A program made the position numbers and the translations under genes. A stretch of DNA of 64,000 nucleotides from Exiguobacterium acetylicum DSM 20416. GTDB lineage: Bacteria > Bacillota > Bacilli > Exiguobacteriales > Exiguobacteriaceae. Position 1 is the first letter of the stretch. Each line of letters begins with the position of its first letter. The stretch is taken from positions 2,284,501 to 2,348,500 of the forward strand of contig NZ_JNIR01000001.1 of NCBI RefSeq assembly GCF_000702605.1, read 5' to 3'. Below are positions 1 to 64,000 of the stretch, in pieces. The notes under the pieces are model-generated. The model ran no database searches, was not told the DNA's origin, and saw only the letters and a list, made by a program, of their open reading frames with translations.

Positions 1-96
1 CGAATTAGGAAGATCGCCTCTTTAATTATCTTTTTCCCACGACTTACTCCCTATCTTTCGATTGGTAGAACGATACTGATTTCTTTTTTCGAACAC

Positions 97-126
97 CCTA
101 GCGGATAAGTAGAGTTATCCGCTGGG
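97..126. repeat. dif-like palindrome, 12-6-12
   Basis: Two 12-bp arms (CCTAGCGGATAA and its partner TTATCCGCTGGG, one mismatch) flank a 6-bp centre GTAGAG. The inner 9 bp of each arm (100-108 and 115-123) are perfectly complementary. Arm-6 bp-arm is the architecture of Xer/tyrosine-recombinase core sites, and two tyrosine recombinases lie just downstream. It could equally be a simple hairpin or a repressor site. No recombination is shown by the sequence. Confidence 0.5.
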
Positions 127-250
127 CGCAACGCTCCATTTCTTCAATCATGCCAACGGTTTCTTTAACTTTCAAAGAGTGTAAGCCGTATGATTTCCCC
201 TCCTTCCGTCCCTTCGCCTCAGATAAACCCGCATTCTCGCGCGATTGCTT
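98..250 (-). other. open-frame remnant without start, about 50 codons
   Basis: On the minus strand a frame is open from just below the TGA at 251-253 to a TAG at 98-100. It reads as plausible protein (for example ETVGMIEEMER near its end) but has no ATG near its beginning. It may be the tail of a decayed gene, whose last codons form the dif-like palindrome. A faint resemblance to serine-recombinase tails was noticed but is too weak to name it. The rest of 1-325 shows no gene. Confidence 0.2.
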
Positions 251-269
251 TCAGGATAACTCTACTTAT
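105..269. repeat. 16-bp inverted repeat pair flanking 133 bp
   Basis: ATAAGTAGAGTTATCC at 105-120 recurs exactly as its reverse complement at 254-269. The first copy is the core of the palindrome at 97-126; the second keeps only one full half of that palindrome. The 133 bp between them would be inverted by recombination at the two copies. The second copy covers the spacer and the start of the -10 of the candidate promoter at 245-272. Confidence 0.6.
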
Positions 270-272
270 ACT
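245..272 (+). promoter_or_regulatory. candidate sigma-A promoter of the sigma-like/recombinase pair
   Basis: TTGCTT at 245-250 and TATACT at 267-272 are spaced by 16 bp and point to the gene starting at 326. The 254-269 repeat lies over the spacer and -10, so a protein bound there would block or be coupled to transcription. The -35 matches the consensus only in part. Confidence 0.35.
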
Positions 273-294
273 AAAACTACCGCGGAATACATAA

Positions 295-310
295 CAGATA
301 TGCATATCTG
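295..310. repeat. perfect 16-bp palindrome in the leader
   Basis: CAGATATGCATATCTG is perfectly self-complementary and sits between the candidate promoter and the start codon at 326. It could be an operator or a short RNA hairpin near the ribosome binding site, which is itself poor here. Confidence 0.55.
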
Positions 311-325
311 AAGAAACGGATACTC

Positions 326-760
326 ATGAACGACTTACTACGTAACTGGATTCCCCTCGTCAACTCCCTCCTGTCCCGCCTTTCGATCCATCCGAATGAA
401 CATGATGAATGCCGGCAAGCTGCCCTCCTCCGACTTTGGAAATCAATCGAAGAAGGAAAGGTCATGACCGTCACCTTCGCCCGGATCCGGGCAAAAGGAG
501 CGATGCTCGACTACTTAGCGACCCGCAACCGGACGCTTGCGACCGAAGTCGCGGTCGAGACGATGCCAGAACTCCCTCGGACCCCAAACGTCTCCTTTCA
601 TTATCTCCTCAGCGAACTCAAGCGAGATCTGTCGAATAAGGAGTACACGTTTCTCGAAGCCTTAATGCACGGCACGGAAGAGACGCTCGGTTACTCACCA
701 GCGCGACTGCGCTCATTAAAGTCGGAACTCCGGCAGAAAGTTCAGTTCCTCCTCGGATGA
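326..760 (+). CDS. sigma-70 region-2-like small protein
   Basis: The 144-residue product resembles a short sigma factor. Residues about 20-70 have the region-2 pattern: an EHDECRQAALLRLWKSIEEG helix (helix that binds core polymerase) followed by TFARIRAKGAMLDYL, which matches the F-x-R-I-R-G-A-M-x-D-x-L signature of that region. The C-terminal third (SNKEYTFLEALMHG onward) is in the place of region 4 but is weak. The stop overlaps the start of the next gene as ATGA, so the two are probably translated together. No strong Shine-Dalgarno precedes the ATG. Whether it directs RNA polymerase or has become a recombinase accessory protein is not visible. The fold assignment rests on motif reading only. 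Confidence 0.6.
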   Translation: MNDLLRNWIPLVNSLLSRLSIHPNEHDECRQAALLRLWKSIEEGKVMTVTFARIRAKGAMLDYLATRNRTLATEVAVETMPELPRTPNVSFHYLLSELKRDLSNKEYTFLEALMHGTEETLGYSPARLRSLKSELRQKVQFLLG

Positions 761-1590
761 TGACGTACTATCAAGAACGCTTACTCGTAATCATCGAACA
801 GGCGGACTATCGTCCCTTGACGAAAAAAGCCTATCGCTCAGACGTACGGCATCTCTGTCGCCACGTCGAACGAATCGATCTTCCGTCCCTACAGCGATAT
901 GGCAAGTTTTTGCGCGATACTTACGCTCCAGCAACTGCGGCTCGACGACTACATGCTCTGTCAATCCTGTTCGATCAACTGGTCGCCGAACGTTCACTCC
1001 AGACGAATCCGTTGGCACGCGTTAAAAAACCGGTTCCTACGCCTCACCGGCGACTTGCCTTCACGTATGACGACGTCCATCGTGTCCTCGAGACGATTCG
1101 TGACGAGACTGTCTACGCCTTTAGCTTTCTTCTCCTGCACACGGGACTGCGGTTTTCGGAAGCCCGTGACTTACAGCTCGCAGATGTCGACTTTGCGCGC
1201 GATCAGGTACTCGTCCGGAGCGGTAAAGGTGATCAATCACGTCAAGTTCCGTTGCATCATGCATTACGCGATGTCCTGTCGCGTTATATTGAGACGATTC
1301 GTCCTGATGTCCTTCCACTGTTTTGTGAAGACAGCGGACGACCGGTTAATCCGGCAAAGTTTCGTCGTGTCCTAAAAGAAGCAAGTGAACGATACCTCGG
1401 ACGGATCCTGCGTCCGCATGACATCCGAGTGACGTTCGCAACGACGCTTTATCACGTGCATCAGACGGATATTCTAACAATTATGCGCTTACTCGGTCAC
1501 AGCGATGTTCGGACGACCCAGCACTACGTCCTACCATCGCACGACATTGCCCATACGTCAGTCAATCGACTCAAGCGGACAGACGATTAA
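757..1590 (+). CDS. tyrosine recombinase (XerC/XerD-like)
   Basis: This 277-residue protein has both parts of a phage-integrase-family recombinase: an N-terminal SAM-like DNA-binding domain (LTKKAYRSDVRHL) and a C-terminal catalytic domain. The catalytic set is complete: Arg in TGLRFSEA, Lys in SGKGDQSRQVPL, His-x-x-Arg in PHDIRVTFA, His in LLGHSDV, and the Tyr nucleophile in TTQHYV. It has the length of XerC/XerD rather than of a phage integrase. The start overlaps the stop of the sigma-like gene by 4 nt. Its 3' end overlaps the convergent recombinase by 20 bp. A target site is not proven; the dif-like palindrome at 97-126 is the nearest candidate. Confidence 0.9.
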   Translation: MMTYYQERLLVIIEQADYRPLTKKAYRSDVRHLCRHVERIDLPSLQRYGKFLRDTYAPATAARRLHALSILFDQLVAERSLQTNPLARVKKPVPTPHRRLAFTYDDVHRVLETIRDETVYAFSFLLLHTGLRFSEARDLQLADVDFARDQVLVRSGKGDQSRQVPLHHALRDVLSRYIETIRPDVLPLFCEDSGRPVNPAKFRRVLKEASERYLGRILRPHDIRVTFATTLYHVHQTDILTIMRLLGHSDVRTTQHYVLPSHDIAHTSVNRLKRTDD

Positions 1591-2389
1591 GAACGTCCCG
1601 GACATGATTCGTCTGGCTACGGATGTATCCTTCCGTCGTCGAGATGCTGGCATGACCAAGCAGACGCTTTATATCGAGCAACTTCAGTCCTGCCTGCTGA
1701 TAAAGATAGGTCGCATAGGCGATCCGCAGCATATGCGGACGGACGTGACGCTTTAAGGACGTAAATCCCACCTCGCGAAGTGCCTTCCTTGCCGCATGTT
1801 CATTGATCATCCGTCCCGTGACGGACTGAAACAAGTAGCCGACCGTGCGACCTGCTAGAAACAAAACGATCTTATCGCAAAGGGTCTCCCCGATCGGAAC
1901 CGTCCGTGTTCGACCGCCTTTCCCGTGACGAACGTACAGTTCCTTCTTCGCTAGATCAAAATCCTGCACCGTCAACAAACGGGCCTCCATGAAGCGGAGG
2001 CCCGTTTGGCTGATCACCTCAAAAAAGAGGCGATAGGTTGGATCTTGAATCTGTCGAATCACGGGGATCAGCTCTTCACTATCATGATACGTCTCATCTT
2101 GGAGACGTTGATGAACGATGGGACGGATCTCGACCATCGGATTCTTTTTGATGCGTCGTCGCTCGACGAGGACATTTCCAAGCCGGTGTAAGACATGATA
2201 GCGTCGCAAGATCGTCGACGGCTTATAATGTGCTTTCATCCAGTGAAAGTAGCGTCGTAAGGACGCGACTGACCAATCGACCTGATGCAAACGCATTTGT
2301 CGAAGATCACTCCGGTATGCCTTGATCGTATGGGCTGACCGCGAGAAGTCGGTCAATAAATACTGATCGAGATAGTCATAGTGGGTCAT
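1571..2389 (-). CDS. second tyrosine recombinase, convergent
   Basis: The start at 2389 is chosen because AAGGAGGAACCAGCT precedes that ATG; a longer reading to 2464 has no such site. The 272-residue product is a distant paralogue of the neighbour: SAM-like domain (HTIKAYRSDLRQM), then Arg in TGLRFMEA, Lys in HGKGGRTRTVPI, His-x-x-Arg in PHMLRIAYA, His in LLGHASI and Tyr in TTEGYI, so the active site is intact. Two Xer-like enzymes side by side suggest a heteromeric pair like XerC/XerD, but opposite orientation with overlapping 3' ends means independent promoters and possible antisense interference. Confidence 0.9.
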   Translation of the reverse strand: MTHYDYLDQYLLTDFSRSAHTIKAYRSDLRQMRLHQVDWSVASLRRYFHWMKAHYKPSTILRRYHVLHRLGNVLVERRRIKKNPMVEIRPIVHQRLQDETYHDSEELIPVIRQIQDPTYRLFFEVISQTGLRFMEARLLTVQDFDLAKKELYVRHGKGGRTRTVPIGETLCDKIVLFLAGRTVGYLFQSVTGRMINEHAARKALREVGFTSLKRHVRPHMLRIAYATYLYQQAGLKLLDIKRLLGHASISTTEGYIRSQTNHVRDVLNRLSA

Positions 2390-2628
2390 AGCTGGTTCCT
2401 CCTTTTTGTAGGGACTGACGTGACAGCTGATGAAGCACACGATTGATTTTCGATGAAATATCAAGAATCGCTTTCCCTAAACAATCAATGAACGAAAAAC
2501 AAAAATAAGGAAAAAAGTTACAATCGTATTGAATCTATTTTCTGTAGAGCAGGAGAGAACACATACCTTTCTTTACCCTGAACGACAGCGCATTGATTCT
2601 CTCCACTAATCGATAAAGGAGCTTACAT

Positions 2629-3072
2629 ATGAATACGGATAACGACTATCTTGGCAATCCATCAGATATTCTCGTCACGACGTATGTGACGGAAGAGGAC
2701 TTACGCGACATTATCGCAATCGAATTCAGAGACTTCTGGCACCCGAAACTACGCATCACCCCACACGAGCTCGTGATTACCGGATCGACCGTCTCAACAG
2801 AACATCGATTTGCCCATCATAAACCGTTCACCCTCACGATTGCCCCGTTTCGCATCCGTCATAACATCATCTCGTTTCATATCTATGACATCAGCCCAGC
2901 GTCTCAAGAACAGACGATTTTGAATCTGCTAAAGGCAAACCCGAACTTGTCTTACAGCTATCACATGATTCATGTCCATCTTCAACCATGCGACTTCGGA
3001 AATCCGTTTTTCCATACGCTCCAGTATACGAAATTAATGGATCATAAAATCCTCGTCGGTCTCCATCTATAG
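2629..3072 (+). CDS. hypothetical protein, 147 aa
   Basis: The ATG follows a GGAGCTTACAT ribosome binding site. The product has no signal peptide or membrane segment and appears to be a cytosolic alpha/beta protein with several beta-rich stretches (RITPHELVITGSTV, FTLTIAPFRIRHNIISFHIY). I do not recognise the family. It stands alone between the second recombinase and the c-di-GMP pseudogene, so context gives no function. Confidence 0.7.
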   Translation: MNTDNDYLGNPSDILVTTYVTEEDLRDIIAIEFRDFWHPKLRITPHELVITGSTVSTEHRFAHHKPFTLTIAPFRIRHNIISFHIYDISPASQEQTILNLLKANPNLSYSYHMIHVHLQPCDFGNPFFHTLQYTKLMDHKILVGLHL

Positions 3073-3208
3073 TCGATACGCTTTGATTTTTCCTCACCCG
3101 TCAGATGTTATTTGAAAAAAATGTATATGATTAGATGAAAAAGGGTATTTAGATTACACCTTTATCTTTGATTAAACATTTCATTCTGCCGAGGTGACTT
3201 CTTCCATC

Positions 3209-5540
3209 ATGCCAAACCATACGATGCATGCTCATACTGACTTTTTACTCGTCACGTTATCTTATCTGATTGCCGCAACATCTGCCTACATCGCGATTGA
3301 ACTCGCGGGACTCGTCAAGACAGCGACCAATCGTTCGAAACATCTCTGGTTGATTGCCGGTGGATCGATTTTAGGTCTCGGCATCTGGTCGATGCATTTC
3401 GTCGCGATGCTTGGTCACGGTACCTTGAAGGATGCGACCTACTCGTTCCCGCTCGTCTTTCTGTCGGTCATCATCGCGATGACAGGATATATCCTTGGCT
3501 TTTATCTCGTTGCCCGCCGCATGTCTCGTGAATCATTCGTCCTCGGTGGTTTCTTAATGGGAAGTGCGATTGCCGGCATGCATTATGTCGGGATTGCCGC
3601 TTTACAGGGAATGACCCTGCAGTATCACACGGGTTACGTCTTACTCTCGATCTTGATTGCGATTGCTGCTTCTTGGACCGCACTTTATATCGGTTTCTTT
3701 TCGCGTTACGCGAAGCAACAGATGCTGGTTCAGACGAAAGTCTTCTTTGCTCTCATCATGGGTATTGCGATCTCCGGGATGCATCACGTTGGCATGCTCG
3801 GTTTAGAGTTTCAGATGATTCCATCGTTTACGAGTGATCAAGTCATTGAACCAGCAATGCTATTGACGCTTGTCTCGATCGTCACGCTCTTTTTGTTCAT
3901 CGTTTTCTTCGCTTCCGTCTTGTTTGACCTCCGATTACGTAAACGTGACTTCATCCAAGCGACGATTCTTGAATCAACTGAAGATGGTGTCGTGACGACG
4001 AATCCTGATGGTCTGATCCAATATGCGAACTCGCTGTTCCATGATTTTTTCCTGAAACGTCACCCATACTTATCGGAACATGACGCTACGTTACGTCTTG
4101 ATGTTCCCGATCATACGAAACAGATGCTACGCGTCGAAGAACATATCCTTGAAGTCGTCAATCATCCGCTAAAAGGTGAGAACTTGAATCAGACACTGTG
4201 GTTCTTCCGCAACGTCACGGACCAAGTCTCGTCCCAGCAGCAACTTGAACACCTTGCCTTTCATGACCGCTTGACGGATTTACCGAATCGAGACAAAATC
4301 ACGCTCTTCATCGAAGATCAAATCAGACAAGGAATTCCGGTATCCTGCCTTTCGCTCAGTATGGACCGTTGGCGTTCTCTGAGTGATATGCTCGGACATA
4401 AAGGTGTTGAGAGTCTATTGCTGCAGATTGCAGAACGTCTCCAAGCAACGATTCACGCGCGTGATGTCCTAGCACGTCTTGATTCATCGGAATTCCTTGT
4501 TCTCCTCGTTGACGAACGCAGTCATCTGGCGACTCAAAAAGCTGAGAAGTGCTACACTGCCTTATCGCAACCATTTGATATCGATGGAACCGTCATTACG
4601 CTGACGATGCGCGCTGGGATTAGTCATTACCCAGAAGACGCAACAACAGCCGAAGAACTGATCGAGTATGCAAAACTAGCACTACACGCTTCGTTTACTG
4701 AAGCGTAAAACACGATCAAGGAATTTAAGGTCGAGAATCGAAACGATATCTTACGGACCGTCCAGATCGAAAAATTCATGACCGAGGCACTCGAAGCAGA
4801 AGCCTTCGAGCTCGTCTATCAACCAAAGATTGCAGTAGCTACGGAACGCATGACGGGTGTTGAAGTCTTAGCGCGCTGGACGAACGATGAGCTTGGGTTC
4901 GTCACCAGCCGAGTTCATTCCCGTCGCTGAAAATACAGGAGCAATCCATGCTCTTGGTGACTGGGTACTACGAACAGCCTGCCTACGCTGGGTCGCGTGG
5001 CAAGACTTGACACCGGAACCATTCTCGATTGCTGTCAACGTCTCCCCACTTCAGTTCGCGAGTCAAAAGTTCTTACGTCGCGTCGAAACAATTCTCGAGG
5101 AGACAGGAATGAATCCAGCATACCTCGAGCTCGAAATCACGGAGTCCGCCGCCTTATCGTATGAGACGGCGACCTATGAAAAATTAGCACGACTACAGGA
5201 ACTCGGTATTCGTGTTTCCCTCGACGACTTTGGTACTGGGTATTCGTCCTTTAAACAACTTCGTTCATTACCGATTCAGTTATTGAAGATTGACCGTTCA
5301 TTTATCAGTTCGTTATTTGACGGTAAGAATCAACAAGCGATTGTTCAATCGATGATTCAACTCGGACATAACCTAGAGATGGAAGTCTTGATTGAAGGTG
5401 TCGAAACAGTCGAACAAGCAGATTGGCTTGCTCGAGAAGGTTGCGATTATTTCCAGGGCTATTATTTTAGTCGACCGTTAAAGGAAGAGGATTTTTTTAA
5501 GTATTTATGGACTTTTCATTCAATTAGACATTTGAAATAA
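3209..5540 (+). pseudogene. MHYT-GGDEF-EAL c-di-GMP enzyme, broken by a stop and a frameshift
   Basis: The start at 3209 has GAGGTGA upstream. The N-terminus is a seven-helix MHYT sensor with the three motifs MHFVAM, MHYVGI and MHHVGM. A PAS-like segment follows (ILESTEDGVVTTNPDGLIQYAN), then a GGDEF domain whose signature is degenerate (LDSSEF). A TAA at 4706-4708 ends this frame, yet the same frame continues after it with EAL sequence (LVYQPKI, EVLARW). Near 4900 the EAL frame then shifts by one position, and the remainder (EFIPVAENTG, LEITES, DDFGTGYSS, LLKIDRSFI, IEGVE) runs to 5540. One substitution would restore the stop, and a lost TC in GTCTCACC would explain the shift. Two lesions argue for true decay rather than one sequencing error. 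Confidence 0.85.
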
Positions 5541-5573
5541 ATAAAAAAAAGCTACTAATAAATAGGTATTAGA

Positions 5574-5741
5574 CTACCTAACCGATTTGTGTTTAATATA
5601 ATACGTTTCTGAAAAATATTTTTGTTCTCCGGTCATGAACGAGTATTTCGTCATCGTCCAAGAATAAGCACCAACGACACTATTTTCATCACAATAAACA
5701 TCCATGTAAGTGGTTAAGTGATGTCCACGCTGTCGCATCAT
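5574..5741 (-). CDS. possible small ORF or gene remnant, 55 aa
   Basis: On the minus strand an ATG-ATG start leads a 55-codon frame ending in TAG, with protein-like composition (Y-, T- and M-rich, for example SWTMTKYSFMTGEQKYF). There is no convincing ribosome binding site and the frame is stopped shortly upstream, so it may be the tail of a lost gene. Apart from this, 5541-5899 shows no gene. Confidence 0.25.
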   Translation of the reverse strand: MMRQRGHHLTTYMDVYCDENSVVGAYSWTMTKYSFMTGEQKYFSETYYIKHKSVR

Positions 5742-6028
5742 CCATGTTTAATTAAAATCGACAGATAGATTTTTTGTTATATTAAAACACTTAATTTATA
5801 GTGTATTGCGCTTAAATGACAAATTTTCAGTTTGATTTTTTCAGAGAACACACTTTCACTTACTTTCGTAAAAAGCAAAAAGCAGTACGAGTCTTTATTT
5901 GAACTGAGCCCCGTAATATGGACAGTTTAATAAAAAGACCACGTCTTCTATGCTGCGATTAGATGATCCCGATATTGTTTGAGGGCACTGAAAAACCTGC
6001 GCTCTCTTCGAGAGTAATCACGAGGAAA

Positions 6029-6061
6029 GGCGATTGGTTCGACTGAGTCGATTCAATCGTC
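6029..6061 (+). terminator. hairpin inside the left end of the IS1182-like element
   Basis: GGCGATTGGTTCGAC at 6029-6043 pairs with GTCGATTCAATCGTC at 6047-6061 (near-perfect), followed on the plus strand by TTTTTTC. It lies between the inverted repeat and the transposase stop and would stop transcription entering from the left. Confidence 0.6.
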
Positions 6062-6075
6062 TTTTTTCTTTGCCA

Positions 6076-7542
6076 TTAGTCTGTTTTTTCTTTTTGGAGG
6101 CTGATAATTCGCTTCAAGTTGACCGCGATGATCGCCATCACGCTCTGCAATGTCATGCCTTTTAGGTCTGACGTTTTGTTTCGCGCCAAACCATACGTAT
6201 TCTTCAGTTGATTGTTCTTGGATTCAATCGCGTATCGTTTACGACGATACGTTTTGAATTCGTCAGTCTGTTCGTACTCAAGCTGATCGCTGTGCTCCCT
6301 TGACTTCAACGATACGCTATACGTTTTAGATTTTGCCCCATCTTTATAACATCCTTCGCGCAACGGACAACATTTACATAGTACGATATCGAAAAAGTGT
6401 GTCTCTTGTTGACTTGCACCTACATTCTTTTTGCCTGTTCGAGACTTTCGGACGGCCATGTGCCCGGCAGGGCAGACGTAGCGGTTTGCATCTTTATTAT
6501 AGGTGAACCCCTCAGCTCGATTCGTGGAGACAGAAAAGACCCGTGGATTCAATGGAGCGACGAGCTTACATCCTTGCGAAGCGACAGAAACTAGGTTCTC
6601 ACGACTAGAATAGGCAGAGTCACCCACAATGTAGTCGAACTCGGCGCCAGCTATATGGCTCTTCTCAACCAGGCTGGTCAGTTGAATGCCATCTGCCGCT
6701 TCGTCGGACGTCACGATAACAGCTGTGATCACGCCATCCTCGGTCATTGCGAGATGATGTTTGTAACCAAAGAACGAGGAGTCAGCGCTTTTATGCCCGG
6801 TCCGGGCATTCTTGTCCCTTGATACCCGCAACTCGAAGTGTGCATCCTCCGTCAGTTCACGGACACGGTTCACCCGAGCCCGAATGTGCTCCCGTGATAT
6901 CAATTCAGGCATTTCGGATTCAACAGTTTCAGCTACAGCGAGCGCATACGCCAAGAGTTGGTCGATATCTGCTTCATCCACTTTCTCTGGGAAACGTCCT
7001 TTCGTGTTGTCATTTTCTTGATAACATGCCTGCCGAAGCCGTTTCGCCTCTTCGATGACAACCTGCTTAATCGGTTTTTGTCCGTATCGAGCACGAGAAT
7101 GGGTCGAATCAACAATCAACGTCCGACTATTTAGAACGCCCATCTCTTTTGCGATCCGTACTGTGTACGCAATCAACTGATCGAGTAGCTCGTCATTATC
7201 CATACGCTGACGCCGGAATTTTGTGAGCGATGAAGGATTAATGACATCCTCCTCCGGTGCCAAATCCAAAAAATATTTATAGGCAAGATCAGTTTTCGCC
7301 CGTCTGACGAGGTCGACATCGGACAGGTTTGAGTAGGCTTTCAGAAATAGATATTTAAACATCCGAACGGGATGGACCGCCATCCGTCCGTTATCATGGC
7401 AATACGTGTCCGCGAGCAATTCTGTAATGAAATCAAAAGAGACGAGGTCGTGAATGAGACGTAACTCATCATCCGCGGGGATTAACAAATCATAGAGAGC
7501 CCGATAAGGGCTCGGCGGCATATTCGGCAGGTCGGGCATCAT
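6076..7542 (-). CDS. IS1182-family transposase
   Basis: The start at 7542 follows GGAGG with 8-bp spacing; an upstream TTG at 7557 is inside that site. The 488-residue protein has the N-terminal DUF772-type region (MAVHPVRMFKYLFLKAYSNLSD) and a DDE catalytic domain with Asp in LIVDSTHSRARYG, Asp in YIVGDSAYSS, and a C-terminal segment (YAIESKNNQLKNTYGLARNK) that holds the Glu. A Cys-rich stretch (LCKCCPLREGCY) lies between them, as usual in this family. The frame is intact, so it may still be active. Confidence 0.92.
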   Translation of the reverse strand: MMPDLPNMPPSPYRALYDLLIPADDELRLIHDLVSFDFITELLADTYCHDNGRMAVHPVRMFKYLFLKAYSNLSDVDLVRRAKTDLAYKYFLDLAPEEDVINPSSLTKFRRQRMDNDELLDQLIAYTVRIAKEMGVLNSRTLIVDSTHSRARYGQKPIKQVVIEEAKRLRQACYQENDNTKGRFPEKVDEADIDQLLAYALAVAETVESEMPELISREHIRARVNRVRELTEDAHFELRVSRDKNARTGHKSADSSFFGYKHHLAMTEDGVITAVIVTSDEAADGIQLTSLVEKSHIAGAEFDYIVGDSAYSSRENLVSVASQGCKLVAPLNPRVFSVSTNRAEGFTYNKDANRYVCPAGHMAVRKSRTGKKNVGASQQETHFFDIVLCKCCPLREGCYKDGAKSKTYSVSLKSREHSDQLEYEQTDEFKTYRRKRYAIESKNNQLKNTYGLARNKTSDLKGMTLQSVMAIIAVNLKRIISLQKEKTD

Positions 7543-7642
7543 CGAAATCGCCTCCAAATGTATTGATTTCAGCCAGTATAGTCTGGAATGGCATTCATGT
7601 ACAGTAACCTCGTAGCAAAAGGCTGGTCGATCGAAAAATAAG

Positions 7643-7684
7643 AACAGAGGAGCATCGGTCCCTTCGGGACGACGCTCCTCTGTT
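7643..7684 (-). terminator. hairpin upstream of the IS1182-like transposase
   Basis: AACAGAGGAGC at 7643-7653 pairs with GCTCCTCTGTT at 7674-7684, and an inner GTCCC-TTCG-GGGAC-like stem extends it. It sits between the right inverted repeat and the transposase, where it would limit transcription or translation of the transposase from outside promoters. Confidence 0.55.
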
Positions 7685-8631
7685 TAAATTATATGAGGTT
7701 TTTCAGTGCCTTCATATTGTTTCGGGGTCATCTTTTTTAGGTTCCATTGACCGCGTTCGTAGTTGTAATAGCTGATGTAGTCCCCGACCATCTCTCGGAC
7801 CTCCTCGATTGACTCGCACGAACGGTTGGCGACATAGTCCTTCAAATGACCGAAGAACGATTCGATCGGTGCGTTGTCGAGACAGTTGCCCCGACGGGAC
7901 ATGGACTGAACCAGTCCGAGGTCGCCAATGAGTCGCTGGTAGCCCGGATGGGTGTAGTGGAAGCCTTGGTCCGAATGAATCATCGCCTCAGGATGTCGAT
8001 TCCCTTGGAGATGCTCTTCGAGCTTTTTCATCGTCTGAAAGACGAGGTCCATACGAAGATCCGTGGATAGTTTGTATGCCACGATCTCGCGTGTGGCGAC
8101 GTCCTTCACACAAGACAGATAGACGTTCTCGCCGGAGGCGATGGGGAGATAGGTGATATCGGTCACGAATACCTTCCCGGGCTCGCTCTGCCGGAACTCG
8201 CGGTTCAATCGGTTCGGCACGACGCGGTGCTCGTGCGTCGCCCGAGAGAGCTTGCGATAAGGGTTCATCCTCCGGATTTTAGTCACGATGTTAAATTTGC
8301 GCATCAGTCGGAGAATCCGTTTATGGTTGATCGGGAAACCGAGGGTGGCGAACACCTCCATGTACAGCCCCCGATAGCCGACTTTGCCTTTATGGCTATC
8401 ATGGATGCTCTTGAGGAGTGTCGCATCTAGATGATCACACTCTTCTCGTAGGGAATCCGCCTCGGAACGGTTCAACCAAGCGTAATAGCCACTGCGGCTC
8501 ACTCCGGCAATCTCACATAGTGGGCGGACGAGATTCTTAATCTGTGCGATGCGGATGACGGTGTTGATGACCTGATATTTCTCTGCTGGTGTCAGTTCGG
8601 ACGTTTCGCCTGCCCCTCTAACTGCTCTAGC
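7684..8631 (-). pseudogene. IS3 OrfB (DDE transposase), C-terminus replaced by insertion
   Basis: Reading is given from the -1 frameshift point; alone, it could start at a GTG at 8502. The domain order is HTH_21-like (ARVSRSGYYAWL type, seen as AGVSRSGYYAWL) then an rve integrase core with Asp in FVTDITYL, Asp in MIHSDQGFHY and Glu in NAPIESFFGHLK. The last native residues after TPKQY are lost: the IS1182-like element supplies EGTEKPHII and a stop instead. The missing tail (RDHLIAA) is found at 5950-5971 on the other side. Catalytic residues are all kept, so function may persist. Confidence 0.85.
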
Positions 8632-9017
8632 TTTTTTAAGAGCTCGTTCTCTGCCGTCAGGTATTTAATCCGTGCCTCTGCCTTCGCCAACCGTCTCTCC
8701 ATCGACTCGTCTGTCTTCGGGCGTCCGCCTCCCAGAGCCTTTCCACGTTTGTCGTTCCGGAGACCCTCCTCTCCGTCTTTTCGGAACGTTTGGCGCCAGC
8801 GAATCAACGCAGAATGCGCTTTTCGTTTCCCGATCACCGTCAGGTCGAATCCGGCCTCCGTGAAGATTTGTTGAGGTCCCTTTCCTTCCATATTCTCACG
8901 TACGGCCCTGACCTTGAACTCGGTCGTGTACTGGATCGAGCGTTCTGATACGGAAGCGACGTTCAGATTTTCTTCGAGCTGATTGATTTGGGTCATAGTG
9001 AAGATGATTTTACTCAT
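8592..9017 (-). CDS. IS3 OrfA (transposase DNA-binding subunit)
   Basis: The ATG at 9017 is preceded by GGGAG. The 141-residue product has a helix-turn-helix (TTEFKVRAVRENMEGKGP, ALIRWRQTFRKDGEEGL) and a C-terminal leucine-zipper-like coiled coil (RRLAKAEARIKYLTAENELL). The run AAAAAAG at 8637-8631 lies inside that coil, and shifting -1 there enters the orfB frame directly, as expected for the OrfAB fusion of IS3 elements. Confidence 0.9.
   Translation of the reverse strand: MSKIIFTMTQINQLEENLNVASVSERSIQYTTEFKVRAVRENMEGKGPQQIFTEAGFDLTVIGKRKAHSALIRWRQTFRKDGEEGLRNDKRGKALGGGRPKTDESMERRLAKAEARIKYLTAENELLKKLEQLEGQAKRPN
8631..8637 (-). promoter_or_regulatory. A6G programmed -1 frameshift site of the IS3 element
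   Basis: AAAAAAG on the minus strand is the classic IS3 slippery heptamer. After a -1 slip the next codons read into the OrfB frame without a stop. Confidence 0.75.
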
Positions 9018-9196
9018 GATTGTTTCTCCCGTCTGATTGAATAGGTTCATTATAGCGATTCGTATCCACACGAAAAACCCCGAATGATGCACTTTTTTTC
9101 AAGTGTCTATCATTCGGGGTTCAGTTCAATTTATGACTAGTACTGCTTTTAAATTCAATTGATATTTTTTAATTTACAGACTCTTAACATTCTTAA

Positions 9197-10192
9197 TTAT
9201 TTATCAGAAGGTAGATTTTCTTTTATAACTTCATAAGTGTATCTCAAATTTTTTAATGGGAGTAAAAATCCAAAAAAAGCATATGATGAATTGAATAAAT
9301 TTTTTAAAAAATCAATCGGTTTAAATTTAGTTATAAAAAATAATCTAATTAATAAGTAAAGCGCTATAAAGCCTAAAAATAAAGTAAAGCTATTTACTTT
9401 AAAAAGACCCAATGTAGAAATAAACACTATAACAAATATCCAAAAACTTAAGGACACATAAAGAGAGTAGTTTAGAGCAAGAAAGTTTCTGTTTAATGAC
9501 CCGGATCTTAACGCTTGACCAGTATAAATATATCTAAGGTTAAAAAATTTTCCTAAAAGAGTTTTTTTACCATATTTTATATTATGTTCAATCATTTTTT
9601 GATCAGTATAATAAATTATTTTATCCATAGATAAAATTCTGGAATAAAACTCCATCTCTTCGTTTGTTTTTAATTTTGAATTATAACCGCTTAATTCATC
9701 AAATGATTTTTTATAAATCATAAGAGCACCACCAAATTTTTTTGCTGGACCTACTTTGTTGTTTTTGGAATATACATTTTTTACCCTTTTATAAACTTTA
9801 CCGGTTTCATCGTAAAATAAATCGTCCCTTTCTCCTACATAGCCAATAATTTTGTCATCTGTTTTTTCACCATTTAGTACACTGTTAATAAATTTTTTGT
9901 CAAGCTCCATATCACCATCCAAAAAAATTAACCATTCACCTTGAGAATTTTTAGCACCGATATTCCTAGCAAGTGCTGCTGTATAAAAATTACTTTTAAG
10001 CTGAATAACTTTAGTATCATTTTCATTAGAAATTAATATTTTTCTCATTTCTTCTAATGTGTTATCTGAAGAATTAGAATCTACAAATATTATTTCGTGA
10101 CTAAACGATTTACACGCTTCCTTAATACTGCTATAGCATCTTTTTATGCCTATTTCTTCGTTTTTTGCAATTACAATCACACTAATTTTCAT
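9197..10192 (-). CDS. family 2 glycosyltransferase, membrane-attached
   Basis: A GT-A fold glycosyltransferase of 331 residues: the N-terminal nucleotide-sugar-binding strand (KISVIVIAKNEEIGIKRC), the Asp pair region (IIFVDSNSSDNT) and the metal-binding LIFLDGDMELD. Hydrophobic segments after about residue 250 suggest C-terminal membrane helices. AGAAGGAG precedes the ATG, which overlaps the wzy stop by 1 nt. It is the last gene of the cps operon, next to the IS3 end. Base composition is very AT-rich like its neighbours. It probably adds a sugar to the lipid-linked repeat unit; donor and linkage are unknown. Confidence 0.85.
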   Translation of the reverse strand: MKISVIVIAKNEEIGIKRCYSSIKEACKSFSHEIIFVDSNSSDNTLEEMRKILISNENDTKVIQLKSNFYTAALARNIGAKNSQGEWLIFLDGDMELDKKFINSVLNGEKTDDKIIGYVGERDDLFYDETGKVYKRVKNVYSKNNKVGPAKKFGGALMIYKKSFDELSGYNSKLKTNEEMEFYSRILSMDKIIYYTDQKMIEHNIKYGKKTLLGKFFNLRYIYTGQALRSGSLNRNFLALNYSLYVSLSFWIFVIVFISTLGLFKVNSFTLFLGFIALYLLIRLFFITKFKPIDFLKNLFNSSYAFFGFLLPLKNLRYTYEVIKENLPSDK

Positions 10193-11448
10193 TAAATTCT
10201 CCTTCTACTCAATGCACTATACCATCCTACAGCTAGCATGAATAATAAGCCTGTTTGCAAATTGAAAAATAAAGACGTTGAATATAACGAAATGGAAATC
10301 ATAAAAATAATATTAGAGTACACTATAGATTCACTAAGGTTTTTATTTCTAAATATATTAATTTGTGCTTTAAAAAATTCTATCAAAATTAAACTTAGAA
10401 AAAGAATCAACCCCATAAGACCGTTTCTATAGAGGATAAACAAATAATTATTGTCAAAAACTCTTACTTCTGCTTTGTTAGGACCATTACCGAAAATAAT
10501 ACTTTCTTTCAAATCTTTATTGTTTCGATCCCAAATTTCAAATCTTTCATTTAAGGATTCACTTGTATTTTGAAAATCTAATACTCTCGAAAATATAGAT
10601 GGAGTACCTGAGTTTTGAGCGTAATTATTGCTAGAAATTAAGTGCATAAAAGTAATTAATAACGGGACCGTAATAAATAATATTTTTTTTCTAATAATTT
10701 TACAAAAAATGAAACCATACAAATTGTTGTAAACAAAACCTAAAAGTAAAACTACAAATGCCGTCCTAGATCCTGTACTAAATACGCATAGTACTATAAT
10801 AAGTAAATTTAATATCAATATAAAATTATTTTTTTTTGACTTTGACATTAGAAGTATATAATAAAAAATATTAAATATTACACTCAAGAAAATCCCATAA
10901 TAATTTGGATTCGCAAACATCGTAACTGTTCTTATAGAATATGCAGAAATACCTCTAGATTTTTCAAAACTATACACAAAATCTAAGAAATTTAATAAAA
11001 TATTTTCATAGTATATTTCAATAAAATTTATTGCATAAAATATTATCATTATTACTTGTATAAACTTAAAATCTAAGTGGTTTAATTTATAGTCTTTAAT
11101 ATTAAAGTAACTAAAAGTTATCAAATACGTAAAAATATAGATAATCATTCTGGTTAATTCGAATGCATCATTTAAAACTACTACCCCTTTATAAAGAGAT
11201 ATGACTAAACTTATTTGATCGGATACACTCATTAGTATTAGTAATATAAGCGGTGCTGTAATAGTTATATTCCTTATTTTATTTAAAATTATAAATAAAG
11301 TTATAACTATTACTATATAACAAATTAAATCACCTAACCTCATTCCTATAGATTCTCCCAATATGTTTGTTGGTGTAAATCTAAAAAGAATTATAAAAAA
11401 TAAAAAATGCACTATATTTAATTTATTTTCATTCACCGTCAATTCCAT
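10192..11448 (-). CDS. wzy: O-antigen/capsule polymerase (Wzy-like)
   Basis: The 418-residue product is almost entirely hydrophobic, with about ten or more membrane helices and one long extracellular loop (about residues 275-335, EIWDRNNKDLKESIIFGNGPNK), the layout of Wzy/O-antigen ligase proteins. It lies in a locus with a Wzx flippase and Wzz-like CpsC, so it is taken as the polymerase that joins repeat units outside the membrane. Wzy sequences diverge strongly, so topology and context carry the call. It overlaps the upstream glycosyltransferase remnant by 20 bp. Confidence 0.75.
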   Translation of the reverse strand: MELTVNENKLNIVHFLFFIILFRFTPTNILGESIGMRLGDLICYIVIVITLFIILNKIRNITITAPLILLILMSVSDQISLVISLYKGVVVLNDAFELTRMIIYIFTYLITFSYFNIKDYKLNHLDFKFIQVIMIIFYAINFIEIYYENILLNFLDFVYSFEKSRGISAYSIRTVTMFANPNYYGIFLSVIFNIFYYILLMSKSKKNNFILILNLLIIVLCVFSTGSRTAFVVLLLGFVYNNLYGFIFCKIIRKKILFITVPLLITFMHLISSNNYAQNSGTPSIFSRVLDFQNTSESLNERFEIWDRNNKDLKESIIFGNGPNKAEVRVFDNNYLFILYRNGLMGLILFLSLILIEFFKAQINIFRNKNLSESIVYSNIIFMISISLYSTSLFFNLQTGLLFMLAVGWYSALSRRRI

Positions 11449-12627
11449 TAATTATCTCCTGTAAGTGATTACTCCAACGATATTTTTCTGAAGATTGTAA
11501 TGCATTATTTTTCATTTTATTATGTAATTCTCTATTATTTTTTAACACTGATACTTTACTTTCTAGATCCTGAATATTATTTTCTATGACGAATCCATTA
11601 TAACCATTTTCAATAATTTCTTCACTCGCAGTGATTACATCTGAACCATTACTTTTCAAACCAATTACTGGTAAACCAGATGCAAGCGCTTCTAAAAAAA
11701 CATGTCCAAATCCTTCATAAGTACTTGCTAATATAAATAAATCAGCGGATAAATAATATAACTCCGTCTCTTTTTTATATCCAAAAAAAGTAACTTTTTT
11801 ATTTATTTTATACTCTATGACTAATTTTTTTAAGCGCTCTTCATCTTCTCCGGCTCCAACTATAAATAAATGAACATTAGTCAATTTTGTATTTTTAATC
11901 CACTTAAGCAATAAAACAATATTTTTTTCAGCTGATAATCTACAGACTGTAAGTAAAATAAATTTATCTTTAAATTCACTTTTTATAGATTTAATTATTT
12001 CATTGTTTTTTCTGTTATTTTATATTTTTCAGTGTTTACTCCTGGATTTATAACTTTTATATCTTTTTGTTTCAAATTATAGTACTTTTGAACTTCTTCT
12101 TTTTTGGAGTTACTCAAAGTAGCAAGTTTTATATTTGAAATAATCGCTTTTTTTTCAAAAAATTTTATTTGACTTTGAATTATCATGTAGTAAATTTTCT
12201 TTATAAATTTACTATCTTTTATAATGACTCTTTGATGTACAGGCGCTAACAAAGGTATTAGAAATATACTATTATCAATTAACTTTTTATTTCTACTCAT
12301 TGCAATGGCAGCAGCAAAATAAAAATGACGGATAATAATATAATTCTCTTTTTCAATTTCAGTAAAAATTTTATTTTGATCAATTAATAACTTTAGATAT
12401 TTAATTGTATAATAAGGAGTAAAAAGTTTTTTTAAGCCACTAACTTTAAATTCTATAGAATTATATGAAATTGATTTAGTATTTATAAAACTATCATTAT
12501 TTAAGTATATCAATTCACTTTTATATTCATTATTGAGCTCTACTTCTTTTGATATATTATCCATGTAGGAAACTAATCCACCGTAAGATGGTTTATATGC
12601 ATTTGAAGCTATATAAATTTTTTTCAT
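11429..12627 (-). pseudogene. family 4 glycosyltransferase, frameshifted
   Basis: Two adjacent frames together make one GT-B glycosyltransferase of about 400 residues. The first (12627-11995) has the acceptor domain (SNAYKPSYGGLVSYMDNI) and ends in INPGVNTEKYKITEKTMK. The second carries the GT4 donor domain: LLTVCRLSAEKNIVLLLKW, VHLFIVGAGEDEERLKKL, and the E-x7-E signature YEGFGHVFLEALASGLPVI. The frames join exactly if one A is added to the A6 run at 12006-12011. So the lesion is a 1-bp loss in a homopolymer. It could be a fixed mutation, a slippage switch or a sequencing error; the rest of the gene is undamaged. Confidence 0.85.
12006..12011 (-). other. A6 homopolymer at the glycosyltransferase frameshift
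   Basis: On the minus strand GAAAAAACAATG reads E-K-T-M-K-stop; with seven A it reads E-K-N-N-E-I-I and continues into the donor domain. Confidence 0.75.
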
Positions 12628-13877
12628 ATTTTCCCCTTAATTTTTTTAAAACTATTTATTACTGCAGAAAAATATAACTTTTTCTTTGTAACTGTATGAT
12701 TTTCATAACCTGTATAATCTTGAGTTGCTATTTTTAATAATACGTTTGATACTATATTAGAAATCTCCTTTTCTTTGTTCTCATCTAAAAATTTTTCAGA
12801 TTGATTATATTTTAAAACATAAGATAAGGAATGAGCTACCCATGCATCTGATCTTGGATAAAAGTTCGAATCTATTACGTTATATGATTTTTTTTCTACA
12901 ATTGGATAGAAGTACTCACCATTCCAAAAATGATCAGTTAGTGTGTTTACCATGATAGATATCTTATCATTAATTTCATTTTTATTGACAAATTCAAAAC
13001 TACTAGCTTCTATTAAACCTTTAATAACAGAAGAATATCCCCAAGAATTAATAGTTCCACTATGTTTTCCGTTAACAATTACATATGATAACGTTCCATC
13101 ATCTTCAATTTCAGTTGTAAGATATTTTGTAACGCCCTCAACAATTTTTTCATTAAATTGATCTTTGAATTTTTTTAAAGAAAAAGCATGATATCTTAAT
13201 TGTTGACCAATATGAAAATTATCAATTTTAGTTTTTCTCGGATTATCATTTATATAAGGTGAATTTTGCCAAAAATATGGCCAGTATAATCCATGACCAT
13301 TTTCTTCAAGGTTTGTATACATAAACTTATTCATCTTTATTAAAGTTTCTTTTAATTCTTTATTGTCTTTATCAAAACGATCTATATAATTTGCTAATGC
13401 TCCAATTGTGAAAGATACACCGTTGGTAATATGGATATTTGTAGTAGTCAACGGAGCATACGGTATAGCACTTCCATAATCGAAATTTACAAGATGCTTT
13501 TCTATCCATTCAACTGATTTTCTACAAGACTTCATAATTTTCTCATTAAGATCATTATCTTCTTTTTGATTTATATCTAAAATTTTACTTAACTCAACTA
13601 ATGCAAATAGGCTAACTAATTCAGGAGTAGTAGATTCTTTTTTTAATTTCTTTACTATGTTATGGCCAAAGATAAAATTATACCCTATATCAAAACCGCC
13701 ATCCGCATTTTGATGATTTAATAATTTATATCCTATTTTCATTGATTCTTTTTTAAATTTTAATTCATTAGAGATAATAAACATATTAATATTTGCCATT
13801 AAAGATTCATACATAGTTTGTGAACTTAAAATATTCGCTTCAGGTGAATTTATAAACTTAATAATTTTATTTTTCAT
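12624..13877 (-). CDS. unknown protein with alpha/alpha-toroid features in the cps operon
   Basis: The 417-residue product is not a glycosyltransferase. It has repeated helical pairs and motifs such as HQNADGGFDIGYNF and INSWGYSSVIKGLIEA that recall the repeats of alpha/alpha-toroid proteins (terpenoid-cyclase/prenyltransferase and polysaccharide lyase-type barrels). There is no signal peptide, so it is likely cytosolic. It overlaps both neighbours by 4 nt (ATGA), which ties it to the polymer pathway. A role as sugar epimerase, lyase or modifying enzyme is only inference. Composition is AT-rich. Confidence 0.65.
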   Translation of the reverse strand: MKNKIIKFINSPEANILSSQTMYESLMANINMFIISNELKFKKESMKIGYKLLNHQNADGGFDIGYNFIFGHNIVKKLKKESTTPELVSLFALVELSKILDINQKEDNDLNEKIMKSCRKSVEWIEKHLVNFDYGSAIPYAPLTTTNIHITNGVSFTIGALANYIDRFDKDNKELKETLIKMNKFMYTNLEENGHGLYWPYFWQNSPYINDNPRKTKIDNFHIGQQLRYHAFSLKKFKDQFNEKIVEGVTKYLTTEIEDDGTLSYVIVNGKHSGTINSWGYSSVIKGLIEASSFEFVNKNEINDKISIMVNTLTDHFWNGEYFYPIVEKKSYNVIDSNFYPRSDAWVAHSLSYVLKYNQSEKFLDENKEKEISNIVSNVLLKIATQDYTGYENHTVTKKKLYFSAVINSFKKIKGKI

Positions 13878-14383
13878 TTATTCTCACTCTTTCTTTTCAA
13901 AGGAATTCCAACATATATTTCATTTTCAATTCTATCGAAATTATTTCCTATTGCCCCTGATGCTACACAAGTACCCTTAGGAATTGTAGAACCTTTAGTG
14001 ATTACTGAATGCGCAGCTAACCAACTACCATAACCAATATAAATTTCTTTTGAGTCATGTTCTCCATATCTATAACTACCTTTTTTAATAGTATGATTTC
14101 CAGCTGATATACAGCAATATGGTCCTATAATTACTTCATCATCTATGAATATTGGTTTTATAGGATTGATCCAAACACCAAAGCCAATAAAAACATCGTT
14201 ACCAATTGAGATATTCCAAGGGTTAATAAGATTTGTGTTCTTACTAACTTGTAGATTTCTCGCCTTTTTTTTCAAGAAAATATTTAAAAAATTCCCTCTT
14301 ATTCTATTACCGAATGTATTATCTGGTAAAAAGTTCAAGGCGCTCATGCCAAATGAATATATTAGTTGGATTATCTTTTTCAT
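13874..14383 (-). CDS. hexapeptide-repeat acyltransferase (WcaF/LbetaH type)
   Basis: This 169-residue protein shows the left-handed beta-helix repeat pattern (ISIGNDVFIGFGVWINP, IFIDDEVIIGPYCCISAGNH, IYIGYGSWLAAHSVITKGS, IPKGTCVASGA). The His in SAGNH is the usual catalytic residue of acetyltransferases in this group. It probably O-acetylates a sugar of the repeat unit with acetyl-CoA. Its start overlaps the downstream-reading gene by 4 nt and it lies 3 bp after wzx, so it is co-transcribed. Confidence 0.85.
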   Translation of the reverse strand: MKKIIQLIYSFGMSALNFLPDNTFGNRIRGNFLNIFLKKKARNLQVSKNTNLINPWNISIGNDVFIGFGVWINPIKPIFIDDEVIIGPYCCISAGNHTIKKGSYRYGEHDSKEIYIGYGSWLAAHSVITKGSTIPKGTCVASGAIGNNFDRIENEIYVGIPLKRKSENK

Positions 14384-14385
14384 TG

Positions 14386-15834
14386 TTATCCCCTACTTTT
14401 TATTTTTATAAATCCCAAAATAAAATCTAAATAATATTTTTTAAACAGTAAAAATGCTAGAATTACACAACCTATAATCAGATAGCCCATACCTTGAATT
14501 AGCAAAATTCCTGAAAGGCTAAATAAAATAACGCCACTTACATATTTACGATCAATGGGTATTTCTAAATTTAATTGTTTCAATATTAAACGGTATATAA
14601 CTTGTCCTATGATTGCTGCTACTAATTTAGCAATAACAACACTATATATACCCCAAAATTCTACTGTACTTAATACAATAGTTACTTGTATTACAGTAGT
14701 AGCAATTGAAAGTAACAATAATCCTTTATTTTTTTTAAATGAATTAATCAATGCATTACTTATGGAACTAGGAACTGATATTAATTTTATTAATAGTAAT
14801 ATAAAATAAATAATTAAATATTTATCGAATTCTTGCATATAGCCTAATCTTAAAATTAATTCCATTATAAGCATTAGTAACAAGCCTGTCATAATTGAGA
14901 ACGAATAATTATTGTTAAGCATTTCCTTGTAATGATTTTTTATTTCTTCCAAATTATTATTTAATTCATTTTTTAATTTAACAAATGTAGGTAAAGCAAC
15001 ACTATTAAAAATTTTTGGTATAAAATCCATTAAAAAACTAATTTTTAATAGTGTGAAGTATATCGCTAAAGTAGTTAAAGAAAAATATTTACTTATAATA
15101 ATTTGATCAATTTTTTCATAGGTGAATGATAACAAACCTAGGGTAAAAGCATAAAAATTGAACTTTATTACTTCACCAACATTAAATATGTAGTTGTCTT
15201 TATTATAATCTATTTTTCGGGGTTCTTTCAGATAAATTATCCATAAGCTTACTATTAAAATACTTATAGATATAAATAAGGAAATTTTCATACCGTTTAT
15301 TAAATCATGTGTCCCTAATATAAATATAATCCCCAAAAAGATTACTATTCTTAAAGGATTAAAAATTTTTTCGAACACAACTGGAGTCAGTAAAGATTTT
15401 TCAGATTTAAAAATAGCAATGGAAATATAAAATAACATCCATAGAGATAAATACATAAATAGTATAAAATCATTTCCAGTTATTAGGTTAAACATCGATT
15501 CTTTGAGAGGTTTAAATACATCAAAGGATATAAATATAATCAAAAAGATGAATGAGGGAAGTAAATTAATTGCAACTATTTTTAGTTTATCCTGAATTTT
15601 TTTACCTTGCATAAAAATAATAATGCTATTTGCTCCGCCAAATAGTATCACTGAAAATATAAATGTACTTGCTAATTCTATTTGAGCTAATAATGCTACT
15701 AAATTTTTATTGATATTATTTAAAACTAAGATCTCAATTAGGGTAACAGGTAAAATAAATATGGTTATTAAGAAATTAATATTAATTATTCTTTTATTAT
15801 TTGCTTTGTGGTCTACTTTCTTTTCAATAACCAT
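14386..15834 (-). CDS. wzx: Wzx-type polysaccharide flippase
   Basis: A 482-residue membrane protein with about 12-14 predicted helices and little soluble sequence, the profile of the MATE-like polysaccharide transporter family. It carries the short charged loops typical of flippases (YEKIDQIIISKYFSLTTLAIYF is a well-conserved kind of segment). In the Wzx/Wzy scheme it moves the undecaprenyl-linked repeat unit across the membrane for the polymerase encoded downstream. It is very AT-rich. Confidence 0.85.
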   Translation of the reverse strand: MVIEKKVDHKANNKRIININFLITIFILPVTLIEILVLNNINKNLVALLAQIELASTFIFSVILFGGANSIIIFMQGKKIQDKLKIVAINLLPSFIFLIIFISFDVFKPLKESMFNLITGNDFILFMYLSLWMLFYISIAIFKSEKSLLTPVVFEKIFNPLRIVIFLGIIFILGTHDLINGMKISLFISISILIVSLWIIYLKEPRKIDYNKDNYIFNVGEVIKFNFYAFTLGLLSFTYEKIDQIIISKYFSLTTLAIYFTLLKISFLMDFIPKIFNSVALPTFVKLKNELNNNLEEIKNHYKEMLNNNYSFSIMTGLLLMLIMELILRLGYMQEFDKYLIIYFILLLIKLISVPSSISNALINSFKKNKGLLLLSIATTVIQVTIVLSTVEFWGIYSVVIAKLVAAIIGQVIYRLILKQLNLEIPIDRKYVSGVILFSLSGILLIQGMGYLIIGCVILAFLLFKKYYLDFILGFIKIKSRG

Positions 15835-15859
15835 ATTTTTTTACCTTACCTTTTCTATT

Positions 15860-17206
15860 TTATAAACTTAAATATTGTACTTTATTCATATCAAGTAGAT
15901 TTACATCTACAGCACTTTTGATATCGAAGAAAATAAATTTGTCATTTTCTTCTGTTAAATTATTTAGTAGCATTAAAATTTCATTCACATACTCTGTATG
16001 GGGAACTGCTAAAATAATAACATTTGATTTTTTTAATTGCTTCAAATCTAATAATTCTAGATTATATTCTTTATAAAATTCTTCGGAATCAGCATTTAAA
16101 TCTGCTAACTGTATATCAATATTAAATTCTGTCAAACTATTTATTACGTCAATTACTTTTGTATTTCGAACATCTGGTACATTCTCTTTAAACGTAACTC
16201 CTAAAATAGTAACTATTGAATTTGAAATATCCATTTTACTTTTTATCATATTTTTCACAATTTGTTCTGCAACATATTTTCCCATGTTATCGTTCAGTTT
16301 TCTTCCTGCTAAAATAATTTCAGGGCTATATCCTATTTGTTCAGATTTAGAAGTTAGATAGTATGGATCCACCCCTATGCAATGACCACCTACTAGACCA
16401 GGTGAAAAGTTTAAAAAATTCCACTTAGTAGCCGCAGCTTCTAATACATGTTTTGTATTAATGTTCATCTTATTGAATATAATTGACAGTTCATTCATGA
16501 ATGCAATATTAATATCTCTCTGTGAATTTTCAATAACTTTTGCTGCTTCTGCTACTTTAATAGAGGGCGCACGGTGTACACCAGCTTCGACTACACTCTC
16601 ATAAACTTCTGCTACAATATCAAGTACTTCAGGCGTCTGTCCCGAAACAACTTTTATTATAGATTTAAATGTATGTATTTTATCACCTGGATTAATACGT
16701 TCTGGCGAATATCCAACAAAGAAATCTTCACCACACTTTAAACCAGACATTTTCTCTAAAACAGGTACACAATCGTCTTCTGTTGCACCAGGATATACTG
16801 TAGATTCGTATACTACAATTGTTCCTTTTTTAAGTGCTTTTCCTACTGTTTCTGATGCTTTTAATAATGGTGTTAAATCAGGCGTTTTACTGTCATCTAC
16901 TGGTGTCGGAACTGCTACGATAATAAAGTCGCATTCACTTAATTTACTAATTTCATTTGTGTATATGACATCAGATTTTTTTAAATAATCGCTTTCTACT
17001 TCATTTGTTTGATCTAACCCATTCTTTAATTCATCTAATCTTGATTCATTAATATCAAAACCTACAACTTGCTTACTCATTCCGAACTCTACTGCAACAG
17101 GTAATCCTACGTATCCTAATCCAACAATTCCGATTGAACGATCTTTTGCTGGCAACAAAGGTACAATTGTACTTGTGCTATTTCTTGTGCTATTTAAAGT
17201 ATTCAT
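15860..17206 (-). CDS. UDP-N-acetylhexosamine 6-dehydrogenase-like (WecC/WbpA/TviB group)
   Basis: The 448-residue protein has the three domains of nucleotide-sugar dehydrogenases: NAD-binding (IGIVGLGYVGLPVAVEFG), central, and UDP-binding C-terminal. The catalytic Cys is in GGHCIGVDPYYL, whose context fits UDP-GlcNAc/ManNAc dehydrogenases better than UDP-Glc dehydrogenases (compare the Ugd at 44862). It would oxidise C6 of a UDP-HexNAc to the uronate. The start overlaps the epimerase stop by 1 nt. GC content is higher than in the downstream genes. Confidence 0.88.
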   Translation of the reverse strand: MNTLNSTRNSTSTIVPLLPAKDRSIGIVGLGYVGLPVAVEFGMSKQVVGFDINESRLDELKNGLDQTNEVESDYLKKSDVIYTNEISKLSECDFIIVAVPTPVDDSKTPDLTPLLKASETVGKALKKGTIVVYESTVYPGATEDDCVPVLEKMSGLKCGEDFFVGYSPERINPGDKIHTFKSIIKVVSGQTPEVLDIVAEVYESVVEAGVHRAPSIKVAEAAKVIENSQRDINIAFMNELSIIFNKMNINTKHVLEAAATKWNFLNFSPGLVGGHCIGVDPYYLTSKSEQIGYSPEIILAGRKLNDNMGKYVAEQIVKNMIKSKMDISNSIVTILGVTFKENVPDVRNTKVIDVINSLTEFNIDIQLADLNADSEEFYKEYNLELLDLKQLKKSNVIILAVPHTEYVNEILMLLNNLTEENDKFIFFDIKSAVDVNLLDMNKVQYLSL

Positions 17207-18237
17207 TATTGTGTCACTCCTGATTCGATAGTTTTTTCGTAATAGCTAACGTACCATTCAATAAATTGATCAATTCCATCTTGAATTTTTGTTTCTGGCT
17301 TAAATTGAATATCATTGATTAAATCTTCTACATTAGCAAAAGTTTGTGGAACATCACCAGCTTGAAGGGGCAAGAACTTCTTCTTTGCAGTTATTCCTAA
17401 TTTTTTTTCAATAGCCTCAATGAAATCTAATAGTTTTACCGGACTATTGTTTCCAATGTTATAGACACGATATGGTGCGTAGCTTGTTCCAGGATCCGGG
17501 TTTAGCCCACTCCACTTTGGATTATGCTTTGCAGGTTGTTGTGTCAATCGAAAAATCGACTCTACAATGTCATCTACAAATGTGAAATCACGTAGCATAT
17601 TTCCGTTATTAAAAACATCAATTTCTTTACCTTCTAAAATAGCTTTAGTGAATAGGAATAATGCCATATCTGGTCGTCCCCATGGTCCATATACCGTAAA
17701 GAATCGTAATCCGGTTGTCGGTAAATTAAATAATTGGCTATATGTGTGTGCCATTAATTCGTTGGACTTTTTGGTTGCTGCGTATAAACTCATTGGGTGA
17801 TCAATGTTATCGTGAATAGAGAACGGCAACGACTCATTTGCGCCATATACCGAGCTGCTTGAAGCATAAATTAAATGTTGAATATTGTGATGACGCGAAC
17901 ATTCTAAAATATTCATGAATCCAACAATATTACTGTTAATATACGCATGGGGATTTTTCAAGCTATATCTTACACCAGCCTGCGCAGCTAAGTTGATTAC
18001 CACGTCGAATTCTTCTTGTATAAAAATGTCTTGCATAGAAGATAAGTCTTCTAAATCATTTTTATAAAATGTAAAGTTAGGATGATCAATAAGTTCCTTC
18101 AATCGATCTTCTTTTAATTGTACGGAATAGTAGTCATTGACGTTATCCAGACCAACTACTTTGTTTCCTTCTTTTAATAAGCGCTTTGAAACGTGAAACC
18201 CAATAAATCCTGCGCTTCCTGTCACTAAAATTTTCAT
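17206..18237 (-). CDS. UDP-glucuronate 4-epimerase-like
   Basis: An extended short-chain dehydrogenase/reductase of 343 residues: Rossmann [27 protein letters not shown], and the Ser-Tyr-Lys set in SSSSVYG and YAATKKSNE. Sequence after the Rossmann motif ([20 protein letters not shown]) is typical of UDP-GlcA 4-epimerases, which make UDP-GalA. Its substrate can come from GtaB plus the Ugd at 44862. It overlaps the glycosyltransferase upstream by 4 nt. Substrate could also be the HexNAc-uronate of the next gene. Confidence 0.85.
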
Positions 18238-19379
18238 ACTTCTTCCCCCATTAGCTCTTTAAATCTATTAATTTGAAAATCAACAATTTTTTCTTCATTA
18301 TATTTTTCTATAGCAAGTTGAATCGAATTTTGCTGAAACCTTTGTAAGACTTGTAAATTTTCCGCTAAATAAATAATTTTTTTAGAAATTTCAGATGGAG
18401 ATTTTAATGGAACAATAAATCCATTAGAATTGTTAATAACTTGTTCTCTACAGCCCCTAATATCAGTAGCAATAATTGCATTCCCCATCGCCATAGCCTC
18501 TATAATTGATCGAGGCATGCCTTCTCTATATGAAGGCAAACAATAAATGTCACTTATAATTAACAAATCATTTATATCTTCTCGTCTACCAGTAAAAATG
18601 ATGTTTTTATTTTTTTTATATTTCTCAATTTTCTTCACTGTCTCTAAATCGCGTTCACCTGGAGCCAAGTCCCCTATTATCAATAATTTAATTTTGATAT
18701 TATTAATCATTTCAAACGCCTCTAATAAATCAATAATGCCTTTTTCTTCTACTAAGCGCCCAATAAAAGAAATTACAATCTCATTTTCGGATATTTGAAA
18801 CTGATGTTTAATCGATTTAATTTTTTTTGTTGAATATTTCTGTATATTAAATTTGTTTTCAAGGTCAATGCCATTACCTATGTAGTCAATTTTCTGCTTA
18901 GGAAGAAAATTCTTGAGAATAGCTAGCTCGGTATCTTCTTTTGATTGAACAAATAAATGCTTTGTAAAAAATTTAGCCATAATTTTTTCTATACTAAAGA
19001 AAAAATTATACTTTAACTTGCTCATTTCATCATGGAAATAAAATCCATGAGCTGTATAAATCACATTTTCAATTCCTACTAATTTACAAGCGATTCTTGT
19101 AATAACAGACGCTACTGGTGCGTGAGTATGAACAATATCAGGTTTTTCTTTTTTTAGTATCTTCATAATTTCAAAAATAGAAATAATGTTAGAAAGCCCG
19201 ATATTTCTTCCGATTTTTTTATTAATTAATCTTACTCCTGTATTTTCAATAACTTGTCCATGATTGTTAACTTCACATATTGCGACTACTTCAATGTTTT
19301 GCTGTATACATTCTTTATTTAAAGCTCCAAGCATATTGTGCATCATAGTATCTACAGATGTGATTTGTATGACTTTCAA
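18234..19379 (-). CDS. family 4 glycosyltransferase
   Basis: A complete 381-residue GT-B enzyme: N-terminal acceptor domain with [17 protein letters not shown] and YTAHGFYFH, then the donor domain with [20 protein letters not shown] and the E-x7-E motif at [17 protein letters not shown]. No signal peptide; it is likely peripheral on the inner face of the membrane. It overlaps both neighbours by 4 nt. It is a good candidate for the second sugar of the unit, after the initiating transferase and the reductase just upstream. Confidence 0.88.
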
Positions 19380-20254
19380 AATCTAGATCTCCTTAATATA
19401 GAATCTTTTATTGTTTTTTTAAATTCTACTAATTGGTAATTATCTCTATAAGTTGATAATGAATGATCATAAGCTAAATTTCCGAATAATTTTTCAATTA
19501 CATTTACTCTTTGACTTAATCTCAATATTAAAAAATTAAAAGCAGTAGTTAATATCATTTTTCTTTTATAAGTATTTGCGATTTCTTTCACTAAATTTGA
19601 TGTAGAGACGTATTCTTTGTTTTGTGGAAAGAACATTCCTTTATCTTCGTTCAAAATTATTAACTTCAAAAAGTTAGATAAGTTATCGATAAACAACATA
19701 CTTCTTTTATTCTCAATATAAGGAAATAAAAAAGTTAAAGGTACAGCTTTTTTTAGTAATTCAAAGTTTCCTTTTGATTCAGGTCCATAAATCATAGGTG
19801 GACGAATAATAGCAACATTAAAATCATTATTTTGTAATTTCTCAAGTAACTTTTCTGCTTGTAATTTACTGTCTCCGTAAAAATCATTAGGAATAGGTAG
19901 AGTATTTTTATTAATAATCCCATTTTCTAGACCTACACTTTTCTTACCGTAAACTATAATACTGCTCATAAAAATAAATTGCTTAACACCATCTTTTTTA
20001 GCCTTTTTCGCTACCTCAAGTGTGAGATCTCTATTGATTTTGTAGTACAGATCTTCTAGTTTAGGATTTCTAGACACATGTGCTATACCCGCAAGATGCA
20101 GTACCGCGTCATAATCACTGAAATTCTTAACTTTCCAACTTTCTTCTCTAATTGAAACGAACTCTAAGATTATTTTACTTTCGTTATCATCAATCCACTT
20201 TTTAAATTGTTTACCTATATAACCGTTCTCACCTGTGACAAGTACCTTTTTCAT
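19376..20254 (-). CDS. NAD-dependent epimerase/4-ketoreductase (WbpV/WbpK-like)
   Basis: An extended SDR of 292 residues: VLVTGENGYIGKQF, VLHLAGIAHVSRN, Ser in FIFMSSIIVYG, and Tyr-x3-Lys in FYGDSKLQAEKL. Proteins of this group placed next to an initiating sugar transferase and a FlaA1-type 4,6-dehydratase usually reduce the 4-keto sugar to make the first sugar donor (UDP-QuiNAc or UDP-FucNAc). That role is inferred from position; a C4 epimerase is the alternative. It lies 6 bp after the sugar transferase, where GC content drops sharply. Confidence 0.8.
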   Translation of the reverse strand: MKKVLVTGENGYIGKQFKKWIDDNESKIILEFVSIREESWKVKNFSDYDAVLHLAGIAHVSRNPKLEDLYYKINRDLTLEVAKKAKKDGVKQFIFMSSIIVYGKKSVGLENGIINKNTLPIPNDFYGDSKLQAEKLLEKLQNNDFNVAIIRPPMIYGPESKGNFELLKKAVPLTFLFPYIENKRSMLFIDNLSNFLKLIILNEDKGMFFPQNKEYVSTSNLVKEIANTYKRKMILTTAFNFLILRLSQRVNVIEKLFGNLAYDHSLSTYRDNYQLVEFKKTIKDSILRRSRF

Positions 20255-20260
20255 TAGTGT

Positions 20261-20887
20261 TTACTCCTTTGTACTTGCTGATTCTTTTGCCGTAATCGTT
20301 CCAGTACCACCTTCAACTACTCCATCACTTTTCAATACACTAAAGACTGTAGCAATGAAACAACGTGAGTCCATTAAAATCCCCATACGTTGAACATATT
20401 CTCCATCAAGTTTTGCTTTTACTTCAATCGGTAATTCATCACGACCATTGATTTGAGCCCATCCTGTTAATCCAGGTAATGTATCGTTCGCTTTGTATTT
20501 ATCGCGCTCATCAATCAAATCATATTGATTCCATAACGCAGGACGCGGTCCGACAAAGCTCATCTCACCCTTTAAGATGTTAAACAGTTGTGGTAGTTCA
20601 TCTAAACTTGTTTTCCGTAAGAACTTCCCGACACGCGTAATATAAACATCCGGATCAGCAAGCAAATGAGTCGGTGTATCTTGTGGTGTTTCAATATACA
20701 TGGTCCGGAACTTTAAAATGTTGAAATGACTCTTCTTTAGACCAACTCGTTTTTGTTTGAAGAAGACTGGTCCTCTTGATTCAATCTTTATCGCTCCCAT
20801 AATGCATAAAAATACTGGTATCAATACGATACATGCCACAAGTGCTAGGATGAATCCTAACAACCGTTTCACTGTCATATAACTCAT
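20261..20887 (-). CDS. initiating sugar-phosphate transferase (polyprenyl-P, PglC-like short form)
   Basis: At 208 residues it is the short, single-hairpin form of the bacterial sugar transferase family. It has an N-terminal membrane segment ([19 protein letters not shown]), then [22 protein letters not shown], the catalytic region [25 protein letters not shown], and [12 protein letters not shown]. It moves a sugar-1-phosphate from a UDP-sugar to undecaprenyl phosphate, starting each repeat unit. It marks the junction between the conserved head and the AT-rich variable tail of the locus. Confidence 0.92.
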
Positions 20888-20906
20888 TTGCTTTAGCTCC
20901 TTATGT

Positions 20907-22763
20907 TCATACTAATTTTTGTTGTTTCATCGCGACGTCATTGGCGATATCAAGTAGCGTATTGCGTAATTGAAGTGGATTTAGTTGATGATTTTCGACC
21001 ATCCGTAATATTTCTTCAATTGGTTCAGCTTGTTTCGTTCGACCGACGAAAATCTTCGGATAAATCGCTTCTGGATCGACTTCTCCATCTTTTAGTAATT
21101 CTTCATACATCTTTTCTCCCGGTCGAATTCCAGAAAATACGATTGGCATCTCGTCTTCCGTGAAACCACTCAACTCAATCATGTTTTTCGCAAGATCAAC
21201 GATTTTGACCGGCTCGCCCATATCAAGGACGAAAACCTCTCCGCCGTCAGCTAGTATACCTGCTTGAATGACTAATCGACTTGCTTCTGGAATCGTCATG
21301 AAGAATCGTGTCATTTCTGGATGGGTCACCGTTACAGGTCCACCGGCCTCAATTTGTGATTTAAAGAGTGGAATGACAGACCCTCGACTACCAAGGACGT
21401 TACCGAAACGAACGACGGCAAACTTCGTCTGACTCCGTTTTCCTAAATCCTGAATGATCATCTCGGCAATCCGCTTCGTCGAACCCATGACGTTTGTTGG
21501 ATTGACCGCTTTATCTGTTGAGATCATGACGAATCGTTCGACCTGATGACGGTCGGCTACTTCTGCGACGTTCTTCGTTCCATAGACATTATTTTTAACA
21601 GACTCATACGGATTTGCTTCCATTAAAGGCACGTGTTTATGAGCCGCTGCATGGAAGGCGACATCCGGTCGATGTTGTGCAAACACTTCATCTAAACGCA
21701 TCTGGTCTTGCACATCGGCAATGATTGGCACTAGATTGATTGCTGTCTGTAAACTCCGCAGTTCCCGTTCAATCAAATAGATGCTGTTCTCACCATGACC
21801 GAGTAATACTAACGTCGTCGGATTGAATTGAATGATTTGGCGACAAATTTCTGATCCAATCGATCCACCGGCTCCTGTAACAAGGACCGTCCGTCCTTCA
21901 ATCTCACTTCGAATCCCCGAGATGTTCAGTTCAACCGGTTCGCGTCCGAGTAAGTCTTCAATCGATACATCGCGAATCGCGTTGACCGAGACTTTCCCCG
22001 TCACAAGTTCTTCAATCATCGGTAAGGTTTGAACGTTCTTACACAGTGTCTTTGCCTCGGTGATCAGTTCGATTCGGCGTTGCTGTGACAACGATGGAAT
22101 CGCTAAGACGATGGCTTCAATTTTATGTCGCTCGATGACTGCCTTTAAGTCCTCCGTCGTTCCTGCAACTTCGATTCCTTGAATCACGAAATGCATGTTT
22201 TTTGGATCATCATCGACAAAAGCAACCGGCTTTAATTCATGGAATGGTGATGCATAGAGTTGACGAACCAATGCCCGTCCTGCACGTCCTGCCCCGATGA
22301 CCAACGTCCGCTTTCGCGACTTGATCATGCGACGAGGTAAGGCATACTTCCGCCAATGTTGACCGATCCCAAGCAGACGTAAGCCTACTCGGATTGCTCC
22401 AAGTAGCAGTAAAGAAATACAAAAACTTAATAGCGTGATGCGTTCTAAGACTTGTCCGAAGAATAGAACTTGATACACTATTAAGCCGATTGAGCTGAGT
22501 CCCAGGGACAATGATAATGTCATTGCTTCCTGTACACTCGCATATTTCCAGTTAACACGGTACAGTTTCATGAGAAACGCGACAGTGATGAAGAGTAGGG
22601 CAAATACCGTCGCTGACTGAATTACATCACGACTGTCGATCAATAAAAATAATTCCTTTGGATACAAGAAAAAATATGTAAAGCTCATCGCCACCATCAA
22701 TGCACAGGCATCCATACATGCCAGTAAAATCGTCCGGTAATAATAATACTTCTTCACGAACAT
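20907..22763 (-). CDS. membrane-bound UDP-HexNAc 4,6-dehydratase (FlaA1/CapD/PglF type)
   Basis: This is the long form (618 residues): four N-terminal membrane helices, a first Rossmann-like domain (VIGAGRAGRALVRQLY), then a catalytic SDR domain (VLVTGAGGSIGSEICRQI). The catalytic segment MISTDKAVNPTNVMGSTKR has Met where most SDRs have Tyr, as in PglF-like UDP-GlcNAc 4,6-dehydratases. It makes the 4-keto-6-deoxy intermediate that the reductase at 19376 could convert. The adjacent transferase at 20261 would then load the product onto the lipid. Confidence 0.92.
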   Translation of the reverse strand: MFVKKYYYYRTILLACMDACALMVAMSFTYFFLYPKELFLLIDSRDVIQSATVFALLFITVAFLMKLYRVNWKYASVQEAMTLSLSLGLSSIGLIVYQVLFFGQVLERITLLSFCISLLLLGAIRVGLRLLGIGQHWRKYALPRRMIKSRKRTLVIGAGRAGRALVRQLYASPFHELKPVAFVDDDPKNMHFVIQGIEVAGTTEDLKAVIERHKIEAIVLAIPSLSQQRRIELITEAKTLCKNVQTLPMIEELVTGKVSVNAIRDVSIEDLLGREPVELNISGIRSEIEGRTVLVTGAGGSIGSEICRQIIQFNPTTLVLLGHGENSIYLIERELRSLQTAINLVPIIADVQDQMRLDEVFAQHRPDVAFHAAAHKHVPLMEANPYESVKNNVYGTKNVAEVADRHQVERFVMISTDKAVNPTNVMGSTKRIAEMIIQDLGKRSQTKFAVVRFGNVLGSRGSVIPLFKSQIEAGGPVTVTHPEMTRFFMTIPEASRLVIQAGILADGGEVFVLDMGEPVKIVDLAKNMIELSGFTEDEMPIVFSGIRPGEKMYEELLKDGEVDPEAIYPKIFVGRTKQAEPIEEILRMVENHQLNPLQLRNTLLDIANDVAMKQQKLV

Positions 22764-22798
22764 TCACTCCTTTCAACTAATATTTGACATACTGATTT

Positions 22799-23689
22799 TC
22801 AGACAAGCGATTGTGATTTGTGTACCTGTAACAACTCTTCCATCATCGCTGCTACGTCTTCTCCTAAATCTTCACGGTTCAAGGCAAATTCGAGTGTCGT
22901 TCGAATGAATCCTAATTTTTCACCAACATCATACCGTTTACCATCAAATTCGTAGGCAAAGACCCGTTGCATTTCATTGAGTCGTGTAATCGCGTCCGTC
23001 AATTGAATTTCGCCACCTGAACCAACTTGTTGTGTTTCAAGATATTTAAAGATTTCTGGCGTGAGTAGATAACGTCCTAAAATCGCTAAGTTCGATGGGG
23101 CTGTTCCTGGTGCTGGCTTTTCGACGAAAGATTTCACCTTATGTAATTGCTCTGAGATGCTCGAGCTTGGATCAACGATGCCGTAACGATGTGTATCTTT
23201 TTCTGGAACTGGTTGTACACCAATGATTGAACTATTCGTGATTTCATACTGTTCGATTAGCTGTCGCGTACACGGCACGTCAGCCTGAACGATATCATCG
23301 CCAAGCATGACGACGAATGGTTCATTACCAACGAATGCTTTCGCTTGAAGAATCGCATTCCCAAGACCTTTTGGTTTTGATTGACGAATGAAATGAATGT
23401 TAATCTTCGTTGTCTCTTCGACTAAGTAAAGTAATTCTGATTTATTCTTCGAAATCAGGTTCGCTTCTAACTCTGGTACGGAATCAAAATGATCTTCGAT
23501 CGCGCGTTTCCCTTTACCAGTAATAATCAAGATATCTTCAATTCCTGATTCGATCGCCTCTTCAATGATGTATTGAATCGTCGGTTTATCAACGATCGGT
23601 AACATTTCCTTTGGCATCGCTTTTGTCGCTGGTAAAAATCGTGTGCCTAGACCAGCTGCTGGAATGACTGCCTTTTTTACTTTAATCAC
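22799..23689 (-). CDS. gtaB: UTP-glucose-1-phosphate uridylyltransferase
   Basis: A GTG at 23689 with GGGAG 8-9 nt upstream is preferred over the ATG at 23704, which lies inside that site. The 296-residue protein has the nucleotidyltransferase signature [25 protein letters not shown] in the region of residues 8-32, [10 protein letters not shown] and VMLGDDIV. It makes UDP-glucose, the precursor for Ugd and epimerases. It is separated from cpsB by a terminator and has its own likely promoter. Confidence 0.95.
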
Positions 23690-23724
23690 ATAATCATCTC
23701 CCATATATAAATTCGGTTTCCCAA

Positions 23725-23755
23725 ATTATATCTAACATTCCATTCTTTATGTAAA
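23725..23755 (-). promoter_or_regulatory. candidate promoter of gtaB
   Basis: On the minus strand TTTACA (23755-23750) and TATAAT (23730-23725) lie 19 bp apart, about 36 bp before the GTG. The -10 is perfect; the spacing is longer than ideal. Confidence 0.4.
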
Positions 23756-23830
23756 ATACAATAACACAGGACTCGTGTTTCTTTCCATAAAGTTTTCCAT
23801 AATTTCATAATGTAAGCGTTAACATAAAAA

Positions 23831-23856
23831 AAAGAGAGTACTAATTCACTCTCTTT
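23831..23856 (-). terminator. terminator after cpsB
   Basis: AAAGAGAGT and ACTCTCTTT pair perfectly around an 8-nt loop, with a T-rich run following on the minus strand. It separates cpsCDB from gtaB and the rest of the locus, although read-through is possible. Confidence 0.75.
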
Positions 23857-23877
23857 CCCTTACCTTGACAAAAAATG

Positions 23878-24642
23878 TTATACCCACTGTCCTTTCCAAT
23901 TCTTCTCGACAGGACTCGGGGGATTAATTGTCACGAGTTGGTTCAAGAGAACGGCTTCATTGTTTTCATAAATCTCATCGATCAACCAATCTTCGAACGT
24001 TTTCTCAAGCATCCGTTCGCATTGCTTCCAGTAGAATGGACGTTTCTCGAGGTGGTGCGCATCACTTGCCACAAGATGGGCTAACCCATTCTCAAGCAAA
24101 GCAATCGCAAACCGCTGGACATCCTTCCCGTACTTGCCGATCAAACTAGCGCACGTCACCTGACTGATAGCACCGTTTGAAATCAATTCAAAGAGTAACG
24201 ATGGATTTTGAATGAATGCTTTATTTTTTTCCGGATGGGCAACGACCGGGATATAACCATCGGAAATCAATTCTGCAAAGACTTGACGAGCATACGACGG
24301 AATTCCGCTTGACGGAAACTCGATTAAAATATAGCGTGAATCGTTGAGTGTCAGCGCTTGTCCTGCTTCTAACGCTTCCATCAATTCACCGATCAACCGG
24401 ATCTCATGACCTGGATAGACGGTTAATGGAATATCACGTTGTTTCAACAAGACATTGAACTCATCAACCGTCAACTGAACATCGACATCTTCTGTTTCGA
24501 ATTGCGGATGATAGAGGTGTGGAGTCGCGATGATCCGCGACACTCCCTCTGCGACAGCTTGTTCAGCTAACTGTAACGCGTGTTCGACACTAGCCGGACC
24601 GTCATCGACGAGCGGCAAAATATGACAATGGATATCAACCAT
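23878..24642 (-). CDS. cpsB: CpsB/CapC-type tyrosine-protein phosphatase (PHP fold)
   Basis: The start at 24642 (MVDIHCHILP) has GAGGGA upstream; a GTG at 24657 is inside that site. The 254-residue product is a PHP-family metal-dependent phosphatase: metal ligands in DIHCHILPLVDDGP, IIATPHLYHP, PGHEIRL, PVVAHPEKN and ASDAHH. It removes phosphate from the tyrosine cluster of the CpsD kinase and so resets chain-length control. It lies 11 bp after cpsD in a tight cpsC-cpsD-cpsB unit. Confidence 0.93.
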   Translation of the reverse strand: MVDIHCHILPLVDDGPASVEHALQLAEQAVAEGVSRIIATPHLYHPQFETEDVDVQLTVDEFNVLLKQRDIPLTVYPGHEIRLIGELMEALEAGQALTLNDSRYILIEFPSSGIPSYARQVFAELISDGYIPVVAHPEKNKAFIQNPSLLFELISNGAISQVTCASLIGKYGKDVQRFAIALLENGLAHLVASDAHHLEKRPFYWKQCERMLEKTFEDWLIDEIYENNEAVLLNQLVTINPPSPVEKNWKGQWV

Positions 24643-24653
24643 ATAGATGTCCC

Positions 24654-25349
24654 TCACTCATAGGAATAGTAGTATTGGTATGCTGAATCATCCGTCAGTT
24701 CACGACGGTTCAAGACGACACCGAGAATTTTCGCTTCGGCCAGTTCAAGCTGTTCTTTCGCTTTTAACACTCGTTGACGATCAGATGTCGTACAACCGAC
24801 GACAAGAACGACACCATCCGTTAGTTTCGAAGTAATCCGGCTGTCAGCGACTTGCAACAATGGTGGTGCATCAAAAATGATGACGTCGAATTCCTCACGA
24901 AGTTGTGAAACGAGATGTTCCATCGCACGTGACGATAAGAGTTCAGCCGGGTTCGGTGGAATCGGACCTGCTGTCAAAATTGACAGGTTATCAACTTTCG
25001 TCGGTAAGATCGCTTTGTCTTTTTCCGCTTGGCGTGTCAAAAGGCTCGAGAGTCCTAATCCGTTCGCCACTTTGAACGTGTAATGCACTGTCGGACGACG
25101 CATATCGGTATCGATGATTAAGACTTTTTTCCCTTGTTGCGCGTAAGCAACGGCCAAGTTTGATGACGTCGTTGATTTTCCTTCACCTTGTGTTGCAGAG
25201 GTGACAAGAATTGCTTGAATCTCACGATCGACGGCCATGAACTCGATGTTCGTCCGGATCGTCCGGTATTGCTCCGCGACAGGTGACTTCGGTTGCGTGA
25301 CCGTAATCAGCTTCCGTGCGTCTTTGTTCATTTTGCTCTTCTTAGCCAT
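24654..25349 (-). CDS. cpsD: CpsD/CapB-type tyrosine kinase
   Basis: The start at 25349 is set by GAGGCGG upstream. The 231-residue BY-kinase has Walker A (SATQGEGKSTTSSNLA), Walker A' (VLIIDTDMRRP) and Walker B (FDVIIFDAPPLL), and ends in a tyrosine cluster (YQYYYSYE) that is the autophosphorylation site. It lacks its own membrane domain and needs CpsC as the activating partner, with which it overlaps by 8 bp. Confidence 0.94.
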   Translation of the reverse strand: MAKKSKMNKDARKLITVTQPKSPVAEQYRTIRTNIEFMAVDREIQAILVTSATQGEGKSTTSSNLAVAYAQQGKKVLIIDTDMRRPTVHYTFKVANGLGLSSLLTRQAEKDKAILPTKVDNLSILTAGPIPPNPAELLSSRAMEHLVSQLREEFDVIIFDAPPLLQVADSRITSKLTDGVVLVVGCTTSDRQRVLKAKEQLELAEAKILGVVLNRRELTDDSAYQYYYSYE

Positions 25350-26073
25350 ATTGTTTGACCGCCTCTCGTTTTGCTGCTTTTGACGATGACTTGAATACTT
25401 TACTATCGATATCCGGGATACTACCGAGAACTGGGAGATCAAGAATCTGTTGGACTTGATCTTCTGTCCGAATGCGACGGTCTAGTACTTCACGTAAGAA
25501 GGCAAGACCGACACCGAGTAAGAGTCCAACGACTGCTGCGATTGCTGTGTTCAAAATAATATTGGGACTGACAGGTGACGTTGGGATACCTGATGTCGAC
25601 AAGACCGTAACGTTATCAACACTCATTAATTCTTGAACGTCTGAACTAAAGACTTCAGCAATCGAGTTCGCCAAGTTGGATGCTAATGCTGCATCGGTAC
25701 TTTGGACAGAGACGTTAATGACCTGAGAGTTTTGTTCACTTTCGACCGTGACCATGTTGTTCAAAGCATTCATATTCGTTGGTGCGTTCGGAACTTCCTT
25801 TTGAACCTGTTCTAAAATCGCCGGGCTCTTGATGATGACCCGATATGTATTAACCAATGTGACAGACGACTGGACAGACTGTGCATCAATGACTTCATTG
25901 TCTTGTTTCTTCGGTGTGACGAGAATTTGCGTCCCTGCTTGATACGTCGGTTTAATCAAAAAGCTACTGACGGCAAATGAGATGAGGGCGGCGACGATCG
26001 TCAACGCCAAGATGCGCCAGAACGATTTACGTAAAATCGAAAATAATTCCTGCAAGCTAATCGTTTCATTCAT
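25342..26073 (-). CDS. cpsC: CpsC/Wzz-type chain-length co-polymerase
   Basis: A 243-residue Wzz-family protein: N-terminal helix at about 15-35 (FWRILALTIVAALISFAVSSFL), an extracellular coiled region and a second helix near 180 (NIILNTAIAAVVGLLLGVGLAFLRE), then a cytosolic tail that activates CpsD. AAAGGAG precedes the ATG. It is the first gene of the cps operon, so the promoter upstream drives the kinase module. Confidence 0.93.
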   Translation of the reverse strand: MNETISLQELFSILRKSFWRILALTIVAALISFAVSSFLIKPTYQAGTQILVTPKKQDNEVIDAQSVQSSVTLVNTYRVIIKSPAILEQVQKEVPNAPTNMNALNNMVTVESEQNSQVINVSVQSTDAALASNLANSIAEVFSSDVQELMSVDNVTVLSTSGIPTSPVSPNIILNTAIAAVVGLLLGVGLAFLREVLDRRIRTEDQVQQILDLPVLGSIPDIDSKVFKSSSKAAKREAVKQYG

Positions 26074-26133
26074 GGTCTAATTATTCTCCTTTATTTGTCT
26101 AATTCAGTGACTTTCCTACATCAACTAGGACTC

Positions 26134-26139
26134 AGTATA
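26134..26139 (-). promoter_or_regulatory. candidate extended -10 of the cps operon
   Basis: On the minus strand TGTTATACT is an extended -10 (TG-N-TATACT), 60 bp before the cpsC start. No good -35 lies upstream, which fits an extended -10 promoter or one that needs an activator. Confidence 0.35.
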
Positions 26140-26272
26140 ACAAATATTTGGGAAATGGTTGATGTTTTTTTAGGAAATGACATACGTTTATTGAAAAACA
26201 TTGCGTATAATAAAAGATGAATTGTTACTTTTTACATTCATTTCCGTATCTCGACATAGGAGGAATTTCTTT

Positions 26273-27424
26273 ATGCATCGCTCGTTACAAGCGCTACAAT
26301 TCTATACATCTCACTCGAAGGAGGATATCGCACGACTTCATGAACGGATTCGTTCGAGTCTTGCTTCGACGGAATCCTTGACGGATACGATGATCCGAAT
26401 TACCGGTCAACCGCCACTGATTCCTTATGACGAAGATACCGTCACGGTCGAAGAATGGAATGCATTCCTCGTCGGAAAACATCATGCGACATTAGCTGAC
26501 TTTTACGGTACATTAGTCGCTCGTCCAATCTTGGACGAAGATGGTCCACTCCCGGACGAGGCAGAAGAACCACTTCCAACTCTTTCACGGAGTCAACGCG
26601 AACCGGAACCAAAACGACGTAAAAAAGAGAAAGAAATCAAGCATGCTGGAGCAAAACGACCGTTACCTTGGGGCTGGATCGCGCTGTTGATTCTTTGTTT
26701 CTTACTTGGAGCCGGTGGAACTTACGTCTACTCGACATACTTCGTAGGATCTGCAGATACGACACCAAAGGCTACTGTCGAAAAACCCGTCACAGTTGAA
26801 AAAACGAAGGAAAAGAAACCGACAGTACCAGAAGAGACTGCCGCTGTTGATGATGTCCTATACATCAAAACACGTTCGAGCAACATCTACCGGGAAGAGT
26901 CGATGACGACATTGCTGTACGAAGCCGATTTCGGTGACGGATATCGCATCGTCAAGAAAAATGACGGTGTGACTGAAATCGAATTGTCGGATGATTTAAC
27001 GGGTTATATTAAAACGTCCGATACGACAAAACGGCTTGAAGGTGAACCACTTGCTGATGAAACGCTTTTGACGTGGGTCAACGATCAGCTCGATACAAGT
27101 TTTGTTACCGGGACCCTCATTGACCTTATCGGCAAAAGTAGTGAAGAACTGAATAGTCTTTATGGACCAGCCGATCGGACTTTCAATGATGAATTGCATG
27201 ACTACCTGTTTTACGGAAATCACTTTTTTGTCTTGAAGGACAACAAGGTCATCGCCATTGACTGGACGGAGACGACTATTACGAATGAGCAATTAGCCTC
27301 ACTCGCCCCACTTCAACTAGAAACGGAATCGACAGGACTCGTCACGAGTAACTCGTATCGTCTCCAACGTTTTGCAAAAGACGGAACGATCAGTCGGATT
27401 CGTTTAGCGGAACAATCGTTCTAA
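26273..27424 (+). CDS. unknown single-pass membrane protein with extracellular domain
   Basis: AGGAGGAATTTCTTT precedes the ATG at 26273. The 383-residue product begins with a charged cytosolic part (about residues 1-135), has one membrane helix (PWGWIALLILCFLLGAGGTYVY) and an extracellular part of about 220 residues, after a Lys/Glu/Pro/Thr-rich linker. The outside domain starts SH3b-like (VLYIKTRSSNIYREESM) and includes a region (LIDLIGKSSEELNSLYGPADR) like small lipoprotein SmpA-type repeats. It is transcribed divergently from cpsC. Function unknown; a sensor or anchor for the surface polymer is one idea. Confidence 0.75.
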   Translation: MHRSLQALQFYTSHSKEDIARLHERIRSSLASTESLTDTMIRITGQPPLIPYDEDTVTVEEWNAFLVGKHHATLADFYGTLVARPILDEDGPLPDEAEEPLPTLSRSQREPEPKRRKKEKEIKHAGAKRPLPWGWIALLILCFLLGAGGTYVYSTYFVGSADTTPKATVEKPVTVEKTKEKKPTVPEETAAVDDVLYIKTRSSNIYREESMTTLLYEADFGDGYRIVKKNDGVTEIELSDDLTGYIKTSDTTKRLEGEPLADETLLTWVNDQLDTSFVTGTLIDLIGKSSEELNSLYGPADRTFNDELHDYLFYGNHFFVLKDNKVIAIDWTETTITNEQLASLAPLQLETESTGLVTSNSYRLQRFAKDGTISRIRLAEQSF

Positions 27425-27427
27425 ACG

Positions 27428-27460
27428 AAAAGCACCGAATCCGTGAGATTCGGTGCTTTT
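27428..27460. terminator. bidirectional terminator
   Basis: AAAAGCACCGAATC pairs perfectly with GATTCGGTGCTTTT across a 5-nt loop. It lies between the convergent genes ending at 27424 and 27463, with U runs on both strands. Confidence 0.9.
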
Positions 27461-27462
27461 GT

Positions 27463-28389
27463 TCATTCCATATCGAGTGAATAGCGTAATGCCGTTTGTG
27501 TCTCTTTTAATGAATCTTCTGTCGGGTGCCAGTAATAAATTCCGTCGCCTTCTTTTCCACCCGTTCCTTCGAGTTTCAAGTTCTTCTGGTTACGGAAGGC
27601 ATCCATGTAATCAAATGCTAAAGTACGCATCGGTTTAAACGAAACGTTCGTCTGAGCGTTTTTGCCGACGACATCCATGATGGCGTTGAAGTTACTGACT
27701 GAAACATCAGATGACAATTTGTTTGCGACTTGGGCGATGACTTCCCGTTGGCGCATCTGTCGACCGAAGTCACCACGTGGATCTTCATAACGCATCCGTG
27801 TGAACTTCAATGCTGATTTTCCATCTAAGTTGACTTTACCGACTGGGAAATGTGTCCCACTGACCGTAAAGTCGATGTCGTTATTGACCGTCACCCCACC
27901 GACTGCATCAACCAAGGACGTGAACCCTTCCATATTGATTTCTGCATAGTAGTTGATTGGGATATTAAGAAACTTTTCGACTGTCTTGATTGCCATCTCC
28001 GGTCCACCGAATGAATACGCATGGTTGATCTTATCATTTGTTCCTTTTCCGACGATATCAACCTTCGTGTCCCGGGGAATACTGATCAATCGACTTTCAT
28101 TTCGTGTCGGGTTCAATGTCATGACCATGATTGAGTCACTGCGTCCGCGCTCTCCTGGACGTTGGTCGACACCAAGTAACAGAACCGAAACCGGCTTTTG
28201 CTCTTCGACGACTTTGTCTCCCGTATTCTTGACGGGTGATTGAATTTTTTTGACCGTTTGGTCGACTTGATAATATGTATAGCCGATGAATCCGCCGACA
28301 CCGACGACGAGGACAAGTGCGATCAATAGCATGATTTTCAGTGGTGTCCAGCGTTTTTTCACCTTACGTCTTTTTTTGACTCGTTCCAA
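27463..28389 (-). CDS. LytR-CpsA-Psr (LCP) family glycopolymer ligase
   Basis: A 308-residue protein: basic N-terminus, one membrane helix (PLKIMLLIALVLVVGVGGFIGYTYY) and the extracellular LCP domain with VSVLLLGVDQRPGERGRSDS, ISIPRDTKV, KINHAYSFGG and the Arg-rich FTRMRYEDPRGDFGRQMRQR. LCP enzymes move undecaprenyl-linked teichoic acid or capsule to peptidoglycan. Its place beside the cps locus suggests capsule attachment. A likely -10 (TATACT) lies at 28464-28459 on the minus strand. Confidence 0.92.
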   Translation of the reverse strand: MERVKKRRKVKKRWTPLKIMLLIALVLVVGVGGFIGYTYYQVDQTVKKIQSPVKNTGDKVVEEQKPVSVLLLGVDQRPGERGRSDSIMVMTLNPTRNESRLISIPRDTKVDIVGKGTNDKINHAYSFGGPEMAIKTVEKFLNIPINYYAEINMEGFTSLVDAVGGVTVNNDIDFTVSGTHFPVGKVNLDGKSALKFTRMRYEDPRGDFGRQMRQREVIAQVANKLSSDVSVSNFNAIMDVVGKNAQTNVSFKPMRTLAFDYMDAFRNQKNLKLEGTGGKEGDGIYYWHPTEDSLKETQTALRYSLDME

Positions 28390-28559
28390 CTGCGTCCATT
28401 CCCTTCTGTGTTTTGCTTCTCGTTAGTATCGGTCATCCATGAAAAAACTTACAGTCCGAGTATAACGAAATTTGAGATCGATTTGTAAAAAACGGGAAAA
28501 GATGAAAAAAAGAGCCTATCGTTGAACTGAACCAAAAAAGTTAGACAATAAATAATTTG

Positions 28560-29456
28560 TCAGGCGACCTTGAGGACCTGAGTCCGGTATTCCACCGGGC
28601 TCAGGTTTTTTAGTCGTCTCTTGATACGACGATGGTTATAGTACTCGATGTAACGCTCAAGCTCATATTTGAAGTGATCCATGTCATCAAACTCCTTGAG
28701 ATACAGGAGCTCTGACTTGAGCACGGCGAAGAAGCTTTCGATGGCTGCGTTGTCGAGACAGTTGCCCTTACGGGACATACTTTGCGTAATGCCGTGCTCG
28801 TGGAGCGTACCAGTGAACGCTCTGTATTGATAATGCCACCCCTGATCGGAATGAAGGATTGGGCGCGCCTCTCCGTCGAGCTTCCCGATTGCCTGGTCCA
28901 ACATTTCGCCAACGAATCGATAGGTAGGTCGGTCCGATAGGGTATAGGCAATGATTTCACGGTTTCCCAAGTCCATCATCGGCGAGAGGTAGAGCTTCTC
29001 CCCGAACAGATGAAATTCAGTGACGTCAGTCACCTATTTCTGGTTCAGACCGGTGGCCTTGAAGTCACGTTGGAGAAGATTCGGTGCGACTTCTCCGACC
29101 CGTCCTTTATAGGAACGGTATCGCTTCATGCGGACGAGACACTTGAGACCGAGCTCGTTCATGAGACGGCGCACGGTCTTCGGATCGTGCCGGAAGCCTT
29201 GGCGTTCGAGAAGTGCGTGGATGCGACGATAGCCACATCGTCCCTCGTGTTCGTGGAAGAGGGTATGGATGGCCGACTTCACCTCCGCGTACTTGTCTTC
29301 GCCCGTCAGGCGCGTCCGCCAATAGTAGTAGACACTCCGAGCCATCTCGAGCACGCGGAGGAGTCCCGGGACGGGATAGACCGCCCGCAACTCATCGATT
29401 ACTTGCGCCTTGATCCGGTTCGTCGCGCATTCTCTTCTTGAACCAAGGCTCTCAAT
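28560..29456 (-). pseudogene. IS3 OrfB with an in-frame amber stop
   Basis: Reading starts from the frameshift point in the A7 run; a free-standing TTG start at 29390 is possible. The HTH_21-like part ([26 protein letters not shown]) is followed by an integrase core with Asp in VTDVTEFHL, Asp in [10 protein letters not shown] and Glu in [12 protein letters not shown]. The codon at 29036-29034 is TAG where a Trp (LNQ-K-W-V-T-D) is expected, immediately before the catalytic Asp. One G-to-A change explains it. As read, the transposase is inactive. Confidence 0.88.
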
Positions 29457-29908
29457 TTTTTTAGCGCAGCGTTCTCCATCTCGAGATACTCGACCCGCTC
29501 CTTGAGCTTCTCGACTTCTGTCATCTTTTCAAAATCTTTCTTCTTGTGTCTCGCCATCGGGGCACGTCCTTTCGGTCTAGTGACCAGACCTGCGGTCCCC
29601 TCCCGTTCATACGTCGATCGCCAGTTCGAGATCATCCCCGGGGAGGAAATTCGATATTTTACGGCTGCCTCTATGTAGGACAGTCCGTTGGTCGCCATGT
29701 CGTTTAATACCTCCAGTTTAAATGCCGGCGAGTGTGTTGTATAGGAAGGATCGAAGATCGTCTCTCCCCAACGTTCATAAAGACGCGACCACTCACGGAC
29801 TCGTTCAGGTCGTATCCCGAATTCCTCCGCCATAATCTGGTATCCGTCTCGTCCCGTCAGATAACGTTCAACAACCTTGATCTTAAATGCCTTCGTATAT
29901 TTGACCAT
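29399..29908 (-). CDS. IS3 OrfA
   Basis: The 169-residue product has two helix-turn-helix units ([23 protein letters not shown] and [20 protein letters not shown] regions) and a C-terminal coiled coil ([19 protein letters not shown]). The A7 run at 29462-29456 inside that coil lets a -1 slip enter orfB. Intact, in contrast to its orfB partner. Confidence 0.9.
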
Positions 29909-29987
29909 AAAAAATACCCCATAAAAGTTGGATTTTTATGTCCAACTTTTATGGGGCAGTTCACGTTCAGATAAGCTCTTTCGTTCA

Positions 29988-30673
29988 TTAGAGTGATGTT
30001 TGACTTTCTACCGTATATGTTTTCTTCTCATAGTCATAGTTCATAATGACGAGTTTACGTTGTGTTGTCGAAGTTGGGAACACGTATGTTTTCGAGAGTG
30101 CCTTGATTCCGAGTCCATAGTCTAGTTCTTGTTTCGTTTGAATCGATGTCCAGTCAATCGAGTCTACTCCTGTCCACTCGCCAAGACCTGAACCAGATAA
30201 TACTGCATCCAATTGTTTCTCCGTCATACCCGTCTTGATTTTCTTTCCTTTGAGCAGTTTCATCTTACTTTCACGAGCACCTGAGTAACTATCAACACGA
30301 AACAGATCTAGTGATTTTCCTGTCAAACGATAGACTGAACTATTTTTTTCGTCATGAACTGAAACACAGATATGTTCGTAAAGTTCTTTTCATCAGAGAA
30401 CGTGTATGCCGTTGTTTTTTGACCTTGTGATACGGTCGTGAATTCCGCCTTTTTCTTTAGTACCGTCGAACCACTTTTTTTCGTCAGTTGTTTCTTATAA
30501 TCTTTCCCATAGATGACTTTTGCTGCTTGCTCGATTGTCATCCCCGCTTTTAATGCGGTGTAACGATCGGTTACTTTCGTTTCGTCTTTCGTCGCAGCAG
30601 ATGCCGCTCCTCCGAATAAAGTCGTTCCTGCGAGTACTGTTGCTACTGTAACTTTCGTAAATGTCATTTTCAT
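29988..30673 (-). pseudogene. array member 6: secreted two-repeat G-M-T protein, frameshifted
   Basis: The last gene of the array. The first frame (30673-30323) has a signal peptide ending GGAASAA, the first motif (ALKAGMTIEQAAKVIYGKDY) and runs off frame after QFMTKK. The second frame (to 29988) carries the second motif (KIKTGMTEKQLDAVLSGSGLGEW). The paralogue at 30689 has ATG-ACG-AAA-AAG-AAC here; loss of the G, or of one A, in the A run at 30349-30343 gives the observed shift. It is otherwise undamaged and closest in sequence to member 5. Confidence 0.85.
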
Positions 30674-30688
30674 GTTCCTATCTCCTTT

Positions 30689-31378
30689 TTAGAATGTCTC
30701 GTGATTTTCAATAACGTAGGCTTTCTTTTTCGTGTCATAACTCATCTCAACGTAAACACGTGATTTCGTCGATTTTTGGAAGACATACAATTTTCCTTTA
30801 AACGCTTCAATCTCATAGTCTTTGATTTCTTTCGCACTGAAGACGCTTCGTGCATCTTCCTCAAGCAATCCAGCCCATTCCCCAAGACCAGACCCCGAGA
30901 GCACACCATCGAGTTGTTTCTCCGTCATTCCCGTCTTGATTTTAGCGCCCGCGTTTAACTTCCGTGTACTCTCTCGGTATTCGGAATATGTATTCCGTCC
31001 CATTTCGACTTGTTTCGAAATAAGACGATACACGGAATCGTTCTTTTTCGTCATGAAACCGAGCGACATCAAAGTCGGAGGAATCTTTGCATTCCGATCA
31101 TAGATTTCGTAATAAATTTCTTTACGCTTATCTTCAACGTCCTTAAACTCTTCTTTCGTCTTCAATACTTGTGAACCGCTTTTTGTCGTTAATTGTTTTT
31201 TGTAGTCTTTGCCGTATAAGACTTTTGCGACTTGCTCCACCGTCATACCCGCTTTGAGTGCTGTGTATTGATTCGTCGCTGTCGTCTCGACTTTCGTCGC
31301 TGCCGATGCCGTGCCACTAAGGAATGTTGATCCTGCGATGATTGTCGCCACTGTGATTCTCATGAATGTCGTGTTCAT
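30689..31378 (-). CDS. array member 5: secreted two-repeat G-M-T protein
   Basis: A 229-residue secreted protein (signal peptide to about SGTASAA). Mature part: first motif ALKAGMTVEQVAKVLYGKDYKKQL, the segment KSGSQVL, a middle region ending in FMTKKNDSVYRL, then the second motif KIKTGMTEKQLDGVLSGSGLGEW and a final beta-rich tail. The (L/I)-K-x-G-M-T helix motif followed by a glycine-bearing turn is what BLIP-like and SmpA/BamE-like domains show, so two such domains in tandem are inferred. No lipobox, no membrane anchor. Confidence 0.8.
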   Translation of the reverse strand: MNTTFMRITVATIIAGSTFLSGTASAATKVETTATNQYTALKAGMTVEQVAKVLYGKDYKKQLTTKSGSQVLKTKEEFKDVEDKRKEIYYEIYDRNAKIPPTLMSLGFMTKKNDSVYRLISKQVEMGRNTYSEYRESTRKLNAGAKIKTGMTEKQLDGVLSGSGLGEWAGLLEEDARSVFSAKEIKDYEIEAFKGKLYVFQKSTKSRVYVEMSYDTKKKAYVIENHETF

Positions 31379-31393
31379 ACTCTAATCTCCTTT

Positions 31394-32086
31394 TTAATAC
31401 TGACTATGATCTTCGACACGATACGTTTTCTTTTTCGTATCATAGATGAAAAAGATGTATTGCCATTTGTTTGTTGCAGTCGGAAAAACGTACGATTTTG
31501 TATGAATGATCGTCGCTTTCCCTGCTTTGACTTCTTTTTTTCGAAGGACGGATGTCGTATCGACGTGACCGAGTGTTCCGAATGCACCGAGCCCTTTCCC
31601 CGTTAGTAATCGATCGACTTGTTGTTCCGTCATCCCGTTCTTGATTTTCGCACCCTTGATCAGTTTGCGATCACTCGTCCGGAATCCGGCTGCGGTGTCA
31701 CGCTTGAACTCCATTTGTTTCATCGTCAGCCGATACTTCGTTCCGCCCGTCTCCGTCATGAACATCAGGACACCGATCGCTGACGGGAATTCCACTTTTC
31801 GATTCACAAGATCATAGAGAAGGACGTTCCGATCCCATTCCTCCATCTCAATTTCTGTGTTCAATCGTAAGACTTGTGAACCGTTTTTCATCTTCAGTTG
31901 TTTTTTATACGTCTTGCCATAGAGGACTTTGGCGACTTGTTCCACCGTCATCCCGGGCTTTAAAGCACGATATTGTTTTGTGGCGATTGTCTCAGCCTTC
32001 GTTGCCGTATCCGCCGTTACTGGATGTAAAGAAACTATTGCGACAAGTACCATGAGAAGCCATCGTTTTACGTTCCACTTATGCAT
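31394..32086 (-). CDS. array member 4: secreted two-repeat G-M-T protein
   Basis: A 230-residue paralogue. The signal peptide is MHKWNVKRWLLMVLVAIVSL onward, cleaved near ADTAT. Motifs: ALKPGMTVEQVAKVLYGKTYKKQL and KIKNGMTEQQVDRLLTGKGLGAFG. The start ATG shares one base with the stop of member 3 (TGATG), so translation is coupled. It differs from its neighbours mainly in the middle region and the tail, as expected for a diversified family. Confidence 0.8.
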   Translation of the reverse strand: MHKWNVKRWLLMVLVAIVSLHPVTADTATKAETIATKQYRALKPGMTVEQVAKVLYGKTYKKQLKMKNGSQVLRLNTEIEMEEWDRNVLLYDLVNRKVEFPSAIGVLMFMTETGGTKYRLTMKQMEFKRDTAAGFRTSDRKLIKGAKIKNGMTEQQVDRLLTGKGLGAFGTLGHVDTTSVLRKKEVKAGKATIIHTKSYVFPTATNKWQYIFFIYDTKKKTYRVEDHSQY

Positions 32087-32805
32087 CAGAATCCACCGTC
32101 TTCGTTTGCGCCGGAAACCGTCATGACATCCGCAACGACATAGCCTTTACCCGTATCATGCATCCTGACGCGCTTCTGCTTCTCCTTGTTATCCGTCTGG
32201 AAGATATAGATTTTCACTTTTGCATTTCCGAATCCAATGGTCTTCAACTCTCGTTTTGAGAAGACCGAGCGATAGTCCATCACAGCCCACGTCATCCAGT
32301 CGCCGAGCCCTTTCCCTGTCAGGACAGCATCTACTTGTTTCGTGGTCATGTCGAATCGAATCTGTTTCCCTGTCATGAGCTGTTTCGTACTTTGCCTTAC
32401 GGTCATCGGGTGATCTCGTTTCATGTCCACGCCTTTAAATACAAGGCGATAGAGCTTATCCTTCGGTTTTTTCATGAACATGATTTGCATGACATGCATC
32501 GGCTCTTGTTTCGTTTGATCATAGAAGAAATACTGGAGGCTATCGACAGATTCTTCTGAAATGACTTTCTTTACATCGTGTTTGAGAACAGTCGATCCAT
32601 TTTTCTTCGTTAAGTATTTTTGATACGACTTGCCGTACATCTGCTTAGCAAACTCTGTCACCGTCATCCCGAACGAATAGTTTTTCAAAGAATCGGTAAA
32701 TTGTTGTTCGTTTTTCGTTGCCGCCGAGACCGTTCCACTGCTAAGTAATACGATGACCATCAGACAGACGAAACTCGACTTGATCCACTTCTGCATCCCG
32801 TTCAC
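32086..32805 (-). CDS. array member 3: secreted two-repeat G-M-T protein
   Basis: A 239-residue paralogue with signal peptide (SSFVCLMVIVLLSSGTVSAA). Motifs: YSFGMTVTEFAKQMYGKSYQKYL, then QIRFDMTTKQVDAVLTGKGLGDW, in which the usual Gly of G-M-T is Asp. The linker holds KNGSTVL and FMKKPKDKLYRLVF. It is the most divergent member in the first repeat. It overlaps member 4 and lies about 21 bp after member 2. Confidence 0.78.
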   Translation of the reverse strand: MNGMQKWIKSSFVCLMVIVLLSSGTVSAATKNEQQFTDSLKNYSFGMTVTEFAKQMYGKSYQKYLTKKNGSTVLKHDVKKVISEESVDSLQYFFYDQTKQEPMHVMQIMFMKKPKDKLYRLVFKGVDMKRDHPMTVRQSTKQLMTGKQIRFDMTTKQVDAVLTGKGLGDWMTWAVMDYRSVFSKRELKTIGFGNAKVKIYIFQTDNKEKQKRVRMHDTGKGYVVADVMTVSGANEDGGF

Positions 32806-32826
32806 TCACTTTCTATTGCACGTGCT

Positions 32827-33525
32827 TTAGTTTTTTTCCTGAATCGTCCGAACATCACTGATCTGATAAGTTCTTTTTTGTTCGCTATACGTCAGTTCGA
32901 CATGTTTCCACTTGTTCGTCGTCGATTTAAAGACATATTCTTTGATCCGAGACACTTCAGCAAATCCTAGTTTTTGTTCGTCCAGCGTATAAGCAGACGC
33001 TGTATCCATATGACCGAGCATCGTCCAGTTACCAAGACCTTTCCCCGTCAATTTCGCATCCAGCTCTTTTTCCGTCATCCCGTTCTGGAGTACGGCACCT
33101 TTGACGAGCGTCCGTGTGCTTTCACGATATCCTGTCTTCGTCTTCCGTTCGATGAACAAGGCTTTCGTCACCAAGCGATACTTCGCACTCTTCTCTTTCG
33201 TCATGAATTGTAAGACCAGTTCAGTCGGGGGATGGGTTGTTGCCGAATCGGATAGGACGTGGATTAATTGCTTATGTTCTTCCTCATCCCCTTCGAAGTT
33301 GATTGGAAGTTTCAAGACAGTCGATCCGTTTCTTTTCTTCAGGTGTTTCTGATACGACTTGCCGTACAGGACTTGCGCGACTTGTTGCATCGTCATTCCA
33401 TTTTTCAAGCCCTTGTACTGTGTCGTCGCAAGCGTTTCTGCTTTTGTTGCTGCGGATACTGTTCCTGGAACAAACAGACCAAGCAACAGTACTAAACAGA
33501 GTGACCCTATCATGATACGTTTCAT
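32827..33525 (-). CDS. array member 2: secreted two-repeat G-M-T protein
   Basis: A 232-residue paralogue, signal peptide IGSLCLVLLLGLFVPGTVSAA. Motifs: GLKNGMTMQQVAQVLYGKSYQKHL with KRNGSTVL, and VLQNGMTEKELDAKLTGKGLGNW, separated by FMTKEKSAKYRLV. It begins after a short gap downstream of member 1 and belongs to the same likely transcript as the subtilase at 35830. Confidence 0.8.
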   Translation of the reverse strand: MKRIMIGSLCLVLLLGLFVPGTVSAATKAETLATTQYKGLKNGMTMQQVAQVLYGKSYQKHLKKRNGSTVLKLPINFEGDEEEHKQLIHVLSDSATTHPPTELVLQFMTKEKSAKYRLVTKALFIERKTKTGYRESTRTLVKGAVLQNGMTEKELDAKLTGKGLGNWTMLGHMDTASAYTLDEQKLGFAEVSRIKEYVFKSTTNKWKHVELTYSEQKRTYQISDVRTIQEKN

Positions 33526-33569
33526 ACCTGTTTCCTACTCTCCTCGATGACTCCATGAATCATCCTTAT

Positions 33570-34253
33570 TCATTTTTCGTATTTCAATGAAATCCCGATT
33601 TCTGTATCCACCTCATATCGCTTTTTCTGCGTGTTATAGGACAAGGCGACGACCTGCATCTTTTTCGTATGTGGTCGATGGAATTGATAGATTTTGTAGC
33701 GCCCCGTTTTCATCGGACTTTCTTTGATGACAGACGAAACGTTCCAACTAAAATACATTGACACCTGTCCGAGTTTTTTGCCTGTCACGAGTTGATCGAG
33801 TTGTTTCTCCGTCATCCCGTGGCGTAATGACGCCGGCTTCATGAGTGTCCGGCTATTTTCATACAACCCATTTTCCGTATCGGCTTGGTAGTACAGCGCT
33901 TTTTGTGTCAGATAATATGTCTTCTGGTGCTGTTTCGTACTAAATTCAAGAAGCGTTGTCGTTGGAAGGTTTTTGGAGGAGCGATCAAGTACATATCCGA
34001 GGGACCGATACCCTTGTTCGTTATCGGTCGTTCCCGGTTTTTTCGTAAAGATGACGCTTCCATTTTGCTTCTTGATGTATTTCCGGTACTCTTTTCCGTA
34101 TATTGTCTTCGCGACTTCCGTTAGCGTCATACCGAACTTGAGTGCTTTGTACTCTTTTTTGATCTGCAACGCTTCCTTTGATGCTGCTTGTCCTTCGAGT
34201 GTCCCGCTTATACAGAGAACACCAATGAGGAAGACACATAGGATACGTTTCAT
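33570..34253 (-). CDS. array member 1: secreted two-repeat G-M-T protein
   Basis: A 227-residue paralogue with signal peptide (LCVFLIGVLCISGTLEGQAAS). Motifs: ALKFGMTLTEVAKTIYGKEYRKYI with KQNGSVIF, and SLRHGMTEKQLDQLVTGKKLG. The first gene of the array, it starts 17 bp after the subtilase stop, so the protease and the array are very probably co-transcribed. That arrangement makes an inhibitor, chaperone or immunity role towards the protease worth considering; nothing in the sequence proves it. Confidence 0.8.
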   Translation of the reverse strand: MKRILCVFLIGVLCISGTLEGQAASKEALQIKKEYKALKFGMTLTEVAKTIYGKEYRKYIKKQNGSVIFTKKPGTTDNEQGYRSLGYVLDRSSKNLPTTTLLEFSTKQHQKTYYLTQKALYYQADTENGLYENSRTLMKPASLRHGMTEKQLDQLVTGKKLGQVSMYFSWNVSSVIKESPMKTGRYKIYQFHRPHTKKMQVVALSYNTQKKRYEVDTEIGISLKYEK

Positions 34254-34270
34254 CGTTCTACCTACTTTCC

Positions 34271-35830
34271 TTATTTCACGAGCTGAACGGCACGATCAGC
34301 ATTCAAGCGACCGTATCCGTACGTCGTGTCACGACCTTTTTTGCCGAGGTCCTTTGCTGACTTGCGGAGGATCGATTCGACGTCCGTCACTTTGATACTT
34401 GGCTTTAAGCTATAGAGGACACTCGCGACGCCAGCGACATGCGGTGTCGCCATCGATGTACCACTCCAAAAGATCGATTCGCCATCTTGCAGGTAACTCG
34501 CGATGTCTTGTCCCGGTGCAACGAGATCCAGTCCTTCGCCGTAGTTCGAGAACGACGCTCGTTTATCGAATCGGTTCGTCGCCCCGACCGAGAACGCATA
34601 TTTCGAACGTGCCGGATAGGACAGTTTCGATGCACCTTCATTGCCGGTTGCTGCTGCAACGAAGATCCCTTTCTTGCGCGCTTCCGCTAAGGCATCTTCA
34701 ATCGCCAGTGAGACACCGCCACCACCAAGGCTCAAGTTGATGACTTTTGCCTTTTGTTTCACAGCGAACAGAATGCCCTTGGCAATGTTCGAGTTCGACG
34801 CATAGTTATTGCGCGAGATGACTTTAATCGGAATGATGCTTGCTCGGTCGTTGATCCCCGTCATCCCATACCCATTGTTTGATGTTGCGGCGATGACACC
34901 GGCGACATGTGTCCCATGTCCGTGATCGTCGTAAGCGAGTTGACGTTTATGGACAAAATCGTAGCCGAGATCCATTCGGACGCGTCCAGCGAAATCCGCA
35001 TAGGTCGGATTGATCCCCGTATCGACGACCGCCACGCGAACGGTCGAACGTGATTTGTTGGCAATTCGTTTGACCATCGCGTGATAACCGATGTCCGCTC
35101 CTTTAACGCCTCCGCGTTGTCCCGTGTTTTTTAATGCCCACTGAACCGATTGGAACGGATCAGTGCTGAGTAACTTCATCGGTTGATCGAGTTCGACGTA
35201 ACGCACGCCCTTCGTTTTTTCGAGTTGGCGTTTGGCTGCCATCGCTTGGATGAAGCTGTTGTAGGAGAACTTTTCAATACGTAACGTACTGTCAATCGTT
35301 TCGTGATCAGTGGCGCGTGACGTCTGTGACAACGTACTCGCTTTCGTCGCCCCGTTCAGACGGACGACGAGACTCGTCGCTTGTCCGGTTGTCGTTGATT
35401 TTGTCGCGTATTCCCGAATTGGTTCAAGGCGTTCGAGTTTATAGGGAATCGTAAATGCTTTGTTCTTCGCCCCCGTCACTTCGATGTATTGTCGCCCACT
35501 CCACGTCAGTGGGAAAAAGAGTGTTTTTTTACTATTCGCATACCGCGCATATGGATCTTTTTGTTTGTATTCCGTCTGCGACGTGTAAACGGTCGCTTTC
35601 TTTGAAGCATCAAAGGCGAACTTCAAGTGTGTTCCACCTGACAGATACGTCTTCGTATCAAAATAGAATAAGGCTTTCCCGCTCGCATCGAACGTTCCTT
35701 TGATGTAGCCTTTTTTCGTTTTGGCTTCGATGGCTGGGACTTTTTTCGCCGTTGTCGCAGCTTCTGTCGTATCCCATGTATATGTACCAAATGCACTCAC
35801 GAAGAGAGCACTGACGATGACCTTTTTCAT
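34271..35830 (-). CDS. secreted subtilisin-like serine protease (S8), copy 2
   Basis: The start at 35830 has AAGGAG upstream; a longer reading from 35866 puts residues before a proper signal peptide. The 519-residue protein has a signal peptide, a pre-domain of about 200 residues with a beta-rich region and an I9-like propeptide part, and the S8 catalytic domain: Asp in VAVVDTGINPTYADF, His in DDHGHGTHVAG, Asn region in AATGNEGASKL and Ser in SGTSMATPHVAG. It is a close paralogue of the gene at 35968 and heads the G-M-T array. Confidence 0.92.
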   Translation of the reverse strand: MKKVIVSALFVSAFGTYTWDTTEAATTAKKVPAIEAKTKKGYIKGTFDASGKALFYFDTKTYLSGGTHLKFAFDASKKATVYTSQTEYKQKDPYARYANSKKTLFFPLTWSGRQYIEVTGAKNKAFTIPYKLERLEPIREYATKSTTTGQATSLVVRLNGATKASTLSQTSRATDHETIDSTLRIEKFSYNSFIQAMAAKRQLEKTKGVRYVELDQPMKLLSTDPFQSVQWALKNTGQRGGVKGADIGYHAMVKRIANKSRSTVRVAVVDTGINPTYADFAGRVRMDLGYDFVHKRQLAYDDHGHGTHVAGVIAATSNNGYGMTGINDRASIIPIKVISRNNYASNSNIAKGILFAVKQKAKVINLSLGGGGVSLAIEDALAEARKKGIFVAAATGNEGASKLSYPARSKYAFSVGATNRFDKRASFSNYGEGLDLVAPGQDIASYLQDGESIFWSGTSMATPHVAGVASVLYSLKPSIKVTDVESILRKSAKDLGKKGRDTTYGYGRLNADRAVQLVK

Positions 35831-35932
35831 TTGGGTTTCACTCCTTATCGTTGTATCCTTTTTCATTATAATGGAAAAAATTGATTTTCCTAGTTCTTTT
35901 TACCTCTATCAATCAATGAATTGTCTGAAAAA

Positions 35933-35960
35933 AAGAAGCCCTGTTCGCACAGGACTTCTT
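35933..35960 (-). terminator. terminator between the two subtilases
   Basis: AAGAAGCCCTGT pairs with ACAGGACTTCTT around TCGC, followed on the minus strand by a T run. It ends the upstream subtilase transcript, so the second subtilase plus array has its own promoter. Confidence 0.8.
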
Positions 35961-35967
35961 GACTGCA

Positions 35968-37545
35968 TTAAGGGATTAGTTTGACGGCGTTATCAGCGTT
36001 CAAACGACCGGCACCATAGCTCGTATCATAGCCTTTTTTCCCGAGATCCTTCGCTGATTTCTTGAGGATGCTTTCCACACTACTTGCCTTCAAGGAAGGC
36101 TTCAGACTGATCATAAGACTCGCGACACCCGCGACGTGTGGCGTCGCCATCGAAGTACCACTTCCATATAACAGCTCCCCATCTGCGAGATAACTTGGGA
36201 TCGAGACGCCTGGAGCAACGAGGTCTAGACCTGTTCCATAATTCGAGAACGACGCTTTCGTATCTTTTCGTCCGGTTGCACCGACCGACAAGACATATTT
36301 CGAACGGGCCGGATACGCGACCGTTCCGCGTCCTTCATTTCCGGAAGCGGCGACGATCAGGATGTTCTTCTTGACTGCCGCTGCTAATGCCGACTCGATC
36401 GATTTCGAAGAAGAACTACCGCCGAGACTCATGTTGATGACTCGGGCACCTTGTTTCGTTGCATGCTGGATGCCTTTGACGAGTCCCGACACCGAACCAG
36501 CCCCTGACTCATCGAGCACCTTGATTGGAATCAACGTCGTCATCGGATTGATACCGGTCATCCCGTACGTATTATTTCCACCTGCTGCAATGATCCCGGC
36601 GACGTGTGAACCGTGTCCGTTATCATCCCACGCCGTCTTATCGCCATTGATGAAATCATAGCCAAGATCCATCCGGACTTTACCGGCGAAGTCGGCATAC
36701 GTCGGATTAATGCCGGAGTCAAGGACTGCGACTTTCGTTGCAGACAGCTTCTTGCCTTTGATGCGTTTTTGCATGGCGACAAAGCCGATGTCTGCTCCCT
36801 TCAGTCCCTTTTTTTGTCCCGTGTTCTGTAGCGACCATTGATGTTTTTGATAGGCGTCGACACCGAATGCTTGGATCGGTGCGTCAAACTCTGCGAACGC
36901 AACGCTGTTCGATTGCTCGAACTTTTTCTTCGCTGCTTCAGCTTCAACATAGGAATTATAGACGAGTCGTTCGATGCGGAGCTCAGACGCTAACGATTCG
37001 ATTTTTGAGGCACCGAACGATTGTGCCCGCATTGCACCAGGGCGTGTCTGCACAAGTAACGCCGGTTTGACTGCTTTGACAGCAGCTGTCATCGATTCCT
37101 CGATTGGTTCGTAACGTGAGATGTAGGCAGGAACAGAATAACGGTCGCCCGGATAGCCTTCGAGGACTAAGTATTGTCGTCCGCTCCAACTGAGTGGGAA
37201 GTAGAGCGTATCATCCGTGACTTGGTAATACCGATTGTAGACGCGACCTGCTTCCGCGTCGGCTTTACTGGCGAACATCGTTCCGTACGTATTGTAGTCG
37301 AGCTCGAACTCAAAATGCGTTCCTTTTGCGACGAAATCCTTCGCATCAAAATACCAGACCGCAAATCCATCCGAATCAAAGCGACCTGTTAAAGCACTAC
37401 CGGCTTGCTTTGAGAACGCCGGGACTTCCTTTGCCTTCATTAGTTTTGCCGGACGAATCGTTTCCTGCTTTTCAAACGCATTGACTGGTACTGTACTACA
37501 GATCAAACCAAGCGCTAAGCTCCCTGCTATCCATGTTCGCATCAT
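35968..37545 (-). CDS. secreted subtilisin-like serine protease (S8), copy 1
   Basis: GGGAGGAACA precedes ATG-ATG. The 525-residue protein has a signal peptide (WIAGSLALGLICSTVPVNA), the same pre-domain as its paralogue (YFDAKDFVAKGTHFEFELD, LYFPLSWSGRQYLVLEG) and an S8 domain with Asp in VAVLDSGINPTYADF, His in DNGHGSHVAG, AASGNEGRG and Ser in SGTSMATPHVAG. It is monocistronic, with a terminator right after the stop. The tandem copies imply a gene duplication followed by association of one copy with the array. Confidence 0.93.
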   Translation of the reverse strand: MMRTWIAGSLALGLICSTVPVNAFEKQETIRPAKLMKAKEVPAFSKQAGSALTGRFDSDGFAVWYFDAKDFVAKGTHFEFELDYNTYGTMFASKADAEAGRVYNRYYQVTDDTLYFPLSWSGRQYLVLEGYPGDRYSVPAYISRYEPIEESMTAAVKAVKPALLVQTRPGAMRAQSFGASKIESLASELRIERLVYNSYVEAEAAKKKFEQSNSVAFAEFDAPIQAFGVDAYQKHQWSLQNTGQKKGLKGADIGFVAMQKRIKGKKLSATKVAVLDSGINPTYADFAGKVRMDLGYDFINGDKTAWDDNGHGSHVAGIIAAGGNNTYGMTGINPMTTLIPIKVLDESGAGSVSGLVKGIQHATKQGARVINMSLGGSSSSKSIESALAAAVKKNILIVAASGNEGRGTVAYPARSKYVLSVGATGRKDTKASFSNYGTGLDLVAPGVSIPSYLADGELLYGSGTSMATPHVAGVASLMISLKPSLKASSVESILKKSAKDLGKKGYDTSYGAGRLNADNAVKLIP

Positions 37546-37634
37546 TGTTCCTCCCTCTAGGTCTTTCTTACTAATACCCGGATTAGATGGGATTATGTGG
37601 AATATAGTAAAACATTGACGTGAATCAAAAAAAT

Positions 37635-37657
37635 ATCACTCTCGCAGGGAGAGTGAT
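37635..37657 (-). terminator. terminator after the glucanotransferase gene
   Basis: ATCACTCTC pairs perfectly with GAGAGTGAT around 5 nt, followed on the minus strand by ATTTTTTTG. Confidence 0.8.
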
Positions 37658-37665
37658 GTCTAATA

Positions 37666-40344
37666 TTACTTGACTGTGACTGTGAACGTTTTGACGACTT
37701 TGTAGTTTCCTACTGTCGTGTATGTGACACGGATCGTCGTTTTGCCTGCTTTGATCCCTTTCACGTTACCACGTGACGAGACTTGCGCGACTTTTTTGTT
37801 CGCTGACGCATACTGAACAGATTTGATCTTATCCGTTGCTGACGTATACGCGATACGTGTCGTCTGGTTCTTCTTGAGTGTTGCTTTTGTTGCTTTCAGC
37901 GTGACGCTGTTCGCTTTTGTTTCGATCGGTAAAACTGTTTTCAAGACAAAACCGTCTTTTAACGTAACTGTTGCTTCAACCGTCGTCTTACCTGTTGCTT
38001 TACCTGTCAGACGACCTTTTGAATCAACTGTCGCTTTTTTCGTATCAAGGACACGGTAGCGTGTTGACGCAACTGCTGATGTCGTGTTCGTAACTGTCGT
38101 TTTCAAGTCGAGTGCTTTTCCTTGGTAGACAGCACCTGCTTTGATTGCTGCAACTGGCGCTTTTGTTGCTTGTGGAACGAAGACGCCGACGTAACCGTTG
38201 ACTTCTGCTGTTTTGATACCTTTGACTGGAACCGTCAAGATACCGTTCTTATCTGTGACGAGTTTCGTGTTCGTAACGCCACTAGCATCAACGAAGACTT
38301 GGTTCGCGTGTGTTTTACCCATGTTGACTTGAACCGTCGTATCAAGCGCTGCGTTTTTCCCGATGACTGTCGCGACACCTGTGTTGCGGTCTTTTCCGAA
38401 ACGGACGCTTGAGATCAAGTCTTTACCCGCTTCTTTTGACGTGTTCGATGTGTGGTACGCAACGTGTTGTTTACCATACGCATACTGTTTACGGACTTTT
38501 AGGAGATTCGTGATTTCATCATAGTACGGTGTCGTTTTCGACATGTACGATGCATCCGTCTGGTAGAGATCACCGTAGTAGACCGTTGGCACCGTGTTTT
38601 TGTTCGAAAGAAGGAACGCGTATTGCGCGACGACGTTTTCCGTCGAGTATTTCTTCGTTGGACTTGCGAGTTCTTTGTTGTAGATCGCAAGTGCCTTCGC
38701 TTCATCTTCTTTATTGTAGAGCTTCTCGAACGATTTCGGCTCGCCGTCTTTTCCGTACTGCGTATTCGTTTTGATGCCGTACGCATCAAGCATGATTTGG
38801 TTGACGCGGTTTTTCTCTTGGTCATGGTTGTTGACGAATGACCAGTTCGCTTGAACGTTTGTCGCGCCGTCACCTTCACGGTTAACGACTGAGACTTTCG
38901 CTAAGTCACGGAGTGCACGTTTGTTCGATGGTGTGAGTGCTGAACGGAGCGTGAAGTAAAGCTCTCCGTCCATGACGAGTTGCTCGTTATTGTTTGCTTT
39001 CATGTAAGCATTCTGTTCTGTTTTATAGCTCTCGATATAGCTGAGGTAATCTTGTTTCCCGAAGTGTGCTTTTGAAATTTCCGCTTCTGCTTTGAGGATC
39101 GCCGTATCGTAGTGCGACGCAGCATCAATCCGGAAACCGTCGAACTTGTACGTTTCAAGCATCCACTTCATCCAGTTCTTTTGTTCCTTGATGACTTCTG
39201 GGTTCGAGTTCGCAAGGTCGACACCGATCAAGAACTCATCGTTGTTCGTCATCGTTTTGTTGTATGCCTGTGTTGGGAAACCAGTCTCATCAACGAAGAG
39301 GAACTGATCTTCGATATCGATTCCTGAGTTATCGTTTTGGTATGAACGTTCTTCTGACCCATAACCGTACGCAGCTTGTGTCTTCATGTATTCTTCCGTC
39401 AACGAAGCGATCTTGGTGTTTTCCGTTGAAGTAAGCAAAGCTTCTTTTGTTTCGAAGCCGTTTTGTTTCATGTACTCGAGGTATCCTTCATCCTTCGCAT
39501 ATTGCGAAAGCATCGGCTTCCAGTTCTCTGGTGAGACTTCATACCAACCGTCTGCTGCGAGGTACGTATCGACGACATTCAAGTTCTGTGTCTTCGCTGC
39601 GTCAAGCAACCATTCTGGTAAGTAGTTGTTCGCATCGTCTTTACCGAAGTAACGGTACGGTTTACCGTCTTTGTCCGTCATGACGCGCCCCATACCCTGC
39701 CCTTGCAGTGATGTTCCATTGATGAATGATTTGTTCCACTCTTTGAGGTAACCGTACTTCTCTTGTCCCATACCGCCACCTTTTGTGTAAGCGAGGTAAG
39801 GCGTTGCGAGGGTCTTCGTTTTTTCTCCACCTGTGAATGGGTTCATGAACGGCTCACCTGAACTTGTCGCACGACGAACGAAGACAGCTTCACGTTTGTT
39901 GAGACCGAGCATTTGGTTTGGAACGAGGTCCATCTGGACTTTGATGTTGTCGTCATGCAACATGTCGACCATCATCTCGAGTTGTGTGGCTTTTCCGTAT
40001 TTCGTCGCAACCGATCCACCTGGTCCTTGTGGGAATTCACCAAGGTCATAACGGTCAGCGATTGCATATCCTTCCATGTAACGTGCCATATCGAATGAAC
40101 GATATGCAGGTGGTAACCACACATCTGTCACACCCCACGAATTGAGCAACTCACCTTTTTTAGCAAGCGTCCGGTACATGTTGCTTTCGTATGGTTGATA
40201 CAGGCTGAAGCTTTGGAAAATAACGCGGTTATCGAGTTTTTCACTTGGTGCGAAAGCCTTTGCGCTTTCTGGTGCATACGTCAGTCCGCTTGTCGCTACC
40301 AATGCCGCAAGCAAACCTGTTGAGACTTTTTTCGCCTTGTTCAT
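37666..40344 (-). CDS. gtfC: secreted 4,6-alpha-glucanotransferase, GtfC type (GH70)
   Basis: An 892-residue enzyme with a signal peptide to about residue 30, then an unpermuted GH13-like (beta/alpha)8 barrel. Conserved motifs in order: MDLVPNQ (about 138-144), FDGFRIDAASHYD (401-413, nucleophile D407), VMDGELYF (457-464, acid/base E461) and FVNNHDQEKN (503-511, transition-state D508). DLVPNQ and the last motif are of the GH70 kind; the unpermuted order is that of GtfC enzymes known from Exiguobacterium. These cut alpha-1,4 links of starch-like glucans and rebuild alpha-1,6 links. From about residue 725 two Ig-like Big_2 domains follow. An amylase is the alternative but fits the motifs less well. 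Confidence 0.88.
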   Translation of the reverse strand: MNKAKKVSTGLLAALVATSGLTYAPESAKAFAPSEKLDNRVIFQSFSLYQPYESNMYRTLAKKGELLNSWGVTDVWLPPAYRSFDMARYMEGYAIADRYDLGEFPQGPGGSVATKYGKATQLEMMVDMLHDDNIKVQMDLVPNQMLGLNKREAVFVRRATSSGEPFMNPFTGGEKTKTLATPYLAYTKGGGMGQEKYGYLKEWNKSFINGTSLQGQGMGRVMTDKDGKPYRYFGKDDANNYLPEWLLDAAKTQNLNVVDTYLAADGWYEVSPENWKPMLSQYAKDEGYLEYMKQNGFETKEALLTSTENTKIASLTEEYMKTQAAYGYGSEERSYQNDNSGIDIEDQFLFVDETGFPTQAYNKTMTNNDEFLIGVDLANSNPEVIKEQKNWMKWMLETYKFDGFRIDAASHYDTAILKAEAEISKAHFGKQDYLSYIESYKTEQNAYMKANNNEQLVMDGELYFTLRSALTPSNKRALRDLAKVSVVNREGDGATNVQANWSFVNNHDQEKNRVNQIMLDAYGIKTNTQYGKDGEPKSFEKLYNKEDEAKALAIYNKELASPTKKYSTENVVAQYAFLLSNKNTVPTVYYGDLYQTDASYMSKTTPYYDEITNLLKVRKQYAYGKQHVAYHTSNTSKEAGKDLISSVRFGKDRNTGVATVIGKNAALDTTVQVNMGKTHANQVFVDASGVTNTKLVTDKNGILTVPVKGIKTAEVNGYVGVFVPQATKAPVAAIKAGAVYQGKALDLKTTVTNTTSAVASTRYRVLDTKKATVDSKGRLTGKATGKTTVEATVTLKDGFVLKTVLPIETKANSVTLKATKATLKKNQTTRIAYTSATDKIKSVQYASANKKVAQVSSRGNVKGIKAGKTTIRVTYTTVGNYKVVKTFTVTVK

Positions 40345-40462
40345 GAGTCTAATCTCCCTTTAACTAATCTATATTTCTGATTATTTCTACCTAAAATTCC
40401 AAATAACATCACATAATTTAACATCTTCTTCAAAGTAAAGACAGTTATAAATTTATAAAACA

Positions 40463-40496
40463 GGTAAATAGATTTACCAAAATGCAATCGATTGCG
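40463..40496. promoter_or_regulatory. two palindromes upstream of gtfC: operator and cre/MalR-like site
   Basis: GGTAAATAGATTTACC at 40463-40478 is an inverted repeat. ATGCAATCGATTGCG at 40482-40496 contains the perfect palindrome GCAATCGATTGC with central CG and matches the cre pattern WTGNAANCGNWNNCW except at the last base. LacI-family regulators (CcpA, MalR) bind such sites. Both lie 120-150 bp before the gtfC start and after the S-layer gene. Confidence 0.5.
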
Positions 40497-40511
40497 CTAA
40501 TTTGTCACAAA

Positions 40512-40543
40512 AAACCTCTTCCCACCGAAGTAGGAAGAGGTTT
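40512..40543 (-). terminator. terminator of the S-layer-like gene
   Basis: AAACCTCTTCC pairs perfectly with GGAAGAGGTTT over a 10-nt loop, with a run of T on the minus strand after it. Confidence 0.9.
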
Positions 40544-40551
40544 AGCGTTTC

Positions 40552-43500
40552 TTATAGTCCGAGAAGAACTGCCTTCTCGTAACCACCAGTCAAGACAGAG
40601 TTGTCATACGACTGAAGCTCTTTGTTGACCGTGATGACGTTCGACAATGTTTTGAGTGTTCCTTCTGGAACTTTGATCTTAACGATGTCGAGACCGTTCG
40701 TGATATCATCATCCGAATCAGCCAGCGAGATGCTTGTGCCGACTGGGAGATTTTTTCCGTTCAACGTGTACTGTGCAGTGTTCGTTGCATCGTACATACC
40801 AGTGTATTGTACACCTTCCGTGAACTTGATACGAATCACGTCTTTTTCATCTTTTGCGTTAGCTGTGACTTTAGCGATTTCGAATGGCGAAGCCACTGGT
40901 GTGACTGGCGTTTTCGAAACTTTGAAGTCGTGTGTCGCTGTAGCGACCGTGTTACCGACATCGTCAGAGAGTGACTTGACGACGACTTTCCAATCTTCTC
41001 CGTAACCGTCTTTGTCGACGAGGTACTGGAGGTTCTCGTTCGCAGCGACGCGGAAGTTCATATCTGAGCTATCCGTGTAACCAACGACTGATCCATCGAT
41101 CGTAACGGTTTTACCGTTCTTATCTTTACCGATGAACTCAACTGTTGTTTTCGGCGGAAGTACTGTACCTTCTGCGTTGATGAGTGGCGTATCCGACTGA
41201 TCAAGACCACGAAGTTTAACCGGTTCACTCATCATGACTGTGAAGTCATTCGTCAAGAGATAACGGTCAATCGTCGTGATTTCCGCACTCTTCAGATCTG
41301 GAGAGTTAAGCGGTGAACCAGCATAGTTGAGGTCAAGCGATAACGCATCGTTTTTCTCGCCGTTCGCTTCTGCTTTGACAGAATCTTTTGCGAGCGAAAG
41401 TTTGAACTTATCGTTGTAGTAGTTCTCTTTCGTGTTGACTGTATCGTAGATTTCCGTCCAGTCCTTATTGAGCTCGAGGAGAACTTCGCCTGTCTCTTCA
41501 TCGTAGTACGTGACATCAGCATACTGGCTGAAGTCTTCGTACAACTTCGTGCTTGAGTTGTAACGCTCAAGTTTCAACTTCTTCGAAGCAAGCAATGCTT
41601 TGACTGCATCGAGGTCGAGACCTTTGAGCTGTTTGCTGAACATGATACGGAATTGTTCTGGCGACTCAACAACGACGCCTGCAGTTGGTTTGACTGTATC
41701 AGCAGCAACTGTGAAGTCGAGGTTTTGTGTCGTTCCGATGTTCGACTCATCCGAAAGGGCTGCGAAGTCCATCGCGTTCCAAATCTGGAGTGAGTGTTTA
41801 CCAGGTGCGAAGTAGCCTTCTTTTGCTCCTGGATACGCTTCTTCTGGAGCAACACCCATCATTTTCGCGTCGTTCAACGTGATGATGACTGTATCACGGC
41901 GATCGACGCCTGTTTTGTTATCAAACCCGAGGTATTCGAATTTGAAGTACTTCTCGCCGTATTGACCATCGATTTTGAACTTCGCGCCTGCGATTGCTTC
42001 TGAGAATTTCACTTCAAGTTGGTTCAGACCGACTGGTTTGACCGAAGTGACTTCCGGTTGACGTGCATCCGTCAACTTGAAGCTTGCTTTTGACTTCACT
42101 TCTGTATCCGTGTTGCTTGTGATTTTCGCAAGCACTTTAACAGTGGCGTTGTCTTGGAGTGGTGTTTCTTTATCAAGGATCAATTCGAATGCTTTTGGAT
42201 TCGAAGGAATCGATTTGATACCGATGACACGTTTCATACCATCGAACTGCTCGATTTGAATATTGTCGTTCGCAAGATACTCGCTCTCGTCAACAGTCGG
42301 TAATTTCTTATCGAGACCGAACGATTTCAAGAGAAGATCACGTGAGACGGCTTTATCGAGGAAGATCGTCACACGATCCGCTTGGTTCGATTCCGCTGCA
42401 AGCACGTTGATCAATTCAACTGGTGCTGGTGTCACCATGACCGTGCTGAACTTGACTTTCGCTTGACCATCGATTTTACCGATTAACTCTTTATATTCGT
42501 TGTCTGCTGTCTCGATGATTTGTGCGTCGATTGTTGCTTCGATGTCTGTGTTGCTGAATTCAGATGTCAAAAGAACAGTTGCTTTACCGTCTTGGATCGT
42601 GACACGTTCTTTCGCAAGTGAACCGAATGATGTCGATAATTTCAGGACGATATCGTCTGCTTTCGTATCAACTTCACCTGTCGCTTTGTTTTTCAACTGG
42701 AATGTGACTTCCGTGTTGTCTGATCCGTTTGCAAGGATCGAAGACGCTTTTGGTGTCACTTCAAGCATCCAGATGTTTTCAATGCTTTGTGTCATGAAGC
42801 TGAGTGAACCGAGGTCTTTCGCAACGCCACCGATCAAGATGCCTTTCGCGTCAACTGAATAGTCTTTGCCGTACTCGAGCCCTTCGACTTCAAGAACTGC
42901 TGACTTCTTGTCTGCGCTGAGTGTCGCTGACTTGACTGTCGCACCTGCGATTTTGAAGTTGTCTGCCATGACAGAATCAACTGCACGCGAGAATGAGACT
43001 TCGACTTTCTCTTTGCCGATTGCTTTCGCTGAAGCGAGGACCGTGTTTGCGATCGTGAAGTCCATCGGAGCTGATTTGACATCGCCGACTTTGACGACGT
43101 AGCTGTGTGTTCCTTCCGGAATGCCACCTTGCGATGCCATGAACTTCCCTTTCGAGAGCGTTCCTTTTGCAACGATTGGCGTTGCTGACATGTCTTTGCC
43201 TGGGTAGATCAAGAGTTCTGCCATTGCGCCCACTGCTGGGTACATGACATCTGCTTTGACTGAAAGCATCTGATCATCGACGCTTCCCATGACGTTCGAG
43301 ATGTTTGCTGCCTTGACTTCGTAGTTGATGTAACCTGTTACGACAGAGTTAGCACCTTTGTACGAGTAAGCCAGTTTATATTTACCTGCTTTTGAAGTCG
43401 ATGGTGTTTTGAGGTTGAACTTGCTGATTGGACGCTTAACGATGATACCTGATTTGTACTGGATGCTGATCGTGCTTGGCAATTGAACTTTTCCGCCAAC

Positions 43501-43890
43501 AGCAACCGGCTCGAGGACTGGTTCGAGGACATCAACTGGGTAGTTTTGAAGTTCGACTTTAAGAACAGCTTTCTTTGTCGTACCCGCTACCTTACCGTAA
43601 AGGACTTGGTATTTGTTGATGTATTTCTTTTCGAATTTGACAGAACCGCTCCATTTGACTGAGCGCATTTCGTACTTGCCGTTTGAAAGTTTGACTTTCA
43701 CTTTCGTCGGAAGCGTCAATTTCTTGACTGCATATTTCGAACCACCAGCATGTTTCATCAAGATTGGAGAGATGTATTTAACCGAGACCTTCGTTGCTGC
43801 ATCAGCAGCAACCGGTGCTACGACAGACGCCGTGACTGCAAGCGCAGCTGCAGCAGCGTACAATTTGTTCGTTTTCTTCGAATAACCCAT
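40552..43890 (-). CDS. S-layer-like secreted protein with Ig-like repeats, 1112 aa
   Basis: The signal peptide is MGYSKKTNKLYAAAAALAVT to about ADAA. The mature protein is beta-rich, Lys-rich near the N-terminus and almost Cys-free, with repeated Ig-like units of the SbsA/Big type (for example VEVSFSRAVDSVMADNFKIAG and IRIKFTEGVQYTGMYDATNT). A Big_1-like unit lies near VTPKASSILANGSDNTEVTF. No SLH domain and no LPxTG motif is present, so wall binding must use the basic N-terminal region or another mode. Size, composition, long leader and strong terminator suit an abundant S-layer protein. That identity is inference. Confidence 0.7.
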   Translation of the reverse strand: MGYSKKTNKLYAAAAALAVTASVVAPVAADAATKVSVKYISPILMKHAGGSKYAVKKLTLPTKVKVKLSNGKYEMRSVKWSGSVKFEKKYINKYQVLYGKVAGTTKKAVLKVELQNYPVDVLEPVLEPVAVGGKVQLPSTISIQYKSGIIVKRPISKFNLKTPSTSKAGKYKLAYSYKGANSVVTGYINYEVKAANISNVMGSVDDQMLSVKADVMYPAVGAMAELLIYPGKDMSATPIVAKGTLSKGKFMASQGGIPEGTHSYVVKVGDVKSAPMDFTIANTVLASAKAIGKEKVEVSFSRAVDSVMADNFKIAGATVKSATLSADKKSAVLEVEGLEYGKDYSVDAKGILIGGVAKDLGSLSFMTQSIENIWMLEVTPKASSILANGSDNTEVTFQLKNKATGEVDTKADDIVLKLSTSFGSLAKERVTIQDGKATVLLTSEFSNTDIEATIDAQIIETADNEYKELIGKIDGQAKVKFSTVMVTPAPVELINVLAAESNQADRVTIFLDKAVSRDLLLKSFGLDKKLPTVDESEYLANDNIQIEQFDGMKRVIGIKSIPSNPKAFELILDKETPLQDNATVKVLAKITSNTDTEVKSKASFKLTDARQPEVTSVKPVGLNQLEVKFSEAIAGAKFKIDGQYGEKYFKFEYLGFDNKTGVDRRDTVIITLNDAKMMGVAPEEAYPGAKEGYFAPGKHSLQIWNAMDFAALSDESNIGTTQNLDFTVAADTVKPTAGVVVESPEQFRIMFSKQLKGLDLDAVKALLASKKLKLERYNSSTKLYEDFSQYADVTYYDEETGEVLLELNKDWTEIYDTVNTKENYYNDKFKLSLAKDSVKAEANGEKNDALSLDLNYAGSPLNSPDLKSAEITTIDRYLLTNDFTVMMSEPVKLRGLDQSDTPLINAEGTVLPPKTTVEFIGKDKNGKTVTIDGSVVGYTDSSDMNFRVAANENLQYLVDKDGYGEDWKVVVKSLSDDVGNTVATATHDFKVSKTPVTPVASPFEIAKVTANAKDEKDVIRIKFTEGVQYTGMYDATNTAQYTLNGKNLPVGTSISLADSDDDITNGLDIVKIKVPEGTLKTLSNVITVNKELQSYDNSVLTGGYEKAVLLGL

Positions 43891-44201
43891 GTTTACTATT
43901 CCTCCTCTTTTCTAACAAATCAAAAGCGCAAATCCCAATTTTAAATCTACAATATAAGTAAAATATAGAAATATTTTACTTTAAAGCAGTTAAAAAATTC
44001 TTTAGTCGTCTTAGGAGGAGTACCTTCTGTTTCACGTGCGACTTTTCGTCTATCATCAAGACGATCATTCGTGAGCCATTATGTATCCGATTGGGATGAA
44101 CTAAAGAAACCGCCGAAATCGCTTCAAAAAGCCATTTCTGATTGTAGATTCGTGCGCTTCACCGCTTCGTTTTTGAGAATCGGTAGAAACGCTACAGGTC
44201 A

Positions 44202-44230
44202 AATATACAAAACTAGGAAGAACGCTACAA
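44202..44230 (-). promoter_or_regulatory. candidate promoter with long leader for the S-layer-like gene
   Basis: On the minus strand TTGTAG (44230-44225) and TATATT (44207-44202) are 17 bp apart, giving a leader of about 300 nt. TGTAGCGTT occurs twice here (44231-44223 region and about 30 bp downstream at 44197-44189), a direct repeat around the promoter. The stretch 43891-44389 otherwise shows no gene. Confidence 0.4.
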
Positions 44231-44389
44231 TAGATTTTTTGTAAAAAATAGGTGAATAGTAGTAAATCAAAATATATTTATATAGGCTGTGCATGGAAAT
44301 TAAATTTTGGATTCACCCCTTTAAAGAAAACGTTTACATTTTATTAAATTTTTGTCTTATTTTCATTTTACTAAAATAAAGTTTTGTTT

Positions 44390-44800
44390 TTACGAGATGA
44401 AGTGATCTGCTTTTTCGATTGCTCGAAGAAATGATTCTCGGTGCAAACGATGGACATCATCGGCCCACATCTCAATCTTCGCTCCGCGTCGTTTGAGTTC
44501 AATCGGTAATCCGCGACCAATCCAATCGAGCTGCCGTTGCAAGATATGACGTTTTCGTCCATCTTGTCGTTCCGCCTCCGTGAACTGGCGCAGATACTGC
44601 AAGACGTAACCGAATCCGAATTCAATCGGAATCCGCAATTCCGCTCCCTTGTCGCGTATCTGGATGATGCCGGCTCCATAATGAATGGCTCGAAACAATT
44701 CCTCGTTGACGCGCTGATACCACGTTCCCTGTGTTAGACAGTGCGGTTCTAGTACGCCTTTTTTCCCACTCGGTAAGACTGCGAAATAATCAATGACCAT
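44390..44800 (-). CDS. hypothetical cytosolic protein, 136 aa
   Basis: The start at 44800 is chosen because AGGAG lies 7 nt upstream. The product has no signal peptide, is rich in Arg and Glu and seems mainly alpha-helical in its second half (YVLQYLRQFTEAERQDGRKRHILQRQLDW). I do not recognise the family. It lies downstream of ugd, past a terminator, and upstream of the S-layer leader on the same strand. Confidence 0.65.
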   Translation of the reverse strand: MVIDYFAVLPSGKKGVLEPHCLTQGTWYQRVNEELFRAIHYGAGIIQIRDKGAELRIPIEFGFGYVLQYLRQFTEAERQDGRKRHILQRQLDWIGRGLPIELKRRGAKIEMWADDVHRLHRESFLRAIEKADHFIS

Positions 44801-44823
44801 GGGTCTGCTCCTTTTCATCAAAA

Positions 44824-44852
44824 ATAGGTGAGTCCGCGAGGGGCTCACCTAT
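44824..44852 (-). terminator. terminator after ugd
   Basis: ATAGGTGAG pairs perfectly with CTCACCTAT, followed on the minus strand by TTTTTG. Confidence 0.85.
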
Positions 44853-44861
44853 CATGACAGG

Positions 44862-46103
44862 TCAAACGGTTCGATTGTTCGAAAATGATTTAGCCGGTCG
44901 TCCGATACTTTCGTATTGCACATCTCCCGGTTGATCCGTAAACGACCAACAGTTGCGTCCATCGACGACACGTGGTTGACGCATCTGACGAACGAATTGC
45001 TCTGGTGTAATGTTACGGAGCTCTTCCCATTCCGTCATAATAACTGCAACATCTGCATCCTTCAATGCTTCTTCGACCGTTTGCTTCTGATCAAGTAACG
45101 TCCGGGCAACTGGATCATATCCGGTTACACTGACGCCAAATTGCTCCAGTCGTGTTGCGAGGCGTAGTGCCGGCGCGTCTCGTAAATCATCCGTTCCCGG
45201 CTTAAAGGCGAGACCGAGTAGCGCCACGCGCATTCCCGTCCGCGGTTGGATTTTTTGTAAGACATAATCTAGCTGGGCTTCATTCGTTTTATCTGCTGCT
45301 TCAATGACGTGAAGTCGTTGCTCATGCTCGCGCGCAAGCGTCGTGAGCGCTGCGATGTCTTTCGGGAAACATGATCCCCCGTATCCGGCTCCCGCTCGTA
45401 AAAACGAGGAACCGATTCGTGGATCGAGACCGATTCCTTTTGCGACGTCCGATACGTCAGCCCCAACAGCATCCGCTAGTCGCGCGATTTCATTGATAAA
45501 ACTGATTTTCACTGCCAAAAAACTATTTGCTGCATATTTCGTTAACTCAGCCGTCGTCGGGTCGACTGCAACAAGAGGTGCTGTCGTTGCAAATAATGTT
45601 GCAAGTTCTTTTGACAACTCATCATCATTCGTTCCAATGACGACCCGATGAGGATTGCGCATATCAGCAAGCGCCGTACCCTCCCGTAAAAACTCAGGGA
45701 CCATCGCAAAGCGTAGCGTCGGATACTGCATCGCTAGTTGCATCGTCGTACCAGGTGGAACTGTCGATTTAATGATGACAGCTGCAGTTGGTGCGATTCG
45801 CTCAATATGGGCGACGACGGCTTCTACTGCTGATAAGTCACAGCTCCCGTCCGCTTTCTCCGGTGTTCCGACAGCGACAAGATATGTCTTTGCGACTGGG
45901 TATTCCGTCGTGAATGTCATTCGTTGTTGATTCGCGACTAGCGCTTCTTCGATCCCCTCTTCTTTAATCGGCGGGATCCCTCGTGTCAGTTGCGCCATCC
46001 GTTCTGCATTCAAGTCAACGCACGTTACGTCGTGTCCATTTTCCGCCAGTCCGATTGCGGTCACGAGACCAACATATCCTGTTCCAATCACTGTCAGTTG
46101 CAT
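44862..46103 (-). CDS. ugd: UDP-glucose 6-dehydrogenase
   Basis: The start at 46103 (MQLTVIGTGYVGL) has GAAGGACG upstream; upstream in-frame codons lack a site. The 413-residue protein has the NAD motif GTGYVGLVTAIGLAENG, the central TKYAANSFLAVKISFINE and the catalytic Cys in GYGGSCFPKDIAAL, the form typical of UDP-glucose dehydrogenases (TuaD/Ugd). It makes UDP-glucuronate, needed by the 4-epimerase in the cps locus about 27 kb away and for any teichuronic acid. It is monocistronic. Confidence 0.94.
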   Translation of the reverse strand: MQLTVIGTGYVGLVTAIGLAENGHDVTCVDLNAERMAQLTRGIPPIKEEGIEEALVANQQRMTFTTEYPVAKTYLVAVGTPEKADGSCDLSAVEAVVAHIERIAPTAAVIIKSTVPPGTTMQLAMQYPTLRFAMVPEFLREGTALADMRNPHRVVIGTNDDELSKELATLFATTAPLVAVDPTTAELTKYAANSFLAVKISFINEIARLADAVGADVSDVAKGIGLDPRIGSSFLRAGAGYGGSCFPKDIAALTTLAREHEQRLHVIEAADKTNEAQLDYVLQKIQPRTGMRVALLGLAFKPGTDDLRDAPALRLATRLEQFGVSVTGYDPVARTLLDQKQTVEEALKDADVAVIMTEWEELRNITPEQFVRQMRQPRVVDGRNCWSFTDQPGDVQYESIGRPAKSFSNNRTV

Positions 46104-46220
46104 TTCATCACGTCCTTCGATAGTTTCTCTGTCTCCACTATACGGGAGAGCAGAAGATTTGTGCATCGAAAAAGCTTTCCGAATACGCTATACTGGATTA
46201 CGGGAATGGGAGGAATGCTC

Positions 46221-46466
46221 GTGGCTATCATTATCTTTTGCCTCGTCTGTCTCATTGCGTATCGGATCCGCAAGCTTCCCGAAGCACTACGGACGATTTT
46301 ACTCATCCTCGGTTTACTCAGTGGATGGTTCGCGCTCTTTGAGATGATCAGCTTCATCGAAGCTAACCCGTATCTAGCTGCAATCCCGATTGGACTGGGA
46401 CTTGCTTACTGGTACTGGTACCGTAAAAAGAAACAAGCAACCGACAAAACCCCTTCCGACTCGTGA
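46221..46466 (+). CDS. small membrane protein, two helices
   Basis: GGGAGGA at 46208-46214 favours a GTG start at 46221; ATGs at 46206 and 46215 lie in or before that site. The 81-residue product has two hydrophobic segments (AIIIFCLVCLIAYRI, TILLILGLLSGWFALFEMISF) plus a third (LAAIPIGLGLAYWYWY) before a basic tail. Family unknown. It diverges from ugd and ends at a terminator. Confidence 0.6.
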   Translation: MAIIIFCLVCLIAYRIRKLPEALRTILLILGLLSGWFALFEMISFIEANPYLAAIPIGLGLAYWYWYRKKKQATDKTPSDS

Positions 46467-46477
46467 AGTGGGTTTTT
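46446..46477 (+). terminator. terminator of the small membrane protein gene
   Basis: AAAACCCCTTC pairs with GAAGTGGGTTTT (one bulge), followed by T residues; it overlaps the end of the coding region. Confidence 0.6.
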
Positions 46478-46493
46478 CTTGTAGATGAACGAA

Positions 46494-46530
46494 AAAAGCG
46501 ATGTCTCCTCAAATGGGGGACATCGCTTTT
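46494..46530 (-). terminator. terminator of the HTH gene
   Basis: AAAAGCGATGTC pairs perfectly with GACATCGCTTTT, with a T run on the minus strand. Confidence 0.85.
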
Positions 46531-46535
46531 CATAT

Positions 46536-46967
46536 TCAGGACTGGACTTTGCGTTCGATTGCTGCGATTTTCTCTTCGATCTCAAGCAACTTCAGTTCGT
46601 GTTCGAGTTCGAGACGACGTTTTTTGCGTTTGAGACGATCGAGTTCTTCCGCGAGCGACTCGTTCGACGCTTCCGGCTTCGGAGGTGCTTGCTCCATCGA
46701 TTGACGGAGTGGATCAAACAAGTTTGATTTCGCGAACTGAGCCGCTTCCGGTCCGAACATATCTTGGATGAGTGGGAGAATCTTGTTCATCGCGGTTCCT
46801 GGAATCTGTGACTTTTCATCGACGAGACGTTTGAGCGCCAATTCATCGACGAGATACCCTTTTCCGTCCTGTTCGGCATGCAATTCGCCCGTCCGAATCC
46901 AGCGACGGACCGTTTCTTCTGAGACACGTAACAATTCACTGATCTGTTTTGTCGTTAACATCGTCAT
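46536..46967 (-). CDS. excisionase/MerR-like HTH protein with coiled-coil tail
   Basis: A 143-residue DNA-binding protein. Residues 3-50 are a winged helix of the excisionase/MerR kind (MLTTKQISELLRVSEETVRRWIRTGELHAEQDGKGYLV). After a linker, residues about 105-140 form a highly charged coiled coil (EELDRLKRKKRRLELEHELKLLEIEEKI), so it probably binds as a dimer or oligomer. The promoter holds a palindrome between -35 and -10, which suggests self-repression. Targets other than itself are unknown. Confidence 0.8.
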   Translation of the reverse strand: MTMLTTKQISELLRVSEETVRRWIRTGELHAEQDGKGYLVDELALKRLVDEKSQIPGTAMNKILPLIQDMFGPEAAQFAKSNLFDPLRQSMEQAPPKPEASNESLAEELDRLKRKKRRLELEHELKLLEIEEKIAAIERKVQS

Positions 46968-46993
46968 CCCTCTTTCCCTCTAGTAGTACCTTT

Positions 46994-47036
46994 ACTATAC
47001 ACACATGTGTGCGTGTGTGTCAAAGGATACACACAT
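46994..47036 (-). promoter_or_regulatory. promoter of the HTH gene with embedded ACACAC palindrome
   Basis: On the minus strand a perfect -35 TTGACA (47023-47018) and TATAGT (46999-46994) are 18 bp apart. The spacer is ACACATGTGT (47001-47010) with further GTGTGT and ACACAC half-sites to 47036. A protein bound here would block polymerase, the arrangement of an autorepressor. Confidence 0.65.
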
Positions 47037-47042
47037 CAAAAA

Positions 47043-47067
47043 AGAGACCCTCGTATAGAAGGTCTCT
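47043..47067 (-). terminator. terminator of the LPQAG surface protein gene
   Basis: AGAGACC pairs with GGTCTCT, followed on the minus strand by a TTTTTT run. Confidence 0.8.
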
Positions 47068-47072
47068 AATCG

Positions 47073-48635
47073 TTATGCTCCCCGACGAACGAGTAACCAA
47101 AGGCCGACGATAGCAAGTCCTGCTCCCGTTGCTGCATATGGGAACGGCTTGTCTTCACCTGCTTGTGGTAATGTGCCCGTTGCTGTCGTAGGTTTCGACT
47201 GTTTTTCAGCCGATTCGACTGTTTGGACAGATGTTTCTGTTGACGTTGGTGTTGGCGTCGGTTTCGCGACCGGTTTTGCTTTCGCGATTTCCGCGAGCAA
47301 GATCGTACCGAGGCTACCTTCTTCAATCGTCACACCCGCTTCCGGTGATTTTCGCTCGAAGTACTTCAACAACTCATCAATCATCTCTTGTTCTTCCGGC
47401 GATATTGCTTCTTCATCGCTCGCCATCAGTTTCATCGCTTTCGCTTGCTGAGCGAATGACTCATAGTCTTCATACATCTCTTCATCCATATCCATCATCA
47501 AGTCATCCATGTCAAGGTGATGCATCGCTTTGACCGTGTAGCCCGCTGCGACTTCCGTCTTGATCGTGTACGTTCCCGGATCAAGTTGGAGCATCATCAA
47601 GTCATCTTTTGCGATCTTTTCCTGATAGACATCCTTTCCTGTGATCGCATCCGTTACCGTATACGTCGCAGGAACTGTTCCTTCATCAAAATCTGGCTGT
47701 TGGTTTCCGTTTGCATCAAAGAAATTGACGACAGCTAACCAATGCTCGAACATACCGTCGAGCTCTTCGTCGCCGTAAATCCCAGCGTCAATCACTTCCT
47801 TCTGACCGGCGACGAGACGAACTTTCTTCATCCCAAAGTCTTCATCGACATCCGAGTCGATCGTCCGGTCATCACCGACGTTTTGCTCGGAATAGAAGTA
47901 ATATCCCATGTCATATCCGTCGACTTCGACTTCATATGTTCCTGGTTTTAAATCCTTGAAGCTATATAGACCATTCTTCGTATATGCTTCATCGATGACA
48001 TCTTCATTCCGGTCCATCAAATAGACGACGACATCATCGAGACGTGTTTCCTTCTCTTGGCGAATGCCGTCTTCGTTCTCATCGAACCAGATTGTTCCTT
48101 CAATCGTTGCCGTCGTCGGCGCTTCGACTGGTGTCGGTGTCGCGTCATCACCTGTCTCTGGCTCGTCTGTCGTTGGCTCTTCCTTGACCGGTTCTTCCGT
48201 CACAGGCTCTTCTGGTGTTGGTTCCTCCGTCACTGGTTCATCCGTTGCTGGATCTTCTTTGACCGGTTCTTCTGTTACGGGTGTCTCTGGATTTGGTTCT
48301 TCTGTCGTCGGTTCTTCTGGTGTAACGACTTTACCGAATTCGACGAGAATCGTCCGTTGTCCATCTGCTGAGACGACCTTGACGACAGGTGCCGTCTCTG
48401 CCGTGAACGTCACGACCGGTGTCTCTTCGATGTTGACATCTTCACCTGTCACGCCGTCTTCAAAGACGAGTGCCGTCTCCGACGTGATATCGACGATGCC
48501 TGTGCCTTCAAACGTTAACGTATACGGACCCGTGCCCGTTCCTGTGACGTCCCACTCGACGGTTTCTGCGTAGACCGGTAACTTCAGACCGAACGCAACG
48601 ACGAGTGCCATCATAAGTAAACCAAGTTTTTTCAT
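47073..48635 (-). CDS. sortase-anchored surface protein with SdrD-B-like domain
   Basis: A 520-residue protein: signal peptide (LGLLMMALVVAFGLKLPVYA), a small beta domain, a Glu/Pro/Thr-rich stalk of repeated T-E-E-P units (about residues 110-170) and an SdrD B-like unit (TIEGTIWFDENEDGIRQEKE, GLYSFKDLKPGTYEVEV) as found in MSCRAMM adhesins. A second similar unit follows (PGTYTIKTEVAAGYTV). The C-terminus has LPQAG (489-493), a hydrophobic stretch and RR. LPQAG is an unusual sortase signal (Ala for Thr). The stalk repeats are strongly acidic. Confidence 0.85.
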   Translation of the reverse strand: MKKLGLLMMALVVAFGLKLPVYAETVEWDVTGTGTGPYTLTFEGTGIVDITSETALVFEDGVTGEDVNIEETPVVTFTAETAPVVKVVSADGQRTILVEFGKVVTPEEPTTEEPNPETPVTEEPVKEDPATDEPVTEEPTPEEPVTEEPVKEEPTTDEPETGDDATPTPVEAPTTATIEGTIWFDENEDGIRQEKETRLDDVVVYLMDRNEDVIDEAYTKNGLYSFKDLKPGTYEVEVDGYDMGYYFYSEQNVGDDRTIDSDVDEDFGMKKVRLVAGQKEVIDAGIYGDEELDGMFEHWLAVVNFFDANGNQQPDFDEGTVPATYTVTDAITGKDVYQEKIAKDDLMMLQLDPGTYTIKTEVAAGYTVKAMHHLDMDDLMMDMDEEMYEDYESFAQQAKAMKLMASDEEAISPEEQEMIDELLKYFERKSPEAGVTIEEGSLGTILLAEIAKAKPVAKPTPTPTSTETSVQTVESAEKQSKPTTATGTLPQAGEDKPFPYAATGAGLAIVGLWLLVRRGA

Positions 48636-48745
48636 GAGTGTATGTATGCTCCTATCGTGATTTAATATTACCTCCCTAAATAGTAAACAAATCCGCCAAA
48701 AATAACCAGAAGAAATCTTGAATTCCTGCTATTTTTTATAATCAA

Positions 48746-48771
48746 AAAACCTCGTCCAAGGACAAGGTTTT
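48746..48771 (-). terminator. terminator of the Cys-rich bundle gene
   Basis: AAAACCT-C-GTCC pairs with GGAC-A-AGGTTTT over a 2-nt loop with T residues after it on the minus strand. It overlaps the stop region. Confidence 0.7.
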
Positions 48772-49084
48772 AGATAAGCTGACGACACGCTTCTGCACAT
48801 TCCGTACAAGCTTTCGCACAGGCTTGGCAGTGGTCATGATCGTGTTTGCTACACTCTGCAGCGCATGCCTCACAGATTTCTTGGCATGCCTTTGCGAGGA
48901 CTGCGACATTCGAGCTGTTTCGAGCGATGGCTTGTAGCAATAAGCTACAGATATCGGCACAATCGCGGTCGAGTCGAATACAATCTGCCATATGTCCGAC
49001 GTGTCCCTCGTTCAGACAGGCATCAAAACAATGATTACAAGCGAGAATACAATCGGTCAGTCGTTGCTGTACTGCGTGATCCAT
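48770..49084 (-). CDS. four-helix Cys-rich copper-binding protein (Csp/DUF326)
   Basis: AAAGGAGGAATCAAT before the ATG fixes the start. The 104-residue product has no signal peptide and about 17 Cys, spaced as C-x3-C and similar along four helices (DCILACNHCFDACL, DCADICSLLL, CQEICEACAAECSKH, CQACAKACTECAEAC). That is the pattern of cytosolic copper-storage proteins (Csp3/YhjQ family) that load Cu(I) into the bundle core. His residues between helices 3 and 4 (HDHDH) may add sites. It stands alone. Confidence 0.9.
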   Translation of the reverse strand: MDHAVQQRLTDCILACNHCFDACLNEGHVGHMADCIRLDRDCADICSLLLQAIARNSSNVAVLAKACQEICEACAAECSKHDHDHCQACAKACTECAEACRQLI

Positions 49085-49139
49085 ATTGATTCCTCCTTTG
49101 TATATGTTTTGTACCCTTATGACTCGAAACAAAACAAAA

Positions 49140-49182
49140 ATAAGACAGCACATGGAGCTAGAAGCTCGCGATGCTGTCTTAT
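49140..49182 (-). terminator. terminator of the lipoprotein gene
   Basis: ATAAGACAGCA pairs perfectly with TGCTGTCTTAT, with an inner GAGCT-AGAAGCTC stem and a T run on the minus strand. Confidence 0.85.
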
Positions 49183-49601
49183 TTGACGATCTCAAGCGGA
49201 ATCTCGATCCCACGCCCTGCTCCTGCATCAATGATGAGGACCGGAAGACGTTGGTCATCGAAGACTTCTTTTTCGATCGTCGTATTGGACGTGTAGGTCC
49301 GGATTTCCCCCATCTTCTTCGCTTCGAAGGAGACGAACGGAAACGGAATCGATTGATTGGCGACTTCGAGCCGAATATCGACCTGTTGGTCATCGAGTCG
49401 AATGTCATTCGCTGTCCGGATAACAAGACGCATCCGGTCATTTTCCGTCAGAGTGACCTGAGCGGAAATGTTCTCGGTCTGTCCTGCACGCTTAACGGGA
49501 TCTACGATGACCGTCGGGGAAGCGGTCTTCGCTTGTTCTGCGCGCTGACAACCAGGAACGACGAGTAAGGAAATCGCGAGGGGGAGAAGCCAGCGTTTCA
49601 T
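49179..49601 (-). CDS. small lipoprotein, unknown family
   Basis: A 140-residue protein with a type II signal (LLPLAISLLVVPGC, lipobox VPGC). The mature part is beta-rich with VTLTENDRMRLVIRTANDIRL and ends in IEIPLEIVK. No known family is recognised; the layout recalls the membrane protein at 53199. It starts 7 bp after fabZ on the same strand and is probably co-transcribed with epuA-fabZ. Confidence 0.75.
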   Translation of the reverse strand: MKRWLLPLAISLLVVPGCQRAEQAKTASPTVIVDPVKRAGQTENISAQVTLTENDRMRLVIRTANDIRLDDQQVDIRLEVANQSIPFPFVSFEAKKMGEIRTYTSNTTIEKEVFDDQRLPVLIIDAGAGRGIEIPLEIVK

Positions 49602-49608
49602 GTTCGCT

Positions 49609-50031
49609 TCACTTCATAGCAAACGTCAGTTCAGCGACACAAGCGACTTCCCCATCGACTGTGGCTGTAGCACGACCTTTACCGATTGGTCCACGGACCT
49701 TCGTCAATTCGACTTCGAGGCGGAGCTGATCCCCGGGCACGACTTGACGTTTGAAGCGGCATCCTTCAATTCCTGCGAAGAAGGCGAGCTTTCCTTGGTT
49801 CTCTTCCATCTTCAATACGGCGAAGGCACCAACTTGTGCGAGTGCTTCGACGATCAAGACGCCGGGCATGACATTGTATTCTGGGAAATGGCCATTGAAG
49901 AATTCTTCGTTCGCCGTGACATTCTTGATTCCAACGGCACGTTTTCCCTCTTCGACTTCCAAAATGCGGTCAACGAGTAAAAACGGGTACCGGTGCGGAA
50001 TGACTTCCTTGATTTGTTCGATCGTATACAT
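49609..50031 (-). CDS. fabZ: 3-hydroxyacyl-ACP dehydratase
   Basis: The 140-residue hot-dog enzyme has the catalytic His in [13 protein letters not shown] and Glu in [15 protein letters not shown], the FabZ pair, and [11 protein letters not shown] before it. It dehydrates beta-hydroxyacyl-ACP in fatty acid elongation. Length and motifs are standard. It follows the EpuA gene by 27 bp, as in other Firmicutes. Confidence 0.97.
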
Positions 50032-50058
50032 ATTCGACAGCTCCCATCACTGATTAAA

Positions 50059-50355
50059 TTAAGATTTCATCCAAAAATCGGTGATGCGGGTCCATGTGTC
50101 GAGCTTTAACACATCCATTGCCTCGCCACCACCAAACGTCGCATAACCCACCATTGCGCCGACGATCAGTGCTACGACGATGAGAACGAGAACGATCAGT
50201 ACACGTACGATGATCGGAACTCGGCGTGTCGAATACGCACGAAGACGTCGCTCTGATTTGTGCTCCGGATTGCCGGTTTCCTGGTTTGAAGCTTGTTGCT
50301 TCTTTTTCAGGCGTTCACGCGTTGGCTGATCCGTGCCTGTTTGGTTTTGTACCAT
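50059..50355 (-). CDS. EpuA-like RNA polymerase-associated small membrane protein
   Basis: The start at 50355 has AAAGGTGAT upstream. The 98-residue product has a long basic, Gln-rich cytosolic part, one membrane helix (VPIIVRVLIVLVLIVVALIVGAMVGY) and a short extracellular end with TFGGGEAMDVLKLDTWTRITDFW, a hallmark of the EpuA family annotated as RNA polymerase subunit beta-associated. It sits before fabZ as in Bacillus relatives. Its role is not well known. Confidence 0.85.
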   Translation of the reverse strand: MVQNQTGTDQPTRERLKKKQQASNQETGNPEHKSERRLRAYSTRRVPIIVRVLIVLVLIVVALIVGAMVGYATFGGGEAMDVLKLDTWTRITDFWMKS

Positions 50356-50580
50356 CTTGATCACCTTTCATTGATTCAGTCTGAGAACAGTATAGCATAT
50401 TAGTACCTGGTATTAAATAGTTCCAAATTCGCTACAAAACGTGTTCCGCAACTAGTGTAACACGACCAGACAGGCAATTCCTCTAAAAAATTTTAGTTTG
50501 TGTATATAAGGAAGGAGAAAAACAGTTTCCCACGTTCTGCGGTTTTTTTACACTTTTTTAAATCCAAACTGAACGTCTCG

Positions 50581-50709
50581 GCGTAAGCTCTCCAGAACGA
50601 CGCAGCAACGGTCCTTGGATGAATATGAAACATCGCTTCAACATTTAATTTAAAAAATTAAAACTTGATGCAATCCAAATCAATCTAGGTTGCGTAAGCT
50701 ATTCAGAAC
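50581..50709 (+). repeat. 18-bp direct repeat upstream of the MPNTG protein gene
   Basis: GCGTAAGCTCTCCAGAAC at 50581-50598 and GCGTAAGCTATTCAGAAC at 50692-50709 match at 16 of 18 positions, 111 bp apart. They lie in the 395-bp region before the gene at 50761, which otherwise shows no gene. They may be regulator sites. Confidence 0.5.
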
Positions 50710-50760
50710 AGGAAAGAAACACTTACCAAATAAACCAAAAACTGAGAGGAATGATTTAAG

Positions 50761-52128
50761 ATGAAACACACGAAAAAATTCGCAGCATCAGCAATGGCAG
50801 CAGCACTCGTACTACCAGGAACGGCAGCATTCGCTTCCGGTGGCGGAGAAGACATGAAACAAGATGCACCGAAAAACGTCACGGTCAAAACAAAAGCCGC
50901 TGACCTTCGTGCAACACTCGATCAATTACTCTCTGAGCACTTCGTCCTTGCAGTCATGGACATGAAGAAACAATATGACGGTTCAAAAGACGCGCAATAT
51001 TACGAAGCAGCACTCAAACAAAACGCACTCGACATGACTCCAGCAATCGCTTCAGTCTACGGCGAAGAAGGCGCGAAACAGTTCGAGAAAATCTTCGTTG
51101 ATCACAACAAATATACGACAGACCTCGTCAAAGCTGTAAAAGCAGACGACCAAGACGGCATCAACGCTTCGAAGAAAGAAACAGAAGAGTTCGTACAAGA
51201 TCTCTCGAGCTTCCTCGATACAGCTACGGAAGGTAAACTCCCGAAAGCAGCAGCTGAAGAAGTTCTCCGTGCTCACGAAGCAGACGTCTACAAAACATTC
51301 CAGCAATATGCAGCTGGTGACTACGAAGGATCGTACAACACGTTCCGTGAAGGTTACAGCCGCATGTACGATATCTCAAAAGCACTCTCTGTTGCGATCA
51401 CAACACAGATGCCTGAGAAATTCGACAACACGAAAGCTGACTCAAAAGCAGCAGATCTTCGTTCAACACTCAACAGCCTTGCAGCTGAACACGTCGCTCT
51501 TGCAAACCTCAGTATGACAGCTGGCGTCGATCAAGCGAAAGACTACGATGCAGCAAATTGGGCTGAAGATATGCACACAGCTGACTTCAAAGCAGCAACG
51601 AAATCAGTCTACGGTCAAGCCGGTGCAGATCAATTCGAACAAGTTTGGACGAAAAACCACATCGAAGCACAAGCTAACCTCGTCACAGCAGCAATCAATG
51701 ACGACAAAAAATTGATGGGTGACGCACAAGATATGCTCAAAATGTTCTCGAACGACTTCGGTGCATTCCTTGGTGCAGCTACAGAAGAAAACCTTCCAAC
51801 AAAAGCAGCACAAGAAGCCGTATCAGGTCACGAGACTTACGTCCAAGATACGTTCATGCAGTATGTTGAAGGCGACTACAAAGGTTCTGTCGACACATTC
51901 CGTGAGTCTTACGCTTACATGTATGGCGTAGGAGCTAACCTCGGTGATGCAATTGTTAAACAATCACCAGAGAAGTTCATGGATGGTACTCCAGGATCAA
52001 TGCCTAACACAGGTAACGGTGGAATGAGCGACAACAACTCAGCTGCAACAACTGGTGCAATCGCAGTATTCGGTCTTGCACTCGGAGCAGTCGGTCTTGT
52101 CCTCGCACGTAAACGTCAAAACGCCTAA
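50761..52128 (+). CDS. two-domain secreted protein with MPNTG sortase signal
   Basis: A 455-residue protein: signal peptide to about AAFAS, then two copies of an all-alpha domain of about 180 residues. They begin ADLRATLDQLLSEHFVLAV and ADLRSTLNSLAAEHVALAN, and both contain V-Y-G-x-x-G-A-x-Q-F-E and a D-Y-x-G-S-x-x-T-F-R-E-x-Y motif. The C-terminus has MPNTG at 414-418, a spacer, a membrane helix and RKRQNA. It uses a highly biased codon set (strong A-ending codons), a sign of high expression. The class F-like sortase follows directly. Confidence 0.85.
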   Translation: MKHTKKFAASAMAAALVLPGTAAFASGGGEDMKQDAPKNVTVKTKAADLRATLDQLLSEHFVLAVMDMKKQYDGSKDAQYYEAALKQNALDMTPAIASVYGEEGAKQFEKIFVDHNKYTTDLVKAVKADDQDGINASKKETEEFVQDLSSFLDTATEGKLPKAAAEEVLRAHEADVYKTFQQYAAGDYEGSYNTFREGYSRMYDISKALSVAITTQMPEKFDNTKADSKAADLRSTLNSLAAEHVALANLSMTAGVDQAKDYDAANWAEDMHTADFKAATKSVYGQAGADQFEQVWTKNHIEAQANLVTAAINDDKKLMGDAQDMLKMFSNDFGAFLGAATEENLPTKAAQEAVSGHETYVQDTFMQYVEGDYKGSVDTFRESYAYMYGVGANLGDAIVKQSPEKFMDGTPGSMPNTGNGGMSDNNSAATTGAIAVFGLALGAVGLVLARKRQNA

Positions 52129-52144
52129 GAAATTGGGTATACTC

Positions 52145-52177
52145 AATAACAGGATAGCGACATGCTATCCTGTTATT
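52145..52177 (+). terminator. terminator between the MPNTG gene and the sortase
   Basis: AACAGGATAGC pairs perfectly with GCTATCCTGTT, followed by ATTTTTG. The sortase gene therefore depends on read-through or on a separate promoter. Confidence 0.9.
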
Positions 52178-52224
52178 TTTGTACATAGAGGGAATCTCTT
52201 CTCTCGGAAAGGAGATACGCGTTT

Positions 52225-53160
52225 ATGAAACGTTGGTTATTACCGGCGAGCATCCTCTTGATGGTCGTTTCGGTCGGAACACTGCTGTTCCTCTTGTTCG
52301 GTCAAACAAAACCGGATACATCAAACATCACGCAAGGTGACCCCAAAACAGAATCCGCGGCCTCTTCCGAGACGAAGGAAGAAGATCCGCTCAAGCCGTC
52401 TGAAATCTTTAAGAAGGAGTTCAAGGACCTCTCGGCAACGGAGGTCGAGCTTCCAAAACAACTCGTCATCCCGAAGCACGACATCAAGACGAAGGTCGAA
52501 CAGGTCGGGCTCGATAAGGATGGTGCGATGGCGACACCTAAAAACGAACAACAAGCTGGCTGGTATAAGTTCGGTCCGCGTCCCGGTGACGTCGGCAATG
52601 CCGTCATCGACGGTCACACCGATACGAAGACTGGTCCAGCAATCTTCTATAAATTGCACGAGCTGAAGAAAGGTGATCCAGTCGAAATCACAGATGCGTC
52701 TGGACGAAAGCTCGTCTTCCGCGTCAAAGAAATCGTCCAGTACGATCACTTGAAGGCACCACTGAAGAAAATATTCGGTCCAGCCGATACACGGAACTTA
52801 AACTTGATTACGTGTATCGGAACGTATGATGAGAATCAAGGGACGTATGATGATCGTCTCGTCGTCTTCACGGAACTGGACGAGAAAGCATCCGATCCCG
52901 TCAAGACACCACCGAAACCTGCTACGAACATCCGTGTCAGTGGCGGTTTCATCAACTGGTATGCGTCAACTGATGAAGACGTCGTCAAATACAATGTCTA
53001 CCAAGAAAAGGACGGAAAACGCAAAAAACTCGGTACGACAGAATCGATCGAGCGTAAAGCGTTCCCGCTTCCTGAAGATGCAACCGGTCGTTTTGTCATC
53101 ACGGCTGTCAGTAAAGCCGGAATCGAATCAGAAGACGCGTTCAGCGCTGTTCAGAAATAA
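52225..53160 (+). CDS. class F-like sortase with C-terminal FN3-like domain
   Basis: AAAGGAGAT precedes the ATG. The 311-residue protein has an N-terminal membrane helix, a linker of acidic and Ser/Thr residues, and a sortase core with His in AVIDGHTDTKTG, Cys in NLITCIGTY and Arg in DDRLVVF. The core resembles class F (GWYKFGPRPGDVGNAVIDGH). After about residue 230 a fibronectin-III-like domain is added (ATNIRVSGGFINWYASTDEDVVKYNVYQ), unusual for a sortase. It probably anchors the MPNTG protein encoded just upstream. Confidence 0.88.
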   Translation: MKRWLLPASILLMVVSVGTLLFLLFGQTKPDTSNITQGDPKTESAASSETKEEDPLKPSEIFKKEFKDLSATEVELPKQLVIPKHDIKTKVEQVGLDKDGAMATPKNEQQAGWYKFGPRPGDVGNAVIDGHTDTKTGPAIFYKLHELKKGDPVEITDASGRKLVFRVKEIVQYDHLKAPLKKIFGPADTRNLNLITCIGTYDENQGTYDDRLVVFTELDEKASDPVKTPPKPATNIRVSGGFINWYASTDEDVVKYNVYQEKDGKRKKLGTTESIERKAFPLPEDATGRFVITAVSKAGIESEDAFSAVQK

Positions 53161-53163
53161 CGA

Positions 53164-53196
53164 AACGGGATGTCTCCAAGTCGGAGGCATCCCGTT
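53164..53196. terminator. bidirectional terminator between convergent sortase loci
   Basis: AACGGGATG (53164-53172) pairs with CATCCCGTT (53188-53196), extended inside by CTCC/GGAG. Confidence 0.8.
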
Positions 53197-53198
53197 GT

Positions 53199-53792
53199 TC
53201 ATTTATTCGCTGCTGGTAATGCAATTCGGAGTTGTTTCTTACCAGACATCGTCTCATAAAATAGACTAAGTCGCCCTTCCGTCACGCGGAGCTGTTCCGA
53301 CGGAATGAAGACGATCCCAATCCGGCTTTCATCCGGCTGATACGTACCGTTCAAGGCATTAAACTGATCCGCGATCGTTACGATCTCGTCCGCTGTCTCA
53401 TACTCCCCGATTCTTGGTAAGATCTCGATTTCATCCGCTGATTGATTCGTCACTTTAACCGTGATTGCAAGCAACCGTCCCGTCTCCCCCATCACTTGGA
53501 GAAGCTTTTGCTTTTCGACTTTCATTTGAACGAGTGGCGTCTGCCGCGTTTTTTCCGTCGTATCGACGTCAAGCGTCTTCAGCTTCAATCCCGCCATCTC
53601 ATAGACGACACCAAGTCGATCTTCGCGATCAAACTGCTTCAGCTGCGCTTCATCAAGACGGATCGATGTTCGCGGTTTCGTCTCTTTCGCAGGCTCTTCC
53701 GCCTGAAACCAACCGAAGAGCGGGACCATGAATTTCGTTACGATGATAAGGACGAGCAAGCCCGACATCACATAAAACAATACTGTCTTCAC
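53199..53792 (-). CDS. single-pass membrane protein, unknown
   Basis: A GTG at 53792 with GAGG 6 nt upstream is preferred. The 197-residue protein has a membrane helix at its start (TVLFYVMSGLLVLIIVTKFMVP) and an extracellular part with beta-rich order (LLAITVKVTNQSADEIEILP), the sort of fold in DUF4352-like proteins that attach to surface machinery. It is the last gene of the sortase operon and follows the ATP-grasp gene by 14 bp. Family not recognised. Confidence 0.7.
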   Translation of the reverse strand: MKTVLFYVMSGLLVLIIVTKFMVPLFGWFQAEEPAKETKPRTSIRLDEAQLKQFDREDRLGVVYEMAGLKLKTLDVDTTEKTRQTPLVQMKVEKQKLLQVMGETGRLLAITVKVTNQSADEIEILPRIGEYETADEIVTIADQFNALNGTYQPDESRIGIVFIPSEQLRVTEGRLSLFYETMSGKKQLRIALPAANK

Positions 53793-53806
53793 ACGTCGCC
53801 TCTTTT

Positions 53807-54868
53807 CTAAGCCTCGATCCGTTCCTTCATCCATCCCCGATCGAGTCCATGTACACCGGGACGTCCATGTGTCGCAAGGTACTGGCAATACTGGACTGCG
53901 AGATATTCTGCCTGAAACTCGACATACCGCGTTCCCGGTAGACTGTTGACCTCATAGAGATAGATTTTTCCATCCGCACCAATCCCGACATCGATCCCGA
54001 GCGCATCGAGTGGGTAATCATAAAACGATTCGAAATAGACGGGGAATCGTCGCGCAAAGTCAACGATCCGTCGCGAGATCGCTTCATGTTGATCCGGATA
54101 GTTCTGCTTCATAAATATGTCCATCCGCGTCGTCGAAAACGCTCCATGACTGAGATGGCTGACCGATTCTTGGTGATTGTTGCTGACGAACGGAAAATAT
54201 TTGACGAGTTTCCATTGACCGTTCGCTCCCTTCGCGACATGGATCCGCATACAATACGAGTGTCCATGAATCGTTTGCGAGGCGATGAACGGCTGGACGA
54301 TCATCGGATTCCGTTTGGTCTCTTCTTCGATGCGGGTGATCAATTCCCCTGTCGAACAGACGGTTGACTCCAATAGATGGCTGAATCGATACTCGTCGCC
54401 TTTTGGTTCAATCGTATAAATCCGTTGCCCTTGTTTACCATTCGCCGGCTTGAAAACGACTTTTCCGTATTTCTCAATCAGCGGCAAAATCGTCTTTCCT
54501 TTCTTTACCCGGTGCATTGGAATCAAGACATCCTGAAACGTGCCTTCTTGTGCCAATTGACGTAGGACGACGTTTTTATTACCGATCCGGTGCGTCGTAA
54601 ACGGAATCTCGGTTGCGAGTCGCTTGAACAATTCTTTGTCCGCATCACTCAGTGGCAAATGATTATAGATGACATCCGGAAACTCATACATACTTTGATG
54701 CCACGCATCTTCGTCGAAGAAGAGTCCGCGGATCGTCCGATTTTCGAAATCAACATCGCGCGGTCGGAAAAAGAAGATGTCGACACCCATCGAGGCTCCG
54801 ATGACGCAGGCAATCTTATCGCGAAACTGGGGCGTCTCATTTAAGCGTAAAATTCCGATTCGTGTCAT
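53807..54868 (-). CDS. YheC/YheD-family ATP-grasp protein
   Basis: The 353-residue protein starts with the YheC/D region (MTRIGILRLNETPQF) and has the ATP-grasp parts: KPANGKQGQRIYTIEP (lysine and glycine-rich loop), SYCMRIHVAKGANGQW, and the metal-binding acidic end DVGIGADGKIYLYEVNSLPGTRY. Members occur in spore-formers as coat-associated proteins and ligate carboxyl to amino groups in principle. Here it lies in a sortase operon, overlapping the sortase by 4 nt. A peptide-like modification of a surface molecule is a reasonable guess. Confidence 0.85.
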   Translation of the reverse strand: MTRIGILRLNETPQFRDKIACVIGASMGVDIFFFRPRDVDFENRTIRGLFFDEDAWHQSMYEFPDVIYNHLPLSDADKELFKRLATEIPFTTHRIGNKNVVLRQLAQEGTFQDVLIPMHRVKKGKTILPLIEKYGKVVFKPANGKQGQRIYTIEPKGDEYRFSHLLESTVCSTGELITRIEEETKRNPMIVQPFIASQTIHGHSYCMRIHVAKGANGQWKLVKYFPFVSNNHQESVSHLSHGAFSTTRMDIFMKQNYPDQHEAISRRIVDFARRFPVYFESFYDYPLDALGIDVGIGADGKIYLYEVNSLPGTRYVEFQAEYLAVQYCQYLATHGRPGVHGLDRGWMKERIEA

Positions 54869-55482
54869 GACGCATCCTCCTCGACGGGTTCAAAATAGAT
54901 CAAATAACGTTCCGTACTGTCCGTGACGTTATAAAACGGATAACAGGTCGAAACGACGAGTGACTCCTGCTTCGTTGACTCAAGAACCCGCGTATCTTTG
55001 TAATCGACGATTTCGCTCGATTGCATGACGTAGCGATAGGAACCGTTCGCGAGATAGAGGACGACCTCGTCGCCCTTCTTCAGCTTACTGATCTTCGAGA
55101 ACGTCGTATCGTTATGTCCCGCGAGGAAAATCCGGTCGCCTTGACCAGGAAATGCTGTCTCCGGATGATGGCCGACTCCTTTAGCAAGTGTCGCATCATC
55201 AACGCCTTCAAGCACCGGTAACTCCATCTCAAGTGACGGCACTCTTAAATATCCGACCGTCTCGCCCGTTTGAAAGAGGACATCCTCTGTCTTCTCCTTC
55301 GACCGTTTACTCGTTGTTTCTGATTTTGCTGTGGTCGATGACGTTCCTTCTGCCTGGACGACATCTTTTGCTTTCGCTAGTTCCGTCGTCAAGGTCTGCT
55401 GAACCGTCAGTTTCTGATAGCCGACGTAACCGAGCAACAAAAGTCCGATCACCAGTAATCCTGTCGATAGGCGTCGCATCAT
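54865..55482 (-). CDS. class D-like sortase
   Basis: GGAGGT 6 nt before 55482 sets the start. The 205-residue protein has an N-terminal helix, a Ser/Thr/Lys linker and a sortase core: His in IFLAGHNDTTFSKI, Cys in VVSTCYPFYNV and Arg in ERYLIYF, with class D-like STCYPF. It overlaps both neighbours by 4 nt. Its likely substrate is the LPNTS protein encoded 2 kb upstream in the same orientation. Confidence 0.9.
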   Translation of the reverse strand: MMRRLSTGLLVIGLLLLGYVGYQKLTVQQTLTTELAKAKDVVQAEGTSSTTAKSETTSKRSKEKTEDVLFQTGETVGYLRVPSLEMELPVLEGVDDATLAKGVGHHPETAFPGQGDRIFLAGHNDTTFSKISKLKKGDEVVLYLANGSYRYVMQSSEIVDYKDTRVLESTKQESLVVSTCYPFYNVTDSTERYLIYFEPVEEDAS

Positions 55483-57107
55483 GACGGCACCTCCTTCAAC
55501 ATTCGTGTCCATGCCCGGCAATAACCAGATAAATTATGCTCGACGTCATCGATCCGAACCCGCATCGAGTGGTGCCGGATGTAAAAACTTCCGAGAATCC
55601 GACCGGGTTTCTTCATATACATCGCGACTTCCGGATAAAAGAAACCGTTTCGCTGATAGATCATCCGTCGTTCAATCGTCTGGTCGAGCCAGTCGAGTGG
55701 AAAGTCTGCTAATAAGTCGACTCGTCCAAGCGCTTCGATCCGGTCGATCATCTCGCGTGCCGCAAGCATCAGTTCAAGGAACGTCGGGTACGTCGTTTCC
55801 CGGTGATGAATGAAGTCGAGTTTCGGGGAGACGTTCTTGAGACCGAACTGGAAATAACGCTCTTCCGGCAACCATTTCGTTAACTCGTTCGCACTATAGC
55901 TCAACCAATGATCGTGGAATTTCCAGTACGATTTAGCGATGAAATGATCAAATGATTGGACGACACTATCGAGCCAACGGGAATCGGGATCGAGTGCGTA
56001 CAACCGCATCAAGGCGTATGTCGCTTCCCCTTCGTAATAGATGATCCGGAAGGCTTCCTTTAACGCAAACGACGGATACTCGAGCACATGCAGATATTGT
56101 CCCGACGGTTGTTGCAGTGAAAGAATGCCTGTTGCGAGTCGTTGACTGAGTCGTAGATCATCCATCGTCTGAAATGTCTGCATGTATTCCGTCAATGCTA
56201 AGATCGCTGCAGCATTCGCGCCGAGTTTGATTTCGTTTGATTCGCGATCAAGCACGAAGGAACGCTCCCCTTCATGTACGATCAATTCCTCGATCAAATA
56301 GCGTTTTGCTCGATCGATTGCTTGGCGTAATCGTTCGCTTGGTGTCAGTCGATAGGCTTCAATCATTGAATAGAGTGTACTTGCATGACGTAAGCTGTTA
56401 TAGAACTTAATCGGTTTATCAAAGCATGGGAAGTAACCATATTGGAAGCGACCATTCGCCCGGACTTGGCGAGCAAGATACTCACTCGACTGGGCGACGA
56501 TTGTCTTGATTTCAGAAGGAAGTTGACTTGTCGTCTCACGGATTTTTTCAACATCACGTATGACTTCAAGTACATGCGGTGTTTCGTCTGCGAAAACACC
56601 TAGCGTATCAAAGAGGAGGCATGGACTTGTCGGATGAAAGTTCATCCGCTCCGTCCGCCCTTGTTGGTGCGCATAATTGCTCAAGTTCGTTAGATTGATG
56701 TGTAGTTCTGGATGCGTCGGATCTTGTGTCAAAACGGCATTACCATTCAATTCTTCTTCTAGATAGGCACATTGCATCTTCCGATCAAACGCGATTCCGT
56801 ACCGGAAGTAATTTTTCCGTGTGTCTTTCACTCGCTCGTTTAAGGTCTCAAACGAGAGTGCCTCAAAGTTTCGGGCGATGTCGAGCTTCAACCACGCTAC
56901 TTCTGGTTGTTGGCGGAGCCAATTGCGTGCTTGATCTTTTACGGATTGTAGCCCTTTACCTTGGAATCGAACGACACGGGCTCGCTCCGATGCTTGTCCG
57001 AGTGAGACGAATAACATCATCTGACGATTCCAGTAGTAGATATCATCAGTCTTCATGTGTTGTTCCAGTACATCCATGGCAGTGGTGAATCGGTTGAGCA
57101 GGTCCAT
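55479..57107 (-). CDS. large cytosolic alpha-helical protein of unknown function
   Basis: ATG at 57107 with AGGAG 11 nt upstream; a GTG at 57119 overlaps that site. The 542-residue protein has no signal peptide. The N-terminal 200 residues are mixed (FRYGIAFDRKMQCAYLEEELNGNAVL). The rest looks like helical hairpin repeats of a six-hairpin barrel (FYNSLRHASTLYSMIEAYRL, NAAAILALTEYMQTF, EGEATYALMRLYALDPDSRWL). Glycosidase or lyase barrels look like this, but no catalytic residue can be named. It leads a tight operon with sortase and ATP-grasp genes. It shares the toroid look, not sequence, with the gene at 12624. Confidence 0.7.
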   Translation of the reverse strand: MDLLNRFTTAMDVLEQHMKTDDIYYWNRQMMLFVSLGQASERARVVRFQGKGLQSVKDQARNWLRQQPEVAWLKLDIARNFEALSFETLNERVKDTRKNYFRYGIAFDRKMQCAYLEEELNGNAVLTQDPTHPELHINLTNLSNYAHQQGRTERMNFHPTSPCLLFDTLGVFADETPHVLEVIRDVEKIRETTSQLPSEIKTIVAQSSEYLARQVRANGRFQYGYFPCFDKPIKFYNSLRHASTLYSMIEAYRLTPSERLRQAIDRAKRYLIEELIVHEGERSFVLDRESNEIKLGANAAAILALTEYMQTFQTMDDLRLSQRLATGILSLQQPSGQYLHVLEYPSFALKEAFRIIYYEGEATYALMRLYALDPDSRWLDSVVQSFDHFIAKSYWKFHDHWLSYSANELTKWLPEERYFQFGLKNVSPKLDFIHHRETTYPTFLELMLAAREMIDRIEALGRVDLLADFPLDWLDQTIERRMIYQRNGFFYPEVAMYMKKPGRILGSFYIRHHSMRVRIDDVEHNLSGYCRAWTRMLKEVPS

Positions 57108-57186
57108 GTTCAGCTTCACTCCTATTCTAAAAGGATGAATCGCAGTGAGGCACAGATGGCCCCACTACGATTAACTACAGCATGAC

Positions 57187-59574
57187 TTACTCTTGTGGAC
57201 GGCGACGGAACAGTTTCGTGAACAATCCGGCAGCTGTCGCAAGCATTCCCATGAGGGTGATCAAGAACAGATTTTCCGAAGTATTCGGTAACGTACCACC
57301 GACGATTCGTTTGACTGGTTGAGTGATCGGTTTTGAAACGAGTGGTGATTTATTGATTGGTGCACTGACTGTGTTTACTGGCAATGTCGGCTTGACGCTT
57401 GGTCCATTTACAGCGCCAGTCGAAGGAGCTGGCTTGACGTTCGGACCTGAGACAGGGCTCGTTCCAGGAGTTGGTGTGACAACCGGACCATTTCCTGGTG
57501 GAGTCGTTGGTGGCGTGACGACAGGAATCGGGATGATGACATTGTCATTGTCGTTATCATCGTTCGGATTCGAGACGTTGTCTGGATCCTCTTTCCCATC
57601 ATTGTCGTTATCCTTGTCTCCACCATTGTTATTATCATTGTCACCATCATTATCTTGATCCGCATCGGCGTCAGCATCTGCATCTGCATCGGCATCTGCG
57701 TCAGCATCGGCGTCAGCGTCAGCATCAGCATCGGCGTCAGCATCAGCATCAGCGTCAGCGTCAGCGTCAGCATCGGCATCCGCATCAGCGTCAGCGTCAG
57801 CGTCAGCATCAGCATCAGCATCGGCATCAGCGTCAGCATCAGCATCAGCATCAGCGTCAGCATCGGCATCAGCGTCAGCATCGGCATCAGCGTCAGCATC
57901 AGCATCCGCATCGGCGTCCGCATCGGCGTCAGCGTCAGCATCTGCATCGGCGTCAGCATCTGCATCTGCGTCAGCGTCAGCGTCAGCATCGGCATCCGCA
58001 TCAGCATCCGCATCAGCGTCAGCATCGGCATCAGCGTCAGCATCGGCGTCAGCATCAGCATCCGCATCGGCATCCGCATCAGCGTCGGCGTCAGCATCTG
58101 CGTCAGCGTCGGCATCCGCATCGGCGTCAGCGTCGGCATCGGCGTCAGCATCCGCATCAGCGTCAGCATCGGCGTCAGCGTCGGCATCAGCATCTGCGTC
58201 AGCATCGGCATCTGCGTCAGCGTCGGCATCCGCATCAGCATCTGCGTCGGCATCAGCGTCTGCGTCTGCGTCGGCATCAGCGTCGGCATCCGCATCTGCG
58301 TCGGCATCAGCGTCGGCATCAGCATCTGCGTCAGCATCAGCATCTGCGTCGGCGTCGGCATCTGCGTCGGCGTCAGCATCTGCGTCAGCGTCGGCATCCG
58401 CATCGGCGTCAGCGTCGGCATCGGCGTCGGCGTCGGCATCAGCGTCAGCATCAGCGTCTCCATCTGCCTCTTCATCAAAGACGATCGTATCTTGACCATC
58501 TAAATCGGCCAGCAGTTGTGCATCAATTGCAGACGTATTGACGACAGACCCTGTAACAACAACTTCGTCTTGAGCAACTCCAGCCGGTTTATCAACGATG
58601 ACATCGGCATTAACAGAAGTTGGTCCAAGTACTTGTACACCTGCGAGTTCATTCGACAAGTTCACTGTATCGTTCGTTACTGCCGTTAAAAGACTGTTCA
58701 CACCTGGCAGTAAATTTTTGACTGGGTTTAAAACAGGATCAATTAAGTTTCCTGCTATTCCGGATAGTTTTAAATTCGTGATGGCATTGACTAAATCGGT
58801 TAAGGCGTCTTGGACAACTTGTTTCGTTACCGTATCAAGATGCTGTCCTAAACCATCACTAAAATCGATGACGATTGAACCATCCGGATTAATCGTGACT
58901 GGAGCAGAACCTTCGTAATCCAAAAGATCCGAAAGGGCGGTATCTAAATTCTGTAGATTATCCAGAGCATCCGTTAATTCTGTGAGCCCCTCCACTCTCA
59001 ACAAACTACCTACGACTGGAGTACGTTGTAATCGATCGATACCCGCTAATAGGTCAGTCACAGTATCTGCTACTGTTCCCGTCAACGGATCTAGCTGTCC
59101 TTTAAGCGTCGGTAAATCTTCAAGTGTGATGGGTAATAATTCAACACTGACCGACGCATTACCGTTCGCCTGCATTTTTCCCGCTAAATCTGGAATGTTG
59201 AAGACAGCCACCCGGTCTGGGTTCAATACTTCCGCATCGGCTAATCCGACACCGGTTAAATTAAGGGCTAAATCATAGTTATCCGGTTGTTCCGTCAGAT
59301 TTGCATTGACCGCGACATCCGTCAGTAGTTGAACTTCAGCTAAACTGACTCGATTCGGTCCTTGGACGAGTGAGTTTCGCACCGAATTCGCGAATTGGCT
59401 TTGTTGCGTCTGAAACTTCTTTTCAGAATTCTCAGCTGCTTCGGTTTTTGTATAAGTGAATGAGATCGGAGAGAGGGCGAGAGAGGACGCTGCCAGCAGT
59501 TTCACTAGTCTTCGTGTGTGGTTTCTATGGTGTCGATTCATCTTCTTTCGAAAATCAGGTGCTTTTTTCTTCAT
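57187..59574 (-). CDS. Asp-Ala repeat surface protein with LPNTS sortase signal
   Basis: AGGAGTGTTGAA precedes the ATG. The 795-residue protein has an unusually long signal peptide (about 1-45) of the kind on large wall proteins. A folded domain follows (about 48-370) with repeated turns such as [19 protein letters not shown], like the choice-of-anchor/adhesive domains of actinobacterial and Firmicute proteins. Next come 133 Asp-Ala dipeptides (residues 373-639), an Asn/Asp stretch, and a Pro/Val/Thr stretch with repeats ([20 protein letters not shown]). The C-terminus is LPNTS (762-766), a helix and RRRPQE. A sortase of class D lies two genes on. Confidence 0.9.
57658..58458 (-). repeat. 801-bp hexanucleotide repeat coding for Asp-Ala
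   Basis: The unit is GA(T/C)-GC(N), repeated about 133 times. All four Ala codons and both Asp codons occur in a mosaic, so DNA copies are not identical although the protein is a perfect (DA)n. This recalls the SD repeats of staphylococcal Sdr proteins. Long frames on the other strand and in other phases in this stretch are by-products. Confidence 0.95.
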
Positions 59575-59850
59575 TTCAACACTCCTTTTCTACGGAAAAA
59601 ATAATCGTACACCTATTATTATGCATGCAATTCCCATGAAAATATACAATTTTTTACAAAAACAATGTTTAAATAGTTATTATTAACCAGTATTTTAGAT
59701 ATTAATTTACTATAAAAATATAAATAATATATATTATGAATAATTACGCGTTAATATATATTGTAATTTTATTTCATGCTAGTTCTATCCATTTTGTGTA
59801 AAAACGGCTTATTTCAATTTTATATGACCATAGTTTTAAAAAACGCAAAA
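59575..59850. other. AT-rich intergenic region before the Asp-Ala protein gene
   Basis: Strongly AT-rich stretch with many AATATAT and TTAAATA runs, ending at the terminator at 59851-59878. It holds the upstream region of the surface protein gene, but many TA-rich -10-like words prevent naming one promoter. No gene seen. Confidence 0.5.
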
Positions 59851-59878
59851 AGACCTACGAGCGTCTGCTCGTAGGTCT
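59851..59878 (-). terminator. terminator of the winged-helix gene
   Basis: AGACCTACGAGC pairs perfectly with GCTCGTAGGTCT around 4 nt, followed on the minus strand by TTTTTGCG. Confidence 0.9.
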
Positions 59879-59891
59879 AGAAACCTGCTTT

Positions 59892-60215
59892 TTAGTATCG
59901 AATGTGTTGCTTACTCCAACGGATCGATTCCTTGAACTGTCGGACGAGATCTTCAGCCGGTGCCGTCAAATAATAGGCAAGTCCGTGCACTTTCTCAGAC
60001 ATCTGCTGGATGACGAGTCCATCTTCGATCAGCTCCTGTAATTGTTCGAGGATTTGACCGTGCGATTGATCGATCCGTTGCTCGAGTTCCCCGATCGTCA
60101 ACGCACCATCACGCAAGAGATAAATGATGCTCGACTTCAGACTGTTCTCGAAGTTGTGTTGAAATTTTTGCAACGCCAGTAAATCGGCTTGTTCTTCGGT
60201 ATGACGTGAATCCAT
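59892..60215 (-). CDS. winged-helix transcriptional regulator
   Basis: A 107-residue protein with a winged helix-turn-helix of the ArsR/PadR type: SSIIYLLRDGALTIGELEQRI, DQSHGQILEQLQELIEDGLV (recognition helix), then the wing (QQMSEKVHGLAYYLT) and a C-terminal helix for dimer contact. No metal-binding Cys is present. Targets unknown; it is near the permease gene on the same strand. Confidence 0.8.
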   Translation of the reverse strand: MDSRHTEEQADLLALQKFQHNFENSLKSSIIYLLRDGALTIGELEQRIDQSHGQILEQLQELIEDGLVIQQMSEKVHGLAYYLTAPAEDLVRQFKESIRWSKQHIRY

Positions 60216-60282
60216 CTGATTCCTGCCCCCTTTTTCTTAACTACCTCTTCAGTATGACGCACTTTTACGTGAATTTCAAAAC

Positions 60283-61440
60283 TCAATCGCGATCGGTGAT
60301 GATCGTATCGAACGTCTTCTCTTCCTCCGTGATGACCATCTTCTTTTGCGACCGGAGATGATACAGGCGACGGATGTTCAAGATGACTACCTTCATGACA
60401 GCGTAGAACGGAACACCCAGCAAGACGCCGAAAAATCCAGCGATGTTCCCTGCGACGAGCAAGACGATGATAATTGTCAATGGATGGACATCAAGTGTTT
60501 TCCCTTGCACAAGTGGTGACATGATGTGCGAATCGATCTGTTGCGCGACCGTCATGACGATGATCGCATAGATCGCAAGAATCGGATCCTGGATGAACCC
60601 GACGATCAACGCCGGAATGACACCGAGAACCGGACCAAGGAACGGAATGATGTTCGTCAATGTCGCAAACAAGGCGAGCAACAACGCATAATCGATCCCG
60701 ATGATCAGATATCCGATATAGGCGATAATTCCGACACCGATACTGACGATGACTTGTCCTCGGATATAGCTCATGATCGTCAAGTGGACATCACCAAGGA
60801 TTTTTTTCGTTTCCTTATGATACTCATACGGCATCAGTTTAACGAGATTACCTTTAAGCTTATCACCATCAAGCAACATGTAGATCAACATGATCGGAAT
60901 GATGACGATCGTCACGACCGTCGTCGTCAGAACACTGACGAACCCACCGACACCTGTACCGATGTTCTTTAGGAACGTCGACGCATACTCCGAGATGTTC
61001 CCAGAGAACTTATTGAATAAGTTGTCTTGACCCGTCATGAATCGTGAAAAGAAGGCACTGTTCTCCAGTTGTTCCCGAACATCGACCAATTGCCGCTGGA
61101 ACTGTGTCGCAAGCGTCGGAATCGAATTGACGAACTGTGTGATCTGCTCCGATAACATCGGACCAAAGATGAATCCGAGTGTCGTTAAAATACCGATCAA
61201 ACCAACGAGGACGATCAAAACAGCCGGGCGCCGCTTCATCTTTTTCTCAAGCAACTCGACGATTGGTAGCAGGACATAATAGAGAATCCCAGCGATCGCG
61301 AGGGGTGGTACGACCATCTGAAGCAGAATCGCGACTGGTCGGAACAGGAACGTCACATGATCACCAATCCAGACGATGATCAGTAATGTCATAACCCACC
61401 AGGCGAATCGGTACCACTTGTTTTCAAACATTTTTTGCAT
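60283..61440 (-). CDS. AI-2E family (UPF0118/PerM) permease
   Basis: The 385-residue membrane protein has the family layout: several N-terminal helices, the soluble loop (ISEYASTFLKNIGTGVG), and the conserved C-terminal block with GIIAYIGYLIIGIDYALLLALFATLTNIIPFLGPVLGVIPALIVG, a GP-rich re-entrant element. Members export small molecules or act as Na+/H+ antiporters; substrate unknown. It is divergent from the histidine kinase gene. Confidence 0.9.
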   Translation of the reverse strand: MQKMFENKWYRFAWWVMTLLIIVWIGDHVTFLFRPVAILLQMVVPPLAIAGILYYVLLPIVELLEKKMKRRPAVLIVLVGLIGILTTLGFIFGPMLSEQITQFVNSIPTLATQFQRQLVDVREQLENSAFFSRFMTGQDNLFNKFSGNISEYASTFLKNIGTGVGGFVSVLTTTVVTIVIIPIMLIYMLLDGDKLKGNLVKLMPYEYHKETKKILGDVHLTIMSYIRGQVIVSIGVGIIAYIGYLIIGIDYALLLALFATLTNIIPFLGPVLGVIPALIVGFIQDPILAIYAIIVMTVAQQIDSHIMSPLVQGKTLDVHPLTIIIVLLVAGNIAGFFGVLLGVPFYAVMKVVILNIRRLYHLRSQKKMVITEEEKTFDTIITDRD

Positions 61441-61690
61441 CTAACCACTTCCCTACGTAAAAGAATAAAGTTCAATATCCTCTTTAGTTTTCCTTAAAAT
61501 GATACTTCTTAATCCTTATTCTTAAAAAATGTATAGTTCGTTATGTAGATAAGAAATATATGATATATTTGTTTCAGTGATTTTTGCAGATTCAAATTTG
61601 ATGGTGTGTCCGTTTCTGCGTAAGATGAGTATATTCGATATTTAAGCAACCTTTTTTATACATGTAAAATAGAATACGGAGGAAATCCTA

Positions 61691-64000
61691 GTGAAATGGA
61701 TCAATCACACAATCGGTCGCCAATTGATGTTCGCTTTTTATATGGTGTTCGTCGCCCTCAGCATCACGTCCGGAATTGTTTACTTCTATACGGAGCAGAA
61801 AATCGATCAAGCGAATGCGACGTTCGATGATTTGCGGGAACGGCGAACGAACGCCAATGCACTCGCGAACGAGTGGACTGTCGCGCAAAGTAACGTCAAA
61901 TCCTACTTATTGACTGGCTCACAAGAAACACTTGATGCCATCAAGACAAATCAACAGGAAATCAACCGCTTGACGACATGGTTTGAAAAGTATGCGGTAT
62001 ATGAGCAAGGAAAAGAATATGCGACAGCGACGCGTCAAATCTATGACGATTACTTCGGAACATCGCTTCCACTCCTGAATGAATACGTTGAAGGAAAAAA
62101 AGACGGGAAAATCAATGAAGACTTCGTTGATCCGAATACGCTCGCTGCTCTCTCCAACGGGAAAGACCTGTTCACCGAAAATGGTACGTTACGTGGATCG
62201 GTCAGCTTATCAGATGCTGATGTCGACATGACACGGATTGATACGTTACTTTCGGATTATCTAACGTTGATTCAAGGCAAGGAAGTCGATGCAAAGAATA
62301 ATCTTCTTGGCGAAATGCGTGTTGCCCAGTTCATCTGGCTGTCGAATCTCGTCGTCTTGATTCTCGTCCTCTTCTCGCTCGTTCGTCCGTTCATCAGCCG
62401 CGTCACGAAACAGGTCAATACACTGTCTCGCGATAGTGCACTCCTTGCGACGGGGGAAGATATTCAAGCAATTCCGTTGCCTAAACGCAAGGATGAGCTG
62501 CATACGTTGACGGCATCGTTCAATCAGATGGCAGCGTCGATTGCAGATAACAAGGTCCATATGCTGGCGAAGAACGAGGAGCTCCAAGCGCAACAGGAAG
62601 AACTCGTCGCCCAGCAAGAAGAACTGCAAGCACAGCAGGAAGAACTCGAAGAAGCACTCGATATCACGCTTCGTAGCGAACAACATCTGAAGTATCGCAA
62701 TGAATTGACAGAGACACTCGCCTCCCGCGAGACATTGACGGCATATCCAGAAATCATTGAAAAGCTTGTCTCGATCACGCATTCTGAAATCGGTGCCCTA
62801 TTGTTCCTTGATCAACAAGAAGTTCGCTCGACGATCGATTACGGAATGACAGAAGAGATGGTCGGCCGTCTTGTCTCTGACGATCAATCGCTCTTGCACC
62901 GGGCACGTCTTTTGAAGCGTCCCGTCCATTCATCGAAACAGGTCGCGCACGAGAGTCCGCTCCCGTATCCATACTATATGTATGAAGTCGCAGTGCCGGT
63001 GCTTGATCCGACGAAAGAGCACATGATTGCCTGTATCTATCTCGTCCGCTACCGTGATGCTTTCACGACGGAACAAATGAATGACATCCTGTCGTTCTCG
63101 CATCAATTGTCCCTCTCGCTCTTACGGATGGGCATTTATGAGGAAATGATCCGCGAGAAGAACAAGACGACGCAACTGTTGAACTCGATTCGCGAAGCTG
63201 TCGTCTATATCGAACATGAGACGGATGAGTTGCTCGTCAACGAACCCCTCATGACGTTATTCCCGGAAGTACCGACTCAGTTCGAAGACGAAGAACGCTC
63301 TGCTTTTGAGCAAGCGATGCAAGCATTAGCGGATATCATTGATGAACCGGCAGCGTTCGAGCGCTATATCGAACAAATCGTTGAACTGAATTTACCGAAA
63401 GACAGCTTAATCGTCTCGATCCGAAAGCACAGCACGTATATTCAGATTTACGCCGAGAAGATTGAAGTCGACGGCATGTGGGTCGGTACGATGCTCGTCC
63501 TGCGCGACGTGACGAAGGAAACGGAAGCCGAGCGGATGAAGGAAGAGTTCGTCTCAACCGTCTCCCATGAATTGCGGACACCGCTCTCTTCCATCTATGG
63601 CTTCACGGAACTGATGCTCAACAAACGGTTCGAGGAAGAACGGCAACGGAAGTATCTCCAGACGATTCACTCGGAGACTGGTCGCCTGACGACGCTCGTC
63701 AATGATTTCCTCGACGTCCAGCGGATGGAGTCGAGTGAGCACCGCTATGAGATGTCGACATTCGATGTCGTCGAACTGGCCCAGGACTTGATCGAGTTTT
63801 ATGATGTCTCGCATGAAACGCATAAGATTGACTTTGAGGCACGGGGACCGATCATGATTGACGGTGATGCGGAAAAGATGAAGCAATTGCTGAACAATCT
63901 GCTCAGTAATGCCGTCAAGTACTCGCCAAGTGGGGGTACAGTCTTGATACGAATTTCAAACGAACTCGGTTTCGCCCAGATCCGGATCCAGGATGAAGGC
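61691..64000 (+). CDS. multidomain sensor histidine kinase, cut by the window end
   Basis: A GTG at 61691 with GGAGG 8 nt upstream starts a frame open to the window edge (770 codons visible). Order: membrane helix near 12-33, an extracellular helical sensor (CHASE3/4HB-like, about 34-205), a second helix (WLSNLVVLILVLFSLVRPF) and HAMP. A Gln/Glu coiled coil of repeated E-E-L-x-A-Q-Q follows, then a GAF-like domain, a PAS-like domain, the HisKA domain with His626 in VSHELRTPL, and the start of the HATPase (LLNNLLSNAVKYSP). The response regulator would be beyond the edge. The signal sensed is unknown. Confidence 0.93.
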   Translation, partial: MKWINHTIGRQLMFAFYMVFVALSITSGIVYFYTEQKIDQANATFDDLRERRTNANALANEWTVAQSNVKSYLLTGSQETLDAIKTNQQEINRLTTWFEKYAVYEQGKEYATATRQIYDDYFGTSLPLLNEYVEGKKDGKINEDFVDPNTLAALSNGKDLFTENGTLRGSVSLSDADVDMTRIDTLLSDYLTLIQGKEVDAKNNLLGEMRVAQFIWLSNLVVLILVLFSLVRPFISRVTKQVNTLSRDSALLATGEDIQAIPLPKRKDELHTLTASFNQMAASIADNKVHMLAKNEELQAQQEELVAQQEELQAQQEELEEALDITLRSEQHLKYRNELTETLASRETLTAYPEIIEKLVSITHSEIGALLFLDQQEVRSTIDYGMTEEMVGRLVSDDQSLLHRARLLKRPVHSSKQVAHESPLPYPYYMYEVAVPVLDPTKEHMIACIYLVRYRDAFTTEQMNDILSFSHQLSLSLLRMGIYEEMIREKNKTTQLLNSIREAVVYIEHETDELLVNEPLMTLFPEVPTQFEDEERSAFEQAMQALADIIDEPAAFERYIEQIVELNLPKDSLIVSIRKHSTYIQIYAEKIEVDGMWVGTMLVLRDVTKETEAERMKEEFVSTVSHELRTPLSSIYGFTELMLNKRFEEERQRKYLQTIHSETGRLTTLVNDFLDVQRMESSEHRYEMSTFDVVELAQDLIEFYDVSHETHKIDFEARGPIMIDGDAEKMKQLLNNLLSNAVKYSPSGGTVLIRISNELGFAQIRIQDEG

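What the first reader, a model, noticed from the sequence alone, without database searches (positions are those of the whole stretch)
29988..35830. Six tandem secreted paralogues with paired G-M-T motifs behind a subtilase
Seen: six related signal-peptide proteins in a row, each with two copies of an (L/I)-K-x-G-M-T motif, starting 17 bp after a subtilisin-like protease and ending at one terminator. Known: BLIP-like and SmpA/BamE-like domains carry such motifs, and BLIP proteins inhibit secreted enzymes. Inference: a diversified family of protease inhibitors, chaperones or immunity proteins, or a defence or competition system acting outside the cell.
Basis: partly seen in the sequence, partly recalled or inferred. 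Interest (0 to 1): 0.8.

Follow-up and report, generated by a model that had tools for sequence, protein, structure and literature searches.

The report
BLIP-fold protein array behind protease
The bacterium Exiguobacterium carries a row of related secreted proteins, predicted to be shaped like a known enzyme inhibitor, directly behind a protease gene; they may be a set of protease-binding proteins, but what they bind has not been tested here.

Summary
On the minus strand, 17 bp behind a subtilase (SubA), lie six homologous genes with signal-like N-termini. Five are intact; the sixth is frameshifted.

At sequence level the family was found in one genus only, Exiguobacterium: 17 of 398 Bacilli genomes searched (not counting a 24-residue hit), 0 of 19 in the sister genus. 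SubA occurs in 14 of 19 genomes of the genus, with one to six members directly behind it in 14 of 14. All 12 tandem arrays are behind SubA. Three further genomes have a lone member without SubA, and deeper solo relatives have no subtilase beside them.

Best reading: a lineage-specific set of secreted BLIP-fold binding proteins, probably modulating SubA-type proteases. Fold and linkage are supported; the target is inferred.

The parts
34271..35830 (-). SubA: secreted subtilase (519 aa from the ATG at 35830), catalytic triad motifs intact
   Evidence: Peptidase_S8 E 6.3e-55; triad motifs kept in 14 of 14 orthologues; catalytic part residues 258-515
35831..35932 (-). SubA promoter region, between SubB's terminator and SubA; TATAAT or TATACT box in 12 of 12 upstream regions printed
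   Evidence: read by eye
35933..35960 (-). Terminator-like hairpin between SubB and SubA (makes SubA plus array a separate unit)
   Evidence: 12-pair stem and T tract
33570..34253 (-). p1: two-domain BLIP-fold paralogue, 227 aa
32827..33525 (-). p2 paralogue, 232 aa
32086..32805 (-). p3 paralogue, 239 aa; orthologues only in the E. sibiricum clade (up to 45% identity), none in the five near relatives
31394..32086 (-). p4 paralogue, 230 aa; the only member of 32 with a Pfam BamE hit (E 1e-4, under the cut-off)
30689..31378 (-). p5 paralogue, 229 aa
29988..30673 (-). p6: sixth paralogue, frameshifted (ORFs 30673-30323 and 30326-29988)
   Evidence: whole orthologues in G001 and G016
28523..29963 (-). 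IS3-family insertion in the loop of the array's own terminator; ACG duplication at 29964-29966 and 28520-28522
   Evidence: transposase domains
35968..37545 (-). SubB: neighbouring paralogous subtilase; followed by SubA, not by array genes, in the 13 genomes where both were mapped

Best explanation
The locus is a transcription unit (inferred from gene order, spacing, terminator and promoter) of one secreted subtilase, SubA, followed by a lineage-specific array of secreted proteins with the tandem two-domain BLIP fold. Shown here: homology of the six genes, internal domain duplication, predicted fold, linkage of the arrays to SubA, set turnover between strains, purifying selection. Inferred: the proteins act outside the cell as protein-binding modules that use the open sheet face, as BLIP does. 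SubA and related exoproteases are the likeliest partners, held in check (or steered) by a co-produced set of binders, in the manner of bacterial protease-inhibitor operons. Paralogues differ most on one sheet face, so they probably bind different enzymes or different forms of one enzyme.
Confidence: 0.4

Rival explanations
1. The array proteins are basic wall- or matrix-bound surface proteins that SubA trims, releases or matures; the BLIP fold is only a scaffold for binding wall polymers or each other.
For: Members are lysine-rich, pI 9.2-10.0, without a lipobox. The locus lies between capsule-type genes (LytR-CpsA-Psr, Wzz, a ParA/tyrosine-kinase-like ATPase) and secreted Ig-domain and GH70-like proteins. 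Lone members of three genomes stand beside Ig-repeat proteins.
Against: No known wall-binding domain was found. The variable sheet face fits partner-specific binding better than a uniform polymer. Best fold matches are protein-binding inhibitors.
Confidence: 0.25
2. They are secreted folding helpers (chaperone-like, as BamE or OmlA support assembly) for SubA or for other exoenzymes of this locus.
Against: BamE works in an outer-membrane complex that a Gram-positive organism lacks (established knowledge). Five or six divergent copies for one conserved SubA are hard to explain. The related subtilase SubB has none directly behind it.
Confidence: 0.13
3. They are immunity or defence proteins against secreted enzymes or toxins of competitors, with strain-specific sets.
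Against: No polymorphic toxin in the unit; orthologues under purifying selection, and mosaic dS also in the neighbouring wzz gene; no match of p5 in the phage and plasmid collections searched.
Confidence: 0.12
4. They act on penicillin-binding proteins or DD-carboxypeptidases, as suggested for BLIP in cell morphology, and the protease is only a neighbour.
For: BLIP fold. All 19 genomes have hits of the beta-lactamase2 family that read as DD-carboxypeptidases, and no evident class A beta-lactamase. PMC2954215 reports a proposed PBP role of BLIP (passages).
Against: The strict linkage to SubA is unexplained. The same hits are also in the two genomes without the family, G005 and G007.
Confidence: 0.07

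Closest known systems
BLIP, BLIP-I and BLP of Streptomyces (two-domain BLIP fold)
   Same: Secreted, two tandem helix-loop-helix plus beta-sheet domains; BLIP-I/BLIP are the top fold matches of p5 and among the top of p1 (description from PMC6121496, passages)
   Different: No Pfam BLIP match in any of 32 members at E<=0.01; 11-21% identity in the structural alignments; tandem arrays behind a subtilase; no class A beta-lactamase evident
S. mutans putative BLIP-like protein 3d4e (DUF3862 is my recalled label for it)
   Different: The DUF3862 model finds none of the 32 members at E<=0.01; not in the p5 list of 50; I know of no established function
BamE/SmpA_OmlA and OsmE lipoproteins
   Same: Share the GMT helix motif and the single-domain fold
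   Different: Lipoproteins of Gram-negative outer membranes, single domain (recalled; PMC2954215 passages); ours have two domains and no lipobox cysteine
SpeB-Spi, staphopain-staphostatin, Bacteroides C10 protease-Bti operons (PMC3462683, passages)
   Same: Protease gene linked within a few bp to co-transcribed inhibitor gene(s); Bti proteins predicted to be exported
   Different: Cysteine proteases and inhibitors not described as BLIP-like; one or two inhibitor genes rather than an array of up to six

Membership tests
BLIP-like superfamily (fold) | Tandem repeat of helix-loop-helix plus antiparallel-sheet domains | tested here: met
   AF2 secondary structure and best structural matches for p5 and p1; repeat shown by hhalign. 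Predicted models only
BLIP (Pfam PF07467) | Match to the family model | tested here: not met
   0 of 32 members at E<=0.01
BLIP (Pfam PF07467) | Inhibits class A beta-lactamase | not testable with these tools
   No class A beta-lactamase evident in 19 genomes; only 35-55 bit hits in 411-485 aa frames, read as DD-carboxypeptidases
BamE (PF04355) | Score over the curated cut-off | tested here: not met
   1 of 32 members matches, 22.5 bits against 23.2; 0 of 14 own-genus genomes listed
BamE (PF04355) | Lipoprotein (lipobox cysteine) | tested here: not met
   No cysteine in the mature part of p1-p5; 1 of 50 intact members has any
DUF3862 (PF12978) | Match to the family model | tested here: not met
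   0 of 32 members at E<=0.01; 0 of 14 own-genus genomes listed; profile-profile 90.5% over 25 columns only
Protease-inhibitor operon | Candidate gene(s) directly behind the protease gene | tested here: met
   14 of 14 SubA genes, gap -4 to 22 bp
Protease-inhibitor operon | Inhibition of the linked protease | not testable with these tools
   Needs a protein assay
Protease-inhibitor operon | Co-transcription | tested here: inconclusive
   Terminators flank the unit and none was found between its genes on this strand; promoter-like sites in the region are at chance level, 11 against 12.4; no RNA data
Polymorphic toxin-immunity locus | Toxin gene with a strain-variable C-terminal domain ahead of the immunity genes | tested here: not met
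   SubA is 95-99% identical in 7 pairs of the window's clade and ends with its catalytic domain

The most novel reading that the evidence does not exclude
The arrays are strain-specific repertoires of secreted BLIP-fold inhibitors of subtilases: a protease-directed use of the BLIP fold, with specificity set by exchanging whole paralogues and by change on one sheet face, serving self-protection and competition between strains whose exoproteases meet.
Probability: 0.25. Interest if true: 0.68.

Novelty: new variant of a known kind. Interest (0 to 1): 0.5.

Why it matters
BLIP is a model for protein-protein recognition, but apart from BLIP the functions of its superfamily were described as unresolved (PMC2954215, passages). 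Here the fold is predicted for a family found in one genus, in arrays tied to one protease, with natural sets of paralogues that keep the scaffold and differ most on one sheet face. If the protease is the target, this gives a natural panel for specificity of the fold, a new kind of subtilase inhibitor, and an easily tested role for a superfamily proposed to be inhibitory.

Tried and rejected
Pfam and NCBIfam on p1-p6, SubA and SubB: for the paralogues only sub-threshold hits, BamE and OsmE the sensible ones. PDB sequence search with A3: three chance-looking hits (ribosomal protein S8 twice, Lpg0364), no BLIP. Foldseek against PDB and viral models alone: no hit at E<=0.001. Phage and plasmid tblastn with p5: none.

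Arms-race idea: rejected as a general statement by dN/dS 0.01-0.22 in 34 of 35 chosen orthologue pairs (one saturated). My first face test assigned faces by hydrophobicity. It gave a smaller contrast (2.15 against 1.71 bits), and of the 30 most variable sites 7 fell on each face. The later test picks the more variable face by entropy and is partly circular; only its permutation test (p 0.0027) is free of that. Each half of the protein alone scores lower against the DUF3862-type set (51% and 19%) than the whole (90.5%); that set had 15 rows, two of them one protein, and some under the family's cut-off.

Phase variation of p6: its break is at a run of seven A's, but the broken G010 copy is not at such a run; dropped. 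Beta-lactamase as target: no class A enzyme evident. PMC3482391 on polymorphic toxins: no mention of SmpA, BLIP or BamE in the held text. No paper on this family appeared in the listings of searches; that is not proof that none exists.

Rows dropped: four fragments (two halves of p6, two halves of a broken G010 member) before the tree and the motif census. Solo members of G006, G008, G010, G011, G012 and G016 and the broken copies of G000, G003 and G015 were not in the tree. Orthologous groups were drawn by eye from the tree. The hit in G007 is 24 residues only and was not counted as a member. The subtilases of G005 and G006 fall clearly in neither the SubA nor the SubB clade (support 60); those of G009 and G017 were not in that tree (about 50% identity to SubA).

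Full report
WHAT IS THERE. The window is part of a 3.28-Mb genome (G000, contig C1:2284501-2348500). The eight named loci that carry the family are all Exiguobacterium: E. sibiricum 255-15, E. antarcticum, E. undae, E. indicum and four strains not named to species. On the minus strand the order is SubB (37545-35968), a terminator-like hairpin (35960-35933), SubA (from the ATG at 35830 to 34271), then six homologous genes p1-p6 down to 29988. p1-p5 are intact (227-239 aa). p6 is split by a frameshift at a run of seven A's; whole orthologues exist in G001 and G016 (94-96% identity to the two pieces). An IS3-family element (28523-29963) with a 3-bp ACG duplication lies in the loop of the array's own terminator, which is whole in the relative L055.

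THE FAMILY. p1 shares 31-39% identity with p2-p5. Each protein has two repeats of one domain (hhalign probability 82%, E 1.1e-5). The exact (L/I)KxGMT motif is at 8 of 12 sites in the window and 57 of 100 sites in 50 intact members. Pfam sees only BamE, in p4, under its cut-off, and in 1 of 32 members overall. Mature parts have no cysteine in p1-p5 and are basic (pI 9.2-10.0 in 50 members). Secretion is inferred from the N-termini by eye.

DISTRIBUTION AND LINKAGE. In the genus, 17 of 19 genomes have the family. In a draw of 398 Bacilli genomes 18 match, all of the genus, one of them by 24 residues only; in the sister genus 0 of 19. The SubA clade (62-99% identity to SubA; branch support 99) is in 14 of 19 genomes. 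In 14 of 14 it is followed by one to six members at -4 to 22 bp. All 12 arrays of two or more are behind SubA; G015 and G018 have one member there. SubB lies ahead of SubA and has no member directly behind it in the 13 genomes where both were mapped. G006, G009 and G017 have no SubA and one lone member, 24-36 kb from a SubA/SubB-like protease. G005 has one such protease and no member; G007 has neither. In the sister genus only a different, larger subtilase type was found by the SubA query. Deep solo relatives elsewhere in the genus have no SubA/SubB-like gene in the 12 loci mapped. The genomes are related, so these counts are not independent events.

EVOLUTION. A tree of 59 members shows about nine orthologous groups (drawn by eye) with conserved order: the last gene belongs to one of two groups in each of the 13 SubA genomes whose last gene is in the tree. 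The set differs between strains. p3's orthologues (up to 45% identity) are in the E. sibiricum clade and not in the window's five near relatives. Single members are replaced by divergent alleles: dS 1.07 against 0.25 for SubA (window and G001), 1.52 against 0.21 (G013 and G014), 1.59 against 0.57 (G002 and G010). The neighbouring wzz gene is similarly mosaic (1.13 against 0.29, window and G016), so this is not special to the array. Orthologue dN/dS is 0.01-0.22 in 34 of 35 chosen pairs (one saturated), and 0.02-0.09 for SubA in 12 pairs. These are constrained, presumably working genes, under less constraint than SubA and without general positive selection. Along six strands, variability alternates by face (permutation p 0.0027). 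Pooled dN/dS is 0.31 on the variable face, 0.13 on the other and 0.14 elsewhere, from 12 chosen pairs. The variable face was picked by its variability, and a first test with faces assigned by hydrophobicity was weak. In BLIP the two domains form a concave surface that docks on the enzyme (PMC6121496, passages).

HOW IT MAY WORK. The BLIP/PepSY/SmpA superfamily was proposed to be inhibitory (PMC2954215, passages with the abstract). Bacterial proteases are known in operons with small inhibitors, some predicted to be exported (PMC3462683, passages). The fold, likely secretion, strict linkage and variable face make secreted binders of SubA-type proteases the likeliest reading (0.4). Against it stand the lone and solo members, equal charge signs of both partners (SubA catalytic part pI 9.9), and the absence of any binding data. 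Rivals are wall or matrix proteins (0.25), secreted folding helpers (0.13), immunity or defence proteins (0.12) and PBP binders (0.07). No class A beta-lactamase is evident in the 19 genomes.

VERDICT. The array is real, with one gene broken and the terminator misassigned. The BLIP-fold guess is supported by two predicted models, and the inhibitor role is plausible but untested. It is a new lineage-specific variant of a known superfamily in an unusual arrangement.

Noticed in passing
window 28523-29963: IS3-family element; its second transposase frame is interrupted by an in-frame stop (29390-29034 and 29033-28560 are in one frame), so it may be inactive.
   Followed up: partly
G000:C1:980770-982820 (within L060) and solo loci L061-L071: Deep solo relatives of the family (three subfamilies) at other places, without a SubA/SubB-like gene in the loci mapped; the copy in the window's own genome is broken, and so are those in G003 and G015.
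   Followed up: partly
window 37666-40344: Secreted GH70-like glucanotransferase with Ig-like domains next to SubB; its relatives lie at this place in 10 of the 14 SubA loci.
   Followed up: no
window 40552-43890; L046:9351-16102: Large Big_4 protein near the array shares an N-terminal region (29-38% identity) with the Ig-repeat proteins beside the lone family members of G006, G009 and G017.
   Followed up: partly
L044 and L045, SubB region: SubB is split into two overlapping frames in G003 (E. antarcticum) and G004 (E. sibiricum), while SubA is whole.
   Followed up: no
window 10001-20000: G+C content falls to 24-33% against 40-52% elsewhere in the window; looks like acquired DNA.
   Followed up: no
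L046:3314-3874: A 186-aa protein near the lone member has weak similarity to this family (E about 1e-5) and, weaker, to DUF4309: a possible distant relative.
   Followed up: no
window about 35867-35890: Palindrome-like GGAAAATCAATTTTTTCC directly before the TATAAT box of SubA, kept exactly in 3 of the 5 near relatives and with one change in 2; possible operator.
   Followed up: no
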